Of a DNA stretch of 64,000 nucleotides, positions 1 through 64,000 are shown piece by piece. How positions within the stretch are numbered: the first letter of the stretch is position 1; each line of letters opens with the position of its first letter. The position numbers and the translations under genes are program-made. The DNA comes from Thiohalomonas denitrificans (lineage in GTDB: Bacteria; Pseudomonadota; Gammaproteobacteria; Thiohalomonadales; Thiohalomonadaceae): NCBI RefSeq assembly GCF_016841685.1, contig NZ_JAENYR010000005.1:1-64000 (forward strand), written 5' to 3'. Under the pieces are notes generated by a model. The model had not been told where the DNA came from and made no database searches. It saw nothing but the letters and a program-made list of their open reading frames with translations.

Positions 1-250
1 CCAGAAAGAGCGGAGGCACATCCCCGGTAGGAGGCGCGCCCTCGCGGCGATTGGCTCAAGGTATATTGCGCCAGGGGCGGCCCTCCTACCAGAAAGAGCG
101 GAGGCACATTTCCGGCAGGAGGCGCGCCCTCGCGGCGATTGGCATCACGGAGTATCGCGCCGGGGGCGGCGGCCCTCCTACCCAGAAAGAGCGGAGGCAC
201 ATTCCCGGTAGGAGGCGCGCCCTCGCGGCGATTTGCGTCAATACGGCAAG
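1..250. repeat. three tandem units of a palindromic intergenic repeat
   Basis: Three near-identical units begin at about 1, 89 and 182. Each starts CCAGAAAGAGCGGAGGCACA and continues into a palindrome whose left arm is GGTAGGAGGCGCGCC and whose right arm is GGCCCTCCTACC. The period is about 88-93 bases. Related single copies occur near 14712-14774 and 30286-30350. No gene is visible here, and the frames that stay open are a by-product of the repeat's composition. Confidence 0.8.
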
Positions 251-255
251 CCGGT

Positions 256-1254
256 TCAATAGCCGTAGGCCTGCGAAAGATCCGCCAGCGATTCGCCCCC
301 GTGCAGACGACAGATGGCTTCGGCGACGAAGGGGCCGAGCCCAATCACCTCGACCCGCTGTGCCAGAAATTGTGAATCCAGGGCCTCGGGGGGGACGGTG
401 TCGCCGATGAAGATGCGCTCCAACGGGGATTCACTCAGTTTGTCGCCCGCTCCCGGGGCAAACACACCATGGGTGGCAACAGCGATCATCCGACGCGCGC
501 CGCGCTTTTTACACGCCTCTGCCGCCCGGGTTAGGGTGGTGCCACCGGCAATCAGGTCGTCGACAATGACGACCGTCTTGTTGGCTACATCTCCGACCAA
601 TTGTTCTCCGGAGACGACACCGCCGCTGCGCTTTTTCTCCATGAATCCGTTACTGGCCGGCCTTTTCAATTGCCGCTCCAGGACTTCACGGAACCGCTCG
701 GCGCGCTTGACCCCCCCGGAATCGGGAGAAAGCACCAGGGTGTCGTCTCCTCCGATGAAATCAGCCACGGGGGCAGCAAAGGCGTGCCGCGCCTCCAGGT
801 GTTCGGTTGAGCAGCGAAAGGCGTTTTCAAAGGCCGAGGGATTGTGGACATCTACCGCCAGTACTCCATCCGTACCGACGGCTTCGAACAGCATCGCCAC
901 GTACCGCGTGGTTACCGGGTCATGGGGTTTGGTCCGACGATCCTTGCGGGCGTAGCAGAGATAAGGCAGCGCCGCAGTGACCCGCGCAGCCCCCGACTGC
1001 TTCAACGTCCCGATGAAAAACAGGAGCCGGACCAGTTTTTCGTTCACGCCCTGCCCGCCGCGGCCGTGCAGCGACTGGACGACATAGACATCCCGATCCC
1101 GCACCTCCACCAGCGGGCGCGCCTTGTGTTCACCATCCTCGAACTCGCGCTCTTCATGTTCACTAAGCGAGACATCCAGGGCCCGGGCCACGCTTTGGCC
1201 GAATTCCCGGGATGCCTCAAGGACAAACAGCATCGGTGTGGGCGGCATGCTCAT
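256..1254 (-). CDS. divergent ribose-phosphate pyrophosphokinase-like protein
   Basis: Predicted cytosolic protein of 332 aa in the PRPP synthetase family, which makes PRPP from ribose 5-phosphate and ATP. Residues 97-106 (PYLCYARKDR) match the PYxxYARxDR block of Prs. VVIVDDLIAGGTT at about 228-240 is the PRPP-binding loop. The usual DLHxxQ block reads DVHNPS (135-140), so this is a divergent paralogue rather than the housekeeping enzyme. The ATG at 1254 overlaps the TGA of the upstream hydrolase gene as ATGA, so the two are translationally coupled; an ATG eight codons further upstream is less likely. It closes a three-gene operon with a hydrolase and a phosphoribosyltransferase. The substrate could be a different sugar phosphate. 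Family assignment is secure, the exact reaction is not. Confidence 0.8.
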   Translation of the reverse strand: MSMPPTPMLFVLEASREFGQSVARALDVSLSEHEEREFEDGEHKARPLVEVRDRDVYVVQSLHGRGGQGVNEKLVRLLFFIGTLKQSGAARVTAALPYLCYARKDRRTKPHDPVTTRYVAMLFEAVGTDGVLAVDVHNPSAFENAFRCSTEHLEARHAFAAPVADFIGGDDTLVLSPDSGGVKRAERFREVLERQLKRPASNGFMEKKRSGGVVSGEQLVGDVANKTVVIVDDLIAGGTTLTRAAEACKKRGARRMIAVATHGVFAPGAGDKLSESPLERIFIGDTVPPEALDSQFLAQRVEVIGLGPFVAEAICRLHGGESLADLSQAYGY

Positions 1255-1916
1255 TGTCCCGTATGGGCCTGGAACCACTCCCGGGCCAGACCCGCGACCT
1301 GTTCAAGTTTGCCGGGCTCCTCGAACAGGTGAGTCGCACCGGGCACGATTTCCAGCCGAGTCTCTGCCTGCATCTGTTCGGCGGCCTCACGGTTGAGCTG
1401 GATCACCTGCTCATCAAGCCCCCCGACCAGCAGCAGCGTTGGTGCCTTGACCCGGGCCAGTGCCTCTCCGGCCATATCGGGACGGCCCCCGCGGGAGACC
1501 ACAGCCGCTATGCTCTCCGGTTTCCTGGCAGCAACGTTGAGTGCTGCCGCCGCACCGGTGCTGGCCCCGAACAGGCCGATGTGCAGGGACTGCAGCTCCG
1601 GCTGGCTTAGAACCCAATCCACGGCGTTCCCGAGACGTCGGGAAAGCAGGCCGATGTCGAAACGGAATTCGGCACTGTACTGATCGATTTGATGCTCGTC
1701 CGGCGTCAACAGGTCGAAAAGCAGCGTCGCCAAACCGCCGCCATTGAGGTCCTCGGCTACCAGACGATTGCGGGGGCTGAACCGACTGCTGCCGCTGCCA
1801 TGGGCGAACAGCACGATGGCTCGACTCCCTTCGGGAATGTTAAGGTTACCCGGGAGCGTCGCGTCCGGTGTTTCTATCATAACTTCACGTTTTTCGATGG
1901 CGGCCCGATCATTCAT
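1251..1916 (-). CDS. alpha/beta hydrolase, dienelactone hydrolase-like
   Basis: Single-domain alpha/beta hydrolase of 221 aa without signal peptide. The oxyanion segment LFAHGSGSSR lies at about 36-45. The nucleophile elbow GASTG (117-121) places the catalytic Ser at 119, and GGLDEQ and GATHLF supply the probable Asp168 and His196, so the triad is complete. Its start overlaps the end of the phosphoribosyltransferase gene by 8 bases and its stop overlaps the start of the PRPP-synthetase-like gene. This family is often annotated as dienelactone hydrolase, but nothing here points to aromatic degradation. The substrate is unknown; the neighbours suggest a role in nucleotide or phosphoribosyl metabolism, which is inference. 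Confidence 0.85.
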   Translation of the reverse strand: MNDRAAIEKREVMIETPDATLPGNLNIPEGSRAIVLFAHGSGSSRFSPRNRLVAEDLNGGGLATLLFDLLTPDEHQIDQYSAEFRFDIGLLSRRLGNAVDWVLSQPELQSLHIGLFGASTGAAAALNVAARKPESIAAVVSRGGRPDMAGEALARVKAPTLLLVGGLDEQVIQLNREAAEQMQAETRLEIVPGATHLFEEPGKLEQVAGLAREWFQAHTGQ

Positions 1917-2535
1917 GCTGATTCCCTCCCAGAAGCGCGATGACCTCGTCGTCCGTAACCTGACCGAAGTCCTCGAAGAATTGCCCGACCGCCATGAACG
2001 AGCTGGGCGTCATCAGACAGACCATCTCATCCACCGACTTCCCGATGCGTTCGGCGGTTTCCGGGGGCGCCGCGCCGATTCCGACGATCACCTTCGCAGG
2101 CCTTTGCGCCTGCACGGAGCGGATCGCCGCCTGCAGCGTGGAACCGGTTGCGATACCGTCATCGACCAGAATGACCACCCGGCCCTCGGCCTTGGCCGGA
2201 GGACGTCCATAGCGTTCACGGCGCTGGCGGATCTTTTTCAGCTGCCGCTCCGCCTCTTCGTCGATATAGGACTGCTCTATACCATACTGCCGAGCCACCG
2301 GCGTCAACTCCACATGTCCGCTCTCATCCACTGAACCGATGGCATACTCCGGGTTCCCCGGCGCGCCCAGCTTATGGACCAGAACCACATCGAGCTCGCC
2401 CTCGAGGTGGTCGGCAACGATGCGTCCCATGGGTGCCCCGCCCCGGGGAATAGCCAGAACAAGAGGGTTATCGCCGCGGTGGTGCTCCAGCCGCTCGGCG
2501 ATCTCTTCGGCGGCTTCCTCGCGATTTCGGAACAT
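1909..2535 (-). CDS. predicted phosphoribosyltransferase (COG1926 type)
   Basis: Stand-alone type I phosphoribosyltransferase domain of about 208 aa. VILVDDGIATGST is the PRPP-binding motif, and LAIPRGGAPMGRIVA near the N terminus is typical of this uncharacterised subfamily. The ATG at 2535 has GGAGAGG just upstream and is preferred to a GTG four codons earlier. It is first in a tight operon with the hydrolase and the PRPP-synthetase-like gene. The acceptor base or nucleoside cannot be read from sequence. Confidence 0.85.
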   Translation of the reverse strand: MFRNREEAAEEIAERLEHHRGDNPLVLAIPRGGAPMGRIVADHLEGELDVVLVHKLGAPGNPEYAIGSVDESGHVELTPVARQYGIEQSYIDEEAERQLKKIRQRRERYGRPPAKAEGRVVILVDDGIATGSTLQAAIRSVQAQRPAKVIVGIGAAPPETAERIGKSVDEMVCLMTPSSFMAVGQFFEDFGQVTDDEVIALLGGNQHE

Positions 2536-2879
2536 ACGCCTCTCCACCCTTCTCGGTCGGTTATCCGCAGTATAGGAAACGGAAAGGGGCTTTTGGGCTA
2601 GCAGCCTATCGGACTTGTGAATAATCTACCGGGCTGAGGGCAGTGCAGTCCAGATTGCCTCGATTTTTTGTACATAGAACCAGTCGGCTTGGCTCCTTGA
2701 GAACAGGTTCCAGACATTCTCTACTACCGCCATCCATTGCGGGATGCGGGGCTCTAACGACTGCGTCCGTGCAGTCGTAGGCTCCTCAATCGAAAAAATT
2801 GGTGACCGCTCTCCCACCATGCCGTGCCGCTACCACTGGCTGAGTCCGACAGGCTCCTGGAGAGCAAGAAACTGATGGT
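2536..2879. other. intergenic region without recognisable features
   Basis: About 340 bases between the phosphoribosyltransferase operon and the 3' end of the CcdA-like gene. A 64-codon open frame at 2626-2820 on the minus strand has no Shine-Dalgarno and no family resemblance I can see. No terminator with a clear T-run and no repeat was recognised. The promoter of the downstream operon is presumably near 2550-2650. Confidence 0.5.
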
Positions 2880-3587
2880 TCAGGGATGAAACAGTCCCGA
2901 GATACTGAGCGCGCCCATACCGATAAGCATGGCACCCGCGGTCCGCTCCAGCCCACCCTTCCAGCCTGCCAGGCGCTCACGGACCTCAGCACCGATATGC
3001 GCCACCACCAGGCTGAACAGAACGGCGGGAATGGCTACCGCACCCAAGCCGAATCCCACCCCCAGCATCAAACCCGCGGTCGGGTCAGCCGTGACGGCAG
3101 CCGCCAGTGCCACCGTGCCGAGCGGCACACATGGATTGAGCGCCATGGCCGCACCCATTCCAAACAATCCCATCGGCATGAGCGCGGTATCGGCAGGTTT
3201 GTGGTGCAAAATGATTTCCGATTGATTCCCGGGAGAAGGGTGTGCACTGCAGGATGACGGTGTGCCTTTACCCGTTCGGCGCGACCGCCACAGGATCACA
3301 AGGCCGACGATGACCGATGCGGCACCGAGCAGGACGGCCCCGGCGCCGTATTCCAACTGCACCGTCACCGCACGCCCCACAGCTGCCGCTGCCGCGCCGA
3401 GGGCCGCGTAGGCAGAGAGCCGGCCCAGCGAAAACGGCAGAATAGTGCGCCAAGCCTGTCTGATACCGCCCGAGCGGGCCAGAAAGACCGGCCCGAGATA
3501 GGGCAGACAGGCGATATTGCAGGGCCCTGCACCGTAGATCAGGCCCATCACTAGCGCTGCCGAGAAGCTGAGTGCGACCGGTTCCAT
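2880..3587 (-). CDS. CcdA/TauE-SafE-like membrane protein
   Basis: Integral membrane protein of 235 aa with about six hydrophobic segments arranged as two halves. The first half carries GPCNIACLPYLGPVF and the second ALNPCVPLG, a duplicated Cys-Pro pattern typical of the DsbD/CcdA transmembrane electron carriers and of the sulfite-exporter TauE/SafE (COG2836) proteins grouped with them. A histidine-containing hydrophilic loop lies between the halves (about 110-145). It follows the TonB-dependent receptor on the same strand by 140 bases. It may move electrons or a metal/sulfur species across the inner membrane for the reductase locus upstream; this is inference from position. Confidence 0.7.
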   Translation of the reverse strand: MEPVALSFSAALVMGLIYGAGPCNIACLPYLGPVFLARSGGIRQAWRTILPFSLGRLSAYAALGAAAAAVGRAVTVQLEYGAGAVLLGAASVIVGLVILWRSRRTGKGTPSSCSAHPSPGNQSEIILHHKPADTALMPMGLFGMGAAMALNPCVPLGTVALAAAVTADPTAGLMLGVGFGLGAVAIPAVLFSLVVAHIGAEVRERLAGWKGGLERTAGAMLIGMGALSISGLFHP

Positions 3588-3726
3588 TTACGTGCTCCGG
3601 GATTCGTCATTCGGGATAGCATGGCCGCCCTGTTTCCGGGCGGCCGTTTCGGTTGCGATTCCGACCAGGAAGGGCATCCCTGCCCCAGTCTGAAATCCTT
3701 TGTGGTGCGTTTCCTGCCGAATCGGT

Positions 3727-5943
3727 TCAGAAACGCAGGGACACACCTGCATAGTACGCCCGGCCCGGATTCACGACGATTGAAAGATCCTCCTCATCGT
3801 AGACACCATCTTCATTACCATCCCCCGTGCCACGGACCGTGTTGTAAAAACGCTCATCCATGACATTGTCGACGCGGGCGAAGAAAGACCAGTCCTTGGC
3901 GTCGTAATTCAACAGCAGATTGAAGACCTCGTGGCCATCGATTTTTTCCTGGTTGATTTCATCGGCGTAATAGGAGGAGATAGCATCCATTTCTCCGGTC
4001 AACAGCCACTTACTGGCTGGCCGGTAAAGCAGCCGCAGATTGGCGTGGTGCTCCGGTACGCGTGGAACGCTGTTCCCGGCGTTGTCGTAGGTCTTGTCGC
4101 AGGCGACAACCTCCATTGTTCCTGTTCTGTAGTTATATTCCGTTATTCCTGTAAAACCAGACGAACAGCTCCCACCAACCGGCTCCACTCTCAAGTGGTA
4201 GTCGTCATATTTCGTATAGGTGCTGTCGAGATAGGTATAAGCGATGTCCATCGATAGCTTGCGGGAGGGGTCGGTCAGCAGCGAGAGTTCAAGCCCGCGG
4301 CTGCGGAAATCCCCCACGTTATCGTAAACGGCATCGGTACTGGTGGAGTACTGCCCCCCGGTGGACTGGATATGGTCGTAACGATCGAGTTGGAAGATGG
4401 CGGCATCGAGATCGACCGGCAGACCCAGCCAACTGGTTTTGGTCCGAAACCCGATTTCCCTGTTGATGGTGGTTTCGGGGTCGAGGTCCGGATTGGGTGC
4501 GGTTTTATGGCTGGGGCTATTGCTGCCCACGAACAACTGCTCCGGAGAGGGTGCCCGAAATCCCGTGGAGGCATTGGCGTAGAGGTCCATGTTCGGGCGA
4601 AGCGAATAGTTGCCGCCCAGTCGCCATGAGAAGACATCGAAATCCTTTTCACCGTTGAGCTCCGAATCCAGCTTATCCTCGTACTCCAGCTCGATGCGGT
4701 CTACCCGACCATTGGTGGTAAAGGTCAGCCGCTCGGTCGCCTGCATTTTAACTTCGCCATACAGCGCCTGCACCTTTTCGTCGGTGTCGTTGAAGTTGGC
4801 CGGATCACCAGGTAAAGCTGCATTCCAGCCAGTGGTCTCGATTCGGAAGGTGTCGCGGTTCTGGTACAGGTTATCGCGCAGATCCACCCCCGCCATCCAG
4901 GCAACGGTCTCGCCGCCGGTCCGGAACTCCGACTTCACTCCGCGCTGCACCTGATGATAGTCGTTGTCATAGGTGTAGACTTCCGGATCATCGTCGGTGG
5001 GAGCGGTTACAAACTCGGTGTCGTCGGTGAACTGGTAGGCATTGACCATCCAGTTCGACGCTTCTCCAATATCGTTGGAATAGGTCAGGAAGTACTTGGA
5101 CAGATCGACGTCAAAGTGATTGGCGTAATCGTTGTAGGAGGGGTCCTCACTCTTCGGATCCTCCTCGGCCGCAGTGACCCCTTTGACATTGCCATGGCTC
5201 CCCTTCTCCCGATTGGAGCGTTCGAAGCCAAAGGTCAGGTCACTGGTATCGCTCAGGTAATATTGCAGTTTACCGTTAAGATAATCCGCCTGGGATGCGG
5301 AATCGTCATAATAGCCGTCCGTCTGGCGGCTGGAGACCTGGACATGTCCGTTCGCTTTTTCACCCGCGAAACCTGCCCGAGCCAGTCCCTTTTGATGTCC
5401 GAAGCTGCCGCCTTCGGCCTGAACCAAATAGCCGGCCTTGTCCGCGCCGCGCTTGGTGGTGATAATCACGGCACCTGAGAGGGCATCATCACCGAATAGA
5501 TAGGAGGCGCCGCCTTTGACTACCTTGATGGACTCGATGTTGTCGAGATCGATGTTGACGCGGCCGGTCCGTTCAAAAACAGGCACGCCATCGATGACGA
5601 CGGCCACGCCCGGTTTTTCCCCCATGTAGACCTGATTCTCCACTCCGCGGATATGGATCTTCAGGGAGTCACCGCTCTGCACCTCCGTGGTAACACCGGG
5701 GATTTGCTGCAGTATCTGCTGGATGTTTTCGGCATGCGCCGCATCCACCTCTTCGCCCCTGACGACGCCAATGTTCGAAGGTTCACCCCGCTTGCTATCG
5801 AAACGGTCGTCGATGGTGGTGGACTCCACCTGGATAATGCCCAGGTCTTCTGCCGTGGCGACCTGAGTTCCGGAAAGCATCACGCCGCCCAACATTGCGG
5901 CGCTGACGGCCGATGCCAGCCGAGACTGACGAAATTCAAACAT
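3727..5943 (-). CDS. TonB-dependent outer-membrane receptor
   Basis: Protein of 738 aa with a signal peptide ending near TQVATA, then a TonB-box-like stretch (DLGIIQVES). A plug domain follows (GVRGEEVDAAHAENIQQIL, IHIRGVENQ, VVIDGVPV, VVKGGASYLFG, AVIITTKRG), then a beta-barrel ending in the aromatic C terminus YYAGVSLRF. It imports a bound substrate across the outer membrane using TonB energy. The plug resembles BtuB/siderophore-type receptors, but the substrate is not evident. It sits just downstream of the double-cubane-type reductase operon on the same strand, separated by 228 bases that hold a hairpin leader, so it may bring in a cofactor metal or the substrate of that system. Confidence 0.93.
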   Translation of the reverse strand: MFEFRQSRLASAVSAAMLGGVMLSGTQVATAEDLGIIQVESTTIDDRFDSKRGEPSNIGVVRGEEVDAAHAENIQQILQQIPGVTTEVQSGDSLKIHIRGVENQVYMGEKPGVAVVIDGVPVFERTGRVNIDLDNIESIKVVKGGASYLFGDDALSGAVIITTKRGADKAGYLVQAEGGSFGHQKGLARAGFAGEKANGHVQVSSRQTDGYYDDSASQADYLNGKLQYYLSDTSDLTFGFERSNREKGSHGNVKGVTAAEEDPKSEDPSYNDYANHFDVDLSKYFLTYSNDIGEASNWMVNAYQFTDDTEFVTAPTDDDPEVYTYDNDYHQVQRGVKSEFRTGGETVAWMAGVDLRDNLYQNRDTFRIETTGWNAALPGDPANFNDTDEKVQALYGEVKMQATERLTFTTNGRVDRIELEYEDKLDSELNGEKDFDVFSWRLGGNYSLRPNMDLYANASTGFRAPSPEQLFVGSNSPSHKTAPNPDLDPETTINREIGFRTKTSWLGLPVDLDAAIFQLDRYDHIQSTGGQYSTSTDAVYDNVGDFRSRGLELSLLTDPSRKLSMDIAYTYLDSTYTKYDDYHLRVEPVGGSCSSGFTGITEYNYRTGTMEVVACDKTYDNAGNSVPRVPEHHANLRLLYRPASKWLLTGEMDAISSYYADEINQEKIDGHEVFNLLLNYDAKDWSFFARVDNVMDERFYNTVRGTGDGNEDGVYDEEDLSIVVNPGRAYYAGVSLRF

Positions 5944-5986
5944 ACCTAACCCCTTAAATAATTATGATCGATTATGTTTTTTCCGT

Positions 5987-6024
5987 GTCACTGCCTCCCT
6001 GATGGGCATCCGTAGCCCTGTGAC
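5987..6024 (-). promoter_or_regulatory. possible structured leader of the TonB receptor gene
   Basis: Read on the minus strand, an outer stem GTCAC/GTGAC encloses an inner hairpin GGGC-TACGGAT-GCCC, about 45 bases upstream of the receptor ATG. It has no following T-run, so it is not a terminator. It is too short for a cobalamin riboswitch and matches no riboswitch class I can name. A cis-regulatory RNA is possible but unproven. Confidence 0.35.
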
Positions 6025-6171
6025 TAACTTCCTATCGATGGCAATAAAATTCCAAAATTGAAATTCTTGAATTATTTGGTATTCATCTTCTGTGCTGTAA
6101 ATCAGCCATATGGTTCATCCCGAAAATCGATAGCATTTGTCTCTCTGAAGCGGTTGGCCAGATTCCGGGCT

Positions 6172-6999
6172 TCAGGACCTGCAAGTCTGCTCGGCATCGG
6201 CCGCTTCCGCCTGCCACGCTTCACGGGCGAGAATCGCGGCGCCGTAGGCCGTGGTGATTTGAGGGATATCGGGGATCACCAGCTCGCGCATCAGCTCCTC
6301 TTCGAATGCCGCCACCAGCCCCTTGTTCAGAGCGGGACCACCATCGAAGTAGATGCGGTCTTCCAGACCGACCCGCTTGGCGAGCCGGACGGTTCGCTTG
6401 GCGATCGAATAGTGGATACCCGCAACAATCTCTTCTTTGGAATAACCGCTCGCCAGCAGACCGATCACCTCCGATTCGGCAAATACGGCACAGGTGCTGT
6501 TAATCGCAGGCGGTGCGCCCTTGAGGTTGAAATGGCAATCACCGAGCTCGTCCAGGTTGAGCTCGAGGTTGCGCGCTGCCATGTCGAGAAAACGACCGGT
6601 ACCTGCGGCACACTTGTCATTCATGGCGAAAGTGACCACATTGCCATCCTCGTCGATCTGAATCGCCTTCGAATCCTGACCGCCGATATTGATAATGGTC
6701 CGCACGCCGCCGTAGGCCTCTCCCGCCTTCTTTGCCCCCATGGCATTGGCGGTGATCTCGCTCACGGATTCATCGGCTTCGCGGTAGAGTTTTCGCCCGT
6801 AGCCGGTCGCCGTAAGAAAAGCGATATCCGCCTGCTCAAGGCTGTTTTCCTTCAGCAGTGAGTGGAACGCCTCTTGCGCATTGCCGTAGAAATGGCTGCC
6901 GGTTGCGACCGTTTTACTGGCGAAAAGGTTGTCCGCCTCATCGACCAGAACCACCTTGATCGCGGTGGAACCGATGTCGATACCTGCAAAATACGGCAT
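6172..6999 (-). CDS. BcrAD/BadFG/HgdC-type ATPase, reductase activator
   Basis: Protein of 275 aa of the ASKHA-fold activator family: a homodimer with one [4Fe-4S] cluster at the interface that couples ATP hydrolysis to injection of low-potential electrons into a partner enzyme. FAGIDIGSTAIK (4-15) is the phosphate 1 motif and NIGGQDSKAI the second. The two cluster cysteines are in NDKCAAGTGRF and NSTCAVFAESE. YFDGGPALNKGL is the adenosine motif. The ATG at 6999 follows a Shine-Dalgarno AAGGAG and starts one base after the stop of the reductase gene; open sequence further upstream only overlaps that gene. Its length and neighbour fit the reductase of the double-cubane cluster system or YjiL. 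Confidence 0.9.
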   Translation of the reverse strand: MPYFAGIDIGSTAIKVVLVDEADNLFASKTVATGSHFYGNAQEAFHSLLKENSLEQADIAFLTATGYGRKLYREADESVSEITANAMGAKKAGEAYGGVRTIINIGGQDSKAIQIDEDGNVVTFAMNDKCAAGTGRFLDMAARNLELNLDELGDCHFNLKGAPPAINSTCAVFAESEVIGLLASGYSKEEIVAGIHYSIAKRTVRLAKRVGLEDRIYFDGGPALNKGLVAAFEEELMRELVIPDIPQITTAYGAAILAREAWQAEAADAEQTCRS

Positions 7000-7000
7000 G

Positions 7001-8272
7001 CTATTTTCTCCTTCTGCGTGCCTTGAGCGACTCGATGAACGCCTCGATGCGTGTCGAAAGCTGACCGACATCATCGGGGCTGTAATCGGTCTCCACGTAC
7101 AGCGAGGGGATCCCCTCGTCGGCGAGGAAGCGGCTGATACTGCGCTGTTCCATTTCAAAGACCTGACACCCGGAAAAGGCCTGGTACACCACACCATCCA
7201 CCGCGAATGTGCGTGCCAACTCCAGTAGCCGGCGCTTGCGATCCTCGTCACTGATGAAGATGGGACAGGTGCAGGGTTTGAGCGCACGGTCGGCGACTGC
7301 ATCCACCATGTCGTAGAGCTGCCACTCATCGACATTGACGGCGTCGTAGAGCATGCGATTGGCGGAGCAGGTTTCGTCGGCGACAATCACCGCCCCCGAC
7401 TGCTCGATTAGCGTGGGCAGCTTGAGGTTGGGAAAGATGGGCGGTGAACCGGTAAACAGAATACGCGGTGCCCGGCGCTGGGCGGCGGCGAAGCCCTCCT
7501 CGCAGCGCTTCTCCACCTCATCATTCAGCGCCTCGACGGCATCGGTCCAGGCATCGATGTCGTCGAAGAAATAGGCATTCGTCACCAGAAACACATCCTT
7601 GCCGAGGATGGGCGCGAGCGGCGCCATGCGCAGGCGATGCAGTCTGCGAAAGGCCTGCTGCGCGCGCGCCACCCTGGCGATACTGTCGCGCAGGCTGTTG
7701 CGGGTGATCTTGTGTCCGGTGAGCGAACCCAGCTCCCGGGCGAATCCGTTGACATTGCTCTGCCAATAGGTGCGGGCCGCCTCACTCTCCTTGGAGGGAG
7801 GCAGTTCGAGGTGATGGACCCGGTAGCCGGCCTCCTCCATCAGGCGACCCGATTTGGTCTTCTGGTCACAGGTGGTCACGTTGACAATGTCCCGGCCTTC
7901 GTCGAGCCAGGAGGCGAGTCCACTGGAGAGCATGCCGAGGGTCGCCTTGACCAGGGAGCAGGACTTGGCCGGCATGAACTCCGCCCCGAGCTGGTCGTAG
8001 GTATGGGACCCGTTACAAAGACGTACGGGTACGGCACCGGCCGCATAAATGAGCTCCTCGGGAACCTGCACGCAGGTGGTGCCGATGACCTTTTTTCCCG
8101 GGTGCGGCACCTCGCCTTCGCAGTGAATGCGGCGGTAGAGGTCGTAGAAGTAATCCATTGCCTTCGGATTATCGGGAAAGTCCTTTTCAATCTTGTTCAG
8201 CGCCTGAGCGGATTCGCGGGATAGCTGCTTGCGCGCCATCTCGGTCTGTTTTGCCTTTACCTCGGCGCTCAT
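7001..8272 (-). CDS. double-cubane-cluster/YjiM-type reductase (HgdB superfamily)
   Basis: Protein of 423 aa in the 2-hydroxyacyl-CoA dehydratase/benzoyl-CoA reductase superfamily, but encoded by one gene rather than a pair of subunit genes. Its cysteines at 67 (TTC), 86 (RLC), 105 (KSC), 135 (TTCD), 302 (ETC), 334/336 (CTC) and 369 (GC) follow the spacing I recall for E. coli YjiM and the double-cubane cluster proteins, which hold an [Fe8S9] cluster and reduce small molecules. Ordinary HgdB-type subunits carry fewer ligands. ETDYSPDDVGQLSTRIEAF near the C terminus is the family signature. Its ATG overlaps the polyferredoxin stop (ATGA), and the activator gene follows after one base. The physiological substrate is unknown; a dehydratase role is not excluded. 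Confidence 0.78.
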   Translation of the reverse strand: MSAEVKAKQTEMARKQLSRESAQALNKIEKDFPDNPKAMDYFYDLYRRIHCEGEVPHPGKKVIGTTCVQVPEELIYAAGAVPVRLCNGSHTYDQLGAEFMPAKSCSLVKATLGMLSSGLASWLDEGRDIVNVTTCDQKTKSGRLMEEAGYRVHHLELPPSKESEAARTYWQSNVNGFARELGSLTGHKITRNSLRDSIARVARAQQAFRRLHRLRMAPLAPILGKDVFLVTNAYFFDDIDAWTDAVEALNDEVEKRCEEGFAAAQRRAPRILFTGSPPIFPNLKLPTLIEQSGAVIVADETCSANRMLYDAVNVDEWQLYDMVDAVADRALKPCTCPIFISDEDRKRRLLELARTFAVDGVVYQAFSGCQVFEMEQRSISRFLADEGIPSLYVETDYSPDDVGQLSTRIEAFIESLKARRRRK

Positions 8273-9255
8273 CTCTTCCTCCTCTTGGTCATGCGCTTGA
8301 AGAAACCGGCTTCGGTCGATTCATAGATGGGGATCCCCATGAACGAGGCCTTGAGTGCCCCCTCCTCGGGACAGGAGGCGACGCACTTGAAGCACATCAT
8401 GCAGTCGTCCTTGATCAGCGTTTTACTCTCGACATCGTCCGCTATTTCCTTGATCTGCATGTCGCAGGCGCGATAGCAATCACCGCAACGGGTGCACTTG
8501 CTGCCGTCCTTGCGCAGCTTCAGCAGCGCCACTTTCGAAAACAGCGAATGGAGCGCGCTCATGGGACAGAAAAAGCAGAAAAAACGCTTGTTGATGAACC
8601 CGCCGATAAAGAAGATCCCGAGCACCAGCATCCCAAGTCCGGTCATGGTGGCGGCGGTGCCGGTGGAGAAGTCCACGGTCCACTGGGAGAAATCACCGGT
8701 AAACGCCGGGATCACCATGCGTGCCGGACAGATCTTGCAGAACGGCGTCCCCATGTCCTCCGGCAGGGTCGGCAGTCCCGCCACGGAATTCGCCATCAGA
8801 AACGGGATCACGATCAATAGGATCAAAAGGATGTACTTGATCTTCTTGAGCCGGGTGAACCAATCCAGGCTATAGGTGGAATAGCGAATACCGAGCTTCT
8901 GACGCAGGCTCGTCATCCAGTCCTGGATGGTTCCCAGCGGGCAGGCATATCCGCACCACGCCTTGTTGAAGACGAAAAGCCAGGCGACAAAGGTCAGCAG
9001 GCCGGTGAGAATGCCGAGCCCGCGCCAGCTGATGATGCTGTCCCAGGGGATGTGGGTCTGATGCTGCAGCGGCAGGAGATAGCAGACTCCCGCCCGCCCC
9101 GGCTGGTTGAAGCCACAGGAGAACGTCGGCAGGGACTGGCCGAGATTGATCAGGAAGTATCCGCCGTACACCAGCAGGACAAAAAACCCCAACTGGACCC
9201 AGAAGCGAAACCGCCGGATATCGGCCCCGTTGATGAATGCCCGTAGCCGCTTCAC
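8269..9255 (-). CDS. NapH/NosR-type membrane polyferredoxin
   Basis: Inner-membrane iron-sulfur protein of 328 aa. Several transmembrane helices (first at about 18-38) surround two CxxxCP motifs, CGYACPLG and CFFCPMSA, which are the NapH/NosR/CcoG signature. FCKICPAR adds further cysteines. A C-terminal double [4Fe-4S] ferredoxin follows: CTRCGDCYRACDMQ and CMMCFKCVASCPEEG. Such proteins carry electrons from the quinone pool or a periplasmic donor to a partner. The GTG start overlaps the upstream TGA (GTGA) and the stop overlaps the next ATG. In this operon it is the obvious electron donor to the ATP-dependent activator and reductase. Confidence 0.88.
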   Translation of the reverse strand: MKRLRAFINGADIRRFRFWVQLGFFVLLVYGGYFLINLGQSLPTFSCGFNQPGRAGVCYLLPLQHQTHIPWDSIISWRGLGILTGLLTFVAWLFVFNKAWCGYACPLGTIQDWMTSLRQKLGIRYSTYSLDWFTRLKKIKYILLILLIVIPFLMANSVAGLPTLPEDMGTPFCKICPARMVIPAFTGDFSQWTVDFSTGTAATMTGLGMLVLGIFFIGGFINKRFFCFFCPMSALHSLFSKVALLKLRKDGSKCTRCGDCYRACDMQIKEIADDVESKTLIKDDCMMCFKCVASCPEEGALKASFMGIPIYESTEAGFFKRMTKRRKR

Positions 9256-10229
9256 TGGAGCCGCTCCCGTCCCGCCCGGCTGTGCTTCAGGCGGTAGAGG
9301 AACACCCCTCCGGCACCCAGTGCCGCTGCGATCAGCGCCACGATGAGACCTACCAGATAGGACGAGTACTCCACTTCGGAGGGATAAAAGATGCCCGGCA
9401 GGGTTGCCCGATAGTGGGCCTTTTCGAACGGTGTGCCATTCAGCTCACCGGGCGTCTCGACCCGATACTCCGCGGTGACCAGAAAGGCCTCGTGATGCCT
9501 CTTGTCAAAGTCGTTCCAGGCGGGATAGTAATCACGAATCAGCTTGAACACAGCCCTACCGTCCGCGTCTGCCACCACCTGTTTGGTCCAACCCTCCCGG
9601 GTGGTCAAGCTGACGTTGGCACCGGCGGCGGGGCTCCCTTTGTAGTGGACGCGAAAGCCCACCTTATCGCCGGATCGAATCCGCGTATGAAAATCTTCAC
9701 CGGGGAGACGTTCGCGAATGATCTCCAGGGGCACACCGGCCCGGTCCCGCGGCGGCATGCGTGATGCAGTGAGTTTGGGATCGTGTCCCTCGCCGCAGCT
9801 GTGCTTGAGGACCTCCGCCTTGACGATGGAGGTCTTCAGCACGGCATCTTCGACGCTGCGTTCGATGAAATAGGCGTTATAGAACCCTTCTTCGGGCATG
9901 GGGAAGGTGATGCCGCCACCGCTGGCGACCTTGAACAGGTCGGGTGCAAGGCTTTCGCCATCGATGCCGAACACGCCGAAACTGGCATCATCGGCGGGCT
10001 GCGTATAGACGGCGGAGGCCGGCTCACCCCCGGCTCTCAGCCAGAGCCGCTTGACGTAGACGCCTCCACGGCCCCGTTCGATCATCCCGCCGTGCGCGTG
10101 GTGTGCACGCTTGGCCCACTCCGCATCCGGCGGCTGATCGGAAAACCAAACCGGTTCGGCCTGGGCGCTTCCGGCCAGCCCACCGGACAGCAGCACAAAC
10201 CCGATCACCCAGTATCGCCACTCTGCCAT
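9252..10229 (-). CDS. DUF4198-like periplasmic protein with C-terminal membrane anchor
   Basis: Protein of about 325 aa. A signal peptide ends near GSAQAEP. A beta-rich periplasmic part with a DUF4198/NikK-like appearance follows: GVYVKRLWLRAGGE, an immunoglobulin-like segment PAAGANVSLTTREGW, and ADGRAVFKL. A single transmembrane helix (about 285-307) and a basic tail end it. A His/Cys-containing stretch KHSCGEGHD could bind metal. DUF4198 proteins often accompany nickel, cobalt or TonB-dependent uptake. The ATG at 10229 has GGGAGAG at the right distance; an ATG six codons earlier is possible. It is the first gene of the coupled four-gene reductase operon. The function is inferred from neighbours only. 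Confidence 0.7.
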   Translation of the reverse strand: MAEWRYWVIGFVLLSGGLAGSAQAEPVWFSDQPPDAEWAKRAHHAHGGMIERGRGGVYVKRLWLRAGGEPASAVYTQPADDASFGVFGIDGESLAPDLFKVASGGGITFPMPEEGFYNAYFIERSVEDAVLKTSIVKAEVLKHSCGEGHDPKLTASRMPPRDRAGVPLEIIRERLPGEDFHTRIRSGDKVGFRVHYKGSPAAGANVSLTTREGWTKQVVADADGRAVFKLIRDYYPAWNDFDKRHHEAFLVTAEYRVETPGELNGTPFEKAHYRATLPGIFYPSEVEYSSYLVGLIVALIAAALGAGGVFLYRLKHSRAGRERLQ

Positions 10230-10373
10230 CTTCTCTCCCATGCCCATTCACCCCACCATCAAAAATCACGTTCATGAATACCGGCGTGCGTTACCGCTCG
10301 TTTTTTATGGAGTACCTTGAGGGACCATTCGGCTCCTCTATGCTGAGCAGATACCCTGTGCTCCGGCGGCTCA

Positions 10374-10410
10374 GACACAAACAGACACAATTCGATACAC
10401 AAGGACACAA
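10374..10410. promoter_or_regulatory. four direct heptamers GACACAA upstream of the reductase operon
   Basis: GACACAA occurs at 10374, 10384 and 10404, and TACACAA at 10396, all in one direction, within 37 bases about 145-180 bases upstream of the operon start at 10229. Nearby are a perfect 12-base palindrome AAGTTCGAACTT (10467-10478) and a GGGTGCG/CGCACCC hairpin (10486-10507). Such clustering suggests regulator binding sites, but no regulator is identified. The rest of the 10248-10594 gap shows no gene. Confidence 0.4.
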
Positions 10411-10594
10411 TCCGTGCACGGAGCACATTTCATGCCGATGGCTAATTCACTGTTTTTTCAGAAGTAAAGTTCGAACTTCAAACGAGGGTGCGTGTTATGC
10501 CGCACCCATCAGGGGCAAAGCACACAGTTTGGAGTGACCCCCTACAGCGTACGAATGCGCTATCTTCGCTATAAACGCATCTGAGGAGGTTGAC

Positions 10595-11221
10595 ATGTCG
10601 ACCTTGTATCCCGCTGACGTTCTGCGCCGGCTCGCGACCGAGTTCCATCACCGTAAGCAGGAAAACAAAGAGAAAGCGGGACTCCACAGTCAACAGCGGC
10701 GCCGGCATGAAAAGGAGCTGGAGGAGCTGCAGGCCGATTTTGAGTCGATGTTGAAGCGCTGGGTAAATGAGTCCGAACGCGAAGCGTGGCGTGCCCATTT
10801 CCATCACTTTGCGCCGGTGCCGGCAGGTCCGCAGCTTGAACAGCCGCCTCTGTTCAAGGGGCGTAGTTCCAGCGGAGGCCTGTTGGAAATCCGACAGGCA
10901 CCGGGCCCCGCTTACGAAATCATTCTCGATGGAACACCCGTTCGACGCATCAGTGAGTCCCCCGGACTGACTGAGCGCCGGATTGACCGAATGCGTTTTG
11001 AAGAGACTGAATTTGAAGAGGTATTCGATGCGCCGGAGGAGGGGCAGGCTCCACTGGCCGACTTCTATGACGGACCTCGGGATGGTGCCCCCTGGGAATA
11101 TTCCCACGCTCTTTTCAGGGACGGGCTCATCGATGCAAATTTCGGGCTCACCGAGAGGGGCCGGCGGTGGCTCGATACCCGGCGACATGGAAATGAGGGC
11201 GGAGTCCAGGTCTGGTTGTAA
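10595..11221 (+). CDS. hypothetical protein with N-terminal coiled coil
   Basis: Soluble protein of 208 aa that I do not recognise. Residues 10-60 are highly charged and likely form a coiled coil (HRKQENKEK, RRHEKELEELQADFESML). The rest is acidic with no cysteine pairs, signal peptide or membrane segment. The C-terminal part (EYSHALFRDGLIDANFG) looks like a small folded domain. TGAGGAGG lies 6 bases before the ATG, a near-perfect Shine-Dalgarno, so the gene is well supported as expressed. It precedes the histidine kinase by 67 bases on the same strand. Confidence 0.75.
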   Translation: MSTLYPADVLRRLATEFHHRKQENKEKAGLHSQQRRRHEKELEELQADFESMLKRWVNESEREAWRAHFHHFAPVPAGPQLEQPPLFKGRSSSGGLLEIRQAPGPAYEIILDGTPVRRISESPGLTERRIDRMRFEETEFEEVFDAPEEGQAPLADFYDGPRDGAPWEYSHALFRDGLIDANFGLTERGRRWLDTRRHGNEGGVQVWL

Positions 11222-11288
11222 TCGTCACCGATTAACCGTTAAATAAGCAGCCGATGCACAGAGCCCCGGAGTCAACGGGGAGTCGGTT

Positions 11289-13139
11289 ATGGCTTACAGA
11301 AAATTCCCGACACTCGTTCGATACGGATTTATCATTCCGGCGTTATTGCTCGCGGGCCTGCTGCCCCATGCCCTTGACCAGGCTCTTGGCTTTCATGGAA
11401 CGATAACCACCTTCTTTGGCGCCTCCATGGTGGTCGCCTGGTATGGCGGCCGGGGACCGGCGCTGCTTACACTTTCCCTGGGTGCGCTCGCTGCCGCCTA
11501 CCTCTTCATGCCGCCGCACGGCAGTTTTTCGGCTGAGCCAGGCGAATCGTTCGGGGTCGCACTGTACCTGGCCATCAATTTCGTTGTCGTTGTTCTGGTG
11601 GTTTACCTCAAACACAGCAAGGAGACTTCCGATCTCAATGACTTGCGCTTTCGGCGTCTGTTGGAGGCCGGCAACGTCGGGATCGCCCTAGCCGACACTA
11701 CAGGCCGCATCAAGCATGCCAACCCGGTACTTCTTGACATGCTCGGGTATACCCCGGCCGAGGTCGAAGCCGGAAAGCTTCGCTGGGATCGGCTCACGCC
11801 CTCTGAATTCACTGAGGTGACCGCAGAAGCCCTTCGGCAGGTCCATTCCAGCGGCCTGCCATTTGGCCCGTACGAGAAGGAGTACATCACCAAAAATGGG
11901 GAACGGGTCCCGGTCCTGATCGGGCTTGTGCCTTTCGAAAGAACACCCGATGGGACCTTGACCGGGGCCATCTTCGTCATGGATCTGAGCCGTATGAAGC
12001 AGGTGGAAAAACAACTGCGGCTGCAGGAGGCGCGAATGCGCATTGCGGCCAAGACCGCCGGCTTCGGTTCGTTCGACTTGAACCTGAAAACTGGTGAGGA
12101 GTACTGGTCCCCGGAAATCAAAAAGCTGTTTGGATTGTCACCGGAGGCACCAATAGCACTGGAGGCGGACCGACTCCCAACCTGTTTTCACCCCGACGAC
12201 CGCAAAAACATTCTGCGAGCCATACAGGCCGCCATGGATCCGGCCCGCGCCGGCGATATAAAGATTGAGCACCGAATTTTACAACCGAGTGGAAAAGAGT
12301 CCTGGGTACTCAACCGAAGCAAGGTGTTTTTCGCCGGCGAGGGGGAAAAACGCCATCCGCTTCGTCACATTGGCGCTCTCATCGATATTGATGAACGCAA
12401 ACGTCTCGAGGAGGCGCTGCGGGCAAACGAAGCGCGTCTGAAACGCGCCAATGCCGAGCTGGAACAGTTCGCCTACGTCACCTCCCATGATCTCAAGGCT
12501 CCTTTGCGATCCGTTCACGGACTCTCTAGCTGGATCGAAGAGGAGACCGCCCCGCACCTCTCCGCGGATGGCCGGCGCCATATGCAGTTGCTACGCGATC
12601 GCGTGGCGTACATGGATCAGCTACTCAACTCCCTGCTGGAATATTCCCAGGCCGGCGGTCGGGTCGGGGAACTGAAAACCGTAGCCACCGCCGATTTGAT
12701 TGAGAATGTTATTGCCGCGACCGAGCATCCCCCCGAGTTTCGGTTTGAAATCGTTTCGGATATGCCTCGCTTCACGACCGATACATTTCACCTCCATCAG
12801 GTGTTCAGCCACCTGCTCGACAATGCTGTCAAACACCACGACCGTCCCGATGGACGGGTTTCAGTATCCTCGCGTGATCTGGGCACGGTCTATGAATTTA
12901 CTGTTGCCGACGACGGCCCCGGCATACCTGGCGAGTGTCAGGAACGGGTTTTCAACCTCTTTCGGCAAGGACCCCGTGCACCGAAATCGACCGGTACCGG
13001 GGTGGGTCTGACGGTGGTAAAAAAAGTGGTCGAGAACATCGGCGGTGATATCCATCTGGAATCATCGCCGGCTCAAGGTACAACATTCCGTTTTACCTGG
13101 CCGAAAGAGATCCTGGCGAACGGCCCGAACCAGGTGTAG
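11289..13139 (+). CDS. PAS-domain sensor histidine kinase with DUF4118-like membrane segment
   Basis: Membrane-bound sensor kinase of 616 aa. The N terminus (about 10-112) has several transmembrane helices in the KdpD/DUF4118 pattern (WYGGRGPALLTLSLG). Two PAS domains follow (about 118-240 and 250-375; LLEAGNVGIALADTTGRI, EYWSPEIKKLFGL). The dimerisation/phosphoacceptor domain contains SHDLKAPLRS with the phosphorylated His at 400. The ATPase domain has DNAVKH, DDGPGIP and GTGVGLTVVKKVV (about 500-608). No response regulator gene lies beside it, so it is an orphan kinase. The bacteriophytochrome-like phosphoacceptor region suggests a cytoplasmic or light/redox signal read by PAS, but no cofactor ligand is evident. 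Confidence 0.92.
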   Translation: MAYRKFPTLVRYGFIIPALLLAGLLPHALDQALGFHGTITTFFGASMVVAWYGGRGPALLTLSLGALAAAYLFMPPHGSFSAEPGESFGVALYLAINFVVVVLVVYLKHSKETSDLNDLRFRRLLEAGNVGIALADTTGRIKHANPVLLDMLGYTPAEVEAGKLRWDRLTPSEFTEVTAEALRQVHSSGLPFGPYEKEYITKNGERVPVLIGLVPFERTPDGTLTGAIFVMDLSRMKQVEKQLRLQEARMRIAAKTAGFGSFDLNLKTGEEYWSPEIKKLFGLSPEAPIALEADRLPTCFHPDDRKNILRAIQAAMDPARAGDIKIEHRILQPSGKESWVLNRSKVFFAGEGEKRHPLRHIGALIDIDERKRLEEALRANEARLKRANAELEQFAYVTSHDLKAPLRSVHGLSSWIEEETAPHLSADGRRHMQLLRDRVAYMDQLLNSLLEYSQAGGRVGELKTVATADLIENVIAATEHPPEFRFEIVSDMPRFTTDTFHLHQVFSHLLDNAVKHHDRPDGRVSVSSRDLGTVYEFTVADDGPGIPGECQERVFNLFRQGPRAPKSTGTGVGLTVVKKVVENIGGDIHLESSPAQGTTFRFTWPKEILANGPNQV

Positions 13140-13379
13140 CCACTTCAGAACGCCGGGATTCACCCAAAGTATGGCCATGCCCTCTGCATGGATATCGCGC
13201 AACTCCTCCCCCCGACCCGATTACCCTCAGCATCTGCAGCGTTGCTTGAGCCATGATAAGCCGTATGAGCAAATCAGTACGCGTCAATGTTAGAATATTT
13301 TGACCCGCCACCTGTGGCACCTGGAGAAGGCCGAATAGTGAGTTTGGCTTAACGTTCAATACAACAAATCAATTATAAG

Positions 13380-14648
13380 ATGAAACATACTTATCGTACC
13401 CTCGTTGTCGCTCTTGCCGTCTACACCCCCTGCACAGCCTTCGCCACCAACGGCTACCAGCTGATCGGCGTAGGGGCCTATCAGAAGTCACTGGGCGGAG
13501 CCGTTACCGCAAATCCCGGCAGCGCCATGACCGCCGTGACCAATCCCGCCGGCATGGCCCGTATCGGCAGCCGCGCCGACTTTTCCATGGAAGCCTTCAT
13601 GCCCGAGCGCGAAGCCGGTTTTTCGGCAACGGGTGGAGATACGGCTGAGAGTGCAGTGGATATGTACGGTGTGCCCGCCATCGGCTGGACCGCACCAGTT
13701 AGCGAACAGAACCAGGACGTCTTTTTCGGCGGCGGCATGTATGGCACCTCCGGCATGGGCGTTGATTATGCGCCGACATTGATGTCGCCGGGCGTGTACT
13801 GGGACGGCTACTCCAATATCTCCTTCTGGCAGATGGCGCCGACCGTGGCCTGGAACCAGAATGAGCGGCTTAGCCTGGGCGCCTCCCTGAACATCGACTA
13901 CCAGTCCGTGGCCTTCCGCCAGCGCGCCATGCAGGATACGACTGGTGACGGAATGGGTGACGCAACCGTTTCCAACTTCGATCTGGGGCGCTCCACCAGT
14001 TCGTTCGGCCTGGGCTTCTCCTTTGGAATGTTCTACGACCTGACCAAGTCCATCGACCTCGGCTTCGCCTACAAGAGCCGCCAGGAGTTTTCCGATCTGG
14101 AATACCAGTTGGCACAGGGGGATATCACGGATCAGTTGGGCAACCCTCTTCCGGCGGGCACCTATAAACTGGATCTCGACTACCCTCAGCAAGCCTCCCT
14201 CGGTATCGCCTATCAGGCCACACCCACATTGACCGTTTCGGCGGATCTCAAGTGGATCGACTGGTCCGACACCATGAACAAGCTGACCGTGGAAGGCCCG
14301 GGCGTAACAGTCCCGATGGATCCGGGCTGGGATGATCAGACGGTGTATGCCCTCGGTCTCGCCTACGCGGTGAATAACCGATTCAACCTGCGTATTGGTT
14401 ACAATCACGCTGATTCGCCGTTTGGCGATGAAGAGGTCAGCCGCAATCTGATCCTGCCGGCCGTGGTCGAGGACCACTACACCATCGGCGGCGATTACCG
14501 GTTCAACCAACACTGGGAATTGGCCGCACATTACATGTATTCCCCGGAAGAAACCTTCACGGCCCCGGCGGACGATCCGATCGCCCCGGGTGCCGAAATC
14601 AAACTGGGGGAAACCTCCTTCGGCCTGAACGTCGGCTATCATTTCTGA
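13380..14648 (+). CDS. FadL/TodX-family outer-membrane transport protein
   Basis: Outer-membrane beta-barrel of 422 aa. A signal peptide ends at CTAFA, and the mature protein begins TNGYQLIGVGAYQKSLGGA, matching the FadL N-terminal hatch that plugs the barrel. NPAGMARI is the conserved NPA segment. The C terminus ends in FGLNVGYHF, a typical barrel sorting signal. The family takes up long-chain fatty acids, aromatic hydrocarbons and other hydrophobic compounds by diffusion. The gene stands alone, preceded by a 240-base gap without a clear promoter and followed by a hairpin at 14655-14680. Confidence 0.92.
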   Translation: MKHTYRTLVVALAVYTPCTAFATNGYQLIGVGAYQKSLGGAVTANPGSAMTAVTNPAGMARIGSRADFSMEAFMPEREAGFSATGGDTAESAVDMYGVPAIGWTAPVSEQNQDVFFGGGMYGTSGMGVDYAPTLMSPGVYWDGYSNISFWQMAPTVAWNQNERLSLGASLNIDYQSVAFRQRAMQDTTGDGMGDATVSNFDLGRSTSSFGLGFSFGMFYDLTKSIDLGFAYKSRQEFSDLEYQLAQGDITDQLGNPLPAGTYKLDLDYPQQASLGIAYQATPTLTVSADLKWIDWSDTMNKLTVEGPGVTVPMDPGWDDQTVYALGLAYAVNNRFNLRIGYNHADSPFGDEEVSRNLILPAVVEDHYTIGGDYRFNQHWELAAHYMYSPEETFTAPADDPIAPGAEIKLGETSFGLNVGYHF

Positions 14649-14654
14649 AGCCGC

Positions 14655-14680
14655 CGGCGCGGGGCTCCGGCCCCACGCCG
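14655..14680 (+). terminator. probable terminator after the FadL-type gene
   Basis: The stem CGGCGcGGGGC / GCCCCaCGCCG with a TCCG loop lies 7 bases after the stop codon, with one mismatch. The following T-run is short (CTGTTT), so termination may be partial. Confidence 0.45.
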
Positions 14681-14699
14681 CTGTTTAGTCAGACGCTAT

Positions 14700-15014
14700 C
14701 GAATCATCACGGTAGGAGTGGCACCCTCGCCGCGATTCGCGCGAAAGAATCCCCCAGGGAGCGGGCTCCCTACCCCATCGGGAAAAACTCTCCCCTACCC
14801 TGGCGTAGATTAGTCAGTAAGCGCGTAACTGCTCGCCCGGGTCATCGCGCACGGCCCAGGAAATCCGGCATCCCCGCGCAGGCGGGGATCCATTTTGAGC
14901 CATGTTTCTGTTCTCTGGATTCCCGCCTACCCCCCGCCTGCGCGGGGGTGACAGGGAATGACGGAGGGGGTGAGTAGTTACGGAAGCGCAGCGGTTATTT
15001 GCCCAGCAAGCCGT
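14700..15014. repeat. intergenic repeats: palindrome and REP-like element
   Basis: 14712-14774 is a degenerate palindrome (GTAGGAGTGGCACCC ... GGGCTCCCTACC) related to the repeat at the window start. 14824-14964 holds a REP-like element: TAACTGCTCGCCCG, then CATCCCCGCGCAGGCGGGGA, then TGGATTCCCGCCTACC and a closing GGGAATGACGG. A second full copy is at 54765-54900, and a partial one at 26934-26960. No gene is seen here. Confidence 0.75.
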
Positions 15015-16034
15015 CTAGAACTTGCGGTCACTCCAACCCTCGGCATCGGGCATGCCCGACAGGGCCTCCTCGAATTCGGAGCCGACCATACCGGCTTCGG
15101 GAGATACTCCGTCTCCCAGTTCGCCGAGGTAGTAGTGCTGGAGGATGTCGATAAAACGCATCGCCTGGGGGGAAAGGAAACGGCCCTGGCGCAGGACAAT
15201 GCCGTAGGAGCGCTTGGGGAAGTAGCGCACCAGTGATTTGCACGCCAACCGCTCATCACCGGTCAGACAGACATCGGTCACAATCGAGATACCGAGCCCC
15301 AACTCCACGTATTTCTTGATCACCTCCCAGCCGCCGGCCTCCAGCGCCACCTTGTAATTCACATTGTGTTGCCGAAATACCAGGTCAACGATACGCCAGG
15401 TGGAGAGATGACGGGGCGGCAGTATGAGTCCATGGGGACCAATATCCTTGAGCGTGACCGTTTCCTTGTGCGCCAGCGGGTGGTCCTGCGCGGCAATCAG
15501 GGTCGGGTCATAGGTCACCACTGGGCGGTACTTGATCTCCTCCGGCACTTCCAGCATGGAACCGACGGCCAGGTCCACTTCATCCGCGCGCAGCATGGCC
15601 ATGCCATCCCGTCCTGTAACGTTGTGCAGCTTCAAACGGATATTGGGATAAGCCTTGGCGAACAGCCGAAGCGGCTCGGCCAGTATATAAAGAATGGTTG
15701 ACTCGCCCGCTGCGATATCAAGCTCCCCGGATTCCAGTTTTCCGTAATTGGCTGCAAAACTTTCGTGCAGCTTGTCGATGCCCTCCACCAGCGGTTCCGC
15801 GAGCTTGTAGAGCGCCTCCCCTTCCGGCGTCATCTTGATGTGGGGACCCCGCCGCTCGAAAACGGTCACCCCGAATTCCCTCTCCAGCGCCTGTATTTGC
15901 AGTGAAACCGATGGCTGGCTGAGAAACAGTGTTTCCGCTGCCAGCGTAATACTCCCCGCTCGTGCAGTGTGACAGAAAGCGCGTAACTGCTTGAGCCGAT
16001 TCTGTTTGTAGTAAAGATTGGGTGTTGGATTCAT
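15015..16034 (-). CDS. LysR-family transcriptional regulator (CysB-like)
   Basis: Protein of 339 aa with an N-terminal winged helix-turn-helix (about 14-73; LRAFCHTARAGSITLAAE, LSQPSVSLQIQALE) and a LysR effector-binding domain (about 100-310). The extended C terminus resembles the CysB/Cbl branch. It is transcribed away from rnfB, with starts 175 bases apart, the usual arrangement for a LysR protein that controls its divergent neighbour. A dyad CCAATG-N15-CATTGG at 16142-16168 in that gap is a candidate operator. Control of the rnf-nifJ operon in response to a sulfur or carbon metabolite is inference. Confidence 0.88.
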   Translation of the reverse strand: MNPTPNLYYKQNRLKQLRAFCHTARAGSITLAAETLFLSQPSVSLQIQALEREFGVTVFERRGPHIKMTPEGEALYKLAEPLVEGIDKLHESFAANYGKLESGELDIAAGESTILYILAEPLRLFAKAYPNIRLKLHNVTGRDGMAMLRADEVDLAVGSMLEVPEEIKYRPVVTYDPTLIAAQDHPLAHKETVTLKDIGPHGLILPPRHLSTWRIVDLVFRQHNVNYKVALEAGGWEVIKKYVELGLGISIVTDVCLTGDERLACKSLVRYFPKRSYGIVLRQGRFLSPQAMRFIDILQHYYLGELGDGVSPEAGMVGSEFEEALSGMPDAEGWSDRKF

Positions 16035-16141
16035 GGCGTTTGTTCGTGGCTTGGCGTCTTTATCATTAAGTTAGCCAATATTGAGCATTGAAATAATTGT
16101 CGTGTCAAATACACCCGGGATCACTAGGATTACTTCCGTGA

Positions 16142-16168
16142 CCAATGACTTACCGTTACAAGCATTGG
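16142..16168. promoter_or_regulatory. dyad in the LysR-rnfB divergent region
   Basis: The arms CCAATG and CATTGG are separated by 15 bases (CCAATGACTTACCGTTACAA continuing to GCATTGG). The spacing resembles LysR-type T-N11-A sites. A second AT-rich stretch with CCAATATTG lies at 16075-16083. The dyad is about 45 bases upstream of the rnfB start. Confidence 0.35.
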
Positions 16169-16209
16169 AATTTTCAATACTAACAACTGAAGCCGCATCA
16201 GGGGGTGTA

Positions 16210-17106
16210 ATGGCGTCCGTCATGCATATTGCGATTGCCGGGACGTTCATGGCGGGGCTGGGTGTTGCACTGGCTTCGGTGCTGGCCATTGCCAATCGTC
16301 GTCTGCAGGTGGAAGAGGACCCTCGACTCGACGACATCGAAGAGATGCTTCCCAACGCCAATTGCGGTGCCTGCGGTAACCCAGGGTGCCGCCCTTTCGC
16401 CGAAGCCCTGCTCGCCGGTACGGCCGAGCCGGCCAAATGCACCGTCAACCCCGTAGAAGTGAATCAGGCCATTGCAGACTTTCTGGGCATCGACCTGGGC
16501 ACCCCCGACAAGCGCGTGGCACGCCTGGCCTGTGCCGGCGGCAGTCACGTTGCCTATACCCGCGCCCGCTATCGCGGTCTGAAATCCTGTCGCGCCGCAT
16601 CTGTGGTCTCCGGCGGCGGCAAGGGATGCAGCTGGGGCTGTCTGGGCCTGGCCGATTGCGAAGCCGTCTGCGACTTCGACGCAATCCAGATGGATCAACA
16701 CGGGCTACCGGTGGTGGACGTCGACAAGTGCACCGCCTGCGGCGATTGCGTAGACATCTGCCCGAAAGAACTCTTCTCCGTGGAGCCGATCAGCCACCGT
16801 CTCTGGATCGCCTGCAAAAACCGGGACATGGCCGATGAGGGCGAGGCCCACTGCGAGGTGGTCTGCAATGGCTGCGGTCGCTGCTCCGCCGACTCACCCG
16901 AAGGGCTCATCGCCATGGAGGACAACCTGGCGGTGATCGATTACGAAAAAAACGACCTCACCTCAAAGGTCGCCATAGAGCGCTGTCCAACGGGCGCCAT
17001 CGTCTGGCTCGATGATGTCAAAGGCGCCATCAAAGGGGCCAAAGCCAGGCGGGTCACCCGCAAACAACCCCTGCCCGAACGGGTGGAGCCGCTGCCACGA
17101 CTCTGA
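16210..17106 (+). CDS. rnfB: Rnf electron transport complex subunit B
   Basis: Iron-sulfur subunit of the ion-pumping Rnf complex, which exchanges electrons between ferredoxin and NAD. From the ATG at 16210, preceded by GGGGGTG, it has 298 aa. A membrane-anchor helix lies at about 5-27. The Fe4S domain NANCGACGNPGC with a later Cys follows. Then come CSWGCLGLADC...C, CTACGDCVDICP and a C-terminal CNGCGRC cluster region. Polyferredoxin RnfB proteins of this length exceed the short E. coli RsxB. It heads an operon in which nifJ separates it from rnfC. An in-frame ATG at 16081 would add an unlikely 43-residue tail. Confidence 0.93.
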   Translation: MASVMHIAIAGTFMAGLGVALASVLAIANRRLQVEEDPRLDDIEEMLPNANCGACGNPGCRPFAEALLAGTAEPAKCTVNPVEVNQAIADFLGIDLGTPDKRVARLACAGGSHVAYTRARYRGLKSCRAASVVSGGGKGCSWGCLGLADCEAVCDFDAIQMDQHGLPVVDVDKCTACGDCVDICPKELFSVEPISHRLWIACKNRDMADEGEAHCEVVCNGCGRCSADSPEGLIAMEDNLAVIDYEKNDLTSKVAIERCPTGAIVWLDDVKGAIKGAKARRVTRKQPLPERVEPLPRL

Positions 17107-17146
17107 CAACACCGATCCCCTGAGATTACAAGAAGTGGTGTTTTCG

Positions 17147-20100
17147 ATGAAGATGAAGCAGAAAGAAGAAGTACAGGTTAAATATCCCGGCTCCCGCCAG
17201 GCGATGGACGGCAACAGCGCTGTCATCCTATGCGAGCGCGAGTCGTCCGATGCTGCCGGCGCCTATCCCATTACTCCCTCGACACAGATGGGGGAATTCT
17301 GGGCGGAAGAGGTCTCCAATGGTCACATCAATATCTCCGAACGGCCCCTCATCTTCATTGAACCCGAGTCGGAACATGCCGCAGCGGCAGTAACCGCCGG
17401 CCTGTCAATGACCGGCCTGCGCGCCACCAACTTCTCCTCGGCCCAGGGCGTGGCGTTCATGCACGAATCGCTCTACGCCGCAGCGGGCAAGCGCCTGACC
17501 TATGTCCTGAATATCGGCTGCCGTGCGATCACCAAAGCCTCACTGAATGTGCACGCCGGCCATGACGACTACCACTGCGTGGACGACACCGGTTTCTTCC
17601 AGATGATGGCCAACGACGCCCAGGGTGCCGCGGACCTGAACCTCATCGCCCACCGCGTGGCGGAGTTGGCCCTGACGCCGGGCATCATCGCCCAGGACGG
17701 CTTCCTTACCACCCACCTGATCGAATCCCTGCAGGTCCCGGAACGCGAGCTGATCGCCGAATACCTGGGCCGGCCCGAAGACCTCATCGAGTGTCCCACC
17801 CCGGCCCAGAAGATGCTGTTCGGGGAGACCCGTCGTCGCATTCCCCTGACCTGGGATGTGGACAATCCGGTCACCTCCGGCTCGGTCCAGAACCAGGACG
17901 CCTACATGCAGACTGTCGCCGCCCAGCGCCCGTTTTTCTACCGGCATATTCCGGCGCTGATGGAACGGGCGATGGAAGAGTACTACCAGCTCACCGGTCG
18001 CAAGTATGGACGTATTCACACCTACCAGACGGATGATGCGGACTATCTCATCGTCGGCCAGGGCTCCATGGTGGTACAGGCCGAGGCGGTGGCCGACTAT
18101 CTGCGAAAGAGCCGCAAGCTGAGGGTGGGTGTGGTCGGCATTACCAGCTTCCGCCCCTTCCCGGGCGATCGACTGGGACAGGTACTCAAAGGCAGAAAGG
18201 GGGTTGCCGTGCTGGAGCGAACCGATCAGCCGCTGGCGGAGGACCTGCCGCTGATGCGCGAGCTCCGCGCCACCCTCTCCAAGTGCATCGAAAACCAGTT
18301 CGCCGCCAACGGCCAGCTGCCCTGGCCCAATTACGCGGTCTACGCGAAAAACGGGGACATTCCGGTCCTCTACTCCGGCGCCTTCGGCCTTGGCTCCCGC
18401 GACCTGCAGCCCGAGGGTCTGATCGCAGCCGTGGAGAACATGCTCGATGACGGCCCCAAAAAGAAATTCTTCTATCTGTCGATCGATTTCCTGCACGACG
18501 GCCCCGAAAGCCCCAAACAGGAGCTCTACCAGCAAGAGCTGCTCGAGGCGTACCCGGATATCGGCGACCTCGCCCTGCGCGGTTCGGAAAACCCGAACCT
18601 GATGCCCGAAGGTTCGATCACGGTTCGCATGCATTCGGTGGGCGGCTGGGGCGCGGTGACCACCGGCAAAAACCTGGCGATGACCCTGTTCGACCTTCTC
18701 GATTACGACATCAAGGCGAACCCGAAATACGGCTCGGAAAAAAAGGGACAGCCGACCACCTATTATCTGTCCGCTGCACCGGAACGCATCAAGATTAGCT
18801 GCGAGTACCACTTTGTGGATGCAGTCCTCGCCCCGGACCCGAATGTGTTCGAGCACTCCAACGCCCTGTTCGGGCTCAAAAAGGGTGGCACTTTCGTGGT
18901 GCAATCCAGTCTCGACACACCGGAGGCGGTCTGGAACAGCTTTTCCTACTCCACCCGCAAGTTCGTGGTCGAAAACGACGTTCGCATCTTCTATGTGGAC
19001 GGCTTCGGAATCGCCAAGAGCGAGGCCTCCAACGCCGACCTGCAGTTCCGCATGCAGGGCATCGCCTTCCAGGGCGCCTTTTTCAAGGCCTCTCCGCTGA
19101 TGGAAGCCGCAAACCTGGATGAAAAATCGCTGTTCCGGGCCATCGAGGATCAGCTGGAGTCGAAATTCGGCTCCAAGGGCCGCCGCGTGGTGGAGGACAA
19201 TCTGCGAGTGGTCCGTCGCGGCTTTGACGAGTGCACGGAAATCCTCGACAAGCCGCTCGGTGAAGTGAACGCCCTCACCAAAAAACACAAGTCCACGCTG
19301 CCGATCACTCTCAAGCGGATGCCGCAGAACCCGGACCGGCTGACCGACATTCATCGATTCTGGGAGTCGACCGGCAATTTCTATGTCTCCGGCCACGGAT
19401 CTGACAATCTGGCCGATCCCTTCATGAGCCTGTCGTTGATCCCTGCGGCCACCGGGATCTATCGGGACATGACACAGATCCGCTTTGAGTATCCGGACTG
19501 GATTCCCGAAAACTGTACGGCCTGCGGGGACTGCTATACCGCCTGCCCCGACAGCGCGATTCCCGGTCTGGTCAATTCCATACCGGAGGTGTTCAACACC
19601 GTCATCCAGCGCATCGAGGGAAGCGGCCGCCCTACCCGTCATCTGCGCCGGGCGGTTCGTACCCTGGAGAAGAAACTCCGCTCCGGAATCGAAGCCGACG
19701 GTGAAAGCGCCAATGTGCAGCTGCTGATCGACCAGGCCATCGTCGAGACCATCGTCGAATCGGAACTGGAAGCCGAAGCCCTGGAGCGCCTCAACACCGA
19801 ACTGGAGTGGTTCAAGGAGTCCATCGGCAGTTTCAAGTTTGCCAGTACCAAGCCCTACTTCACCGCCAAAGAGAAGCGTGGCAAGGGTTCCGGCGGCCTC
19901 TTCTCGATCACTGTCAATCCGTATACCTGCAAGGGCTGCATGGAGTGCGTCGAGGTCTGCGACGACGCTGCCCTGGTGGCTGTGAAGCAGACCCCCGAAT
20001 CGGTGGAGCGACTGCGTGAGGAGTGGAACTTCTGGCTCGACCTGCCCACCACGTCACCGGACTACATCCGGGTGGACGACCTGGATGAAGCCATCGGTGC

Positions 20101-22102
20101 GCTCGATACCATTCTGCTCGACAAGCGCAACTTCGGTTCCCTGATCTGCGGCGACGGTGCCTGTCTCGGGTGTGGCGAAAAGACCGCCATTCACCTGTTC
20201 ACGGCCACCGTGACGGCGCTGATGCAATCACGGGTCAAGGTTCACCTGGCCAAAATCGAAGACTTGATCCAGCGGTTCGAAAAACACATTCGTCTGAAGC
20301 TTGCCGAGTCCATGGACCTGTCCGATACGGGAACCATCACGGCCGTGGTCGACCGGCACCGGGATGTGGACCTCACCCTCTCCCGGCTGTCGGCAGGTCT
20401 CGATGAGGACAGGGACAGCAATCCTCTGGATGCCGACTGGCTGAAGTGGGCCACGGATCTGCTGGCACGGCTCAAGGAGCTGAAGTCCAGATACGTCAGC
20501 GGACCCAACGGCAACGGCCGCGCCGAGATGGGCATTGTCAACGCTACCGGTTGCACCTCCGTCTGGGGTTCAACCTTCCCCTACAGCCCCTATCCGTTCC
20601 CCTGGACCTCACACCTGTTCCAGGACAGCCCCTCCATGGCAATGGGTCTGTTCGAGGGCCATATGCAGAAAATGGCGGACGGTTTCCGGGCCGTGCGCAT
20701 GGCGGAGCTCGAACTGAAGGGAAACTTCAATCGGGAGACCCATGGGGAATTCTTCAAGTACTTCTCCTGGAAGGACTTCAGCGACGAAGAGTTCAAGCTC
20801 TGCCCGCCGGTGGTCTCGGTCGGCGGTGATGGCGCCATGTACGACATCGGATTCCAGAATCTGTCGCGCGCGATGATGTCCGGACTGCCCATCAAGGTGC
20901 TGGTCCTCGACACCCAGGTGTACTCCAACACCGGTGGCCAGAGCTGTACATCTGGTTTCGTCGCGCAGGTAGCCGACATGGCGCCATACGGCACAGCGAT
21001 CCGCGGCAAACAGGAGATCCGCAAGGAGATTTCACTTATCGGCATGGCGCACCGCACCAGTTATGTCATGCAGAGCTCGGTGGCCAATGTGAATCACCTG
21101 CTGGAGAGCTATATCGAGGGCCTGAACAGCCGGCGACCGGCACTGTTCAACGTCTACACCACCTGCCAGCCCGAGCACGGCGTAGGTGATGAAGCGACCA
21201 TGCGTCAGACGAAACTGGCGCTCGATTCCCGCGCCTACCCGATGTTCCGCTTCAATCCGGACCGCGGCACCACGCTGGCGGAGTGCTCCGACATCGACGG
21301 CAACCCGGCCATCGAAGAGGATTGGGTCACTTACACCCTGCGCTACGAAGAAGAGGGGCAGCAGAAGAGTCTGGAGGTGCCCCTCACCTTCGCTGACTTT
21401 GCCGTGACCGAAGGGCGTTTCCGCAAGCACTTCAAAACGGCGCCGCGGGAGAGCTGGGATGACGACAAGATGGTGCCGGTAGTCGAGTTTCTGGACCTCG
21501 ACGCGGACGAGCGCGAGGGGAAATTTCCCTATGTGTGGATGGTCGATGGCAAGAACCGTCTCAATCGGGTGCTGGTCTCCCGGGAGATCATCGAGTCCAG
21601 CGAAGAGCGTCGTGACTTCTGGCGGCAGTTGAAGGGACTCGTTGGTGCCGACCAGACGGTCGATTTGAACCAGGTCGCCAATGATGCGCGCATCGATATG
21701 GCTCAAAAGCTGACCCATAGCCTGCTGGCAATGGCGACCGGCAATGCAGCGAACGGCAATGGCTTCGGGGAAACCCTGGCGGGGCTGCCGGCCAACGGAA
21801 ACGGCGCACTCCGGTTCGAGAATGGCGCCAACGGCTCGGGCGTGGCCGACACCGATTACGAAGCCGTATGGGTGGAAACCCCCGAATGCACCGCCTGTGA
21901 CGAATGCATCGAACTCGCCCCCAAAGTGTTCCAGTACAACGACAAGAAACAGGTCGAAGTGATCAACCCGCGAGGGAGTTCCTACAAGGACCTCGTCAAG
22001 GCGGCGGAAAAATGCACCGCCGTATGCATTCATCCGGGCACCCCCTGGAATCCGTCCGAGGCGGACGAAAAGCTGTTGAAACGGGCGTCGAAATTCGCAT
22101 GA
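17147..22102 (+). CDS. nifJ: pyruvate:ferredoxin (flavodoxin) oxidoreductase, extended form
   Basis: Single-chain PFOR of about 1651 aa, against roughly 1170-1230 for usual NifJ. It interconverts pyruvate + CoA and acetyl-CoA + CO2 with ferredoxin. Domain order: pyrimidine-binding domain I (AAGAYPITPSTQMGEFWAEE near 33), domain II, gamma-type domain (SVGGWGAVTTGKNLA near 496), a double ferredoxin (CTACGDC near 788, CKGCMECVEVC near 927), and the TPP domain with cluster ligands CLGCGEK (near 1006) and VGGDGAMYDIG (near 1225). Extra parts are a helical insert between the two clusters (about 820-920), a helical insert inside the TPP domain (about 1030-1125), and a C-terminal ferredoxin (CTACDEC near 1580) after a Gly/Asn-rich linker. 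The ATG at 17147 is 40 bases after rnfB. It may act as pyruvate synthase with ppsA. Confidence 0.93.
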   Translation: MKMKQKEEVQVKYPGSRQAMDGNSAVILCERESSDAAGAYPITPSTQMGEFWAEEVSNGHINISERPLIFIEPESEHAAAAVTAGLSMTGLRATNFSSAQGVAFMHESLYAAAGKRLTYVLNIGCRAITKASLNVHAGHDDYHCVDDTGFFQMMANDAQGAADLNLIAHRVAELALTPGIIAQDGFLTTHLIESLQVPERELIAEYLGRPEDLIECPTPAQKMLFGETRRRIPLTWDVDNPVTSGSVQNQDAYMQTVAAQRPFFYRHIPALMERAMEEYYQLTGRKYGRIHTYQTDDADYLIVGQGSMVVQAEAVADYLRKSRKLRVGVVGITSFRPFPGDRLGQVLKGRKGVAVLERTDQPLAEDLPLMRELRATLSKCIENQFAANGQLPWPNYAVYAKNGDIPVLYSGAFGLGSRDLQPEGLIAAVENMLDDGPKKKFFYLSIDFLHDGPESPKQELYQQELLEAYPDIGDLALRGSENPNLMPEGSITVRMHSVGGWGAVTTGKNLAMTLFDLLDYDIKANPKYGSEKKGQPTTYYLSAAPERIKISCEYHFVDAVLAPDPNVFEHSNALFGLKKGGTFVVQSSLDTPEAVWNSFSYSTRKFVVENDVRIFYVDGFGIAKSEASNADLQFRMQGIAFQGAFFKASPLMEAANLDEKSLFRAIEDQLESKFGSKGRRVVEDNLRVVRRGFDECTEILDKPLGEVNALTKKHKSTLPITLKRMPQNPDRLTDIHRFWESTGNFYVSGHGSDNLADPFMSLSLIPAATGIYRDMTQIRFEYPDWIPENCTACGDCYTACPDSAIPGLVNSIPEVFNTVIQRIEGSGRPTRHLRRAVRTLEKKLRSGIEADGESANVQLLIDQAIVETIVESELEAEALERLNTELEWFKESIGSFKFASTKPYFTAKEKRGKGSGGLFSITVNPYTCKGCMECVEVCDDAALVAVKQTPESVERLREEWNFWLDLPTTSPDYIRVDDLDEAIGALDTILLDKRNFGSLICGDGACLGCGEKTAIHLFTATVTALMQSRVKVHLAKIEDLIQRFEKHIRLKLAESMDLSDTGTITAVVDRHRDVDLTLSRLSAGLDEDRDSNPLDADWLKWATDLLARLKELKSRYVSGPNGNGRAEMGIVNATGCTSVWGSTFPYSPYPFPWTSHLFQDSPSMAMGLFEGHMQKMADGFRAVRMAELELKGNFNRETHGEFFKYFSWKDFSDEEFKLCPPVVSVGGDGAMYDIGFQNLSRAMMSGLPIKVLVLDTQVYSNTGGQSCTSGFVAQVADMAPYGTAIRGKQEIRKEISLIGMAHRTSYVMQSSVANVNHLLESYIEGLNSRRPALFNVYTTCQPEHGVGDEATMRQTKLALDSRAYPMFRFNPDRGTTLAECSDIDGNPAIEEDWVTYTLRYEEEGQQKSLEVPLTFADFAVTEGRFRKHFKTAPRESWDDDKMVPVVEFLDLDADEREGKFPYVWMVDGKNRLNRVLVSREIIESSEERRDFWRQLKGLVGADQTVDLNQVANDARIDMAQKLTHSLLAMATGNAANGNGFGETLAGLPANGNGALRFENGANGSGVADTDYEAVWVETPECTACDECIELAPKVFQYNDKKQVEVINPRGSSYKDLVKAAEKCTAVCIHPGTPWNPSEADEKLLKRASKFA

Positions 22103-22110
22103 CCAAGTAC

Positions 22111-22163
22111 ACCACAGAGCACACAGAGGAATTTCCTGGAACACTCTCTGTGTTCTCTGTGGT
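22111..22163. repeat. palindrome, CCACAGAG family, between nifJ and rnfC
   Basis: Left arm ACCACAGAGCACACAGAG, right arm CTCTGTGTTCTCTGTGGT, with a loop of about 15 bases. It lies 8 bases after the nifJ stop and 9 before the rnfC start, so it is transcribed as a strong hairpin inside the operon. Confidence 0.85.
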
Positions 22164-22171
22164 TACAGAAC

Positions 22172-23524
22172 ATGGTGTCAGCAATGGGATTTTTTAATTT
22201 CATCAGGCGGAAGAGCTTCTCGCACGGTATCCACCCGCCGGATTACAAAGAGGAGACGGCGCACAAGCCGATCCGGCGACTGCCGTTCGCCCCCGAAATG
22301 GTCATCCCGCTGTCGCAGCATTTCGGTGCAGCGGCCATTCCGCTGGTGCGGCCGGGTCAGGAAGTTCTTCGCGGTGAACCTGTCGCGCGTGCCGACGGAT
22401 TCATGTCGGCACCCATTCATGCCCCGGCGACGGGCACAATAGAAGACATACGCCTGATGCCCACGGCGCGTGGCCCCAAGGTGGAGTCCATCATCCTCAA
22501 GGCACACCCGGGTGCAAGCCAACGGGTGCTCTACGGTGCCGAACTGGACGTCGATACCCTGAGCGCCGAAGAGCTCGTGAAGGCCGTCCAGGATACCGGC
22601 ATGGTCGGACTGGGCGGCGCAGGGTTTCCAACCCACGTCAAACTCACGGTTCCTCCGGAGCATCGGGTCGATACGCTGGTGGTCAACGGCTGCGAATGCG
22701 AGCCCTACCTGACCACCGACCACCGCATCATGCTCGAGCATACGGATGAACTGATCCGCGGCATCCGCATTGCCCTGCGCGCCAGCGGCACCAGACAGGC
22801 AGTAATCGGCATCGAGGACAACAAACCCGATGCCATCGAGGCCATTCGTGAGCGCCTCAAGCCAGAGGACCCGATCGCGGTTCAGGAGGTCCGGACCAAG
22901 TACCCGCAGGGTTCGGAAAAATTGCTGATCACTGTGCTGCTGGGACGAGAGGTGCCATCGGGCGGACTTCCTTTTCAGGTGGGTGTCGTGGTCAACAACG
23001 TCGGCACCCTGGCCGAGATCGGGCGACTGCTGCCAAAAGGCGAAGGTCTCATCGAGCGCGTGGTCACCATCGCCGGGCCCGAAGTCAAAAAGCCCGGCAA
23101 TTACCTGGTGCCACTCGGTACACCCCTGCGCTTCATCCTGGAGCAGGTCGGCTATTTTGGTGACGCCGGTCACCTGATCCTGGGCGGACCGATGATGGGG
23201 ACGAGCGTGGCCTCGCTGGATGTTCCTATCACCAAACCAATCTCCGGCCTGATTGTATTGCCGGAAGAATCCGCCAACGACCACCCCGACCGGGTCTATC
23301 CCTGTATCCGATGCGGCACCTGCGTGGATGCCTGCCCGGTACATCTCAATCCGTCACGGCTGGGGCAGCTTGCGGCAAGGCGCCGATACGAGACCATGGC
23401 CGTCGAGTTCCATCTGAACGACTGTTTCGAGTGCGGATGCTGTAGCTATGTATGCCCGTCCAACATTCCGCTGGTGCAGTATTTTCGCATCGCCAAGTCC
23501 GTCAACCGCGAACGGGCAGCGTAA
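22172..23524 (+). CDS. rnfC: Rnf complex subunit C
   Basis: Peripheral NADH- and FMN-binding subunit of Rnf, 450 aa. It has the RnfC N-terminal barrel-sandwich part (FSHGIHPPDYKEET, MSAPIHAPATGTIEDI), the NuoF-like nucleotide-binding region with GLGGAGFPTHVK and NGCECEPYLTTDHR, a SLBB segment, and the two-cluster ferredoxin CIRCGTCVDACPVHLNP and CFECGCCSYVCPSN. RnfC is the site of electron exchange with NAD. A second ATG four codons in (22184) is an equally plausible start, as neither has a strong ribosome site. The upstream palindrome may affect its translation. Confidence 0.96.
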   Translation: MVSAMGFFNFIRRKSFSHGIHPPDYKEETAHKPIRRLPFAPEMVIPLSQHFGAAAIPLVRPGQEVLRGEPVARADGFMSAPIHAPATGTIEDIRLMPTARGPKVESIILKAHPGASQRVLYGAELDVDTLSAEELVKAVQDTGMVGLGGAGFPTHVKLTVPPEHRVDTLVVNGCECEPYLTTDHRIMLEHTDELIRGIRIALRASGTRQAVIGIEDNKPDAIEAIRERLKPEDPIAVQEVRTKYPQGSEKLLITVLLGREVPSGGLPFQVGVVVNNVGTLAEIGRLLPKGEGLIERVVTIAGPEVKKPGNYLVPLGTPLRFILEQVGYFGDAGHLILGGPMMGTSVASLDVPITKPISGLIVLPEESANDHPDRVYPCIRCGTCVDACPVHLNPSRLGQLAARRRYETMAVEFHLNDCFECGCCSYVCPSNIPLVQYFRIAKSVNRERAA

Positions 23525-23539
23525 TGAATACGATTGAAA

Positions 23540-23608
23540 ACCACGGGGGGCACGGGGAGCACGGGGAAACCCATTACTTTTGTTGCCGTCCCCGTGTTCC
23601 CCGTGGTT
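23540..23608. repeat. palindrome, CCACGGGG family, between rnfC and rnfD
   Basis: Left arm ACCACGGGGGGCACGGGG with a tandem extension, right arm CCCCGTGTTCCCCGTGGT. It fills almost the whole gap between the two cistrons and ends 17 bases before the rnfD ATG. Confidence 0.85.
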
Positions 23609-23624
23609 AACAAATAGAGAAAAC

Positions 23625-24656
23625 ATGGTAGCCAAGGTCGAACTCAAGACATCGCCGCATCTGCGTTCGGCACCCAGTGTCGACCAGATCATGCGCAATG
23701 TGGTTTATGCGCTGCTGCCCATCGTGGCATTCGCGATCTACCAGTTCGGATTGTCGGTCCTGGTCCTGACCATCACCGTGGTGGCGTCCTGCCTGGGAAC
23801 CGAGCGCCTGTTCAATTGGCTGTCGGGGAAACCGAATACCCTGAGTGACTGGAGTGCGGTGATCACCGGACTCCTGTTGGCGTTGACCCTGCCACCCGCC
23901 TTCCCGTTGTGGATGGGTGCCGTTGCCGGCTTTACCGCCATCGCCATCGGCAAGGCCCTGTTCGGCGGACTCGGCTTCAATGTATTCAACCCGGCGCTGG
24001 TGGGACGCGCTTTCGTCCAGGCCGCATTCCCGGTTGCGATCAGTACCTGGACACCGGCCTTTGCTCCGGGACGCTTCATGGAATTCATTCCATCGACGTT
24101 GGCATTGCCCTTCATGAAACCGCCGGCAGTGGATGACTGGATAGCCACGCAGGCGGTTGACACCTTTACCGGCGCAACGCCGCTGGCGCAGTGGAAGTTC
24201 GATGGCGAGATCGTGGACAGCTGGAGCCTCTTCAGCGGCATGACTACCGGCTCCAGCGGCGAAACCTCTGCCCTGCTGATCCTGGCTTGCGGCGCCTATC
24301 TGGCCCTGCGGCGCATGATGAACTGGCAGATACCCGCTGCCATGCTGCTCGGTGCCGCCCTGACCGCCCTGCCCTTCTGGCTCTACGCACCGGAGACGTA
24401 CCCCTCGCCGGTGTTCGTCCTTTTCTCCGGCGGACTCATGCTGGGCGCGGTATTCATGGCCTCCGATATGGTCGCCTCACCGGTGACCCCGCGGGGGCTG
24501 TGGATCTATGGGCTGTTAATAGGCTTTTTAACAGTCGTGATCCGGTTCTGGGGCGGCCTGCCGGAAGGCGTCATGTACGCCATTCTGCTCGGTAATGCCG
24601 CCTCGCCGCTGATCGAATCCATCAGCCAACCGCGGATTTACGGCCAGAAGAATTGA
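23625..24656 (+). CDS. rnfD: Rnf complex subunit D
   Basis: Integral membrane subunit of 343 aa with about ten transmembrane helices, related to NqrB. The FMN attachment region reads FTGATPLAQWK, where the Thr of the (S/T)GAT motif carries covalent FMN. The sequence FNPALVGRAFVQAAFP is the conserved segment of the family. The start at 23625 (GAGAAAACATG) is preferred to one 15 codons earlier, which lies within the palindrome. RnfD takes part in the membrane electron path and ion translocation. Confidence 0.96.
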   Translation: MVAKVELKTSPHLRSAPSVDQIMRNVVYALLPIVAFAIYQFGLSVLVLTITVVASCLGTERLFNWLSGKPNTLSDWSAVITGLLLALTLPPAFPLWMGAVAGFTAIAIGKALFGGLGFNVFNPALVGRAFVQAAFPVAISTWTPAFAPGRFMEFIPSTLALPFMKPPAVDDWIATQAVDTFTGATPLAQWKFDGEIVDSWSLFSGMTTGSSGETSALLILACGAYLALRRMMNWQIPAAMLLGAALTALPFWLYAPETYPSPVFVLFSGGLMLGAVFMASDMVASPVTPRGLWIYGLLIGFLTVVIRFWGGLPEGVMYAILLGNAASPLIESISQPRIYGQKN

Positions 24657-24658
24657 TT

Positions 24659-24736
24659 AACCGCAAAGCTTCCGCTCCTGCTCACGCTCCTCACCTACAT
24701 CCCTGTAGGCGAAGGCGCAAAGAGCGCAAAGATAAT
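24659..24736. repeat. interrupted palindrome arm, CCGCAAAG family, between rnfD and rnfG
   Basis: TTAACCGCAAAG directly follows the rnfD stop and is broken by a 44-base segment (24669-24712) ending in CTACATCCCTGTAGG, after which GGCGCAAAGAGCGCAAAG resumes. CTACATCCCTGTAGG recurs near 39462-39476. The element looks like one repeat inserted into another. Confidence 0.7.
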
Positions 24737-24773
24737 TGGCCGGAAAGGTCACTAACACACAGAGCATCACAGG

Positions 24774-25502
24774 ATGACGCCACAACAACAGATACAACGA
24801 GTTCCGGCGCTCCCCTCCAGCAGCAGGCTGATTGGCACACTGGGGGTGATTGCAATGCTCTCCGGTTTTCTGGTCGTGCTGGTGTACGAATACACCCGTC
24901 CCTTCATCCTGGAAAACAGACGCGAAGCGATCGAGCGTGCAGTATTTCAGGTCGTGCCCGGAGCAACAGACCATCGTGACTTCGTGGTCAATAACGAGGA
25001 GATATTCCCCGCGGATTCGGGCAGGAACGGCACCCTCCTTTATGCCGCATACAACACAGCGGGGGAACTGGAGGGTATCGCTGCCGGCGCCGCGGCTCAG
25101 GGCTATGCCGACACCATCCAGCTGCTGTTCGGTTACGAACCCGACTGTGAGTGCATCACCGGTTTTTCCGTACTGCAAATGGCGGAGACGCCGGGGCTGG
25201 GTGACCGAATTCTTACCGACGAAGGCTTTCTGTCCAATTTCAACGATCCCGGGCTGGATGCGAGACTGGAGCCGAATCGTAAGGAGTTGGCCAATCCCAT
25301 CGTCACGGTCAAACACGGCACCAAAGAGCAGCCGTGGGAGATCGATGCTGTCTCCGGAGCCACTGTCACATCCAAAGCGGTGGGCAAGGCACTCAACAAT
25401 GCCGCGCAGGAACTTCTGCCGAAGCTGTCGCCCCATTTGGACGAACTGCGTAGAGGAGAGGAATCGCAAAGGCACGAAATCGCCGGAGACGCAAACGGGT
25501 GA
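24774..25502 (+). CDS. rnfG: Rnf complex subunit G
   Basis: FMN-carrying subunit of 242 aa. A single N-terminal transmembrane helix (about 22-40) anchors a periplasmic FMN-binding domain. SGATVTSKAVGKAL near 200 is the covalent FMN site (Thr of SGAT). GLGDRI and TPGLG upstream are typical of the RnfG/NqrC family. It sits three bases before rnfE. The short charged C-terminal tail (HEIAGDANG) is variable in the family. Confidence 0.95.
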   Translation: MTPQQQIQRVPALPSSSRLIGTLGVIAMLSGFLVVLVYEYTRPFILENRREAIERAVFQVVPGATDHRDFVVNNEEIFPADSGRNGTLLYAAYNTAGELEGIAAGAAAQGYADTIQLLFGYEPDCECITGFSVLQMAETPGLGDRILTDEGFLSNFNDPGLDARLEPNRKELANPIVTVKHGTKEQPWEIDAVSGATVTSKAVGKALNNAAQELLPKLSPHLDELRRGEESQRHEIAGDANG

Positions 25503-25505
25503 ACC

Positions 25506-26168
25506 ATGGCTATCGATTTGAAGAAAAATGAGAGCATAACCGCGGATACCTTTCTCTCGGGACTTTGGCGGGAAAATCCCGTATTCGTGATGCTGCTGGG
25601 GATGTGCCCGGTACTTGCGGTGAGTAATTCGGTGATCAATGCCCTTGCCATGGGCCTGGCGACCACCTTTGTGCTGCTGGCCTCTTCGGGCCTCGTATCA
25701 CTGCTTCGAAGCTTTATCCCGAAACAGGTCAGGATCGCCAGCTACATCGTCATCATCGCGACCTTTGTAACCATCGTGGATTATGTCATCCAGGCCATCA
25801 GCCTTGACCTTTACAATCAGTTAGGCGCATTCATTCAACTGATTGTCGCCAACTGCATGATCCTGGGCCGCGCCGAAGCGTTTGCCTCGAAACAGCGCCT
25901 CGGCAAGACACTTGTCAACTCCCTGGGGCAGGGGGCCGGCTTTACCTTCGCCCTCCTCTGTCTGGGGTCGGTCAGGGAACTGCTGGGCAACGGCACGCTA
26001 TTGGGTATCGACCTCTTTGGCGCCAACTTCGAGCCCTGGGTGGTGATGATCCTTCCCCCGGGCGGCTTTTTCGTCCTCGGCGGCTGGCTGCTGCTGTTCA
26101 ACTGGATGAGGGAACGCAAGGCGCGCAAACTCCGGGAAACAGAAGATGCGGAGGTGGCCCATGCCTGA
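25506..26168 (+). CDS. rnfE: Rnf complex subunit E
   Basis: Integral membrane subunit of 220 aa with about six helices, homologous to NqrD and RnfA. LGMCPVLAVSN and VANCMILGRAEAFA contain the conserved cysteines that bind the intramembrane [2Fe-2S] cluster shared with RnfA. The gene follows rnfG by three bases, and its last eight bases overlap the rnfA start (ATGCCTGA). Confidence 0.96.
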   Translation: MAIDLKKNESITADTFLSGLWRENPVFVMLLGMCPVLAVSNSVINALAMGLATTFVLLASSGLVSLLRSFIPKQVRIASYIVIIATFVTIVDYVIQAISLDLYNQLGAFIQLIVANCMILGRAEAFASKQRLGKTLVNSLGQGAGFTFALLCLGSVRELLGNGTLLGIDLFGANFEPWVVMILPPGGFFVLGGWLLLFNWMRERKARKLRETEDAEVAHA

Positions 26169-26739
26169 CTCACTCTCGTTCATCTTTCTCAATGCCTTCA
26201 TTATCAACAACTTTGTGCTGGCACTGTTTCTGGGCATCTGTCCATTCCTGGGCGTATCCGGAAAGCTGCAGACGGCTTGGTCGATGGGCCTTGCTACCGC
26301 CCTGGTGATGCTCATCAGTTCGGTTTCGGCCTACGTCATCAATAGTCTGCTGGTGGAGTTCGGTCTCGAATTCCTGCGGCTCATCTGTTACATCGCAGTG
26401 ATCGCCTCGGCCGTACAGCTGGTGGAAATGGCCATGAAGAAGTTCAGCCCCACGCTGTTCCGGGCACTGGGGATCTTCCTTCCGCTGATCACCACCAACT
26501 GCGCCATTTTGGGACTGGCGCTGTTTCAGACTTTCAACGAGTACAACTTCCTGCAGTCGGTCGTCTACAGCCTTGGCGCAGGTGCGGGCTTTATGCTGGC
26601 TATCGTGCTGATGGCCGGCCTGCGGGAAAAACTGGAACTGGCGGAGGTGCCGAGCATCAGCCAGGGCGCTGCGATGAGCCTCATGCTGGCGGGCATCCTT
26701 TCGCTCTCCTTCATGGGCTTTGCCGGACTCGGTGGGTAG
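26161..26739 (+). CDS. rnfA: Rnf complex subunit A
   Basis: Integral membrane subunit of 192 aa with six helices, homologous to NqrE. LGICPFLGVSG and TTNCAILGLALF carry the two cysteines that, with those of RnfE, hold the membrane [2Fe-2S] cluster. The ATG at 26161 overlaps the end of rnfE by eight bases, so translation is coupled. It completes the order B-nifJ-C-D-G-E-A. No RnfH-type gene follows; a small Cys-rich membrane protein gene does. Confidence 0.96.
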   Translation: MPDSLSFIFLNAFIINNFVLALFLGICPFLGVSGKLQTAWSMGLATALVMLISSVSAYVINSLLVEFGLEFLRLICYIAVIASAVQLVEMAMKKFSPTLFRALGIFLPLITTNCAILGLALFQTFNEYNFLQSVVYSLGAGAGFMLAIVLMAGLREKLELAEVPSISQGAAMSLMLAGILSLSFMGFAGLGG

Positions 26740-27080
26740 CACTCCAATGCGGAATCAAGTAGCCGAAAACAGGCTTGCACCGCAGAGGCGCAGAGTTCGC
26801 CGACGAGTACGCAGGGATTTTTCAAAAGAGGTGCGACTTCAATTCACCGCAAAGGCGCAAAGAGCGCCAGGGAAAAACAGGATTACACCGCGACAGTGGG
26901 GATCTAGAGGCACGGTTCGTTGCCACGACTTCCTGGATTCCCGCCTTCGCGGGAATGACAGCCGAACGGTGACTGTGGGCACATGGAAATTTGGCGAACA
27001 TCTCTGCAAATTGCGCGCCTCTGCTGTGAATTTTTCGCTTTCTTTGCGTCTTTGCGGTTAACCAGAGGGGTTTACTAACC
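26740..27080. repeat. composite CCGCAAAG-family repeats between rnfA and the small membrane protein
   Basis: Arms of the type ACCGCAGAGGCGCAGAG (26779) and ACCGCAAAGGCGCAAAGAGC (26844) face CGCGCCTCTGCTGTGAA (27018) and TTTGCGTCTTTGCGGTTA (27044). A 27-base fragment of the REP-like element, TGGATTCCCGCCTTCGCGGG followed by AATGACA, lies at 26934-26960. No credible gene is seen. The element would be transcribed as a long imperfect hairpin. Confidence 0.7.
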
Positions 27081-27266
27081 ATGATTAATTATTTCTTTGC
27101 AATGGGCCTCATCATGCTGCTGCTCTTGGGCTGGGTCTCGGTTCAGCATCTGGCGCGCCTGTTTGCCAAGCGCGATCCGCAGTTTGGAGCCGTCCGCGAG
27201 GATGGCGGTGGTTGCGGCACCGGTTGTCTTTGCCGTGGCGGAAGTTCCTGTAAAAGCCGGAACTAA
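27081..27266 (+). CDS. small membrane protein with Cys-rich tail
   Basis: Protein of 61 aa. One transmembrane helix (about 4-22, FFAMGLIMLLLLGWVSV) is followed by a basic segment and a tail with five cysteines (GCGTGCLCRGGSSCKS). The layout recalls the FeoB-associated Cys-rich membrane proteins and other small redox or metal-binding anchors. It has a CCAGAGGGG sequence upstream and follows the rnf genes on the same strand. It could bind iron or an iron-sulfur cluster for Rnf maturation or electron entry; I know of no assigned function. Confidence 0.6.
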   Translation: MINYFFAMGLIMLLLLGWVSVQHLARLFAKRDPQFGAVREDGGGCGTGCLCRGGSSCKSRN

Positions 27267-27514
27267 CCCAGACTATTCACCGCAAAGACGCAAAGGACGC
27301 AAAGCTTTGATTACACCGCACCGTGTATTATCGCCATGGTTCTTCCGTTTCCGTTGTTTTTCGGTTATGTGTGCCGATAAGCAATTGAATATTTGCGCTC
27401 TTGGCATCTTTGCGGTGAATTCGTGAAGTCTCCGGGCTAATTGGCTCAATTCGCCGCGAGGAACCTTTGATCTCTTTGCGGCTAAACGTTTTATCGACGA
27501 TGTGGGGGAGTAAC
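27267..27514. repeat. CCGCAAAG-family repeats before ppsA
   Basis: CACCGCAAAGACGCAAAGGA (27280) faces TTGGCATCTTTGCGGTGAAT (27402), and a further half arm CTTTGCGGCTAAACG lies at 27474-27488. The gap holds no gene. Confidence 0.65.
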
Positions 27515-29926
27515 GTGGCGGACGAATACATCATCTGGTTCGACAAACTGGGCATGGACGACGTGGCACGGGTCGGCGGCAAGAACGCATCCCTTGGGGA
27601 AATGATCAGCGGGCTGGCGTCCGCCGGTGTGCGCGTACCGGGAGGATTCGCAACCACTGCCCATGCCTTTCGTGACTTTTTGCGCCACGACCGCCTGGCG
27701 GATCGCATCGACGGGCTGCTGGAAAAACTCGACGTGGAAGATGTCGATGCGCTGGTCGAGACCGGTGCCACCATTCGGCAGTGGATCATCGACACGCCCT
27801 TTCCTGAGCCCCTGCATGCCGCCATCACCTCGGCCTACGGGAGGATGGCCGGTGAACACCAGGGCGAGTTGGCGGTGGCGGTGCGCTCCTCGGCGACCGC
27901 CGAAGATCTTCCCGACGCCAGCTTTGCGGGTCAGCAGGAGACGTTCCTGAACGTCCGGGGCCTCGACGATGTACTGATCGCCGTGAAGCATGTGTTTGCT
28001 TCCCTCTATAACGATCGAGCCATCGCTTATCGCGTGCACCAGAACTTCACTCATGCGGAGGTGGCGCTTTCGGCAGGTATCCAGCGCATGGTGCGCTCGG
28101 ATATCGGGGCCGCCGGCGTGATGTTCACCCTCGATACCGAGTCCGGGTTCCGGGATGTGGTCTTTATCACCGGAGCCTATGGCCTCGGCGAGACCGTGGT
28201 TCAGGGCGCGGTCAACCCTGATGAGTTCTATGTCTACAAGCCAACTCTCGCCAAGGGTAATCCGGCCGTGCTTAGCCGCGCACCGGGCACCAAGGCCATA
28301 AAGATGGTCTACAGCGACCAGGCAGGGCATGGTAATTCCGTGAAGACAGTCGACGTGGACGAGGAAGAGCGGCTTCGCTTCTGTCTCACCGATGCACAGG
28401 TGGAGGAGCTGGCACGCCAAGCCATGACCATCGAAAAGCACTACCGACGGCCGATGGATATCGAGTGGGCGCTCGATGGCGAAGAGGGTGCGCTCTATAT
28501 CGTACAGGCACGTCCGGAGACGGTGAAAAGCCGGGGCGGACAGGTGATTGAGCGCTACAGCCTGAAAAAACCCGGGGTGGTTCTGGCCTCCGGCCGCGCT
28601 ATCGGGCAGAAGATCGGAACCGGCCCCGCACGGGTGATCAAAAACGTCAAAGAGATGAACCGGGTCCAGCACGGCGATGTTCTGGTTACCGACATGACCG
28701 ATCCCGACTGGGAGCCGGTCATGAAACGGGCGGCGGCGATTGTCACCAATCGGGGGGGCCGGACCTGTCATGCAGCGATCATCGCCCGTGAGCTGGGGAT
28801 CCCCGCCGTAGTCGGCACCGGCGACGCCAGCTCACTTATCACGGAGGGTCAGAAGGTCACGGTCTCCTGTGCCGAGGGGGATACCGGCTACATCTACAAA
28901 GGGCAACTGGCCTTCGAGGTCAAGACCGCACACGCCGACAAAATGCCCGACCTGCCGGTCAAGATCATGATGAACGTCGGCAATCCGGGCCGCGCCTTCG
29001 ATTTCGCCAACCTGCCCAACGCGGGGGTCGGCCTGGCCCGCCTCGAATTCATCATCAACGCCATGATCGGGGTCCATCCCCGGGCGCTTCTGGAATTCGA
29101 AAAGCAGCCACCGGAGCTCCAGGAGCAGATCCGCAAGAAAATGGCAGGCTACGCGACTCCCGTGGACTTCTATGTCGAAAAGCTGGCCGAGGGCATCAGC
29201 ACGCTGGCGGCAGCCTTTTACCCGCAGCCGGTCATCGTCCGCATGTCGGATTTCAAGTCCAACGAATACGCCAATCTGCTGGGCGGCAGCCGATACGAGC
29301 CTCAGGAAGAGAATCCCATGATTGGATTCCGCGGCGCTGCACGGTATCTCTCCGAGACTTTCCGCCCCTGCTTCGACCTCGAGTGCCGGGCGCTTCGCAA
29401 GGTGCGGGACGAAATGGGACTCACCAATGTGGAGGTCATGATCCCCTTCGCCCGGACCGTGGACGAGGCGAAAGGCGTGATCGACCTGTTGAGGGAGAAC
29501 GGACTGGAGCGGGGCAAGAACGGGTTGCGGGTGATCATGATGTGCGAAATCCCGTCAAACGCGATCCTCGCGGACGAATTCCTGGAACACTTCGATGGCT
29601 TCTCTATCGGCTCCAATGATCTGACCCAGTTGACGCTGGGTCTGGATCGCGACTCGGGGTTGATCGCATCCTTGTTCGATGAACGCAACGCGGCCGTCAA
29701 GAGACTCTTCTCCATGGCCATTGAGGCGTGCCGCAAACAGGGAAAATACATCGGTATCTGCGGGCAAGGTCCATCCGATTACCCGGACCTTGCAAAGTGG
29801 CTGTTTGATCGCGGCATCAGCAGCATCTCACTGAATCCCGATACCGTGATCGAGACCTGGCTACACCTGGCCGGCAAAACGGTCGACGAAGAGGACAACG
29901 CAACGGCAGGAGGATCCGTCGCCTGA
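27515..29926 (+). CDS. ppsA: phosphoenolpyruvate synthase
   Basis: Converts pyruvate + ATP to PEP + AMP + phosphate, the gluconeogenic entry step. It has 803 aa, near the family norm of about 790. The ATP-grasp N domain contains [11 protein letters not shown] and [20 protein letters not shown]. The swivelling domain carries the phosphorylated His in [15 protein letters not shown], and the PEP-binding barrel has [10 protein letters not shown] and [17 protein letters not shown] lies four bases before the GTG at 27515, which is chosen over an ATG 16 codons upstream. Placement behind PFOR and Rnf suggests pyruvate made with ferredoxin is carried on to PEP. PpsR, encoded next, probably switches it by phosphorylation. 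Confidence 0.97.
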
Positions 29927-30504
29927 CCTGCCACAATCATAAACCCCTGTAGGTCAGCCTTCAGGCCGTCATCAAGTTGGACCCGGCCACCAGCCCATAG
30001 GGCGTGCCGGCTGTCCATCTGTAGGTCGGCCTTCAGGCCGTCATCGAGTTGGACGGCTACCTTGGTGGACACAAAGATCGAAAAACCGGACGGCCCAAGG
30101 CCGTGTTCGCCCAGAGGGCTGGGCTCCTACGAAAAACCGGAGGCACTGGCCGGTAGAGCCCATGGATTGCATCGCAAGACGGAACTGCATGTCTTGCGCT
30201 GCAAGACATGAAGTCTCGGGGATTGGTCCATTATTGCGCCAAACAAATTCCTTTTGGCACAATAAGTTGCATGCAATCCATATCAGGAGGCGCGCCCCCG
30301 CGGCGATTTTCGTCACGGTCAGTGTCGTGCCGGGCGACCTCCTGCCGGAAACAAAGGCAATAGTCCCCGTCGGAGCTACACCGGCAGGAGCCGGCAGTGT
30401 TAATAAAAGATCAGGGTAAACGTCTTGGCGATCTCCGATCGGCCTTGACCCCTGCAATTTCCCACAGGAGACTTTCTATCTCCGTGTTCCCAGTGGTTAA
30501 TTCT
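29927..30504. repeat. repeat-rich gap between ppsA and ppsR
   Basis: Two direct copies of CTGTAGGTCRGCCTTCAGGC (29947 and 30019), each continuing for about 15 further matching bases, come first. 30110-30160 contains GCTCCTAC and GGCCGGTAG palindrome pieces. 30162-30281 is a branched hairpin element described separately. 30286-30350 is a copy of the AGGAGGCGCGCC palindrome. 30480-30497 is the right arm of a CCACGGGG palindrome. No credible gene was found. Confidence 0.7.
30162..30281. repeat. branched inverted-repeat element with two inner hairpins
   Basis: The outer arms ATGGATTGCAT (30162) and ATGCAATCCAT (30271) are perfect. Inside are CATGTCTTG/CAAGACATG (30188-30210, perfect 9-base stem, 5-base loop) and TTATTGCGCCAAA/TTTGGCACAATAA (30231-30265, 12 of 13 paired). 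It folds as a three-way junction. It may be a miniature mobile element or a structured RNA. Confidence 0.6.
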
Positions 30505-31326
30505 ATGCGCCGTTCCGTTTTCTTCCTGTCCGATCACACCGGCATTACCGCCGAGACGCTGGGCCGTAGCCTGTTGACCCAGTTTGACGGGATCGATTTT
30601 CACCAGACCAGCTGGCCTTTTCTCGACAACATCGAAAAGGCCGAAAGTGCAGTGAGCCGCATAAACCGGGCTGCCCGTGAGGACGGCTGCCGCCCGCTGG
30701 TGTTCTCGACCATCGTCGATACGGAGGTACGCAAGGTCATCCTCGCCTGCCGGGGCGCCGTATTCGATTTTTTCGATGCCTTTAACGACAGACTGGAGAG
30801 CGAACTGGGACAACCGGCACTGCATGTCACCGGCCGTTCCCACGGCATCAGGGATTTTCAGCGCTACACATCCCGTATCGATGCACTCAACTTTTCGCTG
30901 GCCAATGATGACGGACTGATGGCCAGCAACTATCCCGCCTCGGACATCATTCTGATCGGCGTTTCCCGCTCGGGAAAGACGCCCACCTGCCTCTATCTGG
31001 CGCTGCAGTACGGCGTGCTCGCGGCCAATTACCCGCTGACCGAGGATGATCTCAAGGAGGGCCTGCTTCCAAAAGCACTCGCTCCCTACCGTGATCGCCT
31101 TTTCGGGCTGACGATAGACCCTGACCGTCTGCATCGAATTCGAACGGAACGCTATCCCGACAGCCGTTATTCTCAGCTAAAGCAGTGCCGATTCGAGATC
31201 GATACTGTCGAGTCCCTTTACCGTCGGGAGGCAATACCGTTTCTCAACACCACCTCCATGTCCATTGAGGAAATCGCCGCCACCATCATGCAACGGGCTG
31301 GTATTCAGCGCCGTCTGTATGGCTAA
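30505..31326 (+). CDS. ppsR: PEP synthase regulatory protein (kinase/pyrophosphorylase)
   Basis: Bifunctional serine/threonine kinase and phosphotransferase of 273 aa that inactivates PEP synthase with ADP and reactivates it with phosphate. The DUF299 signature VFFLSDHTGITAETLG is at the N terminus. The P-loop is IGVSRSGKTPTCLYLA (about 150-165). It lies directly downstream of its target ppsA on the same strand. The ATG at 30505 gives the family length; a longer frame would run into the repeat upstream. Confidence 0.95.
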   Translation: MRRSVFFLSDHTGITAETLGRSLLTQFDGIDFHQTSWPFLDNIEKAESAVSRINRAAREDGCRPLVFSTIVDTEVRKVILACRGAVFDFFDAFNDRLESELGQPALHVTGRSHGIRDFQRYTSRIDALNFSLANDDGLMASNYPASDIILIGVSRSGKTPTCLYLALQYGVLAANYPLTEDDLKEGLLPKALAPYRDRLFGLTIDPDRLHRIRTERYPDSRYSQLKQCRFEIDTVESLYRREAIPFLNTTSMSIEEIAATIMQRAGIQRRLYG

Positions 31327-31381
31327 GAACCTGTCCAAGAATAGCGGCCGTCACCCACGTGTTCGGGTTTCCTGCAGACAC

Positions 31382-31410
31382 AAAAAAAGCCCGCGAGACG
31401 GGCTTTTTTG
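31382..31410 (+). terminator. intrinsic terminator after ppsR
   Basis: AAAAAAAGCCCG-CGAGA-CGGGCTTTTTT: a GC-rich stem flanked by A and T runs, 56 bases after the ppsR stop. It could act in both directions. Confidence 0.85.
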
Positions 31411-31458
31411 TAATAGTCAGCCCCGATGTCACCTATGTGTCAGCTGGGGCCAGAGATG

Positions 31459-31486
31459 AAAAAACCCGGATGAGGTCCGGGTTTTT
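31459..31486 (-). terminator. intrinsic terminator of tRNA-Pro
   Basis: AAAAACCCGGA-TGAGG-TCCGGGTTTTT, 28 bases beyond the 3' end of tRNA-Pro on the minus strand. It also faces the ppsR side. Confidence 0.8.
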
Positions 31487-31513
31487 AAGTTGCTGTTTTT
31501 ATCAGCTTTTATA

Positions 31514-31590
31514 TGGTCGGAGCGGGGAGATTCGAACTCCCGACCCCCACAACCCCATTGTGGTGCGCTACCAGGCTGCGCTACGCTCCG
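31514..31590 (-). tRNA. tRNA-Pro (anticodon GGG)
   Basis: A 77-base cloverleaf with acceptor CGGAGCG/CGCTCCG, T-loop TTCGAAT and encoded CCA. The anticodon stem CCACA/TGTGG closes the loop ATGGGGT, giving anticodon GGG. Confidence 0.97.
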
Positions 31591-31659
31591 AAAACCGGTC
31601 TTCCCGTCGGGAAGCGCGGTATGATACACAACTGAAAGAAAAACCGAAACATGAATCGG

Positions 31660-32016
31660 TCAATGTTTCAGGATATCCAGCACCCCTTCAAGCTCCATGC
31701 GGATCTGGCGGATGATCTGCTGACTCTGTTGTGAATCGGCCTTGGCCGGCTCACTCTCGAGCTGTTGCCGCGCACCGCCGATGGTAAATCCCTGTTCGTA
31801 GAGCAGGCTGCGGATCTGGCGGATCATCATGACATCCTGCCGCTGGTAGTAACGGCGGTTGCCCCGCCGTTTTACCGGCTTCAGTTGCGGGAATTCCTGC
31901 TCCCAATATCGCAGCACATGCGGCTTTACGGCACAGAGTTCGCTGACTTCGCCGATGGCAAAATAACGTTTTCCCGGGATGGGCGGAAGCTCGTTATTGT
32001 TGCTGGGTTCCAGCAT
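31660..32016 (-). CDS. MerR-family regulator
   Basis: Protein of 118 aa with a MerR winged-helix domain: [20 protein letters not shown], then EQEF, then [16 protein letters not shown] short C-terminal coiled coil (about 85-115) lacks metal-binding cysteines. It overlaps the end of ihfA by 23 bases. A MerR gene of this size after ihfA is a conserved arrangement in many gammaproteobacteria; its target is not known. Confidence 0.9.
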
Positions 32017-32296
32017 AAGCCTCTACCCGCTGCTTGAGTTTCTGACCGGGACGGAAGGTCACCACCCGACGGGCCGTGATGGGGATCTCTTCGCCGGTCT
32101 TGGGGTTGCGACCCGGTCGCTGTTTCTTGTCACGAAGATCGAAATTACCGAACCCCGACAACTTGACCTGCTGTCCCTCTTCCAGTGCCCTTCGAATCTC
32201 CTCGAAGAACATCTCGACGAGCTCCTTCGCCTCGCGTTTATTGAGGCCGAGCTCTTCGAACAATTGTTCCGCAATCGCTGCTTTGGTAAGCGCCAT
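31994..32296 (-). CDS. ihfA: integration host factor subunit alpha
   Basis: Protein of 100 aa of the HU/IHF family. The beta-arm carries [12 protein letters not shown], with the Pro that intercalates at DNA kinks, and [15 protein letters not shown] is the alpha-subunit N terminus. With IhfB (51715-52035) it forms the DNA-bending heterodimer. It starts one base after pheT ends, matching the pheST-ihfA order of E. coli. Confidence 0.97.
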
Positions 32297-32297
32297 A

Positions 32298-34676
32298 TCA
32301 CTCTCTCAATGAAGCGCCCAGCTGGTTGCCAAGCGTTGTCACTACTCCGTCGATGACGGCGTCGACTTCTTCGTCGGTTAGAGTGCGTGATTGCGACTGC
32401 AAGGTCAAGCGTAAGGCCAGACTTTTTCTACTGGAATCAATGTGTTCGCCCTCATAGACGTCAAAAAACTTTAACTCACGCAGGATCTCGGGAGCAGCTG
32501 CGCGGGCGCACTCCGCCACCTTTGCGGCCGGCATGTCCCGCTCCACGACAACGGCGATATCACGGCGGATGGCCGGAAAACGCGACAATTCGTGGAATTG
32601 GGGCAGCCGTCCATGGGTAACGGCATCAAGCCGCACCTCAAAGATAAAAGCCCGCGCCGACAGGTCGAGGCTGGCTTCGACAGAGGGATGCAGCGCCCCT
32701 ATCCAGCCAATCGCCTCACCGTCGAGCCGGATGAGGGCCGACTGACCCGGATGCAGTGCCGGATGTTCAGCCGCTTCAAACGTCACATTCTCAGCCCGGC
32801 CGGACAGATGGAACAGTTCCTCGACGTCGCCTTTGACGTCGAAGAAATCCACCGGTCGATTGGGGCTGCCCCACTGTTCCGGCAAGGCGCTGCCCGCGAC
32901 CACTCCGGCGAGCATCGGCTCCTGACGGGTCTCTTCCCCCGAACGCAGAAACCGCAGCCCGGTTTCAAACAGGCGAACACGCCCCTGCTGACGGTTCAGA
33001 TTGCGGATCAGCGCCGGGATCAGTCCTGACCAGAGCGTCGTGCGCATCACGGAAAGGTCAGCGGAGATGGGGTTGGCCAGCGGTATTGCGTCGGCCTCCG
33101 GGTCCAAAACCTCCTGGACACGGGGCTCGACGAAGCTGTAGGTAATCGCTTCCTGGTAACCGCGATCCACCAGGAGACGACGCAGGCGCGTCAGCGGCAC
33201 CTCGGCTTCCGGCTCGGTACGCATAACCAGTGGCGCAGTGGGCGCGCAACCCGGCAGGTTGTTGTATCCGACCACCCGCGCCACCTCTTCGATCAGATCC
33301 TCCTCAATACGAATATCGAAGCGGAAACTGGGGGGCGTCACCATCCAGCCGGCGTCGATCGAAGTCACTCCCATATCGAGACGCTCGAGCACATCCTGGA
33401 CCTGCCCGGCAGGGATTTCGCTACCGAGTACCCGGGTAATCCGTTGGTGGCGTATCGCAACCGGTGTCCGCGCTGGAAGATACTCTTCGGAGACCACTTC
33501 AATGACCGGCCCCGGCCTGCCGCCGGTAATCCCAAGCAGTAACTCGGTGGCGCGCTCAATCGCACACTGCTGCAGCTGCGCGTCCACGCCGCGCTCGAAT
33601 CGGTGAGACGAGTCGGTATGCAGGCCATAGCCCCGTGCCCGTCCGGCAATCCGGGTGGGTTCGAAAAAAGCACTCTCCAAAAAGATATCCCGGGTCTGCT
33701 CCGAAACCCCGGAGGCCTCTCCCCCCATGATACCCGCTAGTGCCAGCGGGCCGCTGCCGTCGGCAATGACCAGATCCTCACTGCTCAGCGTGATTTTTTC
33801 ACCAGTCAGCAGTACGAGAGTTTCCCCCTCTTCCGCCTTTCGCACCCAAATGCCGCTCCGTAACCGATTCAGGTCGAAGCCATGCATCGGCTGCCCCAAT
33901 TCGAGCAGAACGTAATTGGTAACGTCAACGACCGGCCCGAGCGAACGGATGCCGCTGCGGCGTAACCGTTCACGCATCCAGACGGGGGTTTCGGCGGTCG
34001 CATCGATCCCGCGGATCACTCGTCCCACATAACGGGCGCAATCCACCGGCGCATCGACTTCAACCGGGAAGGTGTCCTCTATGACCGGACTGACACTTTC
34101 CATGTGAGGCCCATTGACGTCCATCCGATTGAGGGCTCCCACTTCACGGGCAATACCGACAATGCTCAGGCAGTCTGCACGGTTGGGTGTCAGGCCCAGC
34201 TCGATACTGACGTCATCCAGTTCCAGGTAGTCGCGGATGCTGGTGCCGATCGGCGCATCGGCCTGCAGTTCCATCAGCCCATCAGAGGCTTCGGCAAGTC
34301 CCAGCTCCTTGGCAGAGCAGAGCATTCCCCGGGAGGGAACGCCGCGAAGCTTGGCCTTCTTGATCTTGAAGTCGCCGGGCAGACGGGCGCCGACCACGGC
34401 GGTGGGAACACGCATGCCCTCGTGGACGTTGGAGGCACCGCAGACGATATCCAGAGGTTCGCCCTCTCCCACATCCACTTTGCACACCCGAAGCTTGTCC
34501 GCATCCGGATGAGGCTCGACATGGAGCACGTGACCCACAACGACACCGTCAAAGGCCGGTGCCGCCGGCTCGATGGCGTCGACCTCCAGACCCGCCATCG
34601 TCAACTGGTCGGCCAGCTCCCGGGTGGATACCCGGGGGTCAACCCACTCCCGCAACCATCTCTCGCTGAATCGCAT
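32298..34676 (-). CDS. pheT: phenylalanyl-tRNA synthetase beta subunit
   Basis: Beta chain of 792 aa of the alpha2-beta2 enzyme that charges tRNA-Phe. In order: the N-terminal B1 part ([16 protein letters not shown]), a tRNA-binding OB domain ([20 protein letters not shown]), the B3/B4 editing domain, B5, the catalytic-like core, and a C-terminal FDX-ACB anticodon domain ([15 protein letters not shown]). It is preceded by pheS with a 42-base gap. Confidence 0.97.
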
Positions 34677-34718
34677 AGGTTCGAATCTTGTAAGCCGTGT
34701 TATTAGAGCCCGGTGGGA

Positions 34719-35753
<1,035 letters not shown>

Positions 35754-35796
35754 TTAAATGGCGCGGGCGTAACCAGCACCCCCGGCACCCAAACAG

Positions 35797-35829
35797 AAAA
35801 GGGGAAGGCATTGGCAGCCTTCCCCTTTT
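35797..35829 (-). terminator. terminator or attenuator between rplT and pheS
   Basis: AAAAGGGGAAGGC and GCCTTCCCCTTTT form a perfect 13-base stem with a 7-base loop. On the minus strand it is followed by TCTGTTT. Its position upstream of pheS allows either partial termination after rplT or phenylalanine-linked attenuation; no Phe-rich leader peptide was recognised. Confidence 0.75.
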
Positions 35830-35900
35830 CCTCGATCTGGCGTCGGACCGTCATGGTGACTGTGATCGGACAGCCTCCTGGCCCCGGCAAAAGGTGCGGT

Positions 35901-36260
35901 TTACGCTGCCAGCGCTGCCTTCGCCTTATCCGCCAGGGCGCCAAAGGCAGCCTTGTCGAAAACAGCGATATCAGCCAGCACCTTGCGGTCGACTTCCACG
36001 TTGGCTTTCTTCAGGCCGTTGATGAAGCGGCTATAGGAGAGTCCACACTCGCGCGAAGCAGCATTGATACGCACGATCCACAGGTTGCGGAACTGGCGTT
36101 TACGCTGACGGCGATCGCGATAGGCATACTGACCGGCCTTGATGACCGCCTGCTTGGCAACGCGGAATACATTCTTGCGACGGCCGTAGTAACCCTTGGC
36201 CTGAGAAAGAATCTTTTTATGCTTGGCGCGTGCGTTGACGCCACGTTTAACTCTGGGCAT
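35901..36260 (-). CDS. rplT: 50S ribosomal protein L20
   Basis: Protein of 119 aa, basic, starting [20 protein letters not shown], the diagnostic L20 N terminus. It binds 23S rRNA early in 50S assembly and in enterobacteria represses rpmI-rplT translation. It follows rpmI by 17 bases. Confidence 0.98.
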
Positions 36261-36277
36261 TGCTCGTCATCTCCCCT

Positions 36278-36475
36278 TTAACTGTACGGAAGCATTTTCG
36301 CCACGAGACGTACATCCGCCTCATGAACGGTGCTGGGCGAACGCAGTTGGCGTTTCCGCTTCGTGCTCTTCTTGGTGAGGATATGACGGCGGTGCGACTG
36401 GTTACGCTTGAACCCGCCCGAGGCGGTGCGCTTGAAGCGCTTGGCCGCGCCCCGATTGGTTTTCATCTTTGGCAT
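36278..36475 (-). CDS. rpmI: 50S ribosomal protein L35
   Basis: Protein of 65 aa starting [20 protein letters not shown], the L35 signature. It lies 98 bases after infC. A hairpin ATAGGCA/TGCCTAT overlaps the infC stop (36556-36576) and could belong to the L20 control region known in E. coli, though no sequence match was tested. Confidence 0.98.
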
Positions 36476-36573
36476 GTCTTTCCAAAACTCCGCATTTTCA
36501 TTTCATTACGCGTACGTTTGTGACCGGGCACCTTACGGCAGACGGTAGCACGCAGTGGATAGGCAACGGCTGC

Positions 36574-37098
36574 CTATTGCTTCTTCTTGGGGACGATGAT
36601 CATGATCATTTGCCGCCCCTCCATTTTCGGGAACTGCTCGACGACCCCGAGACCCTCGAGATCCGCTTCAACCCGTTTTAGGAGTTTGCGACCTAGATCC
36701 TGATGGGCCATTTCACGACCGCGAAACCGCAGTGTGACCTTGACCCTGTCCCCGGCTTCAAGGAAACGCACCAGGTTGCGCAGTTTTACCTGGTAGTCTC
36801 CTATGTCCGTTCCCGGACGGAACTTCACTTCTTTCAGTTGGACCTGTTTCTGCTTCTTTTTGGCCGCCTGCTTCTTCTTGTTCTCTTCAAAGATGAATTT
36901 ACCGTGATCCATGATACGGCAAACCGGCGGCTTGGCCTCGGGGGCCACTTCCACCAAATCCATGTCCACATCGGCGGCGGCGCTTAACGCCTCCTCAATG
37001 GACACAACTCCGACCTGATTGGAATCCTGATCTATGAGGCGGACTTCAGGTACTCTGATTTGATCGTTCAGACGCACCTGTTTATCTTTGGCAGCGAT
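36574..37098 (-). CDS. infC: translation initiation factor IF-3, ATC start
   Basis: IF-3 of about 174 aa: N domain ([20 protein letters not shown]), a Lys/Gln-rich linker ([20 protein letters not shown]) and C domain ([33 protein letters not shown]). The frame is open upstream of the GTG at 37077, and GGAGGG sits seven bases before an ATC at 37098, while the GTG has no ribosome site. I therefore place the start at ATC, in line with the rare AUU start of E. coli infC that IF-3 uses to repress itself. The stop of thrS lies between the Shine-Dalgarno and this codon. Confidence 0.9.
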
Positions 37099-37101
37099 CC
37101 T

Positions 37102-39027
37102 TTAACCCTCCAAAACATTACGACCGCGGCTTGCGATCTCGGCGGCGAGGCCTTCGGCAAAGTCATCAATCGACATGGAACCGAGGTCCTTACCACCACG
37201 CGTACGCACGGCCACAGTTTTATTTTCAACCTCTCGATCCCCGATCACGAGCATATAGGGGACCCGTTGCAGCGTGTGCTCCCGAATTTTAAAGCCGATT
37301 TTCTCGTTTCTCAAGTCAGTTTTCACCCGAAAGCCGCTATTTTCAAGGACTTTGGCAATTTCAGCGACAAAATCGGCCTGACTATCGGTAATATTCGCCG
37401 CCACCACCTGCACGGGAGCGAGCCAGGCGGGGAATTGACCGGCGTAATGCTCAATGAGAATGCCGATAAACCGTTCCAGAGAACCCAGAATAGCCCGATG
37501 CAGCATAACCGGCACCTGTTTATCGCCATTTTCATCAATATAATGCGCCCCCAGACGGCCCGGCATGGAGAAATCCACCTGGATGGTACCGCACTGCCAA
37601 ACCCGCTCGAGGCAGTCTTTTAACGAAAACTCGATTTTGGGACCATAGAACGCCCCCTCGCCTGGTTGCAGGTCCCAGTCCAAACCCTTGTTGTTCAGGG
37701 CCCGCTCCAGGGCGTGCTCCGCCTTGTCCCAAACCTCATCGGAACCCACCCGCTGCTCGGGACGGGTCGAGAGCTTGATGATGACGTCCGTGAAGCCGAA
37801 GTCTGCATAGACCTGATGCAGGAGGTCGATAAACGCCGACACCTCCTCCTGAATCTGCTTTTCGGTACAGAAGATATGGGCATCATCCTGCGTGAAGCCG
37901 CGCACCCGCATCAGCCCATGCAGAGTACCGGAAGGCTCGTTTCGATGACAGGAGCCGAATTCCGCCATGCGCAGCGGCAGATCCCGGTAGCTCTTGAGCC
38001 CCTGATTGAAGATCTGCAGATGGCAGGGACAGTTCATCGGTTTGATGGCGAAGGTCCGCTTCTCCGATTCGGTGGTGAACATGTCCTCGCGGAACTTCTC
38101 CCAGTGCCCCGACTTTTCCCACAAGGAGCGATCGGCGAGCAACGGGGTACGCACTTCCTGATAGCTGTGCTTGCGCAGCACCTGGCGGATATACTGCTCC
38201 ACCTGCTGATAGAGGATCCAGCCACGGTCATGCCAGAACACCATGCCCGGGGCCTCTTCCTGGGTGTGGAAGAGCTCCTGCTGACGGCCGATCTTGCGGT
38301 GATCGCGTTTCTCCGCCTCTTCCAGACGGTGCAAGTACTGCTTCAACTCCTTTTTATTACGCCACGCCGTCCCGTAGATGCGCTGCAGCATCTCGTTACT
38401 GGAGTCGCCACGCCAGTAAGCACCGGCGAGCTTCATCAGCTTGAAGGCCTTCAGCTTGCCGGTGGAGGGCACATGCGGACCACGGCAAAGGTCGACGAAG
38501 TCGCCCTGCCGGTAGAGCGAGATGTCTTCGCCTTTGGGGATCTCTTCAATGATTTCGGCCTTGTACTGCTCTCCCATCCTGCGGAAAAACTCCACGGCCT
38601 CATCCCTCGGCATCACGTCGCGCTGGACGGGGAGGTCCTCCTGAGCCAGCTCCGACATCCGCTTCTCGATGGCCTGCAGGTCTTCCGGCGTGAAGCTCTT
38701 CTCCCGGGCGAAATCATAATAGAAGCCATCCTCGACCACCGGGCCAATGGTCACCTGGGTTTCGGGGAAGAGCTCCTTGACGGCCTGCGCCAGGAGGTGT
38801 GCGGTGGAGTGCCGGATAACATCCAGCCCTGCCTCATCCTTTTCGGTGACGATCGCCAGTTCGGCATCATGGTCGATGGTAAAATCCGTATCCACCAGCC
38901 GACCATCCACTTTGCCCGCCAAAGCCGCCTTGGCCAGACCGGGGCCTATATCAGCGGCAACATCATGGATGGAGACCGGATGATCGAACTCGCGCCGTGA
39001 GCCGTCTGGGAGGGTAATCGTGGGCAT
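37102..39027 (-). CDS. thrS: threonyl-tRNA synthetase
   Basis: Class II synthetase of 641 aa. Domain order: TGS ([14 protein letters not shown]), editing domain ([21 protein letters not shown]), catalytic core ([39 protein letters not shown]) and anticodon-binding domain ([14 protein letters not shown]). The ATG at 39027 gives the usual length. The longer frame from 39129 runs through a terminator-like hairpin and is rejected. It heads thrS-infC-rpmI-rplT-pheS-pheT-ihfA-merR. Confidence 0.97.
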
Positions 39028-39082
39028 GAATCTTCCTGTCAGTTTCAGTGGTGGTCCATACGAGAGACCACGTGACAAAACA

Positions 39083-39112
39083 AAAAGCACTGACCCTGAG
39101 CACAGTGCTTTT
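39083..39112 (-). terminator. terminator-like hairpin upstream of thrS
   Basis: The perfect 10-base stem AAAAGCACTG/CAGTGCTTTT with a 10-base loop is followed on the minus strand by TTGTTTTGTC. It lies 56 bases before the thrS ATG. It may end transcripts from the exosortase genes (590 bases away) or attenuate thrS. Confidence 0.65.
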
Positions 39113-39700
39113 AGCCGATCGGTGGGCATGCGGCTTTCCGCCTCGAACCCTATACGGCGGCAAAACGGAGCCGATTCGGCCGGCTAGTCTATCGTTTTGG
39201 CTGACGGGTTGTCAAAAGACGGAGGCGAAGGAAAGGCAACCGCATACTTTGATGCGAGTGATGCAAGTGCTTGATATCAGGTCGTCGGCGGCACGACTGC
39301 ATGGAGCAGAAGCTAGAACAACGCACGCTATGGAAGACGGTACTAGTCATGCATATGGAGCATATTGTCGAGTGAGCCGTTGCGAGCCCCACCCGCCGCT
39401 CCGCGGCCTCGAATCAGTGATGAAAGTGACGGCCCTGCATACTCTTCACTTCCTACATCCCTGTAGGTCGTATTCACGGCGCACCTGAGATCAAGCACTT
39501 GCATTGCTCGCCAAGTACCAAGCTTGTGAGCGTGCGTTTACCCGGAGGCGAAGGACTATACAGATCAACCGCGCATCGATGTGTTTAAAGGGTGCGGAGC
39601 AACGCATGTGTTCATGCACACGGCACCAGCATCTGTTCCTGCGGTTCTGCAAGTTTCGGTGCGCTCTGCGATGCGGTTATCGGGTCAAGGCAGTGACCCA
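39113..39700. other. gap between exosortase gene and thrS
   Basis: Nearly 600 bases with no credible gene. The frame at 39504-39809 lacks a ribosome site and family features. CTACATCCCTGTAGG at about 39462-39476 repeats the segment seen in the rnfD-rnfG gap. Otherwise nothing was recognised. Confidence 0.5.
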
Positions 39701-41158
39701 TCAATGCTCCAGTCCAAGTTCGAGGGATCCCCAGACCTTGCGCAGATCCGCCCGCGCCATTTCGGCCTGCAGGCCGATCGGTGTGGAGAGCACCACTATA
39801 CCGACATAGGACGAACCGTCCAGCAGCGCCCACGCTTCAAGTGCTTTTGCTTTGAGGCGGCTTCCCACACAACCGCCCGGAGCACAGTATCCGTACCAGA
39901 CCAACCGCTGCAGACCCGATTTTTCGATAATCAGCTCCCGTAACGGAATGCCCGGCCCGACCGGATGTTCGACAACAGGACGCCAGGGGTCGCTGAACAT
40001 TTGCTGCGACCCACTGGTATAGTCACCGCCGTTTCCCACGAGAAAGGCCCCCGCATAGACCTCGACAGCGCTGCCCTCGATCGCCAGCCGAAGCTTGATT
40101 TCCTCAGCGACACCGGTGAAAGCCGGACTCCAGTTGCCTTCCGGCGTGCTGTTCAGTTCCTCATAGGGAGTGGAGAGGGTCAGCTCGGCATCGAAGCCAC
40201 GGTCGGCCACGGAAAAAGGGATAAAAGAGGCGACGATCAGCGAGATGGCTGCCAGGCTGGCGACACGGTACCCGACTCTCCTATCGCTCCTCGCCTGTTG
40301 GATCTCCAGTCCCGGCTCCGGGGCTTCACTCCAGCGCCGGCCGACCGAAAAGAGCATGAGCATGGCGAAGAAATAGACGAACCATCCCCAGCCGTAATGG
40401 TCCTGCACAATCGTCGACTCGATACCCAACAACTGTCCGAGCCCCACCACGCCGGCGGCCCGAAAGGCGTTGGCCAGCACCGCGACCACCAGAGCGGCCA
40501 ACATAAAGAGCACCCGCCGCTTGAGGCTGGTATAAGTAAAGTAGGCATACAGAAGGGCCAGAGGAAGGGTCGCCTCGAGAAAACGCCAGCCGGCACACGT
40601 CTCGGCCACTTCGAAAGTGCCGGCCGGGGTGTGGAGCATATAGCCCTCCCAGACCACCAGGAGCCCGACCGCTTGCAGCAGGAAAACCGAAACGCCGGCG
40701 GTAATGTCCTGCAGCCAGGTCACCGGAGGCTCATGCAGCGGCAGTGCAAGAAACAGGAACGTCAGGGGAAATGCCAGCGCCTTAACGAAGCCCCTTCCGT
40801 ACAGCGTCCATACACCCGTGACGACCATAAGAAACAGCAGATAGTTTTCGGCGGTTTCCAAAGCCAACAGATGGGCCAGTTTCCAGATCACCCCGAGCAC
40901 AAGCAGAACCACAGCCCCGAAAGGCACCGGTTTTATGGCGATCCGCGCCAGGTTATGCCGCTCCCGCCACACAAGACCCACCGCGATCAACGCGATCAGA
41001 AACCCCTGGCCGTAGTGCCCCTGCCACTGCGCCACCAGTGATGCCAAAGAAGGGAAATACAGGACCGCAACCAGCGCAAGCAAAACAAGTCCGGGAATGG
41101 CCCGATGGCCGGCCTTCAGCCCTCCGCGGTCCGGCTGAATTACCGCCTCGGCTTTCAT
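39701..41158 (-). CDS. xrtA: exosortase A fused to EpsI domain
   Basis: Inner-membrane protein of 485 aa. Residues 20-275 form an eight-helix exosortase, the transpeptidase-like enzyme that cleaves PEP-CTERM proteins. The candidate triad is Cys188 (ETCAGWRF), Arg233 (NAFR) and His254 (QDHYGW). Residues about 290-485 are an EpsI/DUF3485 domain (LSTPYEELNSTPEGNWSP, GGDYTSGSQQ), which in many species is a separate gene. The ATG overlaps the prsT stop by four bases. No PEP-CTERM substrate is encoded in this window. The motif CAGWR differs from the common CSGIR form but keeps Cys and Arg. Confidence 0.9.
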   Translation of the reverse strand: MKAEAVIQPDRGGLKAGHRAIPGLVLLALVAVLYFPSLASLVAQWQGHYGQGFLIALIAVGLVWRERHNLARIAIKPVPFGAVVLLVLGVIWKLAHLLALETAENYLLFLMVVTGVWTLYGRGFVKALAFPLTFLFLALPLHEPPVTWLQDITAGVSVFLLQAVGLLVVWEGYMLHTPAGTFEVAETCAGWRFLEATLPLALLYAYFTYTSLKRRVLFMLAALVVAVLANAFRAAGVVGLGQLLGIESTIVQDHYGWGWFVYFFAMLMLFSVGRRWSEAPEPGLEIQQARSDRRVGYRVASLAAISLIVASFIPFSVADRGFDAELTLSTPYEELNSTPEGNWSPAFTGVAEEIKLRLAIEGSAVEVYAGAFLVGNGGDYTSGSQQMFSDPWRPVVEHPVGPGIPLRELIIEKSGLQRLVWYGYCAPGGCVGSRLKAKALEAWALLDGSSYVGIVVLSTPIGLQAEMARADLRKVWGSLELGLEH

Positions 41159-43296
41159 AATTCAGCCCGGAGCGCTTCGGCCTCCTTCCGGGACGGGAAG
41201 GATTTTTCGGACGATAGCAGTTCGCCCAGAATTGCCTTGGCCTTCTCCGGCTTTCCCGCCTCGATATAGGCAAGACTGGCGGAATACCCGATTTCGGGAT
41301 TCTCCGGCCGGGCACTCCAGGCCTTTTCCAGCAGCGGGAGCGCCTTTTCAACCCGGCCTGCTTTCATCCAAATCTGACCCAGTGTATCGGCCACTTCCGG
41401 GCTGCCGGGAGCCAGTTCGAAGGCCTTTTCCGCCAGGGCCTGTGCCCGCTCATCACCGTTTTGGTGATAGAGCCAGGCGAGATTATTGAGGACCAGCGGC
41501 TGGTCCGGGTGGCGGGCATGCACCTTTTCGTATTCGCGGATGCTGCGCTCCACCCGTCCGGCGGCCTGGTGGACCTGAGCGAGCAATATGCGCACGCGGT
41601 CATCCTTCGGCTGTTGCTGCAGGTGACTTTCGAGGCTCCGATAAGCCGACTCGTGGCCTGCGGCTTTTTGCATTTCATACCGCTTCACGGCGATTCGACT
41701 CATCGATTTTTCAGCGTAGACCTCGCTGTACATGGCGAGCGCGGACTCAGGCCTGTGCTGGTGCTTGAGGACATCGCCGAGAAGAACCCGAAGCCGCCAG
41801 TCGGCTGAACGCCCCCGCAAAAGCATGCGGAGATGCTCCTCCACCTCCTTATGACGTCCCTGTTTACGGTAAGCAGAGACCAGCGCGCGCCTCGCCTGGA
41901 CATGACCGGGAGTGTTAACAAGGAGGCGCTCCCATGTCGATATGGCCGCGTCGATATCCTCCTGGGCAAACAGCGTCTTGCCGAGCATGAATGCCAGCCG
42001 ATCCGCCCGCGGGGTCTCTTCGAGGGCGGCTTCAAGAAGCCCCCGCGCCTTCTTGAAATCGGTCTGAACCAGAGCCACCTCGGCCACCACTGCAGTCGCA
42101 TCGGCGTGCTCCGGCGTGAACGGCTCCAATTCGGCCGCTACAGCGGCGGCGGCTTCGATTTTTCCTACTTTCATATACGCCAGTGTCAGCAGAATCTTCG
42201 GCTCGAGCGCTTCGGGATCAAGGGTCAGGGGCTCGAGCATCTCGATCATCTGTTCGTGTTCATCGGCCATTTCGCTGACCCTCGCCAGCTGCAATCTCAC
42301 CTGAGGGTTATCGGGATCGAGTTGATAGGCCTGCTCCAGGTACTGCCTGGCGATAGAGGTGTACCCCTGCTCAAGGTGAGCTCCCCCCATGATCAGCAGG
42401 CCCGGCACAAAATCGGGCTGCGATAGATAGACCTGATTGGCGTGTTGGATGGCGCTTTCGTAGTCCCCCTTTGCTTTTGCAATAACGGCACGGAGGAAAG
42501 AACTCTGGACCGTTTGCGGGAAAGTCTCCGCGAGGCGCTTCACCCCGATACTGGCCGCCTCGATGTCGCCTTCGGCCAGCATCGCCTGTATCACACCGGT
42601 CGCCGCACGCTCCTCGTATTCAACCGTCAAAATGGAGGAGAATGCCTCTCTGGCCGCTTTCGGGTTATGCTCCGCCAAGGCCAGATCCCCGGCCAGGAGC
42701 CGGATTCTCCTCTCTTCGGGCGCCATCTCGGTGACTTTGTCCAGGTAGCCATGAACGCCTTCCAAGTCGTTCATGGCCAGGCTCATCCGACCGAGCGCAA
42801 GCCAGCCCTCCAGGGCTATCTTCTCGAACCCCGCGGCTGCGCTGTAGCTACTTTTCGCGGACTCCCACTGGTGCAACCGGGCCTGGGCATGACCCAGTAA
42901 CAGTAATGCCTCGCCCTGGCCGGTTGCCTCCAATTCGGCCGTCGTTGGCAAAAACTCGATGACCGCTTCCGGCTGGCCGGTGGCGAGCAGCGCACGCGCC
43001 CGGGTGATGCGCGCTCTCTCCAAGGAGAAGCCTAAATCCACAGCCATATTCACGGCCCCCAGCGCCGAACCGGGTCTCCCGGTGGCCAAGTGGGTCTTGG
43101 CGAGAAGGTAGTGAGCATCGGCCCGTTCGGGAGCCTGTTCCAAAAGTGCTTGCAGCCGAACCCGGGCCTCCCGGTAGTTCGCATCGGCGTAGGCCTGCTG
43201 TGCTTGCGCAAACAACTCTTCGGGATCGGCAAACCAGCTGCATGCCGACAGGACGAAAACGAGCGATGCCACACCCCCGAGGCGAACAATATCCAT
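41155..43296 (-). CDS. prsT: PEP-CTERM system TPR-repeat lipoprotein PrsT
   Basis: Lipoprotein of 713 aa. The signal peptide ends in the lipobox VLSAC, giving lipidated Cys19. The mature part is nearly all TPR repeats (for example ADAHYLLAKTHLATGRPGSA, LNNLAWLYHQNGDERAQALA), about sixteen to eighteen by eye. PrsT occurs with exosortase A loci and is thought to help assemble or export the exopolysaccharide that goes with PEP-CTERM proteins. It is coupled to the exosortase-EpsI gene by a four-base overlap. Confidence 0.9.
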   Translation of the reverse strand: MDIVRLGGVASLVFVLSACSWFADPEELFAQAQQAYADANYREARVRLQALLEQAPERADAHYLLAKTHLATGRPGSALGAVNMAVDLGFSLERARITRARALLATGQPEAVIEFLPTTAELEATGQGEALLLLGHAQARLHQWESAKSSYSAAAGFEKIALEGWLALGRMSLAMNDLEGVHGYLDKVTEMAPEERRIRLLAGDLALAEHNPKAAREAFSSILTVEYEERAATGVIQAMLAEGDIEAASIGVKRLAETFPQTVQSSFLRAVIAKAKGDYESAIQHANQVYLSQPDFVPGLLIMGGAHLEQGYTSIARQYLEQAYQLDPDNPQVRLQLARVSEMADEHEQMIEMLEPLTLDPEALEPKILLTLAYMKVGKIEAAAAVAAELEPFTPEHADATAVVAEVALVQTDFKKARGLLEAALEETPRADRLAFMLGKTLFAQEDIDAAISTWERLLVNTPGHVQARRALVSAYRKQGRHKEVEEHLRMLLRGRSADWRLRVLLGDVLKHQHRPESALAMYSEVYAEKSMSRIAVKRYEMQKAAGHESAYRSLESHLQQQPKDDRVRILLAQVHQAAGRVERSIREYEKVHARHPDQPLVLNNLAWLYHQNGDERAQALAEKAFELAPGSPEVADTLGQIWMKAGRVEKALPLLEKAWSARPENPEIGYSASLAYIEAGKPEKAKAILGELLSSEKSFPSRKEAEALRAEL

Positions 43297-43499
43297 GTCC
43301 GGACTCTCTCCCTGGACTGCGAATGGATGCCGGTAGGCCAGTGTCTTTCTCCTGACCGGCTATCAAAAATCTAGACGCCAGCAACCTCTTCTTCCAGCAA
43401 CAATCACATCGTATCGATGTCAGTGTCGGTCTTGCGATACCGATTGCACTCGGAGAGGAGGTTGCAGGTGGTACTCAGGGCCGGTCGAGGATGGGGCCC

Positions 43500-43711
43500 A
43501 ATCGATAGGAGGCGGGTCGCCCCCGCCGTCCTCGCACACCACCGGGCATACGGTTTCGTACCACGGCGGTTGATGCGATACATTTGAGCCGATGGTAGAG
43601 GCCATCAGCTACCATTCCAGAGGCGATCAAAGAGCTTTCTTCGGAAAGGGCCCTCATCAGAGCACCACCACAATGGCGGGGGGGACCACCAGGCACGGCG
43701 CTACGCGCCAT
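43500..43711 (-). mobile_element. 3' remnant of a group II intron
   Basis: On the minus strand, AACCGCCGTGGTACGAAACC plus CGTATGCCCGGTGGTGTG (43534-43571) fold as a domain V hairpin. This is followed by a domain VI stem with arms GAGGACGGCGGG and CCCGCCTCCTATC around a GGCGA loop (43505-43533). The upstream text GGTAGCTGATGGCCTC...CCATCGGCTCAAATG is what usually precedes domain V in bacterial introns. The maturase reading frame and the 5' half are missing, so it is inactive. Confidence 0.6.
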
Positions 43712-43727
43712 GACTGGCGCACAAACG

Positions 43728-43755
43728 AAAAAGCCCGGCCAATTGGCCGGGCTCT
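43728..43755 (-). terminator. intrinsic terminator of tRNA-Val
   Basis: AAAAAGCCCGGCC-AATT-GGCCGGGCTCTT: on the minus strand the stem ends in a TTTTTCGTTT tail, 30 bases past the tRNA 3' end. Confidence 0.85.
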
Positions 43756-43784
43756 TCCGATCGCTGACTCGACAGCGTTTTGTC

Positions 43785-43861
43785 TGGTAGGCGCGAGTGG
43801 ACTCGAACCACCGACCCCCACCATGTCAAGGTGGTGCTCTAACCAGCTGAGCTACGCGCCT
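43785..43861 (-). tRNA. tRNA-Val (anticodon GAC)
   Basis: A 77-base cloverleaf with acceptor AGGCGCG/CGCGCCT, T-loop TTCGAGT and encoded CCA. The stem CCACC/GGTGG closes the loop TTGACAT, giving anticodon GAC. Confidence 0.97.
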
Positions 43862-43951
43862 GTCGAGAGCGCGATAAGATACCTATGGCAAGTTGATAAT
43901 GCAAGAGGCTGGCGGCCTGTTTGGAAAAAATGGTTCCTTTGAATATCCAGT

Positions 43952-44218
43952 CTAGTCGGACGTGACCACCAGATTGTCGCGGTTATTTTCAAGCAATACG
44001 GGACCGATTCCTTTTATCTCCTGCAGGTCTTCCACGCTCTTGAAAGGTCCATGCTGCTCTCGGTACGCCACGATGGCTTCCGCTCGCACTTGGCCGACTC
44101 CGTCGATGGCCTCGGCCAGGACCCCTGGACCGGCGGTATTGATGTTGACCGGCTGGGCCGAAACGGCGGCCGAAAAGAAGATCGAAATGGCTGCGATTAT
44201 GAAACTGATATTTTTCAT
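43952..44218 (-). CDS. ComEA-like helix-hairpin-helix DNA-binding protein
   Basis: Protein of 88 aa with a signal peptide (about 1-21, ending AAVSAQ) and a single pair of helix-hairpin-helix motifs (VNINTAGPGVLAEAIDGVG, DLQEIKGIGPVLLENN). Short periplasmic ComEA-type proteins of this kind bind incoming double-stranded DNA during transformation. There are no other competence genes beside it. Confidence 0.9.
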   Translation of the reverse strand: MKNISFIIAAISIFFSAAVSAQPVNINTAGPGVLAEAIDGVGQVRAEAIVAYREQHGPFKSVEDLQEIKGIGPVLLENNRDNLVVTSD

Positions 44219-44458
44219 CGGTGACTCCTTGTCATCGTTGCTGGGCCGCCATACCCCTTGATCTGCCTCGACTTCCCTGTCGTGGAATTCATCCCTGATG
44301 TCGCTTAACCTACCCCCGATCGCCTAACGGAGTCTGTAGGGTATTTCAGTCACATTTTGTAGGCTTATTCTGACAAGCCCAACCGGGGCTCCTATTACGG
44401 CGCTCCCACATGCTACATTGACAATTGGATTCGTCTTCCGAAGTAGAAAAGCCAAACG

Positions 44459-45343
44459 ATGATGAAAAAAATTACCAAGGCGGTATTTCCAGTGGCGGGC
44501 CTGGGGACTCGATTTTTGCCTGCTACCAAGGCCAACCCGAAAGAGATGTTACCGGTGGTGGATAAGCCGCTCATTCAGTATGCCGTTGAGGAAGCGGTGG
44601 CTGCCGGCATGACCGAGATGATCTTCGTAACCGGCCGCAATAAACGCTCCATTCCGGACCATTTCGACAAGGCCTATGAGCTCGAACACGAGCTTGAGTT
44701 TCGGGGCAAGAGCAAACTGCTGGAAATCGTCCGCGGCATCGTACCGGACAACGTCACCTGTATCTATATCCGACAGAATGAAGCCTTGGGGCTGGGTCAT
44801 GCGGTGCTGAAGGCGCGCCCCGCCGTCGGCAATCAACCCTTCGCTGTTATCCTCGCCGATGACTTAATCGAGGATGGTTCGACAGGATGTCTCGCTCAGA
44901 TGAGCAAGCAGTTCGAGTACTACAACTGCAGTCTCATTGGTGTCGAAGACATTGACCCCGAACAGAGCGATCAGTACGGTATCGTAAAGGCCATGCCCAT
45001 GGAGGGTGCCATTTCAAAAGTGGAAGGCATCATCGAAAAGCCGAAGCCGGAAGTCGCCCCATCGACACTCGGCGTGGTTGGCCGTTACATCCTCACGCCA
45101 CGCATTTTTGATTTTCTCGAGCAGACGGGAACCGGTTCGGGCGACGAGATTCAATTGACCGACGCCATCGCCGATCTCATCGAAGATGAGCAGGTACTCG
45201 CCTACCGGTTCGAAGGCAAACGCTACGACTGCGGCAGCAAGCTGGGGTACCTTCAGGCCACGGTGGAATATGCCCTCCGCCACCCGGAACTGCGAGATGA
45301 CTTTCGGGAATATCTGAAAACCTTTTGCTTGCCAGACCAATAA
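44459..45343 (+). CDS. galU: UTP-glucose-1-phosphate uridylyltransferase
   Basis: Makes UDP-glucose for polysaccharide and envelope synthesis; 294 aa, the usual size. The nucleotide-binding motif is [20 protein letters not shown], with [19 protein letters not shown] next and [12 protein letters not shown] near the C terminus. Either of two adjacent ATG codons may be the start. It stands alone, opposite to the neighbouring ComEA-like gene, and could supply the exopolysaccharide system implied by the exosortase locus. Confidence 0.97.
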
Positions 45344-45513
45344 CCTTGCCAATTATTGGCCGGGCAGCAAACAGGTGGTAAAAACATCCCGTCCCGACAG
45401 CCCTCTACACGCGGCGCCGCTCATCCCCATCGGCGGGCACAGCCCCTGCTATTCCCAGGTCCTGTGTCAAATGCGAAAGCTCGAATCGTACAGGGTCTTG
45501 GCCGTTCAAACAC

Positions 45514-45548
45514 AAAAAAGCCCGAATCCTGGCAGGAATCGGGCTTTT
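45514..45548 (-). terminator. intrinsic terminator of tRNA-Asn
   Basis: AAAAAAGCCCGATT-type stem: the left arm AAAAAAGCCCGAATCCTG pairs with CAGGAATCGGGCTTTT, just past the tRNA 3' end on the minus strand. It could also end galU transcripts from the other side. Confidence 0.85.
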
Positions 45549-45555
45549 CTTCAAT

Positions 45556-45631
<76 letters not shown>

Positions 45632-45684
45632 CTTGCTTGAGGCCGCGTATACTACCGGCCGATCTCGGTGTGGTCAATACCCTT

Positions 45685-45718
45685 TAAAAAAGGCCGCGCC
45701 GGTTTCCCGGTGCGGCCC
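45685..45718 (-). terminator. intrinsic terminator downstream of the aminotransferase gene
   Basis: On the minus strand GGCCGCACCGG-GAAA-CCGGCGCGGCC is followed by TTTTTTAAAG. It lies about 120 bases after the aminotransferase stop and 54 bases before tRNA-Asn. Confidence 0.8.
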
Positions 45719-45840
45719 CTTGGTTTGCCGACATCCTTGTCGTGCCTACTTCCTTGTGGCACTGATAACTCTAGGTCACGGGGAGCCTGGAAGAAAGCTT
45801 TATCCTGTAGGAATTGTCTTTAAAACCCGTAAGTATTTGC

Positions 45841-47028
45841 CTACTCTTCCCCAAGCAAGCGGGCAAGACGATCGAGGGCCTCGCGCAGGTTATCGAGACT
45901 GGTGGCGAACGAAAGTCGCATATAGCCGGGCTTGCCAAAGGCAGAGCCCGGTACCAGGGCGACTTCCGCCTCGTTCAGCAGATATTCGGCGAAATGCACA
46001 TCGTCTTCGGCACCGATGGCACCGATCGCCCCGCTCATGTCCGGAAAGCTGTAAAACGCCCCCTGCGAGGCGAGGCAATACACGCCCTTGATTCGGTTCA
46101 GACGCTCGACGACGAAGTCGTGACGCTCCTTGAATGCCTTCAGCATCTCCTGGATGCAGGATTGGTCGCCTTTCAGCGCCGCTTCCGCTGCCGCCTGGGA
46201 AATGGAGGCCGGGTTGGAGGTGCTCTGGGATTGAATCTTCTTCATCGACTGAATCAACATCTCCGGCCCGCCCGCATAACCGATACGCCAACCGGTCATG
46301 GAGTAGGCCTTGGAGACACCGTTCATCACTACCGTTCGCTCGTAGAGTTCCGGGCAGGCGTTGACAATGTTGCAGAATGGTTCGTCGGCCCACAGGATAT
46401 GTTCGTACATATCATCGGAGGCAATGACGATCTCCGGATACTGCTTGAGCACTTCGCCTAGCGCGGCCAGTTCCGCCCTGGTGTAGGCCACGCCGGTCGG
46501 ATTGGAGGGACTGTTCAGGACCACGAGCCGGGTTCGCGGGGTGATGGCCACCTGAAGCTGCTCAGGGGTGACTTTGAAGCCCTGCTCGATACCGGCTTCG
46601 ATGATCACCGGCTTACCCTCGGCCAACAGCACCATGTCCGGATAGGAAACCCAGTAGGGAGCGGCGATAATGGCCTCGTCACCGGGATTGAGCAGCGCCT
46701 GGGCCATATTGTAGAAGCTCTGCTTGCCGCCACTGGAGACCAGGATCTGTGCCGGCTGATATTCCAGCGCATTATCCCTACGGAACTTTTGAATCACTGC
46801 GTCTTTCAGACCCGGTGTACCATCGACGGCCGTGTATTTGGTGAAGCCGCCCCGGATAGCGGCAATTGCCGCTTCCTTGATGTGTTCGGGGGTGTCAAAG
46901 TCAGGTTCGCCGGCCCCCAGGCCGATAATGTCCTTGCCTTGAGCTTTAAGCTCCTTGGCGCGTGCGGTCACGGCGAGGGTGGGAGATGGCTTGACGTTCT
47001 GAACACGATGGGACAGCTGGATATCCAA
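45841..47028 (-). CDS. aspC: aspartate aminotransferase (class I, AspC/AatA type)
   Basis: PLP-dependent aminotransferase of 395 aa of the I-gamma aspartate aminotransferase group; some members also act on prephenate. Substrate and cofactor sites visible are LGAGEPDFDTPEHIKEAA, SSGGKQSFYNMAQALLNPGD, SPSNPTG, and the PLP lysine in GVSKAYSMTGWRIGYAG. The start is placed at a TTG (47028), six bases after AAGGAG, giving the common N terminus MDIQLSHRVQNVKPSPT. The longer frame would overlap the uvrB start. It is divergent from uvrB with 79 bases between. Confidence 0.93.
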   Translation of the reverse strand: MDIQLSHRVQNVKPSPTLAVTARAKELKAQGKDIIGLGAGEPDFDTPEHIKEAAIAAIRGGFTKYTAVDGTPGLKDAVIQKFRRDNALEYQPAQILVSSGGKQSFYNMAQALLNPGDEAIIAAPYWVSYPDMVLLAEGKPVIIEAGIEQGFKVTPEQLQVAITPRTRLVVLNSPSNPTGVAYTRAELAALGEVLKQYPEIVIASDDMYEHILWADEPFCNIVNACPELYERTVVMNGVSKAYSMTGWRIGYAGGPEMLIQSMKKIQSQSTSNPASISQAAAEAALKGDQSCIQEMLKAFKERHDFVVERLNRIKGVYCLASQGAFYSFPDMSGAIGAIGAEDDVHFAEYLLNEAEVALVPGSAFGKPGYMRLSFATSLDNLREALDRLARLLGEE

Positions 47029-47107
47029 GAAATGCTCCTTGACACTTAGGCTTTGAATCAGATTACCCCCTAATATACTTGAACGCTTCGCGCACCTAAA
47101 TCCCCTT

Positions 47108-49132
47108 ATGAGCAAGTCATTTATTTTAAAATCCGATTATTCCCCCGCCGGGGACCAGCCTGAGGCGATCCACCGCCTCATCGAGGGGCTGGAGGCCGGA
47201 GAGGCCGGGCTGACCCTGTTAGGGGTGACCGGGTCAGGCAAGACCTTCACCATCGCCAACGTGATACAGGAACTGCAGCGTCCGACGCTGATCATGGCCC
47301 ACAACAAGACCCTGGCGGCCCAGCTTTACGGCGAAATGAAGGAATTTTTTCCGGAAAACGCCGTGGAGTACTTCGTCTCCTATTACGATTACTATCAGCC
47401 GGAGGCCTATGTGCCCTCCTCGGATACCTACATCGAGAAGGACGCCTCCATCAATGACCACATCGAACAGATGCGGTTATCAGCCACCAAGGCCCTGCTT
47501 GAACGGCCGGACACCATCCTGGTAGCAACGGTCTCTGCCATTTACGGGCTGGGCGATCCCCAGTCTTATCTGGGGATGGTGCTGCACTTGTCACGCGGCG
47601 AGACAGTGGCTCAGCGTCAGATCCTTCGCCGACTGGCGGAACTGCAATACACCCGTAACGACACCGAACTGCAACGCGGCAACTATCGGGTGCGCGGCGA
47701 AATTATCGACATTTTCCCCGCCGAGTCCGAACGCGAGGCCGTTCGGGTCGAACTGTTTGACGACGAAATCGAATCCCTGGCCTACTTCGACCCCCTTACC
47801 GGCGAGGTCCTCTCCCGGGTACCGCGACTGACGGTCTATCCCAAGACCCATTACGTCACACCGCGCCAGACCATTCTGGAGGCCATCGATCAGATCAAGG
47901 AAGAACTCAAGGCGCGCCTGGACGAACTCTACGCGGCCAACAAACTGGTGGAGGCGCAGCGCCTGGAGCAGCGGACCCGCTTCGACATCGAGATGATGAT
48001 CGAACTGGGCTACTGTTCGGGGATCGAGAACTACTCGCGTTACCTCTCCGGGCGAGCACCTGGTGAGCCGCCGCCGACGCTGTTCGATTATCTACCCGAC
48101 GACGCACTGCTGGTGGTCGACGAGAGCCACGTCACCGTCTCACAGATCGGCGCAATGTACCGGGGGGACCGCTCCCGCAAGGAGAACCTGGTCACCTACG
48201 GCTTCCGCCTCCCCTCGGCACTGGATAACCGTCCGTTGAAATTCGAGGAGTTCGAGCAAAAGGCCCCGCAGACCATCTTTGTCTCCGCCACGCCCGGAAA
48301 ATACGAATCGGGTCACTCGGGGGAAGTGATAGAACAGGTGGTACGTCCCACCGGGCTGGTGGACCCGGACCTGGAGGTCCGCCCCGCCACGACTCAAGTG
48401 GACGACCTGCTTTCGGAAATCCGCAAGCGGACCGCCAACAAGGAGCGAATCCTGGTCACCACCCTGACCAAGAAGATGGCCGAAGACCTGACCGATTATC
48501 TGCAGGAGCATGGTGCCAGGGTCCGCTACATGCACTCGGATATTGACACGGTAGAGCGGATGGAGATTATCCGCGATCTGCGCCTGGGCGAATTCGACGT
48601 ACTGGTAGGGATCAACCTGCTGCGTGAAGGTCTGGATATGCCCGAGGTCTCCCTGGTGGCCATTCTGGACGCCGACAAAGAGGGCTTTCTGCGCTCCGAG
48701 ACGGCGCTCATCCAGACCATCGGGCGGGCCGCCCGCAATGTGCACGGCAAGGCCATTCTCTATGCGGACAGGATCACCGGATCCATGCGCCGTGCGATTG
48801 ACGAGACGGACCGCCGCCGCGACCGGCAGACTATCTACAACGAGGCCCACGGGATTACCCCCAAGGGCATCCAAAAGGCCGTACGCGATATCCTCGAAAC
48901 GGGTTACCCGGGAGCACCCGGTACGGCAAAGCGCTACGCCAAAGTCGCCGAAAACGTCATCAGGTACGCCGGTCTGAGCCCGGCCGAGTTCCGGAAAACG
49001 CTCAAGGAACTGGAAGATAAAATGTACCAGCATGCCCGCAACCTCGAGTTTGAGGAGGCCGCCAACATGCGCGACGAGATCCACCAGCTCAAGGAACAGA
49101 ACATGGGACTGGGGGAGCCGGCTTCCGACTGA
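47108..49132 (+). CDS. uvrB: excinuclease ABC subunit B
   Basis: Damage-verification helicase of nucleotide excision repair, full length at 674 aa. Walker A is [13 protein letters not shown] and Walker [13 protein letters not shown]. The beta-hairpin region is [12 protein letters not shown], helicase motif VI appears as QTIGRAARN, and the UVR domain at the C terminus ([18 protein letters not shown]) contacts UvrC. It is complete and solitary. Confidence 0.98.
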
Positions 49133-49218
49133 ATGTGAAGGAATACCCGCAGAGGGGCAGAGTACGTGAAGATGAATCCTCGGGAGGACTTGATGTTCGC
49201 GGCGAATTCTACGCCTCC

Positions 49219-49354
49219 AGGAGCCTGTCCGAGAATAGCAATGGGCTCCAAAATGTAGGTTGGCGCTGAGGAACGAAGCCCAACAAAATCAGCGTTGGGG
49301 TTCGCATAACTCACCTCAACCTACAAAAAACGATGTTCCCGGGCAGGCTCCTAT
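49219..49354. repeat. nested inverted repeat after uvrB
   Basis: The outer arms AGGAGCCTGTCCGAGAA and TTCCCGGGCAGGCTCCT enclose the inner arms TGTAGGTTG and CAACCTACA. A similar outer arm, AAGAACCTGTCCAAGAATAG, occurs alone at 31325-31344. It has the look of a miniature element; no gene is present between uvrB and pyrF. Confidence 0.65.
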
Positions 49355-49358
49355 GCGT

Positions 49359-50060
49359 TTAGAGGCCGAGTTCCTCTTCGATCTTGCGAAGGGCTTCCAA
49401 CGGGTCTGAAGCGGCCGTAATCGGCCTTCCAATCACCAGGTAGTCGCTCCCCAAGCGGATGGCCTCACTCGGCGTGGTAATCCGTTTCTGATCGTCGGTC
49501 GCCGCCCAGGCCGGGCGAATCCCCGGGGTCACCAGGCAAAAGTCACCGGCAATCTCCCGCCGCAACCCGGTCACCTCTTTCGGCGAACAAACGACACCAT
49601 CCAGGCCGGCGCGCTGGGCCAGACTCGCCAAGTGTAAAACATTGACCTCCGGATCCTCGGGCAGCTGGATCTCTTTCAGGTCTTCGCTCCCCATGCTGGT
49701 GAGGATCGTCACCCCGATAAGCAGGGGGCGGCGCTGCCGCTTGTCGAGGGCCTCGCGCGCCGCTTCCATCATGCGGCGTCCGCCCAGTGCATGAACGTTG
49801 ACCATCCATACCCCCAAATCCGCGGCAGCCTCACAAGCCCTCGCCACCGTGTTGGGGATATCGTGAAACTTCAGGTCGAGGAAAACGTCATAGCCATCCG
49901 CCACCAGACGCTCCACCAGCCGAGGTCCTCCCCGAACAAACAATTCCTTTCCAACCTTCAGACGACATCGTTCGGGGCTCAGCCGTTCAACCAGTCTGAA
50001 AGCCTGCTCCAAATCAGGAAAGTCCAGTGCCACAATGATTTTAGGTCCGTCATCAGCCAT
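49359..50060 (-). CDS. pyrF: orotidine 5'-phosphate decarboxylase
   Basis: Last step of UMP synthesis; TIM-barrel enzyme of 233 aa. IIVALDFPD opens the barrel, KVGKELF holds a phosphate-path Lys, and [11 protein letters not shown] gives the catalytic Asp-Lys-Asp set. VTPGIRP and [12 protein letters not shown] complete the phosphate site. The ATG at 50060 is eight bases after lapB and gives the family length; the longer frame only overlaps lapB. Confidence 0.97.
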
Positions 50061-50067
50061 GTTGGGC

Positions 50068-51237
50068 TTACTCTCCTTCAACACCGTGGATGGGCTTGAT
50101 AGTGCTCCACTGTTTGCAACCGGGACACTGCCAATGAAGCGTTCGGCCGTTAAAACCGCAGTGACCGCATATGTAGACCGGCTTGCCTGTGAGAATCTTA
50201 TCAACGAGAGTTTGGAGAATCGAGAAATCCTGCTTTGTTACTTCCCCGGAACCGGTTGCTTTCAATTCTATCAGCCGCGACATACCGCGCACCGAAGGAT
50301 GCTGCTCAAGGTAGTCGGTCAAAAACCCGACCGCCCGTTCTTCGCCCTCCACTCTTTGCAGCTGCCCCACCAGGGCCAGAGCAATAGTTGCGGAGCCATG
50401 GTGCTGCAGGATATCGGTCAGGAAAGCGGTGGCCTCCGACGGCCGCTGCAATGCGCTGTAGCATGCCTCTACCGGCCCGCTGACTTCCGGCAGATAGTCC
50501 GGATCCTGCTGTTCTACCCGCTTATATGCCTTGAGCGCCGCCTTCGGACTACCCGAGCTCAATAGCAATCGCCCTTCAATAAGACTGGCGCGCACGCAGC
50601 TTTTGTCCTCTGCGAGAGCCTTCTTCACCATCTTCTGAGCCTGCCCGGAACTCCCCCTTCCGAGTTCCATCTCGGCCAACTCGCAATAAAAGTGAGCGAT
50701 TGTGGGCCGCATCTGTTTCCCCGATCGACCATCAAGCCGTCGTGCCGTATCGATGGCCTTTTCCCACTCCTTCTCCTGTTGGTAAATATCGATCAATTGC
50801 TGTAGCGAAGGCGAGCCATAAGTACTATCTTCCACCAACTCAAAAAACAGGCTTTCAGCCCGGTCCAGCAGCCCGGCGCGCATATAGTCACGCCCGAGCT
50901 CGAAGAGCGCCTGGTTCCGTTGTTCTCGGGTCAGTGTCGGGCGGGCGATCAGGTTTTGATGAATCCGAATGGCGCGATCGACCTCACCACGTCGCAGAAA
51001 AAGATTCCCGAGTGCAAAGTGTGTCTCGACGGTTTCGCTGTCCACCTCCAGCATGTGGACAAAAACTTCAATCGCCTTATCCGGCTGTTCATTCAATAGA
51101 AAATTCAGTCCTTTGAAATAGGCCGACGAGAGTCGCGCGTCCCCGCCTTCACGCCCCTTTTGGTGCGACCGGCTTCCGGTCCACCAACCGGAGTAAGCAG
51201 CTACCGGAAGCAACAGAAACAGTAGCTCCAGCATCAT
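50068..51237 (-). CDS. lapB: lipopolysaccharide assembly protein B
   Basis: Protein of 389 aa (formerly YciM) that controls LpxC proteolysis through FtsH and coordinates lipopolysaccharide assembly. A transmembrane helix at the N terminus (about 2-19) anchors cytosolic TPR repeats (about 40-340). A rubredoxin-like zinc domain follows at the C terminus ([18 protein letters not shown]). It lies one base after lapA, the conserved partner. The first two codons are both ATG and either may start. Confidence 0.95.
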
Positions 51238-51238
51238 T

Positions 51239-51532
51239 TCAGCGGCTATCCCGAACCGGCAATTCCCTTATGTTCTGGATCTCCTGCTCAGCCAAACGCA
51301 ATCGCCGGCGCAGACGGTTAGTTTCATGCTTTCTGGCAAGGAGCATGCCAGCTGCAGTCACAAGACCCAACAGCGCACCCACGGCGAGCGCACCTACAAC
51401 CACGAGTGCCAGAGGAATCACGGCTTCGCCAAAGTAATAGTTAAGGTGAACATCGCCCGCATTCAGCACGGCAAACCCGAGCCCTACGGCAGCGAAGCAC
51501 AACAGAATGATTAAAGCTAGGATACGTTTCAC
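51239..51532 (-). CDS. lapA: lipopolysaccharide assembly protein A
   Basis: Inner-membrane protein of 97 aa (YciS family) with two transmembrane helices (about 4-22 and 42-66), the DVHLNYYFGEAVIPLAL linker and a basic cytosolic coiled tail (HETNRLRRRLRLAEQEIQN). It works with LapB in lipopolysaccharide control. The adjacent lapB supports the call. Confidence 0.93.
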   Translation of the reverse strand: MKRILALIILLCFAAVGLGFAVLNAGDVHLNYYFGEAVIPLALVVVGALAVGALLGLVTAAGMLLARKHETNRLRRRLRLAEQEIQNIRELPVRDSR

Positions 51533-51714
51533 TCTCTACCCCGGGAGGCCGACAACATATGGGCAAGATACTACAAAGGGGGGCTACTACTCCAACCAAT
51601 GCTTGCCCAAACCGGACATCCGAGCAAAACCCGGTTCGCATTATCTGTAAAACGCTTCGTTGGAGCGGTCAGTTACGAATTTTGGAAGAGAGGCGAAGAA
51701 ATTGGAATTGGCGA

Positions 51715-52035
51715 TTAAGCACCGCTGTCCCGAATTTCCAGTCCGCGTTCCATGCCCTCATTGACACGGTCCCGCAGCTCTTTGCCCGGCTTGAAATGAG
51801 GCACAAACTTCGAATCAAGAGCCACCGCTTCACCGGTTTTGGGATTACGACCCATGCGAGGGGGCCGATAGTGTAGCGAAAAGCTACCGAAGCCACGGAT
51901 TTCGATTCGATCGCCACTAGCCAGGGTCTGGGCCATATGCTCCAGTACCGTCTTCACCGCAAGCTCAACGTCTTTTTGCGCAAGCTGCGACTGTTTACTG
52001 GCAAGTATCTCGATCAGTTCGGATTTTGTCATCAT
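51715..52035 (-). CDS. ihfB: integration host factor subunit beta
   Basis: Protein of 106 aa of the HU/IHF family. [20 protein letters not shown] opens it, and [10 protein letters not shown] forms the DNA-intercalating arm. [17 protein letters not shown] is typical of the beta subunit. It pairs with IhfA at 31994-32296. It lies between rpsA and lapA, the standard order. A perfect 12-base-pair hairpin ends 18 bases upstream of the start, which may modulate its expression from the rpsA transcript. The C terminus is about ten residues longer than in E. coli. Confidence 0.96.
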
Positions 52036-52052
52036 GATATCCGCGAGAGAAT

Positions 52053-52079
52053 GGAGGTCCGGCTACGAGCCGGACCTCC
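52053..52079 (-). promoter_or_regulatory. strong hairpin in the rpsA-ihfB spacer
   Basis: GGAGGTCCGGCT and AGCCGGACCTCC pair perfectly around a three-base loop. There is no T-run on the minus strand (CATTCTCTCG), so it is not a classic terminator. It is 18 bases from the ihfB ATG and contains the anti-Shine-Dalgarno-like GGAGG. Confidence 0.6.
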
Positions 52080-52198
52080 CAATCGTACTGCTCACTGCTA
52101 ACTAGCTGTCGAATTAAACGCTAACCTAGTGCGGAAAAGCCAAAATGGACCCAACCCGGCTTTCCCTCGCTACAATCGGTCACTCGATAGGCAGCCAG

Positions 52199-53875
52199 TT
52201 AGTCGTTTTTCTTCTCCATCTGCTCCTTGAGCAGGTCGCCCAAGGTCGGATTGACTACCGCCGACTGTCGGCTGTAATCCTGCATGGCGTCGGCTTCTTC
52301 TTTCATGTCCTTCGCCTTGATGGAGAGATTGATGGTGCGGTTCTTCCGGTCGACACCGATAAATCTGGCTTCGACCTCCTCACCCTCGTTCAGCACGGTG
52401 CGGGCATCCTCGACGCGATCACGGGAGAGCTCGGAGGCACGCAGGAAGCCTTCCATCTGGTCGGCCAGCTGCACAACGGCACCCTTCGCATCCACTTCCT
52501 TGACCACACCCTTGACGATGCTGCCCTTCGGATGCTCAGCAACAAACGAGGAGAACGGATCCTGCTCGAGTTGCTTGATACCCAGAGAGATACGTTCACG
52601 CTCGGCGTCAATGGCCAGAATCGAGGCTTCGACTTCTTCGCCCTTTTTATAGTTGCGAACCGCCTCTTCGCCCGTCTCACTCCAGGAGATGTCGGAGAGG
52701 TGCACGAGACCGTCGATACCGCCGTCCAGGCCGATGAAGATACCGAAATCGGTGATGGACTTGATGTTGCCCGAGACCTTTTCACCCTTGTTGTGGGTGG
52801 CAGCGAACTCTTCCCATGGATTCGTGGCGCACTGCTTCATGCCCAGGGAGATTCGACGGCGTTCCTCGTCGATGTCGAGGATCATCACCTCAACCTCGTC
52901 ACCCAGCTGAACCACCTTGGAGGGATGGATATTCTTGTTGGTCCAGTCCATTTCGGAAACGTGGACCAGTCCCTCGACACCCTCTTCGATCTCCACGAAG
53001 GCACCGTAGTCGGTGAGATTGGTGACCTTCCCGTACAGCCGTGTGCCTTCCGGGTAACGACGAGTGATATCTTCCCATGGATCCTCGCCCAGCTGCTTGA
53101 GGCCCAGGGAAACGCGATTGCGTTCGCGATCGAACTTGAGGACCTTGACGTCGATCTCGTCGCCGACATTGACGATTTCGGAGGGGTGCTTGACCCGCTT
53201 CCATGCCATATCGGTGATGTGCAACAGACCATCGATGCCACCCAGATCCACGAAGGCGCCGTAATCGGTCAGGTTCTTGACGATACCCTTGACCACCTGG
53301 CCTTCCTGCAGGTTCTCCAGCAGGGCCTCGCGCTCTTCGGAGGTCTCGGCCTCGACGACGGCACGGCGGGAAACCACGACATTGTTGCGGCGACGGTCCA
53401 ACTTGATGACCTTGAACTCGAGCTCTTTACCTTCCAGATACGTGGTGTCCCGCACCGGGCGGACATCCACCAGAGAACCGGGCAGGAACGCTCGGATATC
53501 TTTGAGTTCAACGGTAAAGCCGCCTTTGACCTTGTCGACAATCCTGCCGTTGACGGTCTCACCGGCCTCGGATGCCTCTTCAAGGCGAGTCCAGGTTTCG
53601 GCACGCTTCGCTTTCTCACGAGACAGGCGAGTGGCACCGAAGCCGTCTTCGACGGCCTCCAACGCGACTTCCACCTCGTCGCCGACCTGCACTTCCAGCT
53701 CGCCGCTCTCGTTAAGGAACTGCTCGGTCGGAATCATGCCTTCCGACTTCAGTCCGGCGTTTACGACCACCACTTCCTGGCCTACATCCACAACGGTGCC
53801 GGTCACGATGGAGCCGGGGCGCATCTGGGTGTTGGTCAGACTCTGTTCAAAAAGTTCTGCAAAGCTTTCGCTCAT
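52199..53875 (-). CDS. rpsA: 30S ribosomal protein S1
   Basis: Six-domain S1 of 558 aa that brings mRNA to the 30S subunit. The S1 OB-fold repeats are visible through recurring [20 protein letters not shown] blocks ([60 protein letters not shown]). The N terminus is [13 protein letters not shown]. It lies between cmk and ihfB as in most gammaproteobacteria. The open frame on the opposite strand is a composition shadow. Confidence 0.98.
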
Positions 53876-53995
53876 TACTCCGTAACCTGAAAATATGAAA
53901 CCGCGTCGCCAGGGCGAGGCAGTTGGGCTGATGGTTATGTCCGATTCGCGGCGTCGGCGAATCCCCGTATTGCACTCTAGTTAAATGTAACCGTC

Positions 53996-54688
53996 TCAAT
54001 CTATTTCAATCTTGTCGGCGATGGCCGACATCACTTTTTCGAACACGTCCTGCACGCCGAGTTCGGAAGTGTCGATCACTATCGCATCTTCTGCAGGCCG
54101 GAGCGGCGAAGCGCTACGATTACTATCCCGCTCGTCCCGTTCGGCAATCTCTCGCAGAAGACTGGGCAGGTTAACATCCAAACCCTTTTGCTTCAACTGG
54201 TTATAACGCCTTTCCGCCCTGACCTCCCGGCTCGCTGTCAGAAAGATTTTGGCAGGCGCATCCGGAAATACCACTGTGCCCATGTCACGACCATCAGCGA
54301 CCAGACCCGGAGACTGTCGGAAGGCGCGCTGGCGCTGCAGCAAGGCCTCGCGAACGCATGAAAGCGCCGCAACCATTGAGGCATCGCTGCCACAACCCTC
54401 TGTGCGGATATCGTTGGTAACATCCTGGTTTTCCAGAAAAACCAGCGCGGTGCCGCCGCACTCCCCGGCCTCGAACTGCACGTCGAGACTGCCGGCGAGC
54501 TCGCCCAGGGCCCCCTCGTCATCCAGTGCCACACCACGCCGCCGGGCGGCAAGTGCGATGAGGCGGTAGAGGGCCCCGCTATCCAGGAAATGCCACCCCA
54601 GGCGCTTGGCCAGAAGCTGGCTGATCGTGCCCTTTCCGACCCCGCTGGGCCCGTCAACCGTAACCACCGGGACGTTATTCCGATCCAT
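53996..54688 (-). CDS. cmk: cytidylate kinase
   Basis: Phosphorylates CMP and dCMP; 230 aa. The P-loop is [14 protein letters not shown], the CMP-binding insert contains DVTNDIRTE, and [17 protein letters not shown] holds the conserved Arg-Asp. The ATG at 54688 has GGTGAG seven bases before it and is preferred to a GTG four codons earlier. Confidence 0.96.
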
Positions 54689-54764
54689 TGTAGCTCTCAC
54701 CGTACTATAAGAAAGAAAAAGACCGCTCGCCGATCTTTGGCCTTTGGTCTTTGCTCGCCGGTAA

Positions 54765-54900
54765 CTGCTCGCCCGAGTGAGTATGCACGGTATAGGAGCC
54801 TGTCATCCCCGCGCAGGCGAACCGTCATCCCCGCGCAGGCGGGGATCCATTTTGCGCGATGCCACTGCTCTCTGGATTCCCGCCTACGCGGGAATGACGG
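54765..54900. repeat. REP-like element, second copy
   Basis: Shares TAACTGCTCGCCCG, CATCCCCGCGCAGGCGGGGA and TGGATTCCCGCCTACGCGGG with the copy at 14824-14964. Here the first CGCGCAGGCG half is duplicated. The arms pair into a long hairpin. Confidence 0.8.
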
Positions 54901-54935
54901 GGAGTGAACAGCTGGTTGCCAGTCTCTGGTCGTTG

Positions 54936-56389
<1,454 letters not shown>

Positions 56390-56404
56390 TGTCTTTTTGT
56401 ATTG

Positions 56405-56470
56405 AACCACGGGGAACACGGGGGAGAGAGATTGTTTCACATCCCTGTGCGCCCCGTGTCCCCCGTGGTT
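56405..56470. repeat. palindrome, CCACGGGG family, between tyrA and aroA
   Basis: Left arm ACCACGGGGAACACGGGGG, right arm GCCCCGTGTCCCCCGTGGT. The right arm supplies the TAA stop of tyrA (56471-56469). Confidence 0.85.
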
Positions 56471-57341
56471 AGCTATCGTCCGCCTTATCCACGAAACAGT
56501 CACGCGCCTCTTTGGCGCGGGTGAAGACCTCCAGCAGATAGTCGCCATCGCCGGACTCGATGGCTTGCCGCATCTGGTGAAGATCACCTTCGAACCGGTT
56601 CATCACCTTGAGGAGTGCATCACGGTTGGCCAGACAGATGTCGTGCCACATGCTTGGGTTGCTCGAGGCGATGCGGGTAAAGTCCCGGAAACCACCGGCG
56701 GCGTAGCGGAAGATCTCCGCCTTTTCATCAAGGGTGGCGAGGGTGTTGACCAAAGTGTAGGCCAGCAGGTGGGGCAGGTGGCTGGTAGCGGCGAACACCT
56801 CATCGTGGTGTTGGGGCGTCATGGTCTCGACCATTGCGCCGGTCTTCTCCCACATCGCCCGTACCGCCGCCGTGGCACCGGTGTCGCTCTCCGGCAATGG
56901 CGTGAGGATCACACGCCTGTGCTGAAACAGCTCAGCAAAGGACGCTTCCACTCCATTGCGTTCCGTCCCCGCGATCGGGTGACCGGGAACGAACCCGGGC
57001 GGACAGCGCACCCCGAATACCCGATGTGCGGCCGCCACTACCGAACCTTTGGTACTGCCCACATCCGTGATGATCGCACCATCGGCCAAATGGGGGCGAA
57101 TGGCTTCCAGAATGGACTCCATCGCCCCTACCGGGGTGCCGATAACCACCCCGTCGGCCCCATCCACGGCCTCCGCCGGATCGGTGCTATACCGGTCGAT
57201 AATGCCCAATTCGACCGCCCGCTCCAGCTGGGCCTCATCGCGCCCGCAGCCAATGATTTCTCCGACGCTATCGGCTGCCCGCAATGCGCGAGCCAGGGAA
57301 CCGCCGATCAGGCCGACGCCGATGATTGCCAAACGTCGCAC
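56469..57341 (-). CDS. tyrA: prephenate dehydrogenase
   Basis: Oxidative decarboxylation of prephenate to 4-hydroxyphenylpyruvate; 290 aa, monofunctional. The Rossmann motif is LAIIGVGLIGGSLARAL, then VGSTKGS and GHPIAGTERNGVEAS with the catalytic His. SHLPHLLAYTLVNTL belongs to the helical dimer domain. The GTG at 57341 follows TGAGG and lies eight bases after the aroF stop; it is preferred to an ATG 17 codons earlier that would overlap aroF. It could instead use arogenate. Confidence 0.94.
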   Translation of the reverse strand: MRRLAIIGVGLIGGSLARALRAADSVGEIIGCGRDEAQLERAVELGIIDRYSTDPAEAVDGADGVVIGTPVGAMESILEAIRPHLADGAIITDVGSTKGSVVAAAHRVFGVRCPPGFVPGHPIAGTERNGVEASFAELFQHRRVILTPLPESDTGATAAVRAMWEKTGAMVETMTPQHHDEVFAATSHLPHLLAYTLVNTLATLDEKAEIFRYAAGGFRDFTRIASSNPSMWHDICLANRDALLKVMNRFEGDLHQMRQAIESGDGDYLLEVFTRAKEARDCFVDKADDS

Positions 57342-57348
57342 CAGCGCC

Positions 57349-58365
57349 TCAGACGTCCCGACCGATGGCTTTGGCGATCCCCTTGAGCTCACCCATCAAC
57401 GCATTGAGTTCATCCGGCGTAATGGCCTGATCGGCATCGCACCAGGCCTCGCACGGACTCGGGTGCATCTCAACCAGGAGGCCGTCGGCGCCGGCAGCCA
57501 CCGCCGAGCGGGCCAGGGCCGGGACCATCCAGGCCTTGCCGCCGGCATGACTCGGATCGACGATGACCGGCAGGTGCGTCTCCTTCTTCAGGACCGGAAT
57601 GGCAGTGACGTCCAGGACATTGCGATAGGCGGTTTCGAAGGTACGAATTCCGCGCTCGCAGAAGATGATGTTGTGGTTTCCGCCGGCGGCAATGTACTCG
57701 GCCGACATCAGCCACTCCTTGATGGTCGCCGACATGCCGCGCTTGAGGATCACCGGCTTCTGGATCCGGCCCACCTCTTTCAGCAGATCGAAATTCTGCA
57801 TATTGCGGGTGCCGATCTGGATGGCATCCACGTTGTACTCGTCAAATGCATCCAGACTGCGCACATCCATCAATTCGGTGACAATCGGCAGCTTCTGCTT
57901 GTCCGCCGCAGCGCGAAAGATCTCCAGTCCTTCCACGCCGTGGCCCTGGAAGGAGTAGGGGCTGGTGCGCGGTTTGAAGGCCCCGCCCCGCATCAGCCGG
58001 CAACCCGCAGCGACAACCATTTCCGCCGCCCTGTCCATCTGTTCCTGCGTCTCCACGGAACAGGGACCGGCAATCACCTGCACGGTATTGCCGCCCAGCT
58101 TGACGCCGCCGATCTCCACCACGGTGTCCTCTTTGTGATAGGAGCGGGCGACGATCTTGTAGGGCCTCATAACCCGAATCACTTCCTCGACGCCGGGCAG
58201 CGCCTGCAACGCTTCCTTGTCCGCCTTGGTCTCGTCACCGATCGCGCCAATCACCGTGCGTTCGATGCCGCGGGAGACATTGCACCCCAATCCCATGGAC
58301 TCCAATCGTTTTTCCACGCCGGCGATATGCTTCTCACTGACATCGGTGCTCATGATGATAATCAT
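57349..58365 (-). CDS. aroF: DAHP synthase, AroF beta-type (I-beta)
   Basis: First step of the aromatic pathway, condensing PEP with erythrose 4-phosphate; 338 aa. An N-terminal ferredoxin-like regulatory domain (about 1-70, MIIIMSTDVSEKHIAG) precedes the TIM barrel with VIAGPCSVETQEQM, GGAFKPRTSPYSFQG, PVILKRGMSATIKEW and VDPSHAGGK. This is the Thermotoga/Bacillus-like I-beta form, not the E. coli AroF/G/H type. Its position between hisC and tyrA places it in the aromatic operon. Confidence 0.94.
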   Translation of the reverse strand: MIIIMSTDVSEKHIAGVEKRLESMGLGCNVSRGIERTVIGAIGDETKADKEALQALPGVEEVIRVMRPYKIVARSYHKEDTVVEIGGVKLGGNTVQVIAGPCSVETQEQMDRAAEMVVAAGCRLMRGGAFKPRTSPYSFQGHGVEGLEIFRAAADKQKLPIVTELMDVRSLDAFDEYNVDAIQIGTRNMQNFDLLKEVGRIQKPVILKRGMSATIKEWLMSAEYIAAGGNHNIIFCERGIRTFETAYRNVLDVTAIPVLKKETHLPVIVDPSHAGGKAWMVPALARSAVAAGADGLLVEMHPSPCEAWCDADQAITPDELNALMGELKGIAKAIGRDV

Positions 58366-58390
58366 TTCCTACTACCTCGTTACTCGGTTT

Positions 58391-59494
58391 TCAGCGCCCC
58401 AGAACCTCGTTCAGGGCCTTCAGGACTCTTTCATTCTGTTCGGCGGTACCGATGGTGATGCGCAAATGGTCCGGCATGCCGTAACCGGCAATCGGTCGGA
58501 CAATAACGCCCACGCGCAGCAGCGCCTCATAGACCGGACCGGCCTGACCCACATTCACCGAGATGAAGTTGCCGACCGACCCGATATAGGAAAGGCCGAG
58601 CGTATCGAAACCAGCGGCCAGCTGTTTCATACCCTCGGCGTTCACCTTCAGAGTCCTGGAAAGATGGGCGTCATCATCCAACGCCGCCCCGGCAGCCGCA
58701 AGGGCGACACTGTTGACGTTGAATGGGGGGCGCACCCGGTTCAGCAGATCCGCCACGCCCGGATGCGATATCCCGTAACCGACGCGCAGCCCGGCAAGGC
58801 CGTGACACTTCGAGAAGGTCCGGCTGACGACCAGATTGGGGTACTTTTCCACCCAGGCCACGGCATCGGGGTAATCCGGTGCCAGATAGCGACCGTACTC
58901 GAAGTAGGCCTCGTCCACCACCACGACCGTCTCGGCGGACACTTTGGCGATGAACGCCTCCAGCTCATCACCGCGAAGCCAGGTGCCGGTCGGGTTGTTG
59001 GGGTTGGCCACGAATACCACTTTGGTTTCCGGGGTGATCGCCGCCGCCATGGCCGCCAGGTCGTGTCCCCACTCCCTGGCCGGCACGGAAACGGGCCTGG
59101 CCGAGGCGGTCATCGCCAGGATTGGGTAGATGGCAAAGGCGTGTTCCGAAAACAGCACCGTATCTCCCGGCTGCACGAAGGCGCGTACCACGAATTCCAG
59201 AATATCGCTGGAGCCATTGCCGAGGGTAATGCGCTCCATCGCCACCCCCATCCGTTCCGCGAGATTCTGCTTCAGGCGGAAACCATTGCCGTCCGGATAG
59301 AGCCCGACATCCATCATCGCCTTGCGACCCGCCTCGACGGCGAGCGGGCTCGGCCCGAGCGGATTCTCGTTGGAAGCCAGCTTCACCGCGTTAGTGATGC
59401 CCAGCTCCCGCTCCAGCTCCTCAATCGGCTTGCCGGGTTGATAAGGCTGCAGCCCACGCACACCAGGCGCCGCCCGTTCAGTAAAGTCAGTCAT
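58391..59494 (-). CDS. hisC: histidinol-phosphate/aromatic aminotransferase
   Basis: PLP enzyme of 367 aa. AGNxSSD-like GNGSSDILEFVVRAF, NPNNPTGTW, DEAYFEYG and the PLP lysine in SRTFSKCHGLAGLRVGYG mark the HisC family. In this operon position, next to pheA and tyrA, it is generally taken to serve phenylalanine and tyrosine synthesis as well as histidine, which is inference from context. It starts just before the palindrome-filled gap to pheA. Confidence 0.94.
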   Translation of the reverse strand: MTDFTERAAPGVRGLQPYQPGKPIEELERELGITNAVKLASNENPLGPSPLAVEAGRKAMMDVGLYPDGNGFRLKQNLAERMGVAMERITLGNGSSDILEFVVRAFVQPGDTVLFSEHAFAIYPILAMTASARPVSVPAREWGHDLAAMAAAITPETKVVFVANPNNPTGTWLRGDELEAFIAKVSAETVVVVDEAYFEYGRYLAPDYPDAVAWVEKYPNLVVSRTFSKCHGLAGLRVGYGISHPGVADLLNRVRPPFNVNSVALAAAGAALDDDAHLSRTLKVNAEGMKQLAAGFDTLGLSYIGSVGNFISVNVGQAGPVYEALLRVGVIVRPIAGYGMPDHLRITIGTAEQNERVLKALNEVLGR

Positions 59495-59515
59495 TACCTG
59501 TATTCACTAAATAAA

Positions 59516-59756
59516 GCCACAGAGGGCACACGATTGCATGGATGCAGGAGGTAGAGCAACGCATGGAGCAGTTGCCGAGAGAACACAGAGATTAAACCAC
59601 GGGGAGCACGGGAAAACCCTTTTGTATTTGCTCGGCCCGGGGCAGTAGTAACACCCTTCGGTCAACGATAACCCGGTAAGGCGTCATCCAATTCAACAAC
59701 CCCGTGCGCCCCGTGTCCCCCGTGGTTAATCCGCAGCGCTCCGTGTTCTCTGTGGC
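59516..59756. repeat. nested palindromes between pheA and hisC
   Basis: An outer pair GCCACAGAGGGCACAC (59516) and CCGTGTTCTCTGTGGC (59741) encloses an inner pair AACCACGGGGAGCACGGG (59595) and CCGTGTCCCCCGTGGTT (to 59727). A foreign 45-base segment (59532-59577) interrupts the left outer arm. No gene is seen in the gap 59495-59769. Confidence 0.75.
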
Positions 59757-59769
59757 AAAACCAAATTCA

Positions 59770-60852
59770 TTACATCGCCGCCTTGGGGAACGAGCCCAGG
59801 ACCTTGAACAAAGAGGCGTTCCGCCCCAATTCGGCAAGCGCCCTGGCCACTGCCGGCGTTTCCCGATGGCCTTCGACATCGACGAAGAAGACGTACTCCC
59901 ACATCCCTTGACGGGATGGCCGTGATTCGATGCGGGTCATCGAGATCTCATTATCCGCCAGCGGCTTCAGTAACTGAAACAGCGCACCGGATTCATTCCG
60001 GCTGGAAACCAACAGCGAGGTCTTGTCCTCCCCGCTTGGTGGAGTGTCCTCCCGGCCCAGAATCAGAAACCGGGTGGTGTTATCGGGCGCATCCTCGATG
60101 TTTTCCGCCAGTCGATTCAGCCCGAACAATTCAGCGGCTGCGATGCCGGCAACGGCAGCGGCCCCCTCTTCCGCCGCCGCCAGACGCGCAGCCTCGGAGT
60201 TACTGCTGACTGGGACGCGTTTCACGTTAGGCAAATGGCTGTCAAGCCACTCCCGACACTGGGCAAAGGACTGCGCATGGGAGTAGATCGTCCGGATCCC
60301 CTCCAGCGAACACTCCCGCGACATCAGGTGATCATGGATCCGAAGCTCAACTTCGCCACAGATCTTCAGCGAAGTGCGCAGCAGCAAATCGAGCGTGATG
60401 TTCACCGCACCTTCGGTCGAATTCTCGACCGGCACGACGCCATAATCGGCACTGCCGGCCTCCACTTCGCGAAAAACCTCATCGATGGCGGCCTGCGGAG
60501 CGCCGTTGACCGCGTGGCCGAAATGCTTCAGCACCGCTTCCTGGGAGAACGTCCCCTCGGGTCCCAGAAATGCGATGGTCATCGGCTGCTCCAGGGCCAG
60601 GCAGGCCGACATGACCTCCCGAAACAGTCGGGCCATGGTCTCGTCGGACAACGGTCCCTTGTTGCGCTCCTTTACCCGACGCAGGATCTGCGCCTCACGT
60701 TCGGCGCGGTAGAACAGCGCCTCGTCGCCCGCGTCGAGCTTCACGCGCGCCACTTCCCGGGCGAGCGCCGCCCGCTCTGCAATCAGATCCTGGATCTGCC
60801 CGTCCAGCACATCGATGCGTTCGCGGATCGCCTGAAGTCGCTCTTCACTCAT
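59770..60852 (-). CDS. pheA: chorismate mutase/prephenate dehydratase (P-protein)
   Basis: Bifunctional enzyme of 360 aa making phenylpyruvate. Residues 1-85 form an AroQ chorismate mutase (LQAIRERIDVLDGQIQDLIA, FYRAEREAQILRRVKERN). A prephenate dehydratase domain follows (TIAFLGPEGTFSQEAVLKHF, VPVENSTEGAVNITLDLL). The C-terminal ACT domain has the Phe-binding GALFQLLKPLADNEISMTRI and ESRP motifs, so feedback inhibition by Phe is likely. Confidence 0.97.
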   Translation of the reverse strand: MSEERLQAIRERIDVLDGQIQDLIAERAALAREVARVKLDAGDEALFYRAEREAQILRRVKERNKGPLSDETMARLFREVMSACLALEQPMTIAFLGPEGTFSQEAVLKHFGHAVNGAPQAAIDEVFREVEAGSADYGVVPVENSTEGAVNITLDLLLRTSLKICGEVELRIHDHLMSRECSLEGIRTIYSHAQSFAQCREWLDSHLPNVKRVPVSSNSEAARLAAAEEGAAAVAGIAAAELFGLNRLAENIEDAPDNTTRFLILGREDTPPSGEDKTSLLVSSRNESGALFQLLKPLADNEISMTRIESRPSRQGMWEYVFFVDVEGHRETPAVARALAELGRNASLFKVLGSFPKAAM

Positions 60853-60875
60853 TGACGTCGTCGTCTACACAAATA

Positions 60876-60943
60876 GCCACAGAGAACACAGAGAACACAG
60901 AGAATACAGAGACAGTACCTTAAAAACTCTGTGCCCTCTGTGG
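60876..60943. repeat. palindrome, CCACAGAG family, between serA and pheA
   Basis: GCCACAGAGAACACAGAG, extended by tandem ACACAGAGA units, faces ACTCTGTGCCCTCTGTGGT. It lies 13 bases before the serA stop as read on the plus strand and fills the intercistronic gap. Confidence 0.85.
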
Positions 60944-60956
60944 TGAAATTTTCAGT

Positions 60957-62126
60957 TCAGTCGATCACCCGCACCGCAAGCACACCGTCGATGGCTTCGA
61001 TATCGGCCGCGCAGGACTCGGGAATCGCCTGATCAACATCCACCAGCGTATAGGCGAGGTCACCCTTCGACTTGTTGAGCATGTCATGGATATTGACGCC
61101 TGTGTCCGCAAGTTTGGTGGAGATCTGTCCAAGCATGTTCGGCACATTGCTGTTCACCACCACCAGCCGATAACAGTTCTCGGCGCGCGGCATAATGACT
61201 TCCGGGAAGTTGACCGAATTGATGATGTTACCCGTTTCGAGATAGTTCCGTACCTGCTCGGCCACCATCACCGCACAGTTCTCTTCCGCCTCCCGGGTCG
61301 ATGCGCCCAGATGCGGCAGGGTAACGACCTTGGGGGTGTCCTTCAGCAGATTGCTGGGGAAGTCACAGACATAGCCATAGACCTTGCCTGAAGCGATGGC
61401 CTCGACCACCGCCTCGTCGTCAACAATGCCGTCACGGGCAAAGTTCAGAATCACCACGCCGTCCCGCATGCGTTTCAGGCGATCGGCATTGATGAGGTGA
61501 CGGGTGGCATCCACCAGCGGTACATGAAAGGTCACGAAGTCCGAATGGGTGAGGACTTCATCGATACTGGCGGCCTTGCGCACCCCCGCATCGAGGGCCC
61601 AGGCCCCCTCTACAGTGATGCCGGGGTCGAAACCGATGACGTTCATGCCCAGGGAAATCGCGGCGTTGGCGACGCGACCGCCAATGGCCCCGAGACCGAT
61701 CACCCCCAGGGTGCGCCCCGGCAGCTCATAGCCGCCAAAGTTTTTCTTGCCGGCCTCGACCTGCTTGCCGATTTCGGCATCGGCTCCCTCCAGCCCGCGA
61801 GCGAAATCCCAGGCCGGCCCGATATTGCGGCAGGCGATGAGCATGCCGGCGATCACCAGCTCCTTGACCGCATTGGAGTTGGCGCCCGGTGCATTGAATA
61901 CGGGTATGCCCCGCTTGCTCATCTCGTCGACGGGAATATTGTTCACCCCGGCCCCGGCTCGTCCTACCGCCTTCAGCGTCCCGGGTATATCCATGCCATG
62001 CATCTTGAACGAACGCAGCAGGATGGCGTCCGGGTGCTGGATCTCCGAAGCAACCTCATACCGCTCCCGCGGCAGCTTCTCCAACCCCGCCACCGAGATA
62101 TTGTTCAATGTCAAAACTTTATACAT
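60957..62126 (-). CDS. serA: D-3-phosphoglycerate dehydrogenase
   Basis: First step of serine synthesis; 389 aa, a shorter form with one C-terminal ACT domain. The NAD site is LGVIGLGAIGGRVANAA, the substrate-binding part has VGRAGAGVNNIPVDE, and catalytic Arg/Glu/His appear in NFARDGIVDDEA, EAIASG and LPHLGASTREAEEN. The ACT part is VVNSNVPNMLGQISTKLAD. The ATG at 62126 follows GGAGG and is chosen over a frame 17 codons longer. Confidence 0.96.
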   Translation of the reverse strand: MYKVLTLNNISVAGLEKLPRERYEVASEIQHPDAILLRSFKMHGMDIPGTLKAVGRAGAGVNNIPVDEMSKRGIPVFNAPGANSNAVKELVIAGMLIACRNIGPAWDFARGLEGADAEIGKQVEAGKKNFGGYELPGRTLGVIGLGAIGGRVANAAISLGMNVIGFDPGITVEGAWALDAGVRKAASIDEVLTHSDFVTFHVPLVDATRHLINADRLKRMRDGVVILNFARDGIVDDEAVVEAIASGKVYGYVCDFPSNLLKDTPKVVTLPHLGASTREAEENCAVMVAEQVRNYLETGNIINSVNFPEVIMPRAENCYRLVVVNSNVPNMLGQISTKLADTGVNIHDMLNKSKGDLAYTLVDVDQAIPESCAADIEAIDGVLAVRVID

Positions 62127-62149
62127 CCCCAACCTCCGGATCATTTGTT

Positions 62150-62332
62150 TACCGCAAAGGACGCGAAGGTTCGCCAAGGGTTTTTGAGAGCCACGCTCAA
62201 ACTCTTAAAGTTGAGCGATGCCACCCGTTCGGCCGCCCCTTCAGAAGCGGCCGAGCTTGACCCGGTAACGGACCGGCTTGCCTTAGCGCCTCTTCGCGTC
62301 CTTAGCGGTTAATATTTTCCACCCCATGGCGA
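62150..62332. repeat. CCGCAAAG palindrome plus first copy of the serC-end duplication
   Basis: ACCGCAAAGGACGCGAAGG (62151) faces CCTCTTCGCGTCCTTAGCGG at 62288-62307. From 62236 to 62332 the sequence is a near-copy of 62348-62442, which contains the last codons of serC. The duplicate ends in GCGCCATGGGG-like text with no gene of its own. Confidence 0.75.
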
Positions 62333-62347
62333 CAAGAAGGTTCACCC

Positions 62348-62442
62348 CCCCTTCAGAAGCGACCGAGCTTGACCCGGTAACGGACCGGTTTACCTTAGCG
62401 CCTCTTCGCGTCCTTAGCGGTTAATAATTTTCACCCATGGCG
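62348..62442. repeat. second copy of the serC-end duplication
   Basis: About 95 bases almost identical to 62236-62332 (CCCCTTCAGAAGCG, CCGAGCTTGACCCGGTAACG, CTCTTCGCGTCCTTAGCGGT), overlapping the last three codons and stop of serC. The offset between copies is about 112 bases. Confidence 0.75.
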
Positions 62443-63504
62443 CTTTTCGAAGTCGGCCATGAAAGCCACCAGCGCGTCTACGCCCTCTTCGGGCATGGCG
62501 TTGTAGATGGAGGCACGCATACCGCCGACCGAGCGATGTCCCTTGAGGGTGGTCAGACGCTGCTTGGCAGCTTCTTCCAGGAACGTGGCGTCCAGATCGG
62601 CATTCGCCAGGGTGAAGGGTACGTTCATCCAGGAGCGGCAGGAGGGCTCGACAGGATTGGCGTAGAAGCCGGAGCTATCCACGGCGTCATACAGTTTCTT
62701 CGCCTTGCGCTCGTTGATCCCGGCCATCTTGTCCAGGCCGCCGATATCGTTCTTCAGCCAGTCGAACACCAGCCCCGCCAGATACCAGGCGTAGGTGGGC
62801 GGCGTGTTGTACATGGAATCGGCATCGACATGGGTCTTGTACTGGAACATGCTCGGGGTGCCTTCGAGACACTCGCCGATCAGGTCTTCGCGGACGATGA
62901 CCACCGTAAGCCCCGCCGGGCCGATGTTCTTCTGGGCGCCGGCGTAGATGACACCGAAGCGCGAGACATCAATCGGCCGCGACAGGATAGTGGAGGACAT
63001 GTCCACCACCAGCGGGATGTTGCCGGTCTCCGGGATGTAAGGGAACTCCACCCCCTGAATGGTTTCGTTCGGGGTGTAGTGGACGTAGGCGGCATCCGCG
63101 CTGAGTTGCAATGCATCCTGTGTCGGACAGGTCATGGAGGTTTCGGCTGCGAGATTCACCTGGCCATAGCGCTTGGCTTCGGCAATCGCCTTTTTCGACC
63201 AGGAGCCGGTGTTGATGTAGTCCGCCCTGCCCTTGCCCGGCAGCAGGTTCATGGGAACCATGGCGAACTGGCTGGAGGCACCGCCCTGCAGGAACAGGAC
63301 CTTATAGTTGGCAGGAATCCCCATCAACTCCCGCAGATCGACCTCTGCCTTTGCGGCGATCGACATGAATTCCTTGCCGCGATGGCTCATCTCCATCACC
63401 GACATGCCACTGCCCTGCCAGTCCAGCATCTCCTCGCGGGCCCGCTCGATCACCACCTGCGGCAACATCGCCGGCCCCGCACTGAAGTTAAACACCCGTG
63501 CCAT
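62431..63504 (-). CDS. serC: phosphoserine aminotransferase
   Basis: Second step of serine synthesis and also pyridoxal phosphate synthesis; 357 aa. The start [19 protein letters not shown] is diagnostic. [19 protein letters not shown] binds cofactor, the PLP lysine is in [13 protein letters not shown], and [19 protein letters not shown] closes the active site. It sits between gyrA and serA; the gyrA-serC order is conserved in gammaproteobacteria. Confidence 0.97.
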
Positions 63505-63529
63505 TTGAGTCTCCCGTAAATAAAACCAT

Positions 63530-63682
63530 TCACCGCAAAGACGCTAAACGCGCCAAGAACTTAAAATATGCACCGCAGAGGCGGAGAGTCCGCAGAGATT
63601 CGCGGGATCAAAACCGACTCTGCGCACTCCGCGCCTCTGCGGTGAGAATCATTTTTTGGCGCTCTTTGCGCCTTTGCGGTTA
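63530..63682. repeat. CCGCAAAG-family palindromes between gyrA and serC
   Basis: Outer arms CACCGCAAAGACGCTAAACG and CGCTCTTTGCGCCTTTGCGG enclose an inner pair CACCGCAGAGGCGGAGAGTC / CTCCGCGCCTCTGCGGTG. TTAACCGCAAAG begins immediately after the gyrA stop, as it does after rnfD. Confidence 0.8.
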
Positions 63683-63683
63683 A

Positions 63684-64000
63684 TCAGTCTTCTGTTTCAT
63701 CCGGGGCTTCGCCCTCGGCATCCTCTTCGTCGGTTTCGGCCACCGGTTCGATGCCGACCAGCTTCTCCCCTTCATCGAGGTTGATCAGCTTCACGCCCTG
63801 GGTATTGCGACCCATGACGGAGATCTCGTCGACTCGCATGCGTACCAGGGTGCCGCCGTTGGTGATCAGCATGATCTGGTGCTCTTCCTCCACCAGCACG
63901 GCACCTACCACTGGGCCGTTGCGGCCGGCAGTCTGAATGGAGATCACGCCCTGACCACCGCGACCATAGGTCGGATACTCTTCGATACGGGTGCGCTTGC
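63684..64000 (-). CDS. gyrA: DNA gyrase subunit A, 3' part only
   Basis: The C-terminal 105 or so codons of GyrA, running off the window end. The readable part KRTRIEEYPTYGRGGQGVIS, then LITNGGTLVRMRVDEISV and MGRNTQGVKLINL, is the last blade of the beta-pinwheel DNA-wrapping domain, including the GRGGQG and GRNTQGV repeats. An acidic tail (ETDEEDAEGEAPDETED) ends the protein, as in other GyrA. Confidence 0.97.
   Translation of the reverse strand, partial: KRTRIEEYPTYGRGGQGVISIQTAGRNGPVVGAVLVEEEHQIMLITNGGTLVRMRVDEISVMGRNTQGVKLINLDEGEKLVGIEPVAETDEEDAEGEAPDETED

Follow-up and report, generated by a model that had tools for sequence, protein, structure and literature searches.

We find that six minus-strand genes in the window, the 64,000-nucleotide stretch of DNA analysed here, join a reductase of the double-cubane-cluster type and its activase to a membrane polyferredoxin and a set of envelope proteins, an arrangement that recurs in 32 genomes. 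We give an even chance to the reading that these genes encode a TonB-dependent module for acquiring a trace metal, most likely copper, with a dedicated ATP-driven double-cubane reductase as an addition. According to this model, the outer-membrane receptor, powered by ExbB/ExbD/TonB, would import a metal complex to the periplasm, where the anchored DUF4198-like protein would hold the metal. The polyferredoxin would act as an inner-membrane electron wire between a periplasmic Cys/His site and cytoplasmic [4Fe-4S] clusters, and the DsbD_2 protein would pass metal or electrons onward. The activase, supplied with electrons via the polyferredoxin or from ferredoxin, would spend ATP to load them onto the [8Fe-9S] reductase, whose low-potential reduction would help in the release or processing of the metal complex that was taken up or of its ligand. 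We favor this explanation because of the recurrence of the module, the ligands and clade of the reductase, the metal-binding fold modeled for the DUF4198-like protein, the predicted periplasmic cysteines of the polyferredoxin and several links to copper.

Each part of the module is of a known kind. In the open-access literature searched, neither their assembly nor the reductase clade seems to have been described, and no paper pairing double-cubane proteins with TonB uptake was found. The biological function of double-cubane proteins has been described as unknown (PMC11971306). Because members of the reductase clade share a single defined gene neighborhood across several phyla, some of them in cultivated Campylobacterota groups, genetics can be used to test the question of function. 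We tentatively propose, as a somewhat unlikely extension, that double-cubane proteins act in copper acquisition, with an ATP-driven, nitrogenase-like [8Fe-9S] reductase wired through a membrane polyferredoxin to a TonB uptake system that supplies copper to N2O reductase among others. If the metal is copper, the module would be an unusual way of taking up copper where conditions are sulphidic and low in oxygen, and would be relevant to the control of bacterial removal of the greenhouse gas N2O.

Gene order and the reductase clade

The ORF listing places the six genes where the first-pass annotation had put them, and its description of four overlapping or abutting genes followed by a TonB receptor and a CcdA-like protein agrees with the coordinates (Table 1). 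The DUF4198-like and polyferredoxin genes overlap by 4 bases, as do the polyferredoxin and reductase genes, and the activase start codon read from the sequence, an ATG at 6999, lies 1 base past the reductase stop. A longer activase ORF extending to 7386 was rejected in favor of this start. Gaps of 228 bp and 139 bp separate the activase from the receptor and the receptor from the DsbD_2 gene, respectively.

Table 1. Features of the locus, in window coordinates
Feature	Position	Strand	Basis
DUF4198-like periplasmic protein	9252-10247	-	N-terminal signal helix and C-terminal membrane anchor; Zcp-like fold in model
Membrane polyferredoxin	8269-9255	-	Fer4_5 and Fer4_10
Double-cubane-cluster type reductase	7001-8272	-	HGD-D 319.7 bits; NF040772
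BcrAD/HgdC-type activase, ATP-dependent electron donor	6172-6999	-	BcrAD_BadFG 194.5 bits; CoA_E_activ
TonB-dependent outer-membrane receptor	3727-5943	-	TonB plug and barrel (Pfam)
DsbD_2 (CcdA-like) inner-membrane protein, candidate metal/electron carrier	2880-3587	-	PF13386 68.9 bits
Degenerate palindrome copy TGCGGCATAACACGCA, 2 mismatches to TGYGNCAWWTGNCRCA	10489-10504	-	8/1000 shuffles as good
Sigma-54-like -24/-12 element CGGCATGAAATGTGCT	10422-10437	-	Consensus match only

Profile and structure comparisons bear out the earlier proposal of a single-gene, double-cubane-type reductase with an ATPase activator. The reductase scores 357.6 bits against the NCBIfam model NF040772 (double-cubane-cluster-containing anaerobic reductase), which passes the cutoff of 350 that some members of its clade narrowly miss (334-347 bits), and its closest solved structures are the double-cubane cluster protein (DCCP) entries 7YYL and 6ENO (E ~1e-67). 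The activase matches TIGR00241 at 237 bits (cutoff 125.4) and HadI (4eht, E 5e-63). The one HGD-D gene lies next to the activase gene, as in double-cubane gene arrangements, and no second HGD-D subunit gene is present in the operon. The reductase also scores far under the cutoffs of two-subunit acyl-CoA dehydratases and benzoyl-CoA reductases (bzdN, 96 versus 454 bits; HadC, 88 versus 700 bits).

To assign ligand positions, we mapped the reductase to BzdN, a class I benzoyl-CoA reductase protein that binds a real [8Fe-9S] cluster via Cys36/73/100/263/293/327 (PMC11971306). C67, C105, C135, C302, C336 and C369 align with these residues in that order and are invariant in 31/31 aligned module sequences, which leads us to expect an [8Fe-9S] cluster at these six positions. 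Unlike the window operon with its lone HGD-D gene, BzdN works with a second subunit, BzdO. The first-pass annotation had listed eight cysteines (67, 86, 105, 135, 302, 334, 336 and 369) as a set found in YjiM and double-cubane proteins; all eight are present, and invariant in nine loci as well as the 31 module sequences, and seven are common to YjiM and the DCCP of Carboxydothermus hydrogenoformans (DCCP_Ch). The exception is Cys334, which occupies its position in 31/31 members of the module clade but is replaced by Ile, Thr, Val or Leu in 29 other family members, and which in the alignment marks the module clade. K103 and Q137, near ligand cysteines in the sequence, are likewise residues of this clade, whereas 27/29 of the other proteins have Asn and 27/29 have Gly at the respective positions.

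In a phylogenetic tree, all 31 module reductases form one clade (100/99) apart from DCCP_Ch and YjiM, and only two Desulfobacterota sequences, L142 and L143, join it (100/100); these two reductases also adjoin a polyferredoxin and a DUF4198-like gene. Like the window reductase, DCCP_Ch (6ENO, 7YYL) is a single-gene HGD-D protein with an adjacent ATPase activator and conserves the six ligands and C86. However, it is about 35% identical to the window protein, lacks C334, carries the Asn and Gly, and is encoded in a different operon. YjiM and YjiL of E. coli are similarly a reductase and activase pair with the same ligand cysteines, but YjiM is 32% identical to the window reductase and lacks neighboring genes for a polyferredoxin, a receptor or a DUF4198 protein.

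Recurrence with and without the reductase

A genome-contig scan found nine loci with the same neighbors in Gammaproteobacteria, Alphaproteobacteria, Nitrospirae, Campylobacterota and Desulfobacterales. Searches with a polyferredoxin alignment, which covered about 1000 genomes, returned 34 copies of at least about 500 bits in 32 genomes (Gamma- and Alphaproteobacteria, Campylobacterota, Desulfobacterota and Nitrospirota among those sampled). The reductase lies directly downstream in 32/34 copies, counting one whose contig ends inside the reductase (L010), but not in G017:C31 (L070) or in one of the G532 pair (L087). Within the stretches fetched, the receptor occurs in 26/32 genomes, the DUF4198-like gene in 31/32 and the DsbD_2 gene in most, and genes for ExbB, ExbD and TonB often complete the module. 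Since the core of polyferredoxin, reductase and activase is found again in 32 genomes spanning several phyla, its linkage exceeds chance. The co-occurrence of the six genes, without which the first-pass annotation would have given up its reading, was found widely.

A second polyferredoxin group, scoring about 200-270 bits, belongs to modules of the same type that contain the receptor, DUF4198-like protein, polyferredoxin, DsbD_2 and ExbB/ExbD/TonB and no reductase (L074-L082). At the threshold used, a double-cubane gene was present in 0/13 genomes that hold only this group. Furthermore, receptors of reductase-bearing and reductase-less modules interleave in a tree, with the window receptor grouping among the latter. 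Because the same uptake module occurs without a reductase and the receptors interleave, uptake seems to be the primary function and the reductase a specialized add-on.

The polyferredoxin contains two CX2-3CP motifs (C101/C105 and C227/C230) and two C-terminal [4Fe-4S] motifs, and in these motifs and its membrane location it resembles CcoG and the NapH/NosR polyferredoxins. In contrast to NapH, which has none of them, it possesses four extra cysteines (C47, C58, C173 and C176), invariant in 36/36 members of the reductase group and 11/11 others, as well as H65, kept in 46/47. Helix positions and charges predict that the loops carrying these residues are periplasmic; an AlphaFold model built on an alignment of 10 sequences had low confidence (pLDDT 43) and was set aside. 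The protein scores under two NapH cutoffs (76.4 versus 234 and 80 versus 213 bits) and gave no match to the NCBIfam CcoG model. We therefore take its likeness to CcoG, a membrane [4Fe-4S] polyferredoxin and cupric reductase (PMC7558416), as a functional lead with no claim of membership.

These findings bear on where electrons would flow. The earlier interpretation held up for the reductase type, the activase, the polyferredoxin and the co-occurrence of the genes; its electron route falls outside that support. In that route, the polyferredoxin, fed by quinol, a periplasmic donor or ferredoxin, would be the dedicated donor of the activase, and the reductase would act on an imported organic substrate that the metal proteins only help to supply. 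In favor of this route, the genes for the polyferredoxin, reductase and activase are translationally coupled, and the reductase does have a dedicated polyferredoxin. Reductase-linked polyferredoxins also form a separate high-scoring group in profile searches, with an invariant Asp (D265) after the fourth Cys of the first [4Fe-4S] motif, where those of reductase-less relatives have Pro. However, the distant L142/L143 pair retains Pro despite having a reductase, and a quinol is too weak an electron donor here unless energy is put in. Because polyferredoxin modules exist without any reductase, the polyferredoxin serves some function for which no reductase is required, and because such modules share receptor clades with reductase-bearing ones, the imported ligand would be independent of the reductase. 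Overall, we consider the dedicated-donor route unlikely.

By analogy with CcoG, the cysteines and neighbors of the polyferredoxin suggest that it could equally send electrons outward to a periplasmic metal. A further alternative, which we regard as distinctly improbable, makes the reductase and activase the ATP-driven source of such electrons, delivered at very low potential to a periplasmic metal complex. The invariant periplasmic cysteines fit this scheme, as do the reductase-less modules, in which the polyferredoxin works alone, and the BzdN double cubane acts as an electron transfer and storage cofactor (PMC11971306). On the other hand, no precedent is known for electron delivery from a double-cubane protein to a membrane polyferredoxin, reduction of Cu(II) does not call for such a low potential, and single-subunit DCCPs directly reduce small molecules (PMC11971306). 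The latter activity, which includes reduction of acetylene, hydrazine and azide in vitro (PMC11971306), raises the alternative that the reductase substrate is a small molecule of denitrification or sulphur metabolism (e.g., N2O or an azide-like or cyanide-like compound) and that the enzyme is merely co-regulated with metal uptake. A palindrome common to module promoters and nos operons, described below, points the same way; nevertheless, the fixed position of the reductase within a TonB uptake operon and the presence of the module in genomes that lack nosZ make this the least probable of the alternatives, with a very small chance of being correct.

Low-potential electrons might also come from a more ordinary source, since an rnf cluster (rnfB, C, D, E and A) and a gene resembling pyruvate:ferredoxin oxidoreductase lie at 16-27 kb in the window.

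The imported metal

The DUF4198-like protein scores below the gathering score of Pfam DUF4198 (24.5 versus 34), and a sequence search of solved structures returned no usable match for it. Its AlphaFold model is confident (pLDDT 87.7) and resembles Zcp with Zn, Cu or Co (Z 18.2-18.9) and Ni-bound IsDUF4198 (Z 16.0), with the next matches at 7.5. The protein thus models as a Zcp/IsDUF4198 fold that binds Zn, Cu, Co or Ni. An N-terminal histidine is typical of DUF4198 (PMC12537917); the mature N-terminus expected from a cleavage site judged by eye (AQA/EPVW) has none, and the conserved histidines sit in a later HGG motif.

Several neighbors suggest copper. The Campylobacterota version of the DUF4198-like protein is a fusion with a polyferredoxin-like part, to which a Sulfurovum copy (L005) adds a NosL domain. 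Reductase-less modules adjoin a Sec-type nosZ (L077, 869 bits) and a PCuAC copper chaperone (L078). We found nosZ in 16/34 reductase-module genomes and 9/13 reductase-less ones, compared with 3/33 other genomes hand-picked from the same searches (p 9e-4 and 1e-4, kinship ignored). A strict requirement for nosZ was rejected: the gene is missing from all 11 reductase-module genomes that come from Desulfobacterota, Nitrospirota, the one alphaproteobacterium and one unplaced proteobacterium.

A further hint of copper comes from a palindrome that we first saw in module promoters and then searched for in eight genomes. The window's own genome (G000) has five sites: upstream of nosZ with no mismatch, upstream of nosR-nosZ-nosD-F-Y-nosL, upstream of exbB-exbD-tonB and a TonB-dependent copper receptor (TIGR01778, 665 versus 472 bits), and at two other places. 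The palindrome likewise precedes copper receptors in G015, G017 and G103, in tandem in the first two, and the receptor of the reductase-less L077 module has two perfect copies. Module promoters contributed part of the consensus, which leaves only the nos, copper-receptor and L077 sites as independent. The window's degenerate copy has a counterpart at the same site in a sister species (L064), and no palindrome was present at the nos loci retrieved for most of the other module genomes. Identification as a NifA site (TGT-N10-ACA) was disfavored by the conserved interior and the copper-receptor matches, which point to another regulator.

The module thus shares TonB dependence and a promoter palindrome with the NosA/OprC copper receptors, but the window receptor lies outside that family and no reductase accompanies NosA/OprC. 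The window receptor scores under every NCBIfam receptor cutoff and far under the TonB-copper model, TIGR01778 (cutoff 472 bits) is not among its best 25 of 26 families, and solved structures gave just weak matches to siderophore, CntO and colicin receptors. Apart from DsbD_2, no inner-membrane metal importer is present in the module. A NosA-type receptor as a constant partner was rejected, as one occurs in 5/34 module genomes; the window's genome encodes its own at another locus.

Of the earlier suggestion that the receptor and DUF4198 protein import a metal or a substrate, the metal is the part favored here, and it is probably copper, based on the Zcp-like fold, the NosL, nosZ and PCuAC neighbors and the palindromes. 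This assignment by association is weakened by the lack of nosZ in 18/34 reductase-module genomes, the degeneracy of the window palindrome, the distance of the receptor from the TonB-copper model and a ZnuA/Zur-like set beside the G009 module. The metal might instead be nickel, zinc, cobalt or iron, with the nos links reflecting a shared anaerobic lifestyle. Consistent with this idea, the neighbors of L142 include HutW and an IsdE-like protein and those of L143 WtpBC-like genes, IsDUF4198 prefers Ni (PMC12537917), DUF4198 genes of Caulobacter respond to iron and zinc (PMC3751524, PMC4176598), and other DUF4198 proteins bind Ni or Zn (PMC12537917, PMC3751524, PMC4176598). The NosL fusion, the PCuAC and nosZ neighbors and the palindromes common to TonB-copper receptors speak against it, and we judge a metal other than copper possible, if on the unlikely side.

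Other promoter elements were also noted. Relatives carry better copies of the sigma-54-like element than CGGCATGAAATGTGCT. No sigma-54 activator was recognized among the neighbors read beside module operons. FNR-type boxes occur at the module promoters of one genus only.

Polyferredoxin groups and fused DUF4198-like proteins

The first [4Fe-4S] motif of the reductase-linked polyferredoxins reads CxxCxxCxxxCD, whereas the reductase-less group has CP instead. Two copies from the reductase-linked group, L070 (G017:C31) and L087 (G532), lack an adjoining reductase, and each of their host genomes holds a complete module as well. In Campylobacterota, the DUF4198-like protein is fused to a second Fer4_5 membrane part (L005:6285-9038, L006:6645-9008), and the L005 fusion also contains a NosL domain.

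Palindrome sites and metal-related neighbours

The palindrome of the module promoters also occurs elsewhere in the window's own genome, G000. In G000, the TonB-copper receptor has a sigma-54 activator beside it that may be its regulator, as well as an adjoining DsbD_2 gene that may be its partner. A ZnuA-like metal-binding protein adjoins the Sec-type nosZ on C139 (L177:9930-11393).

Features and their positions
Feature	Location	Strand
Palindrome TGYGNCAWWTGNCRCA upstream of nosZ	G000 C139:9796 (L177)	
Palindrome TGYGNCAWWTGNCRCA upstream of nosRZDFYL	G000 C5:1373 (L178)	
Palindrome TGYGNCAWWTGNCRCA upstream of TonB-copper receptor operon	G000 C91:30658 (L180)	
Asp of CxxCxxCxxxCD, D265	window polyferredoxin 8269-9255	
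Rnf cluster (rnfB, C, D, E, A)	window 16081-26739	plus

The module of genome G009 lies tail to tail with genes encoding ZnuA-like, ABC ATPase (ZnuC-like) and Fur-family (Zur-like) proteins (L068:3147-5393). Near the deep relatives of the reductase clade are HutW and an IsdE-like protein (L142) and tungstate-type ABC genes (L143).

Rnf cluster in the window

The Rnf cluster lies approximately 6 kb from the operon, and a pyruvate:ferredoxin oxidoreductase-like gene (1696 residues) is placed between rnfB and rnfC.
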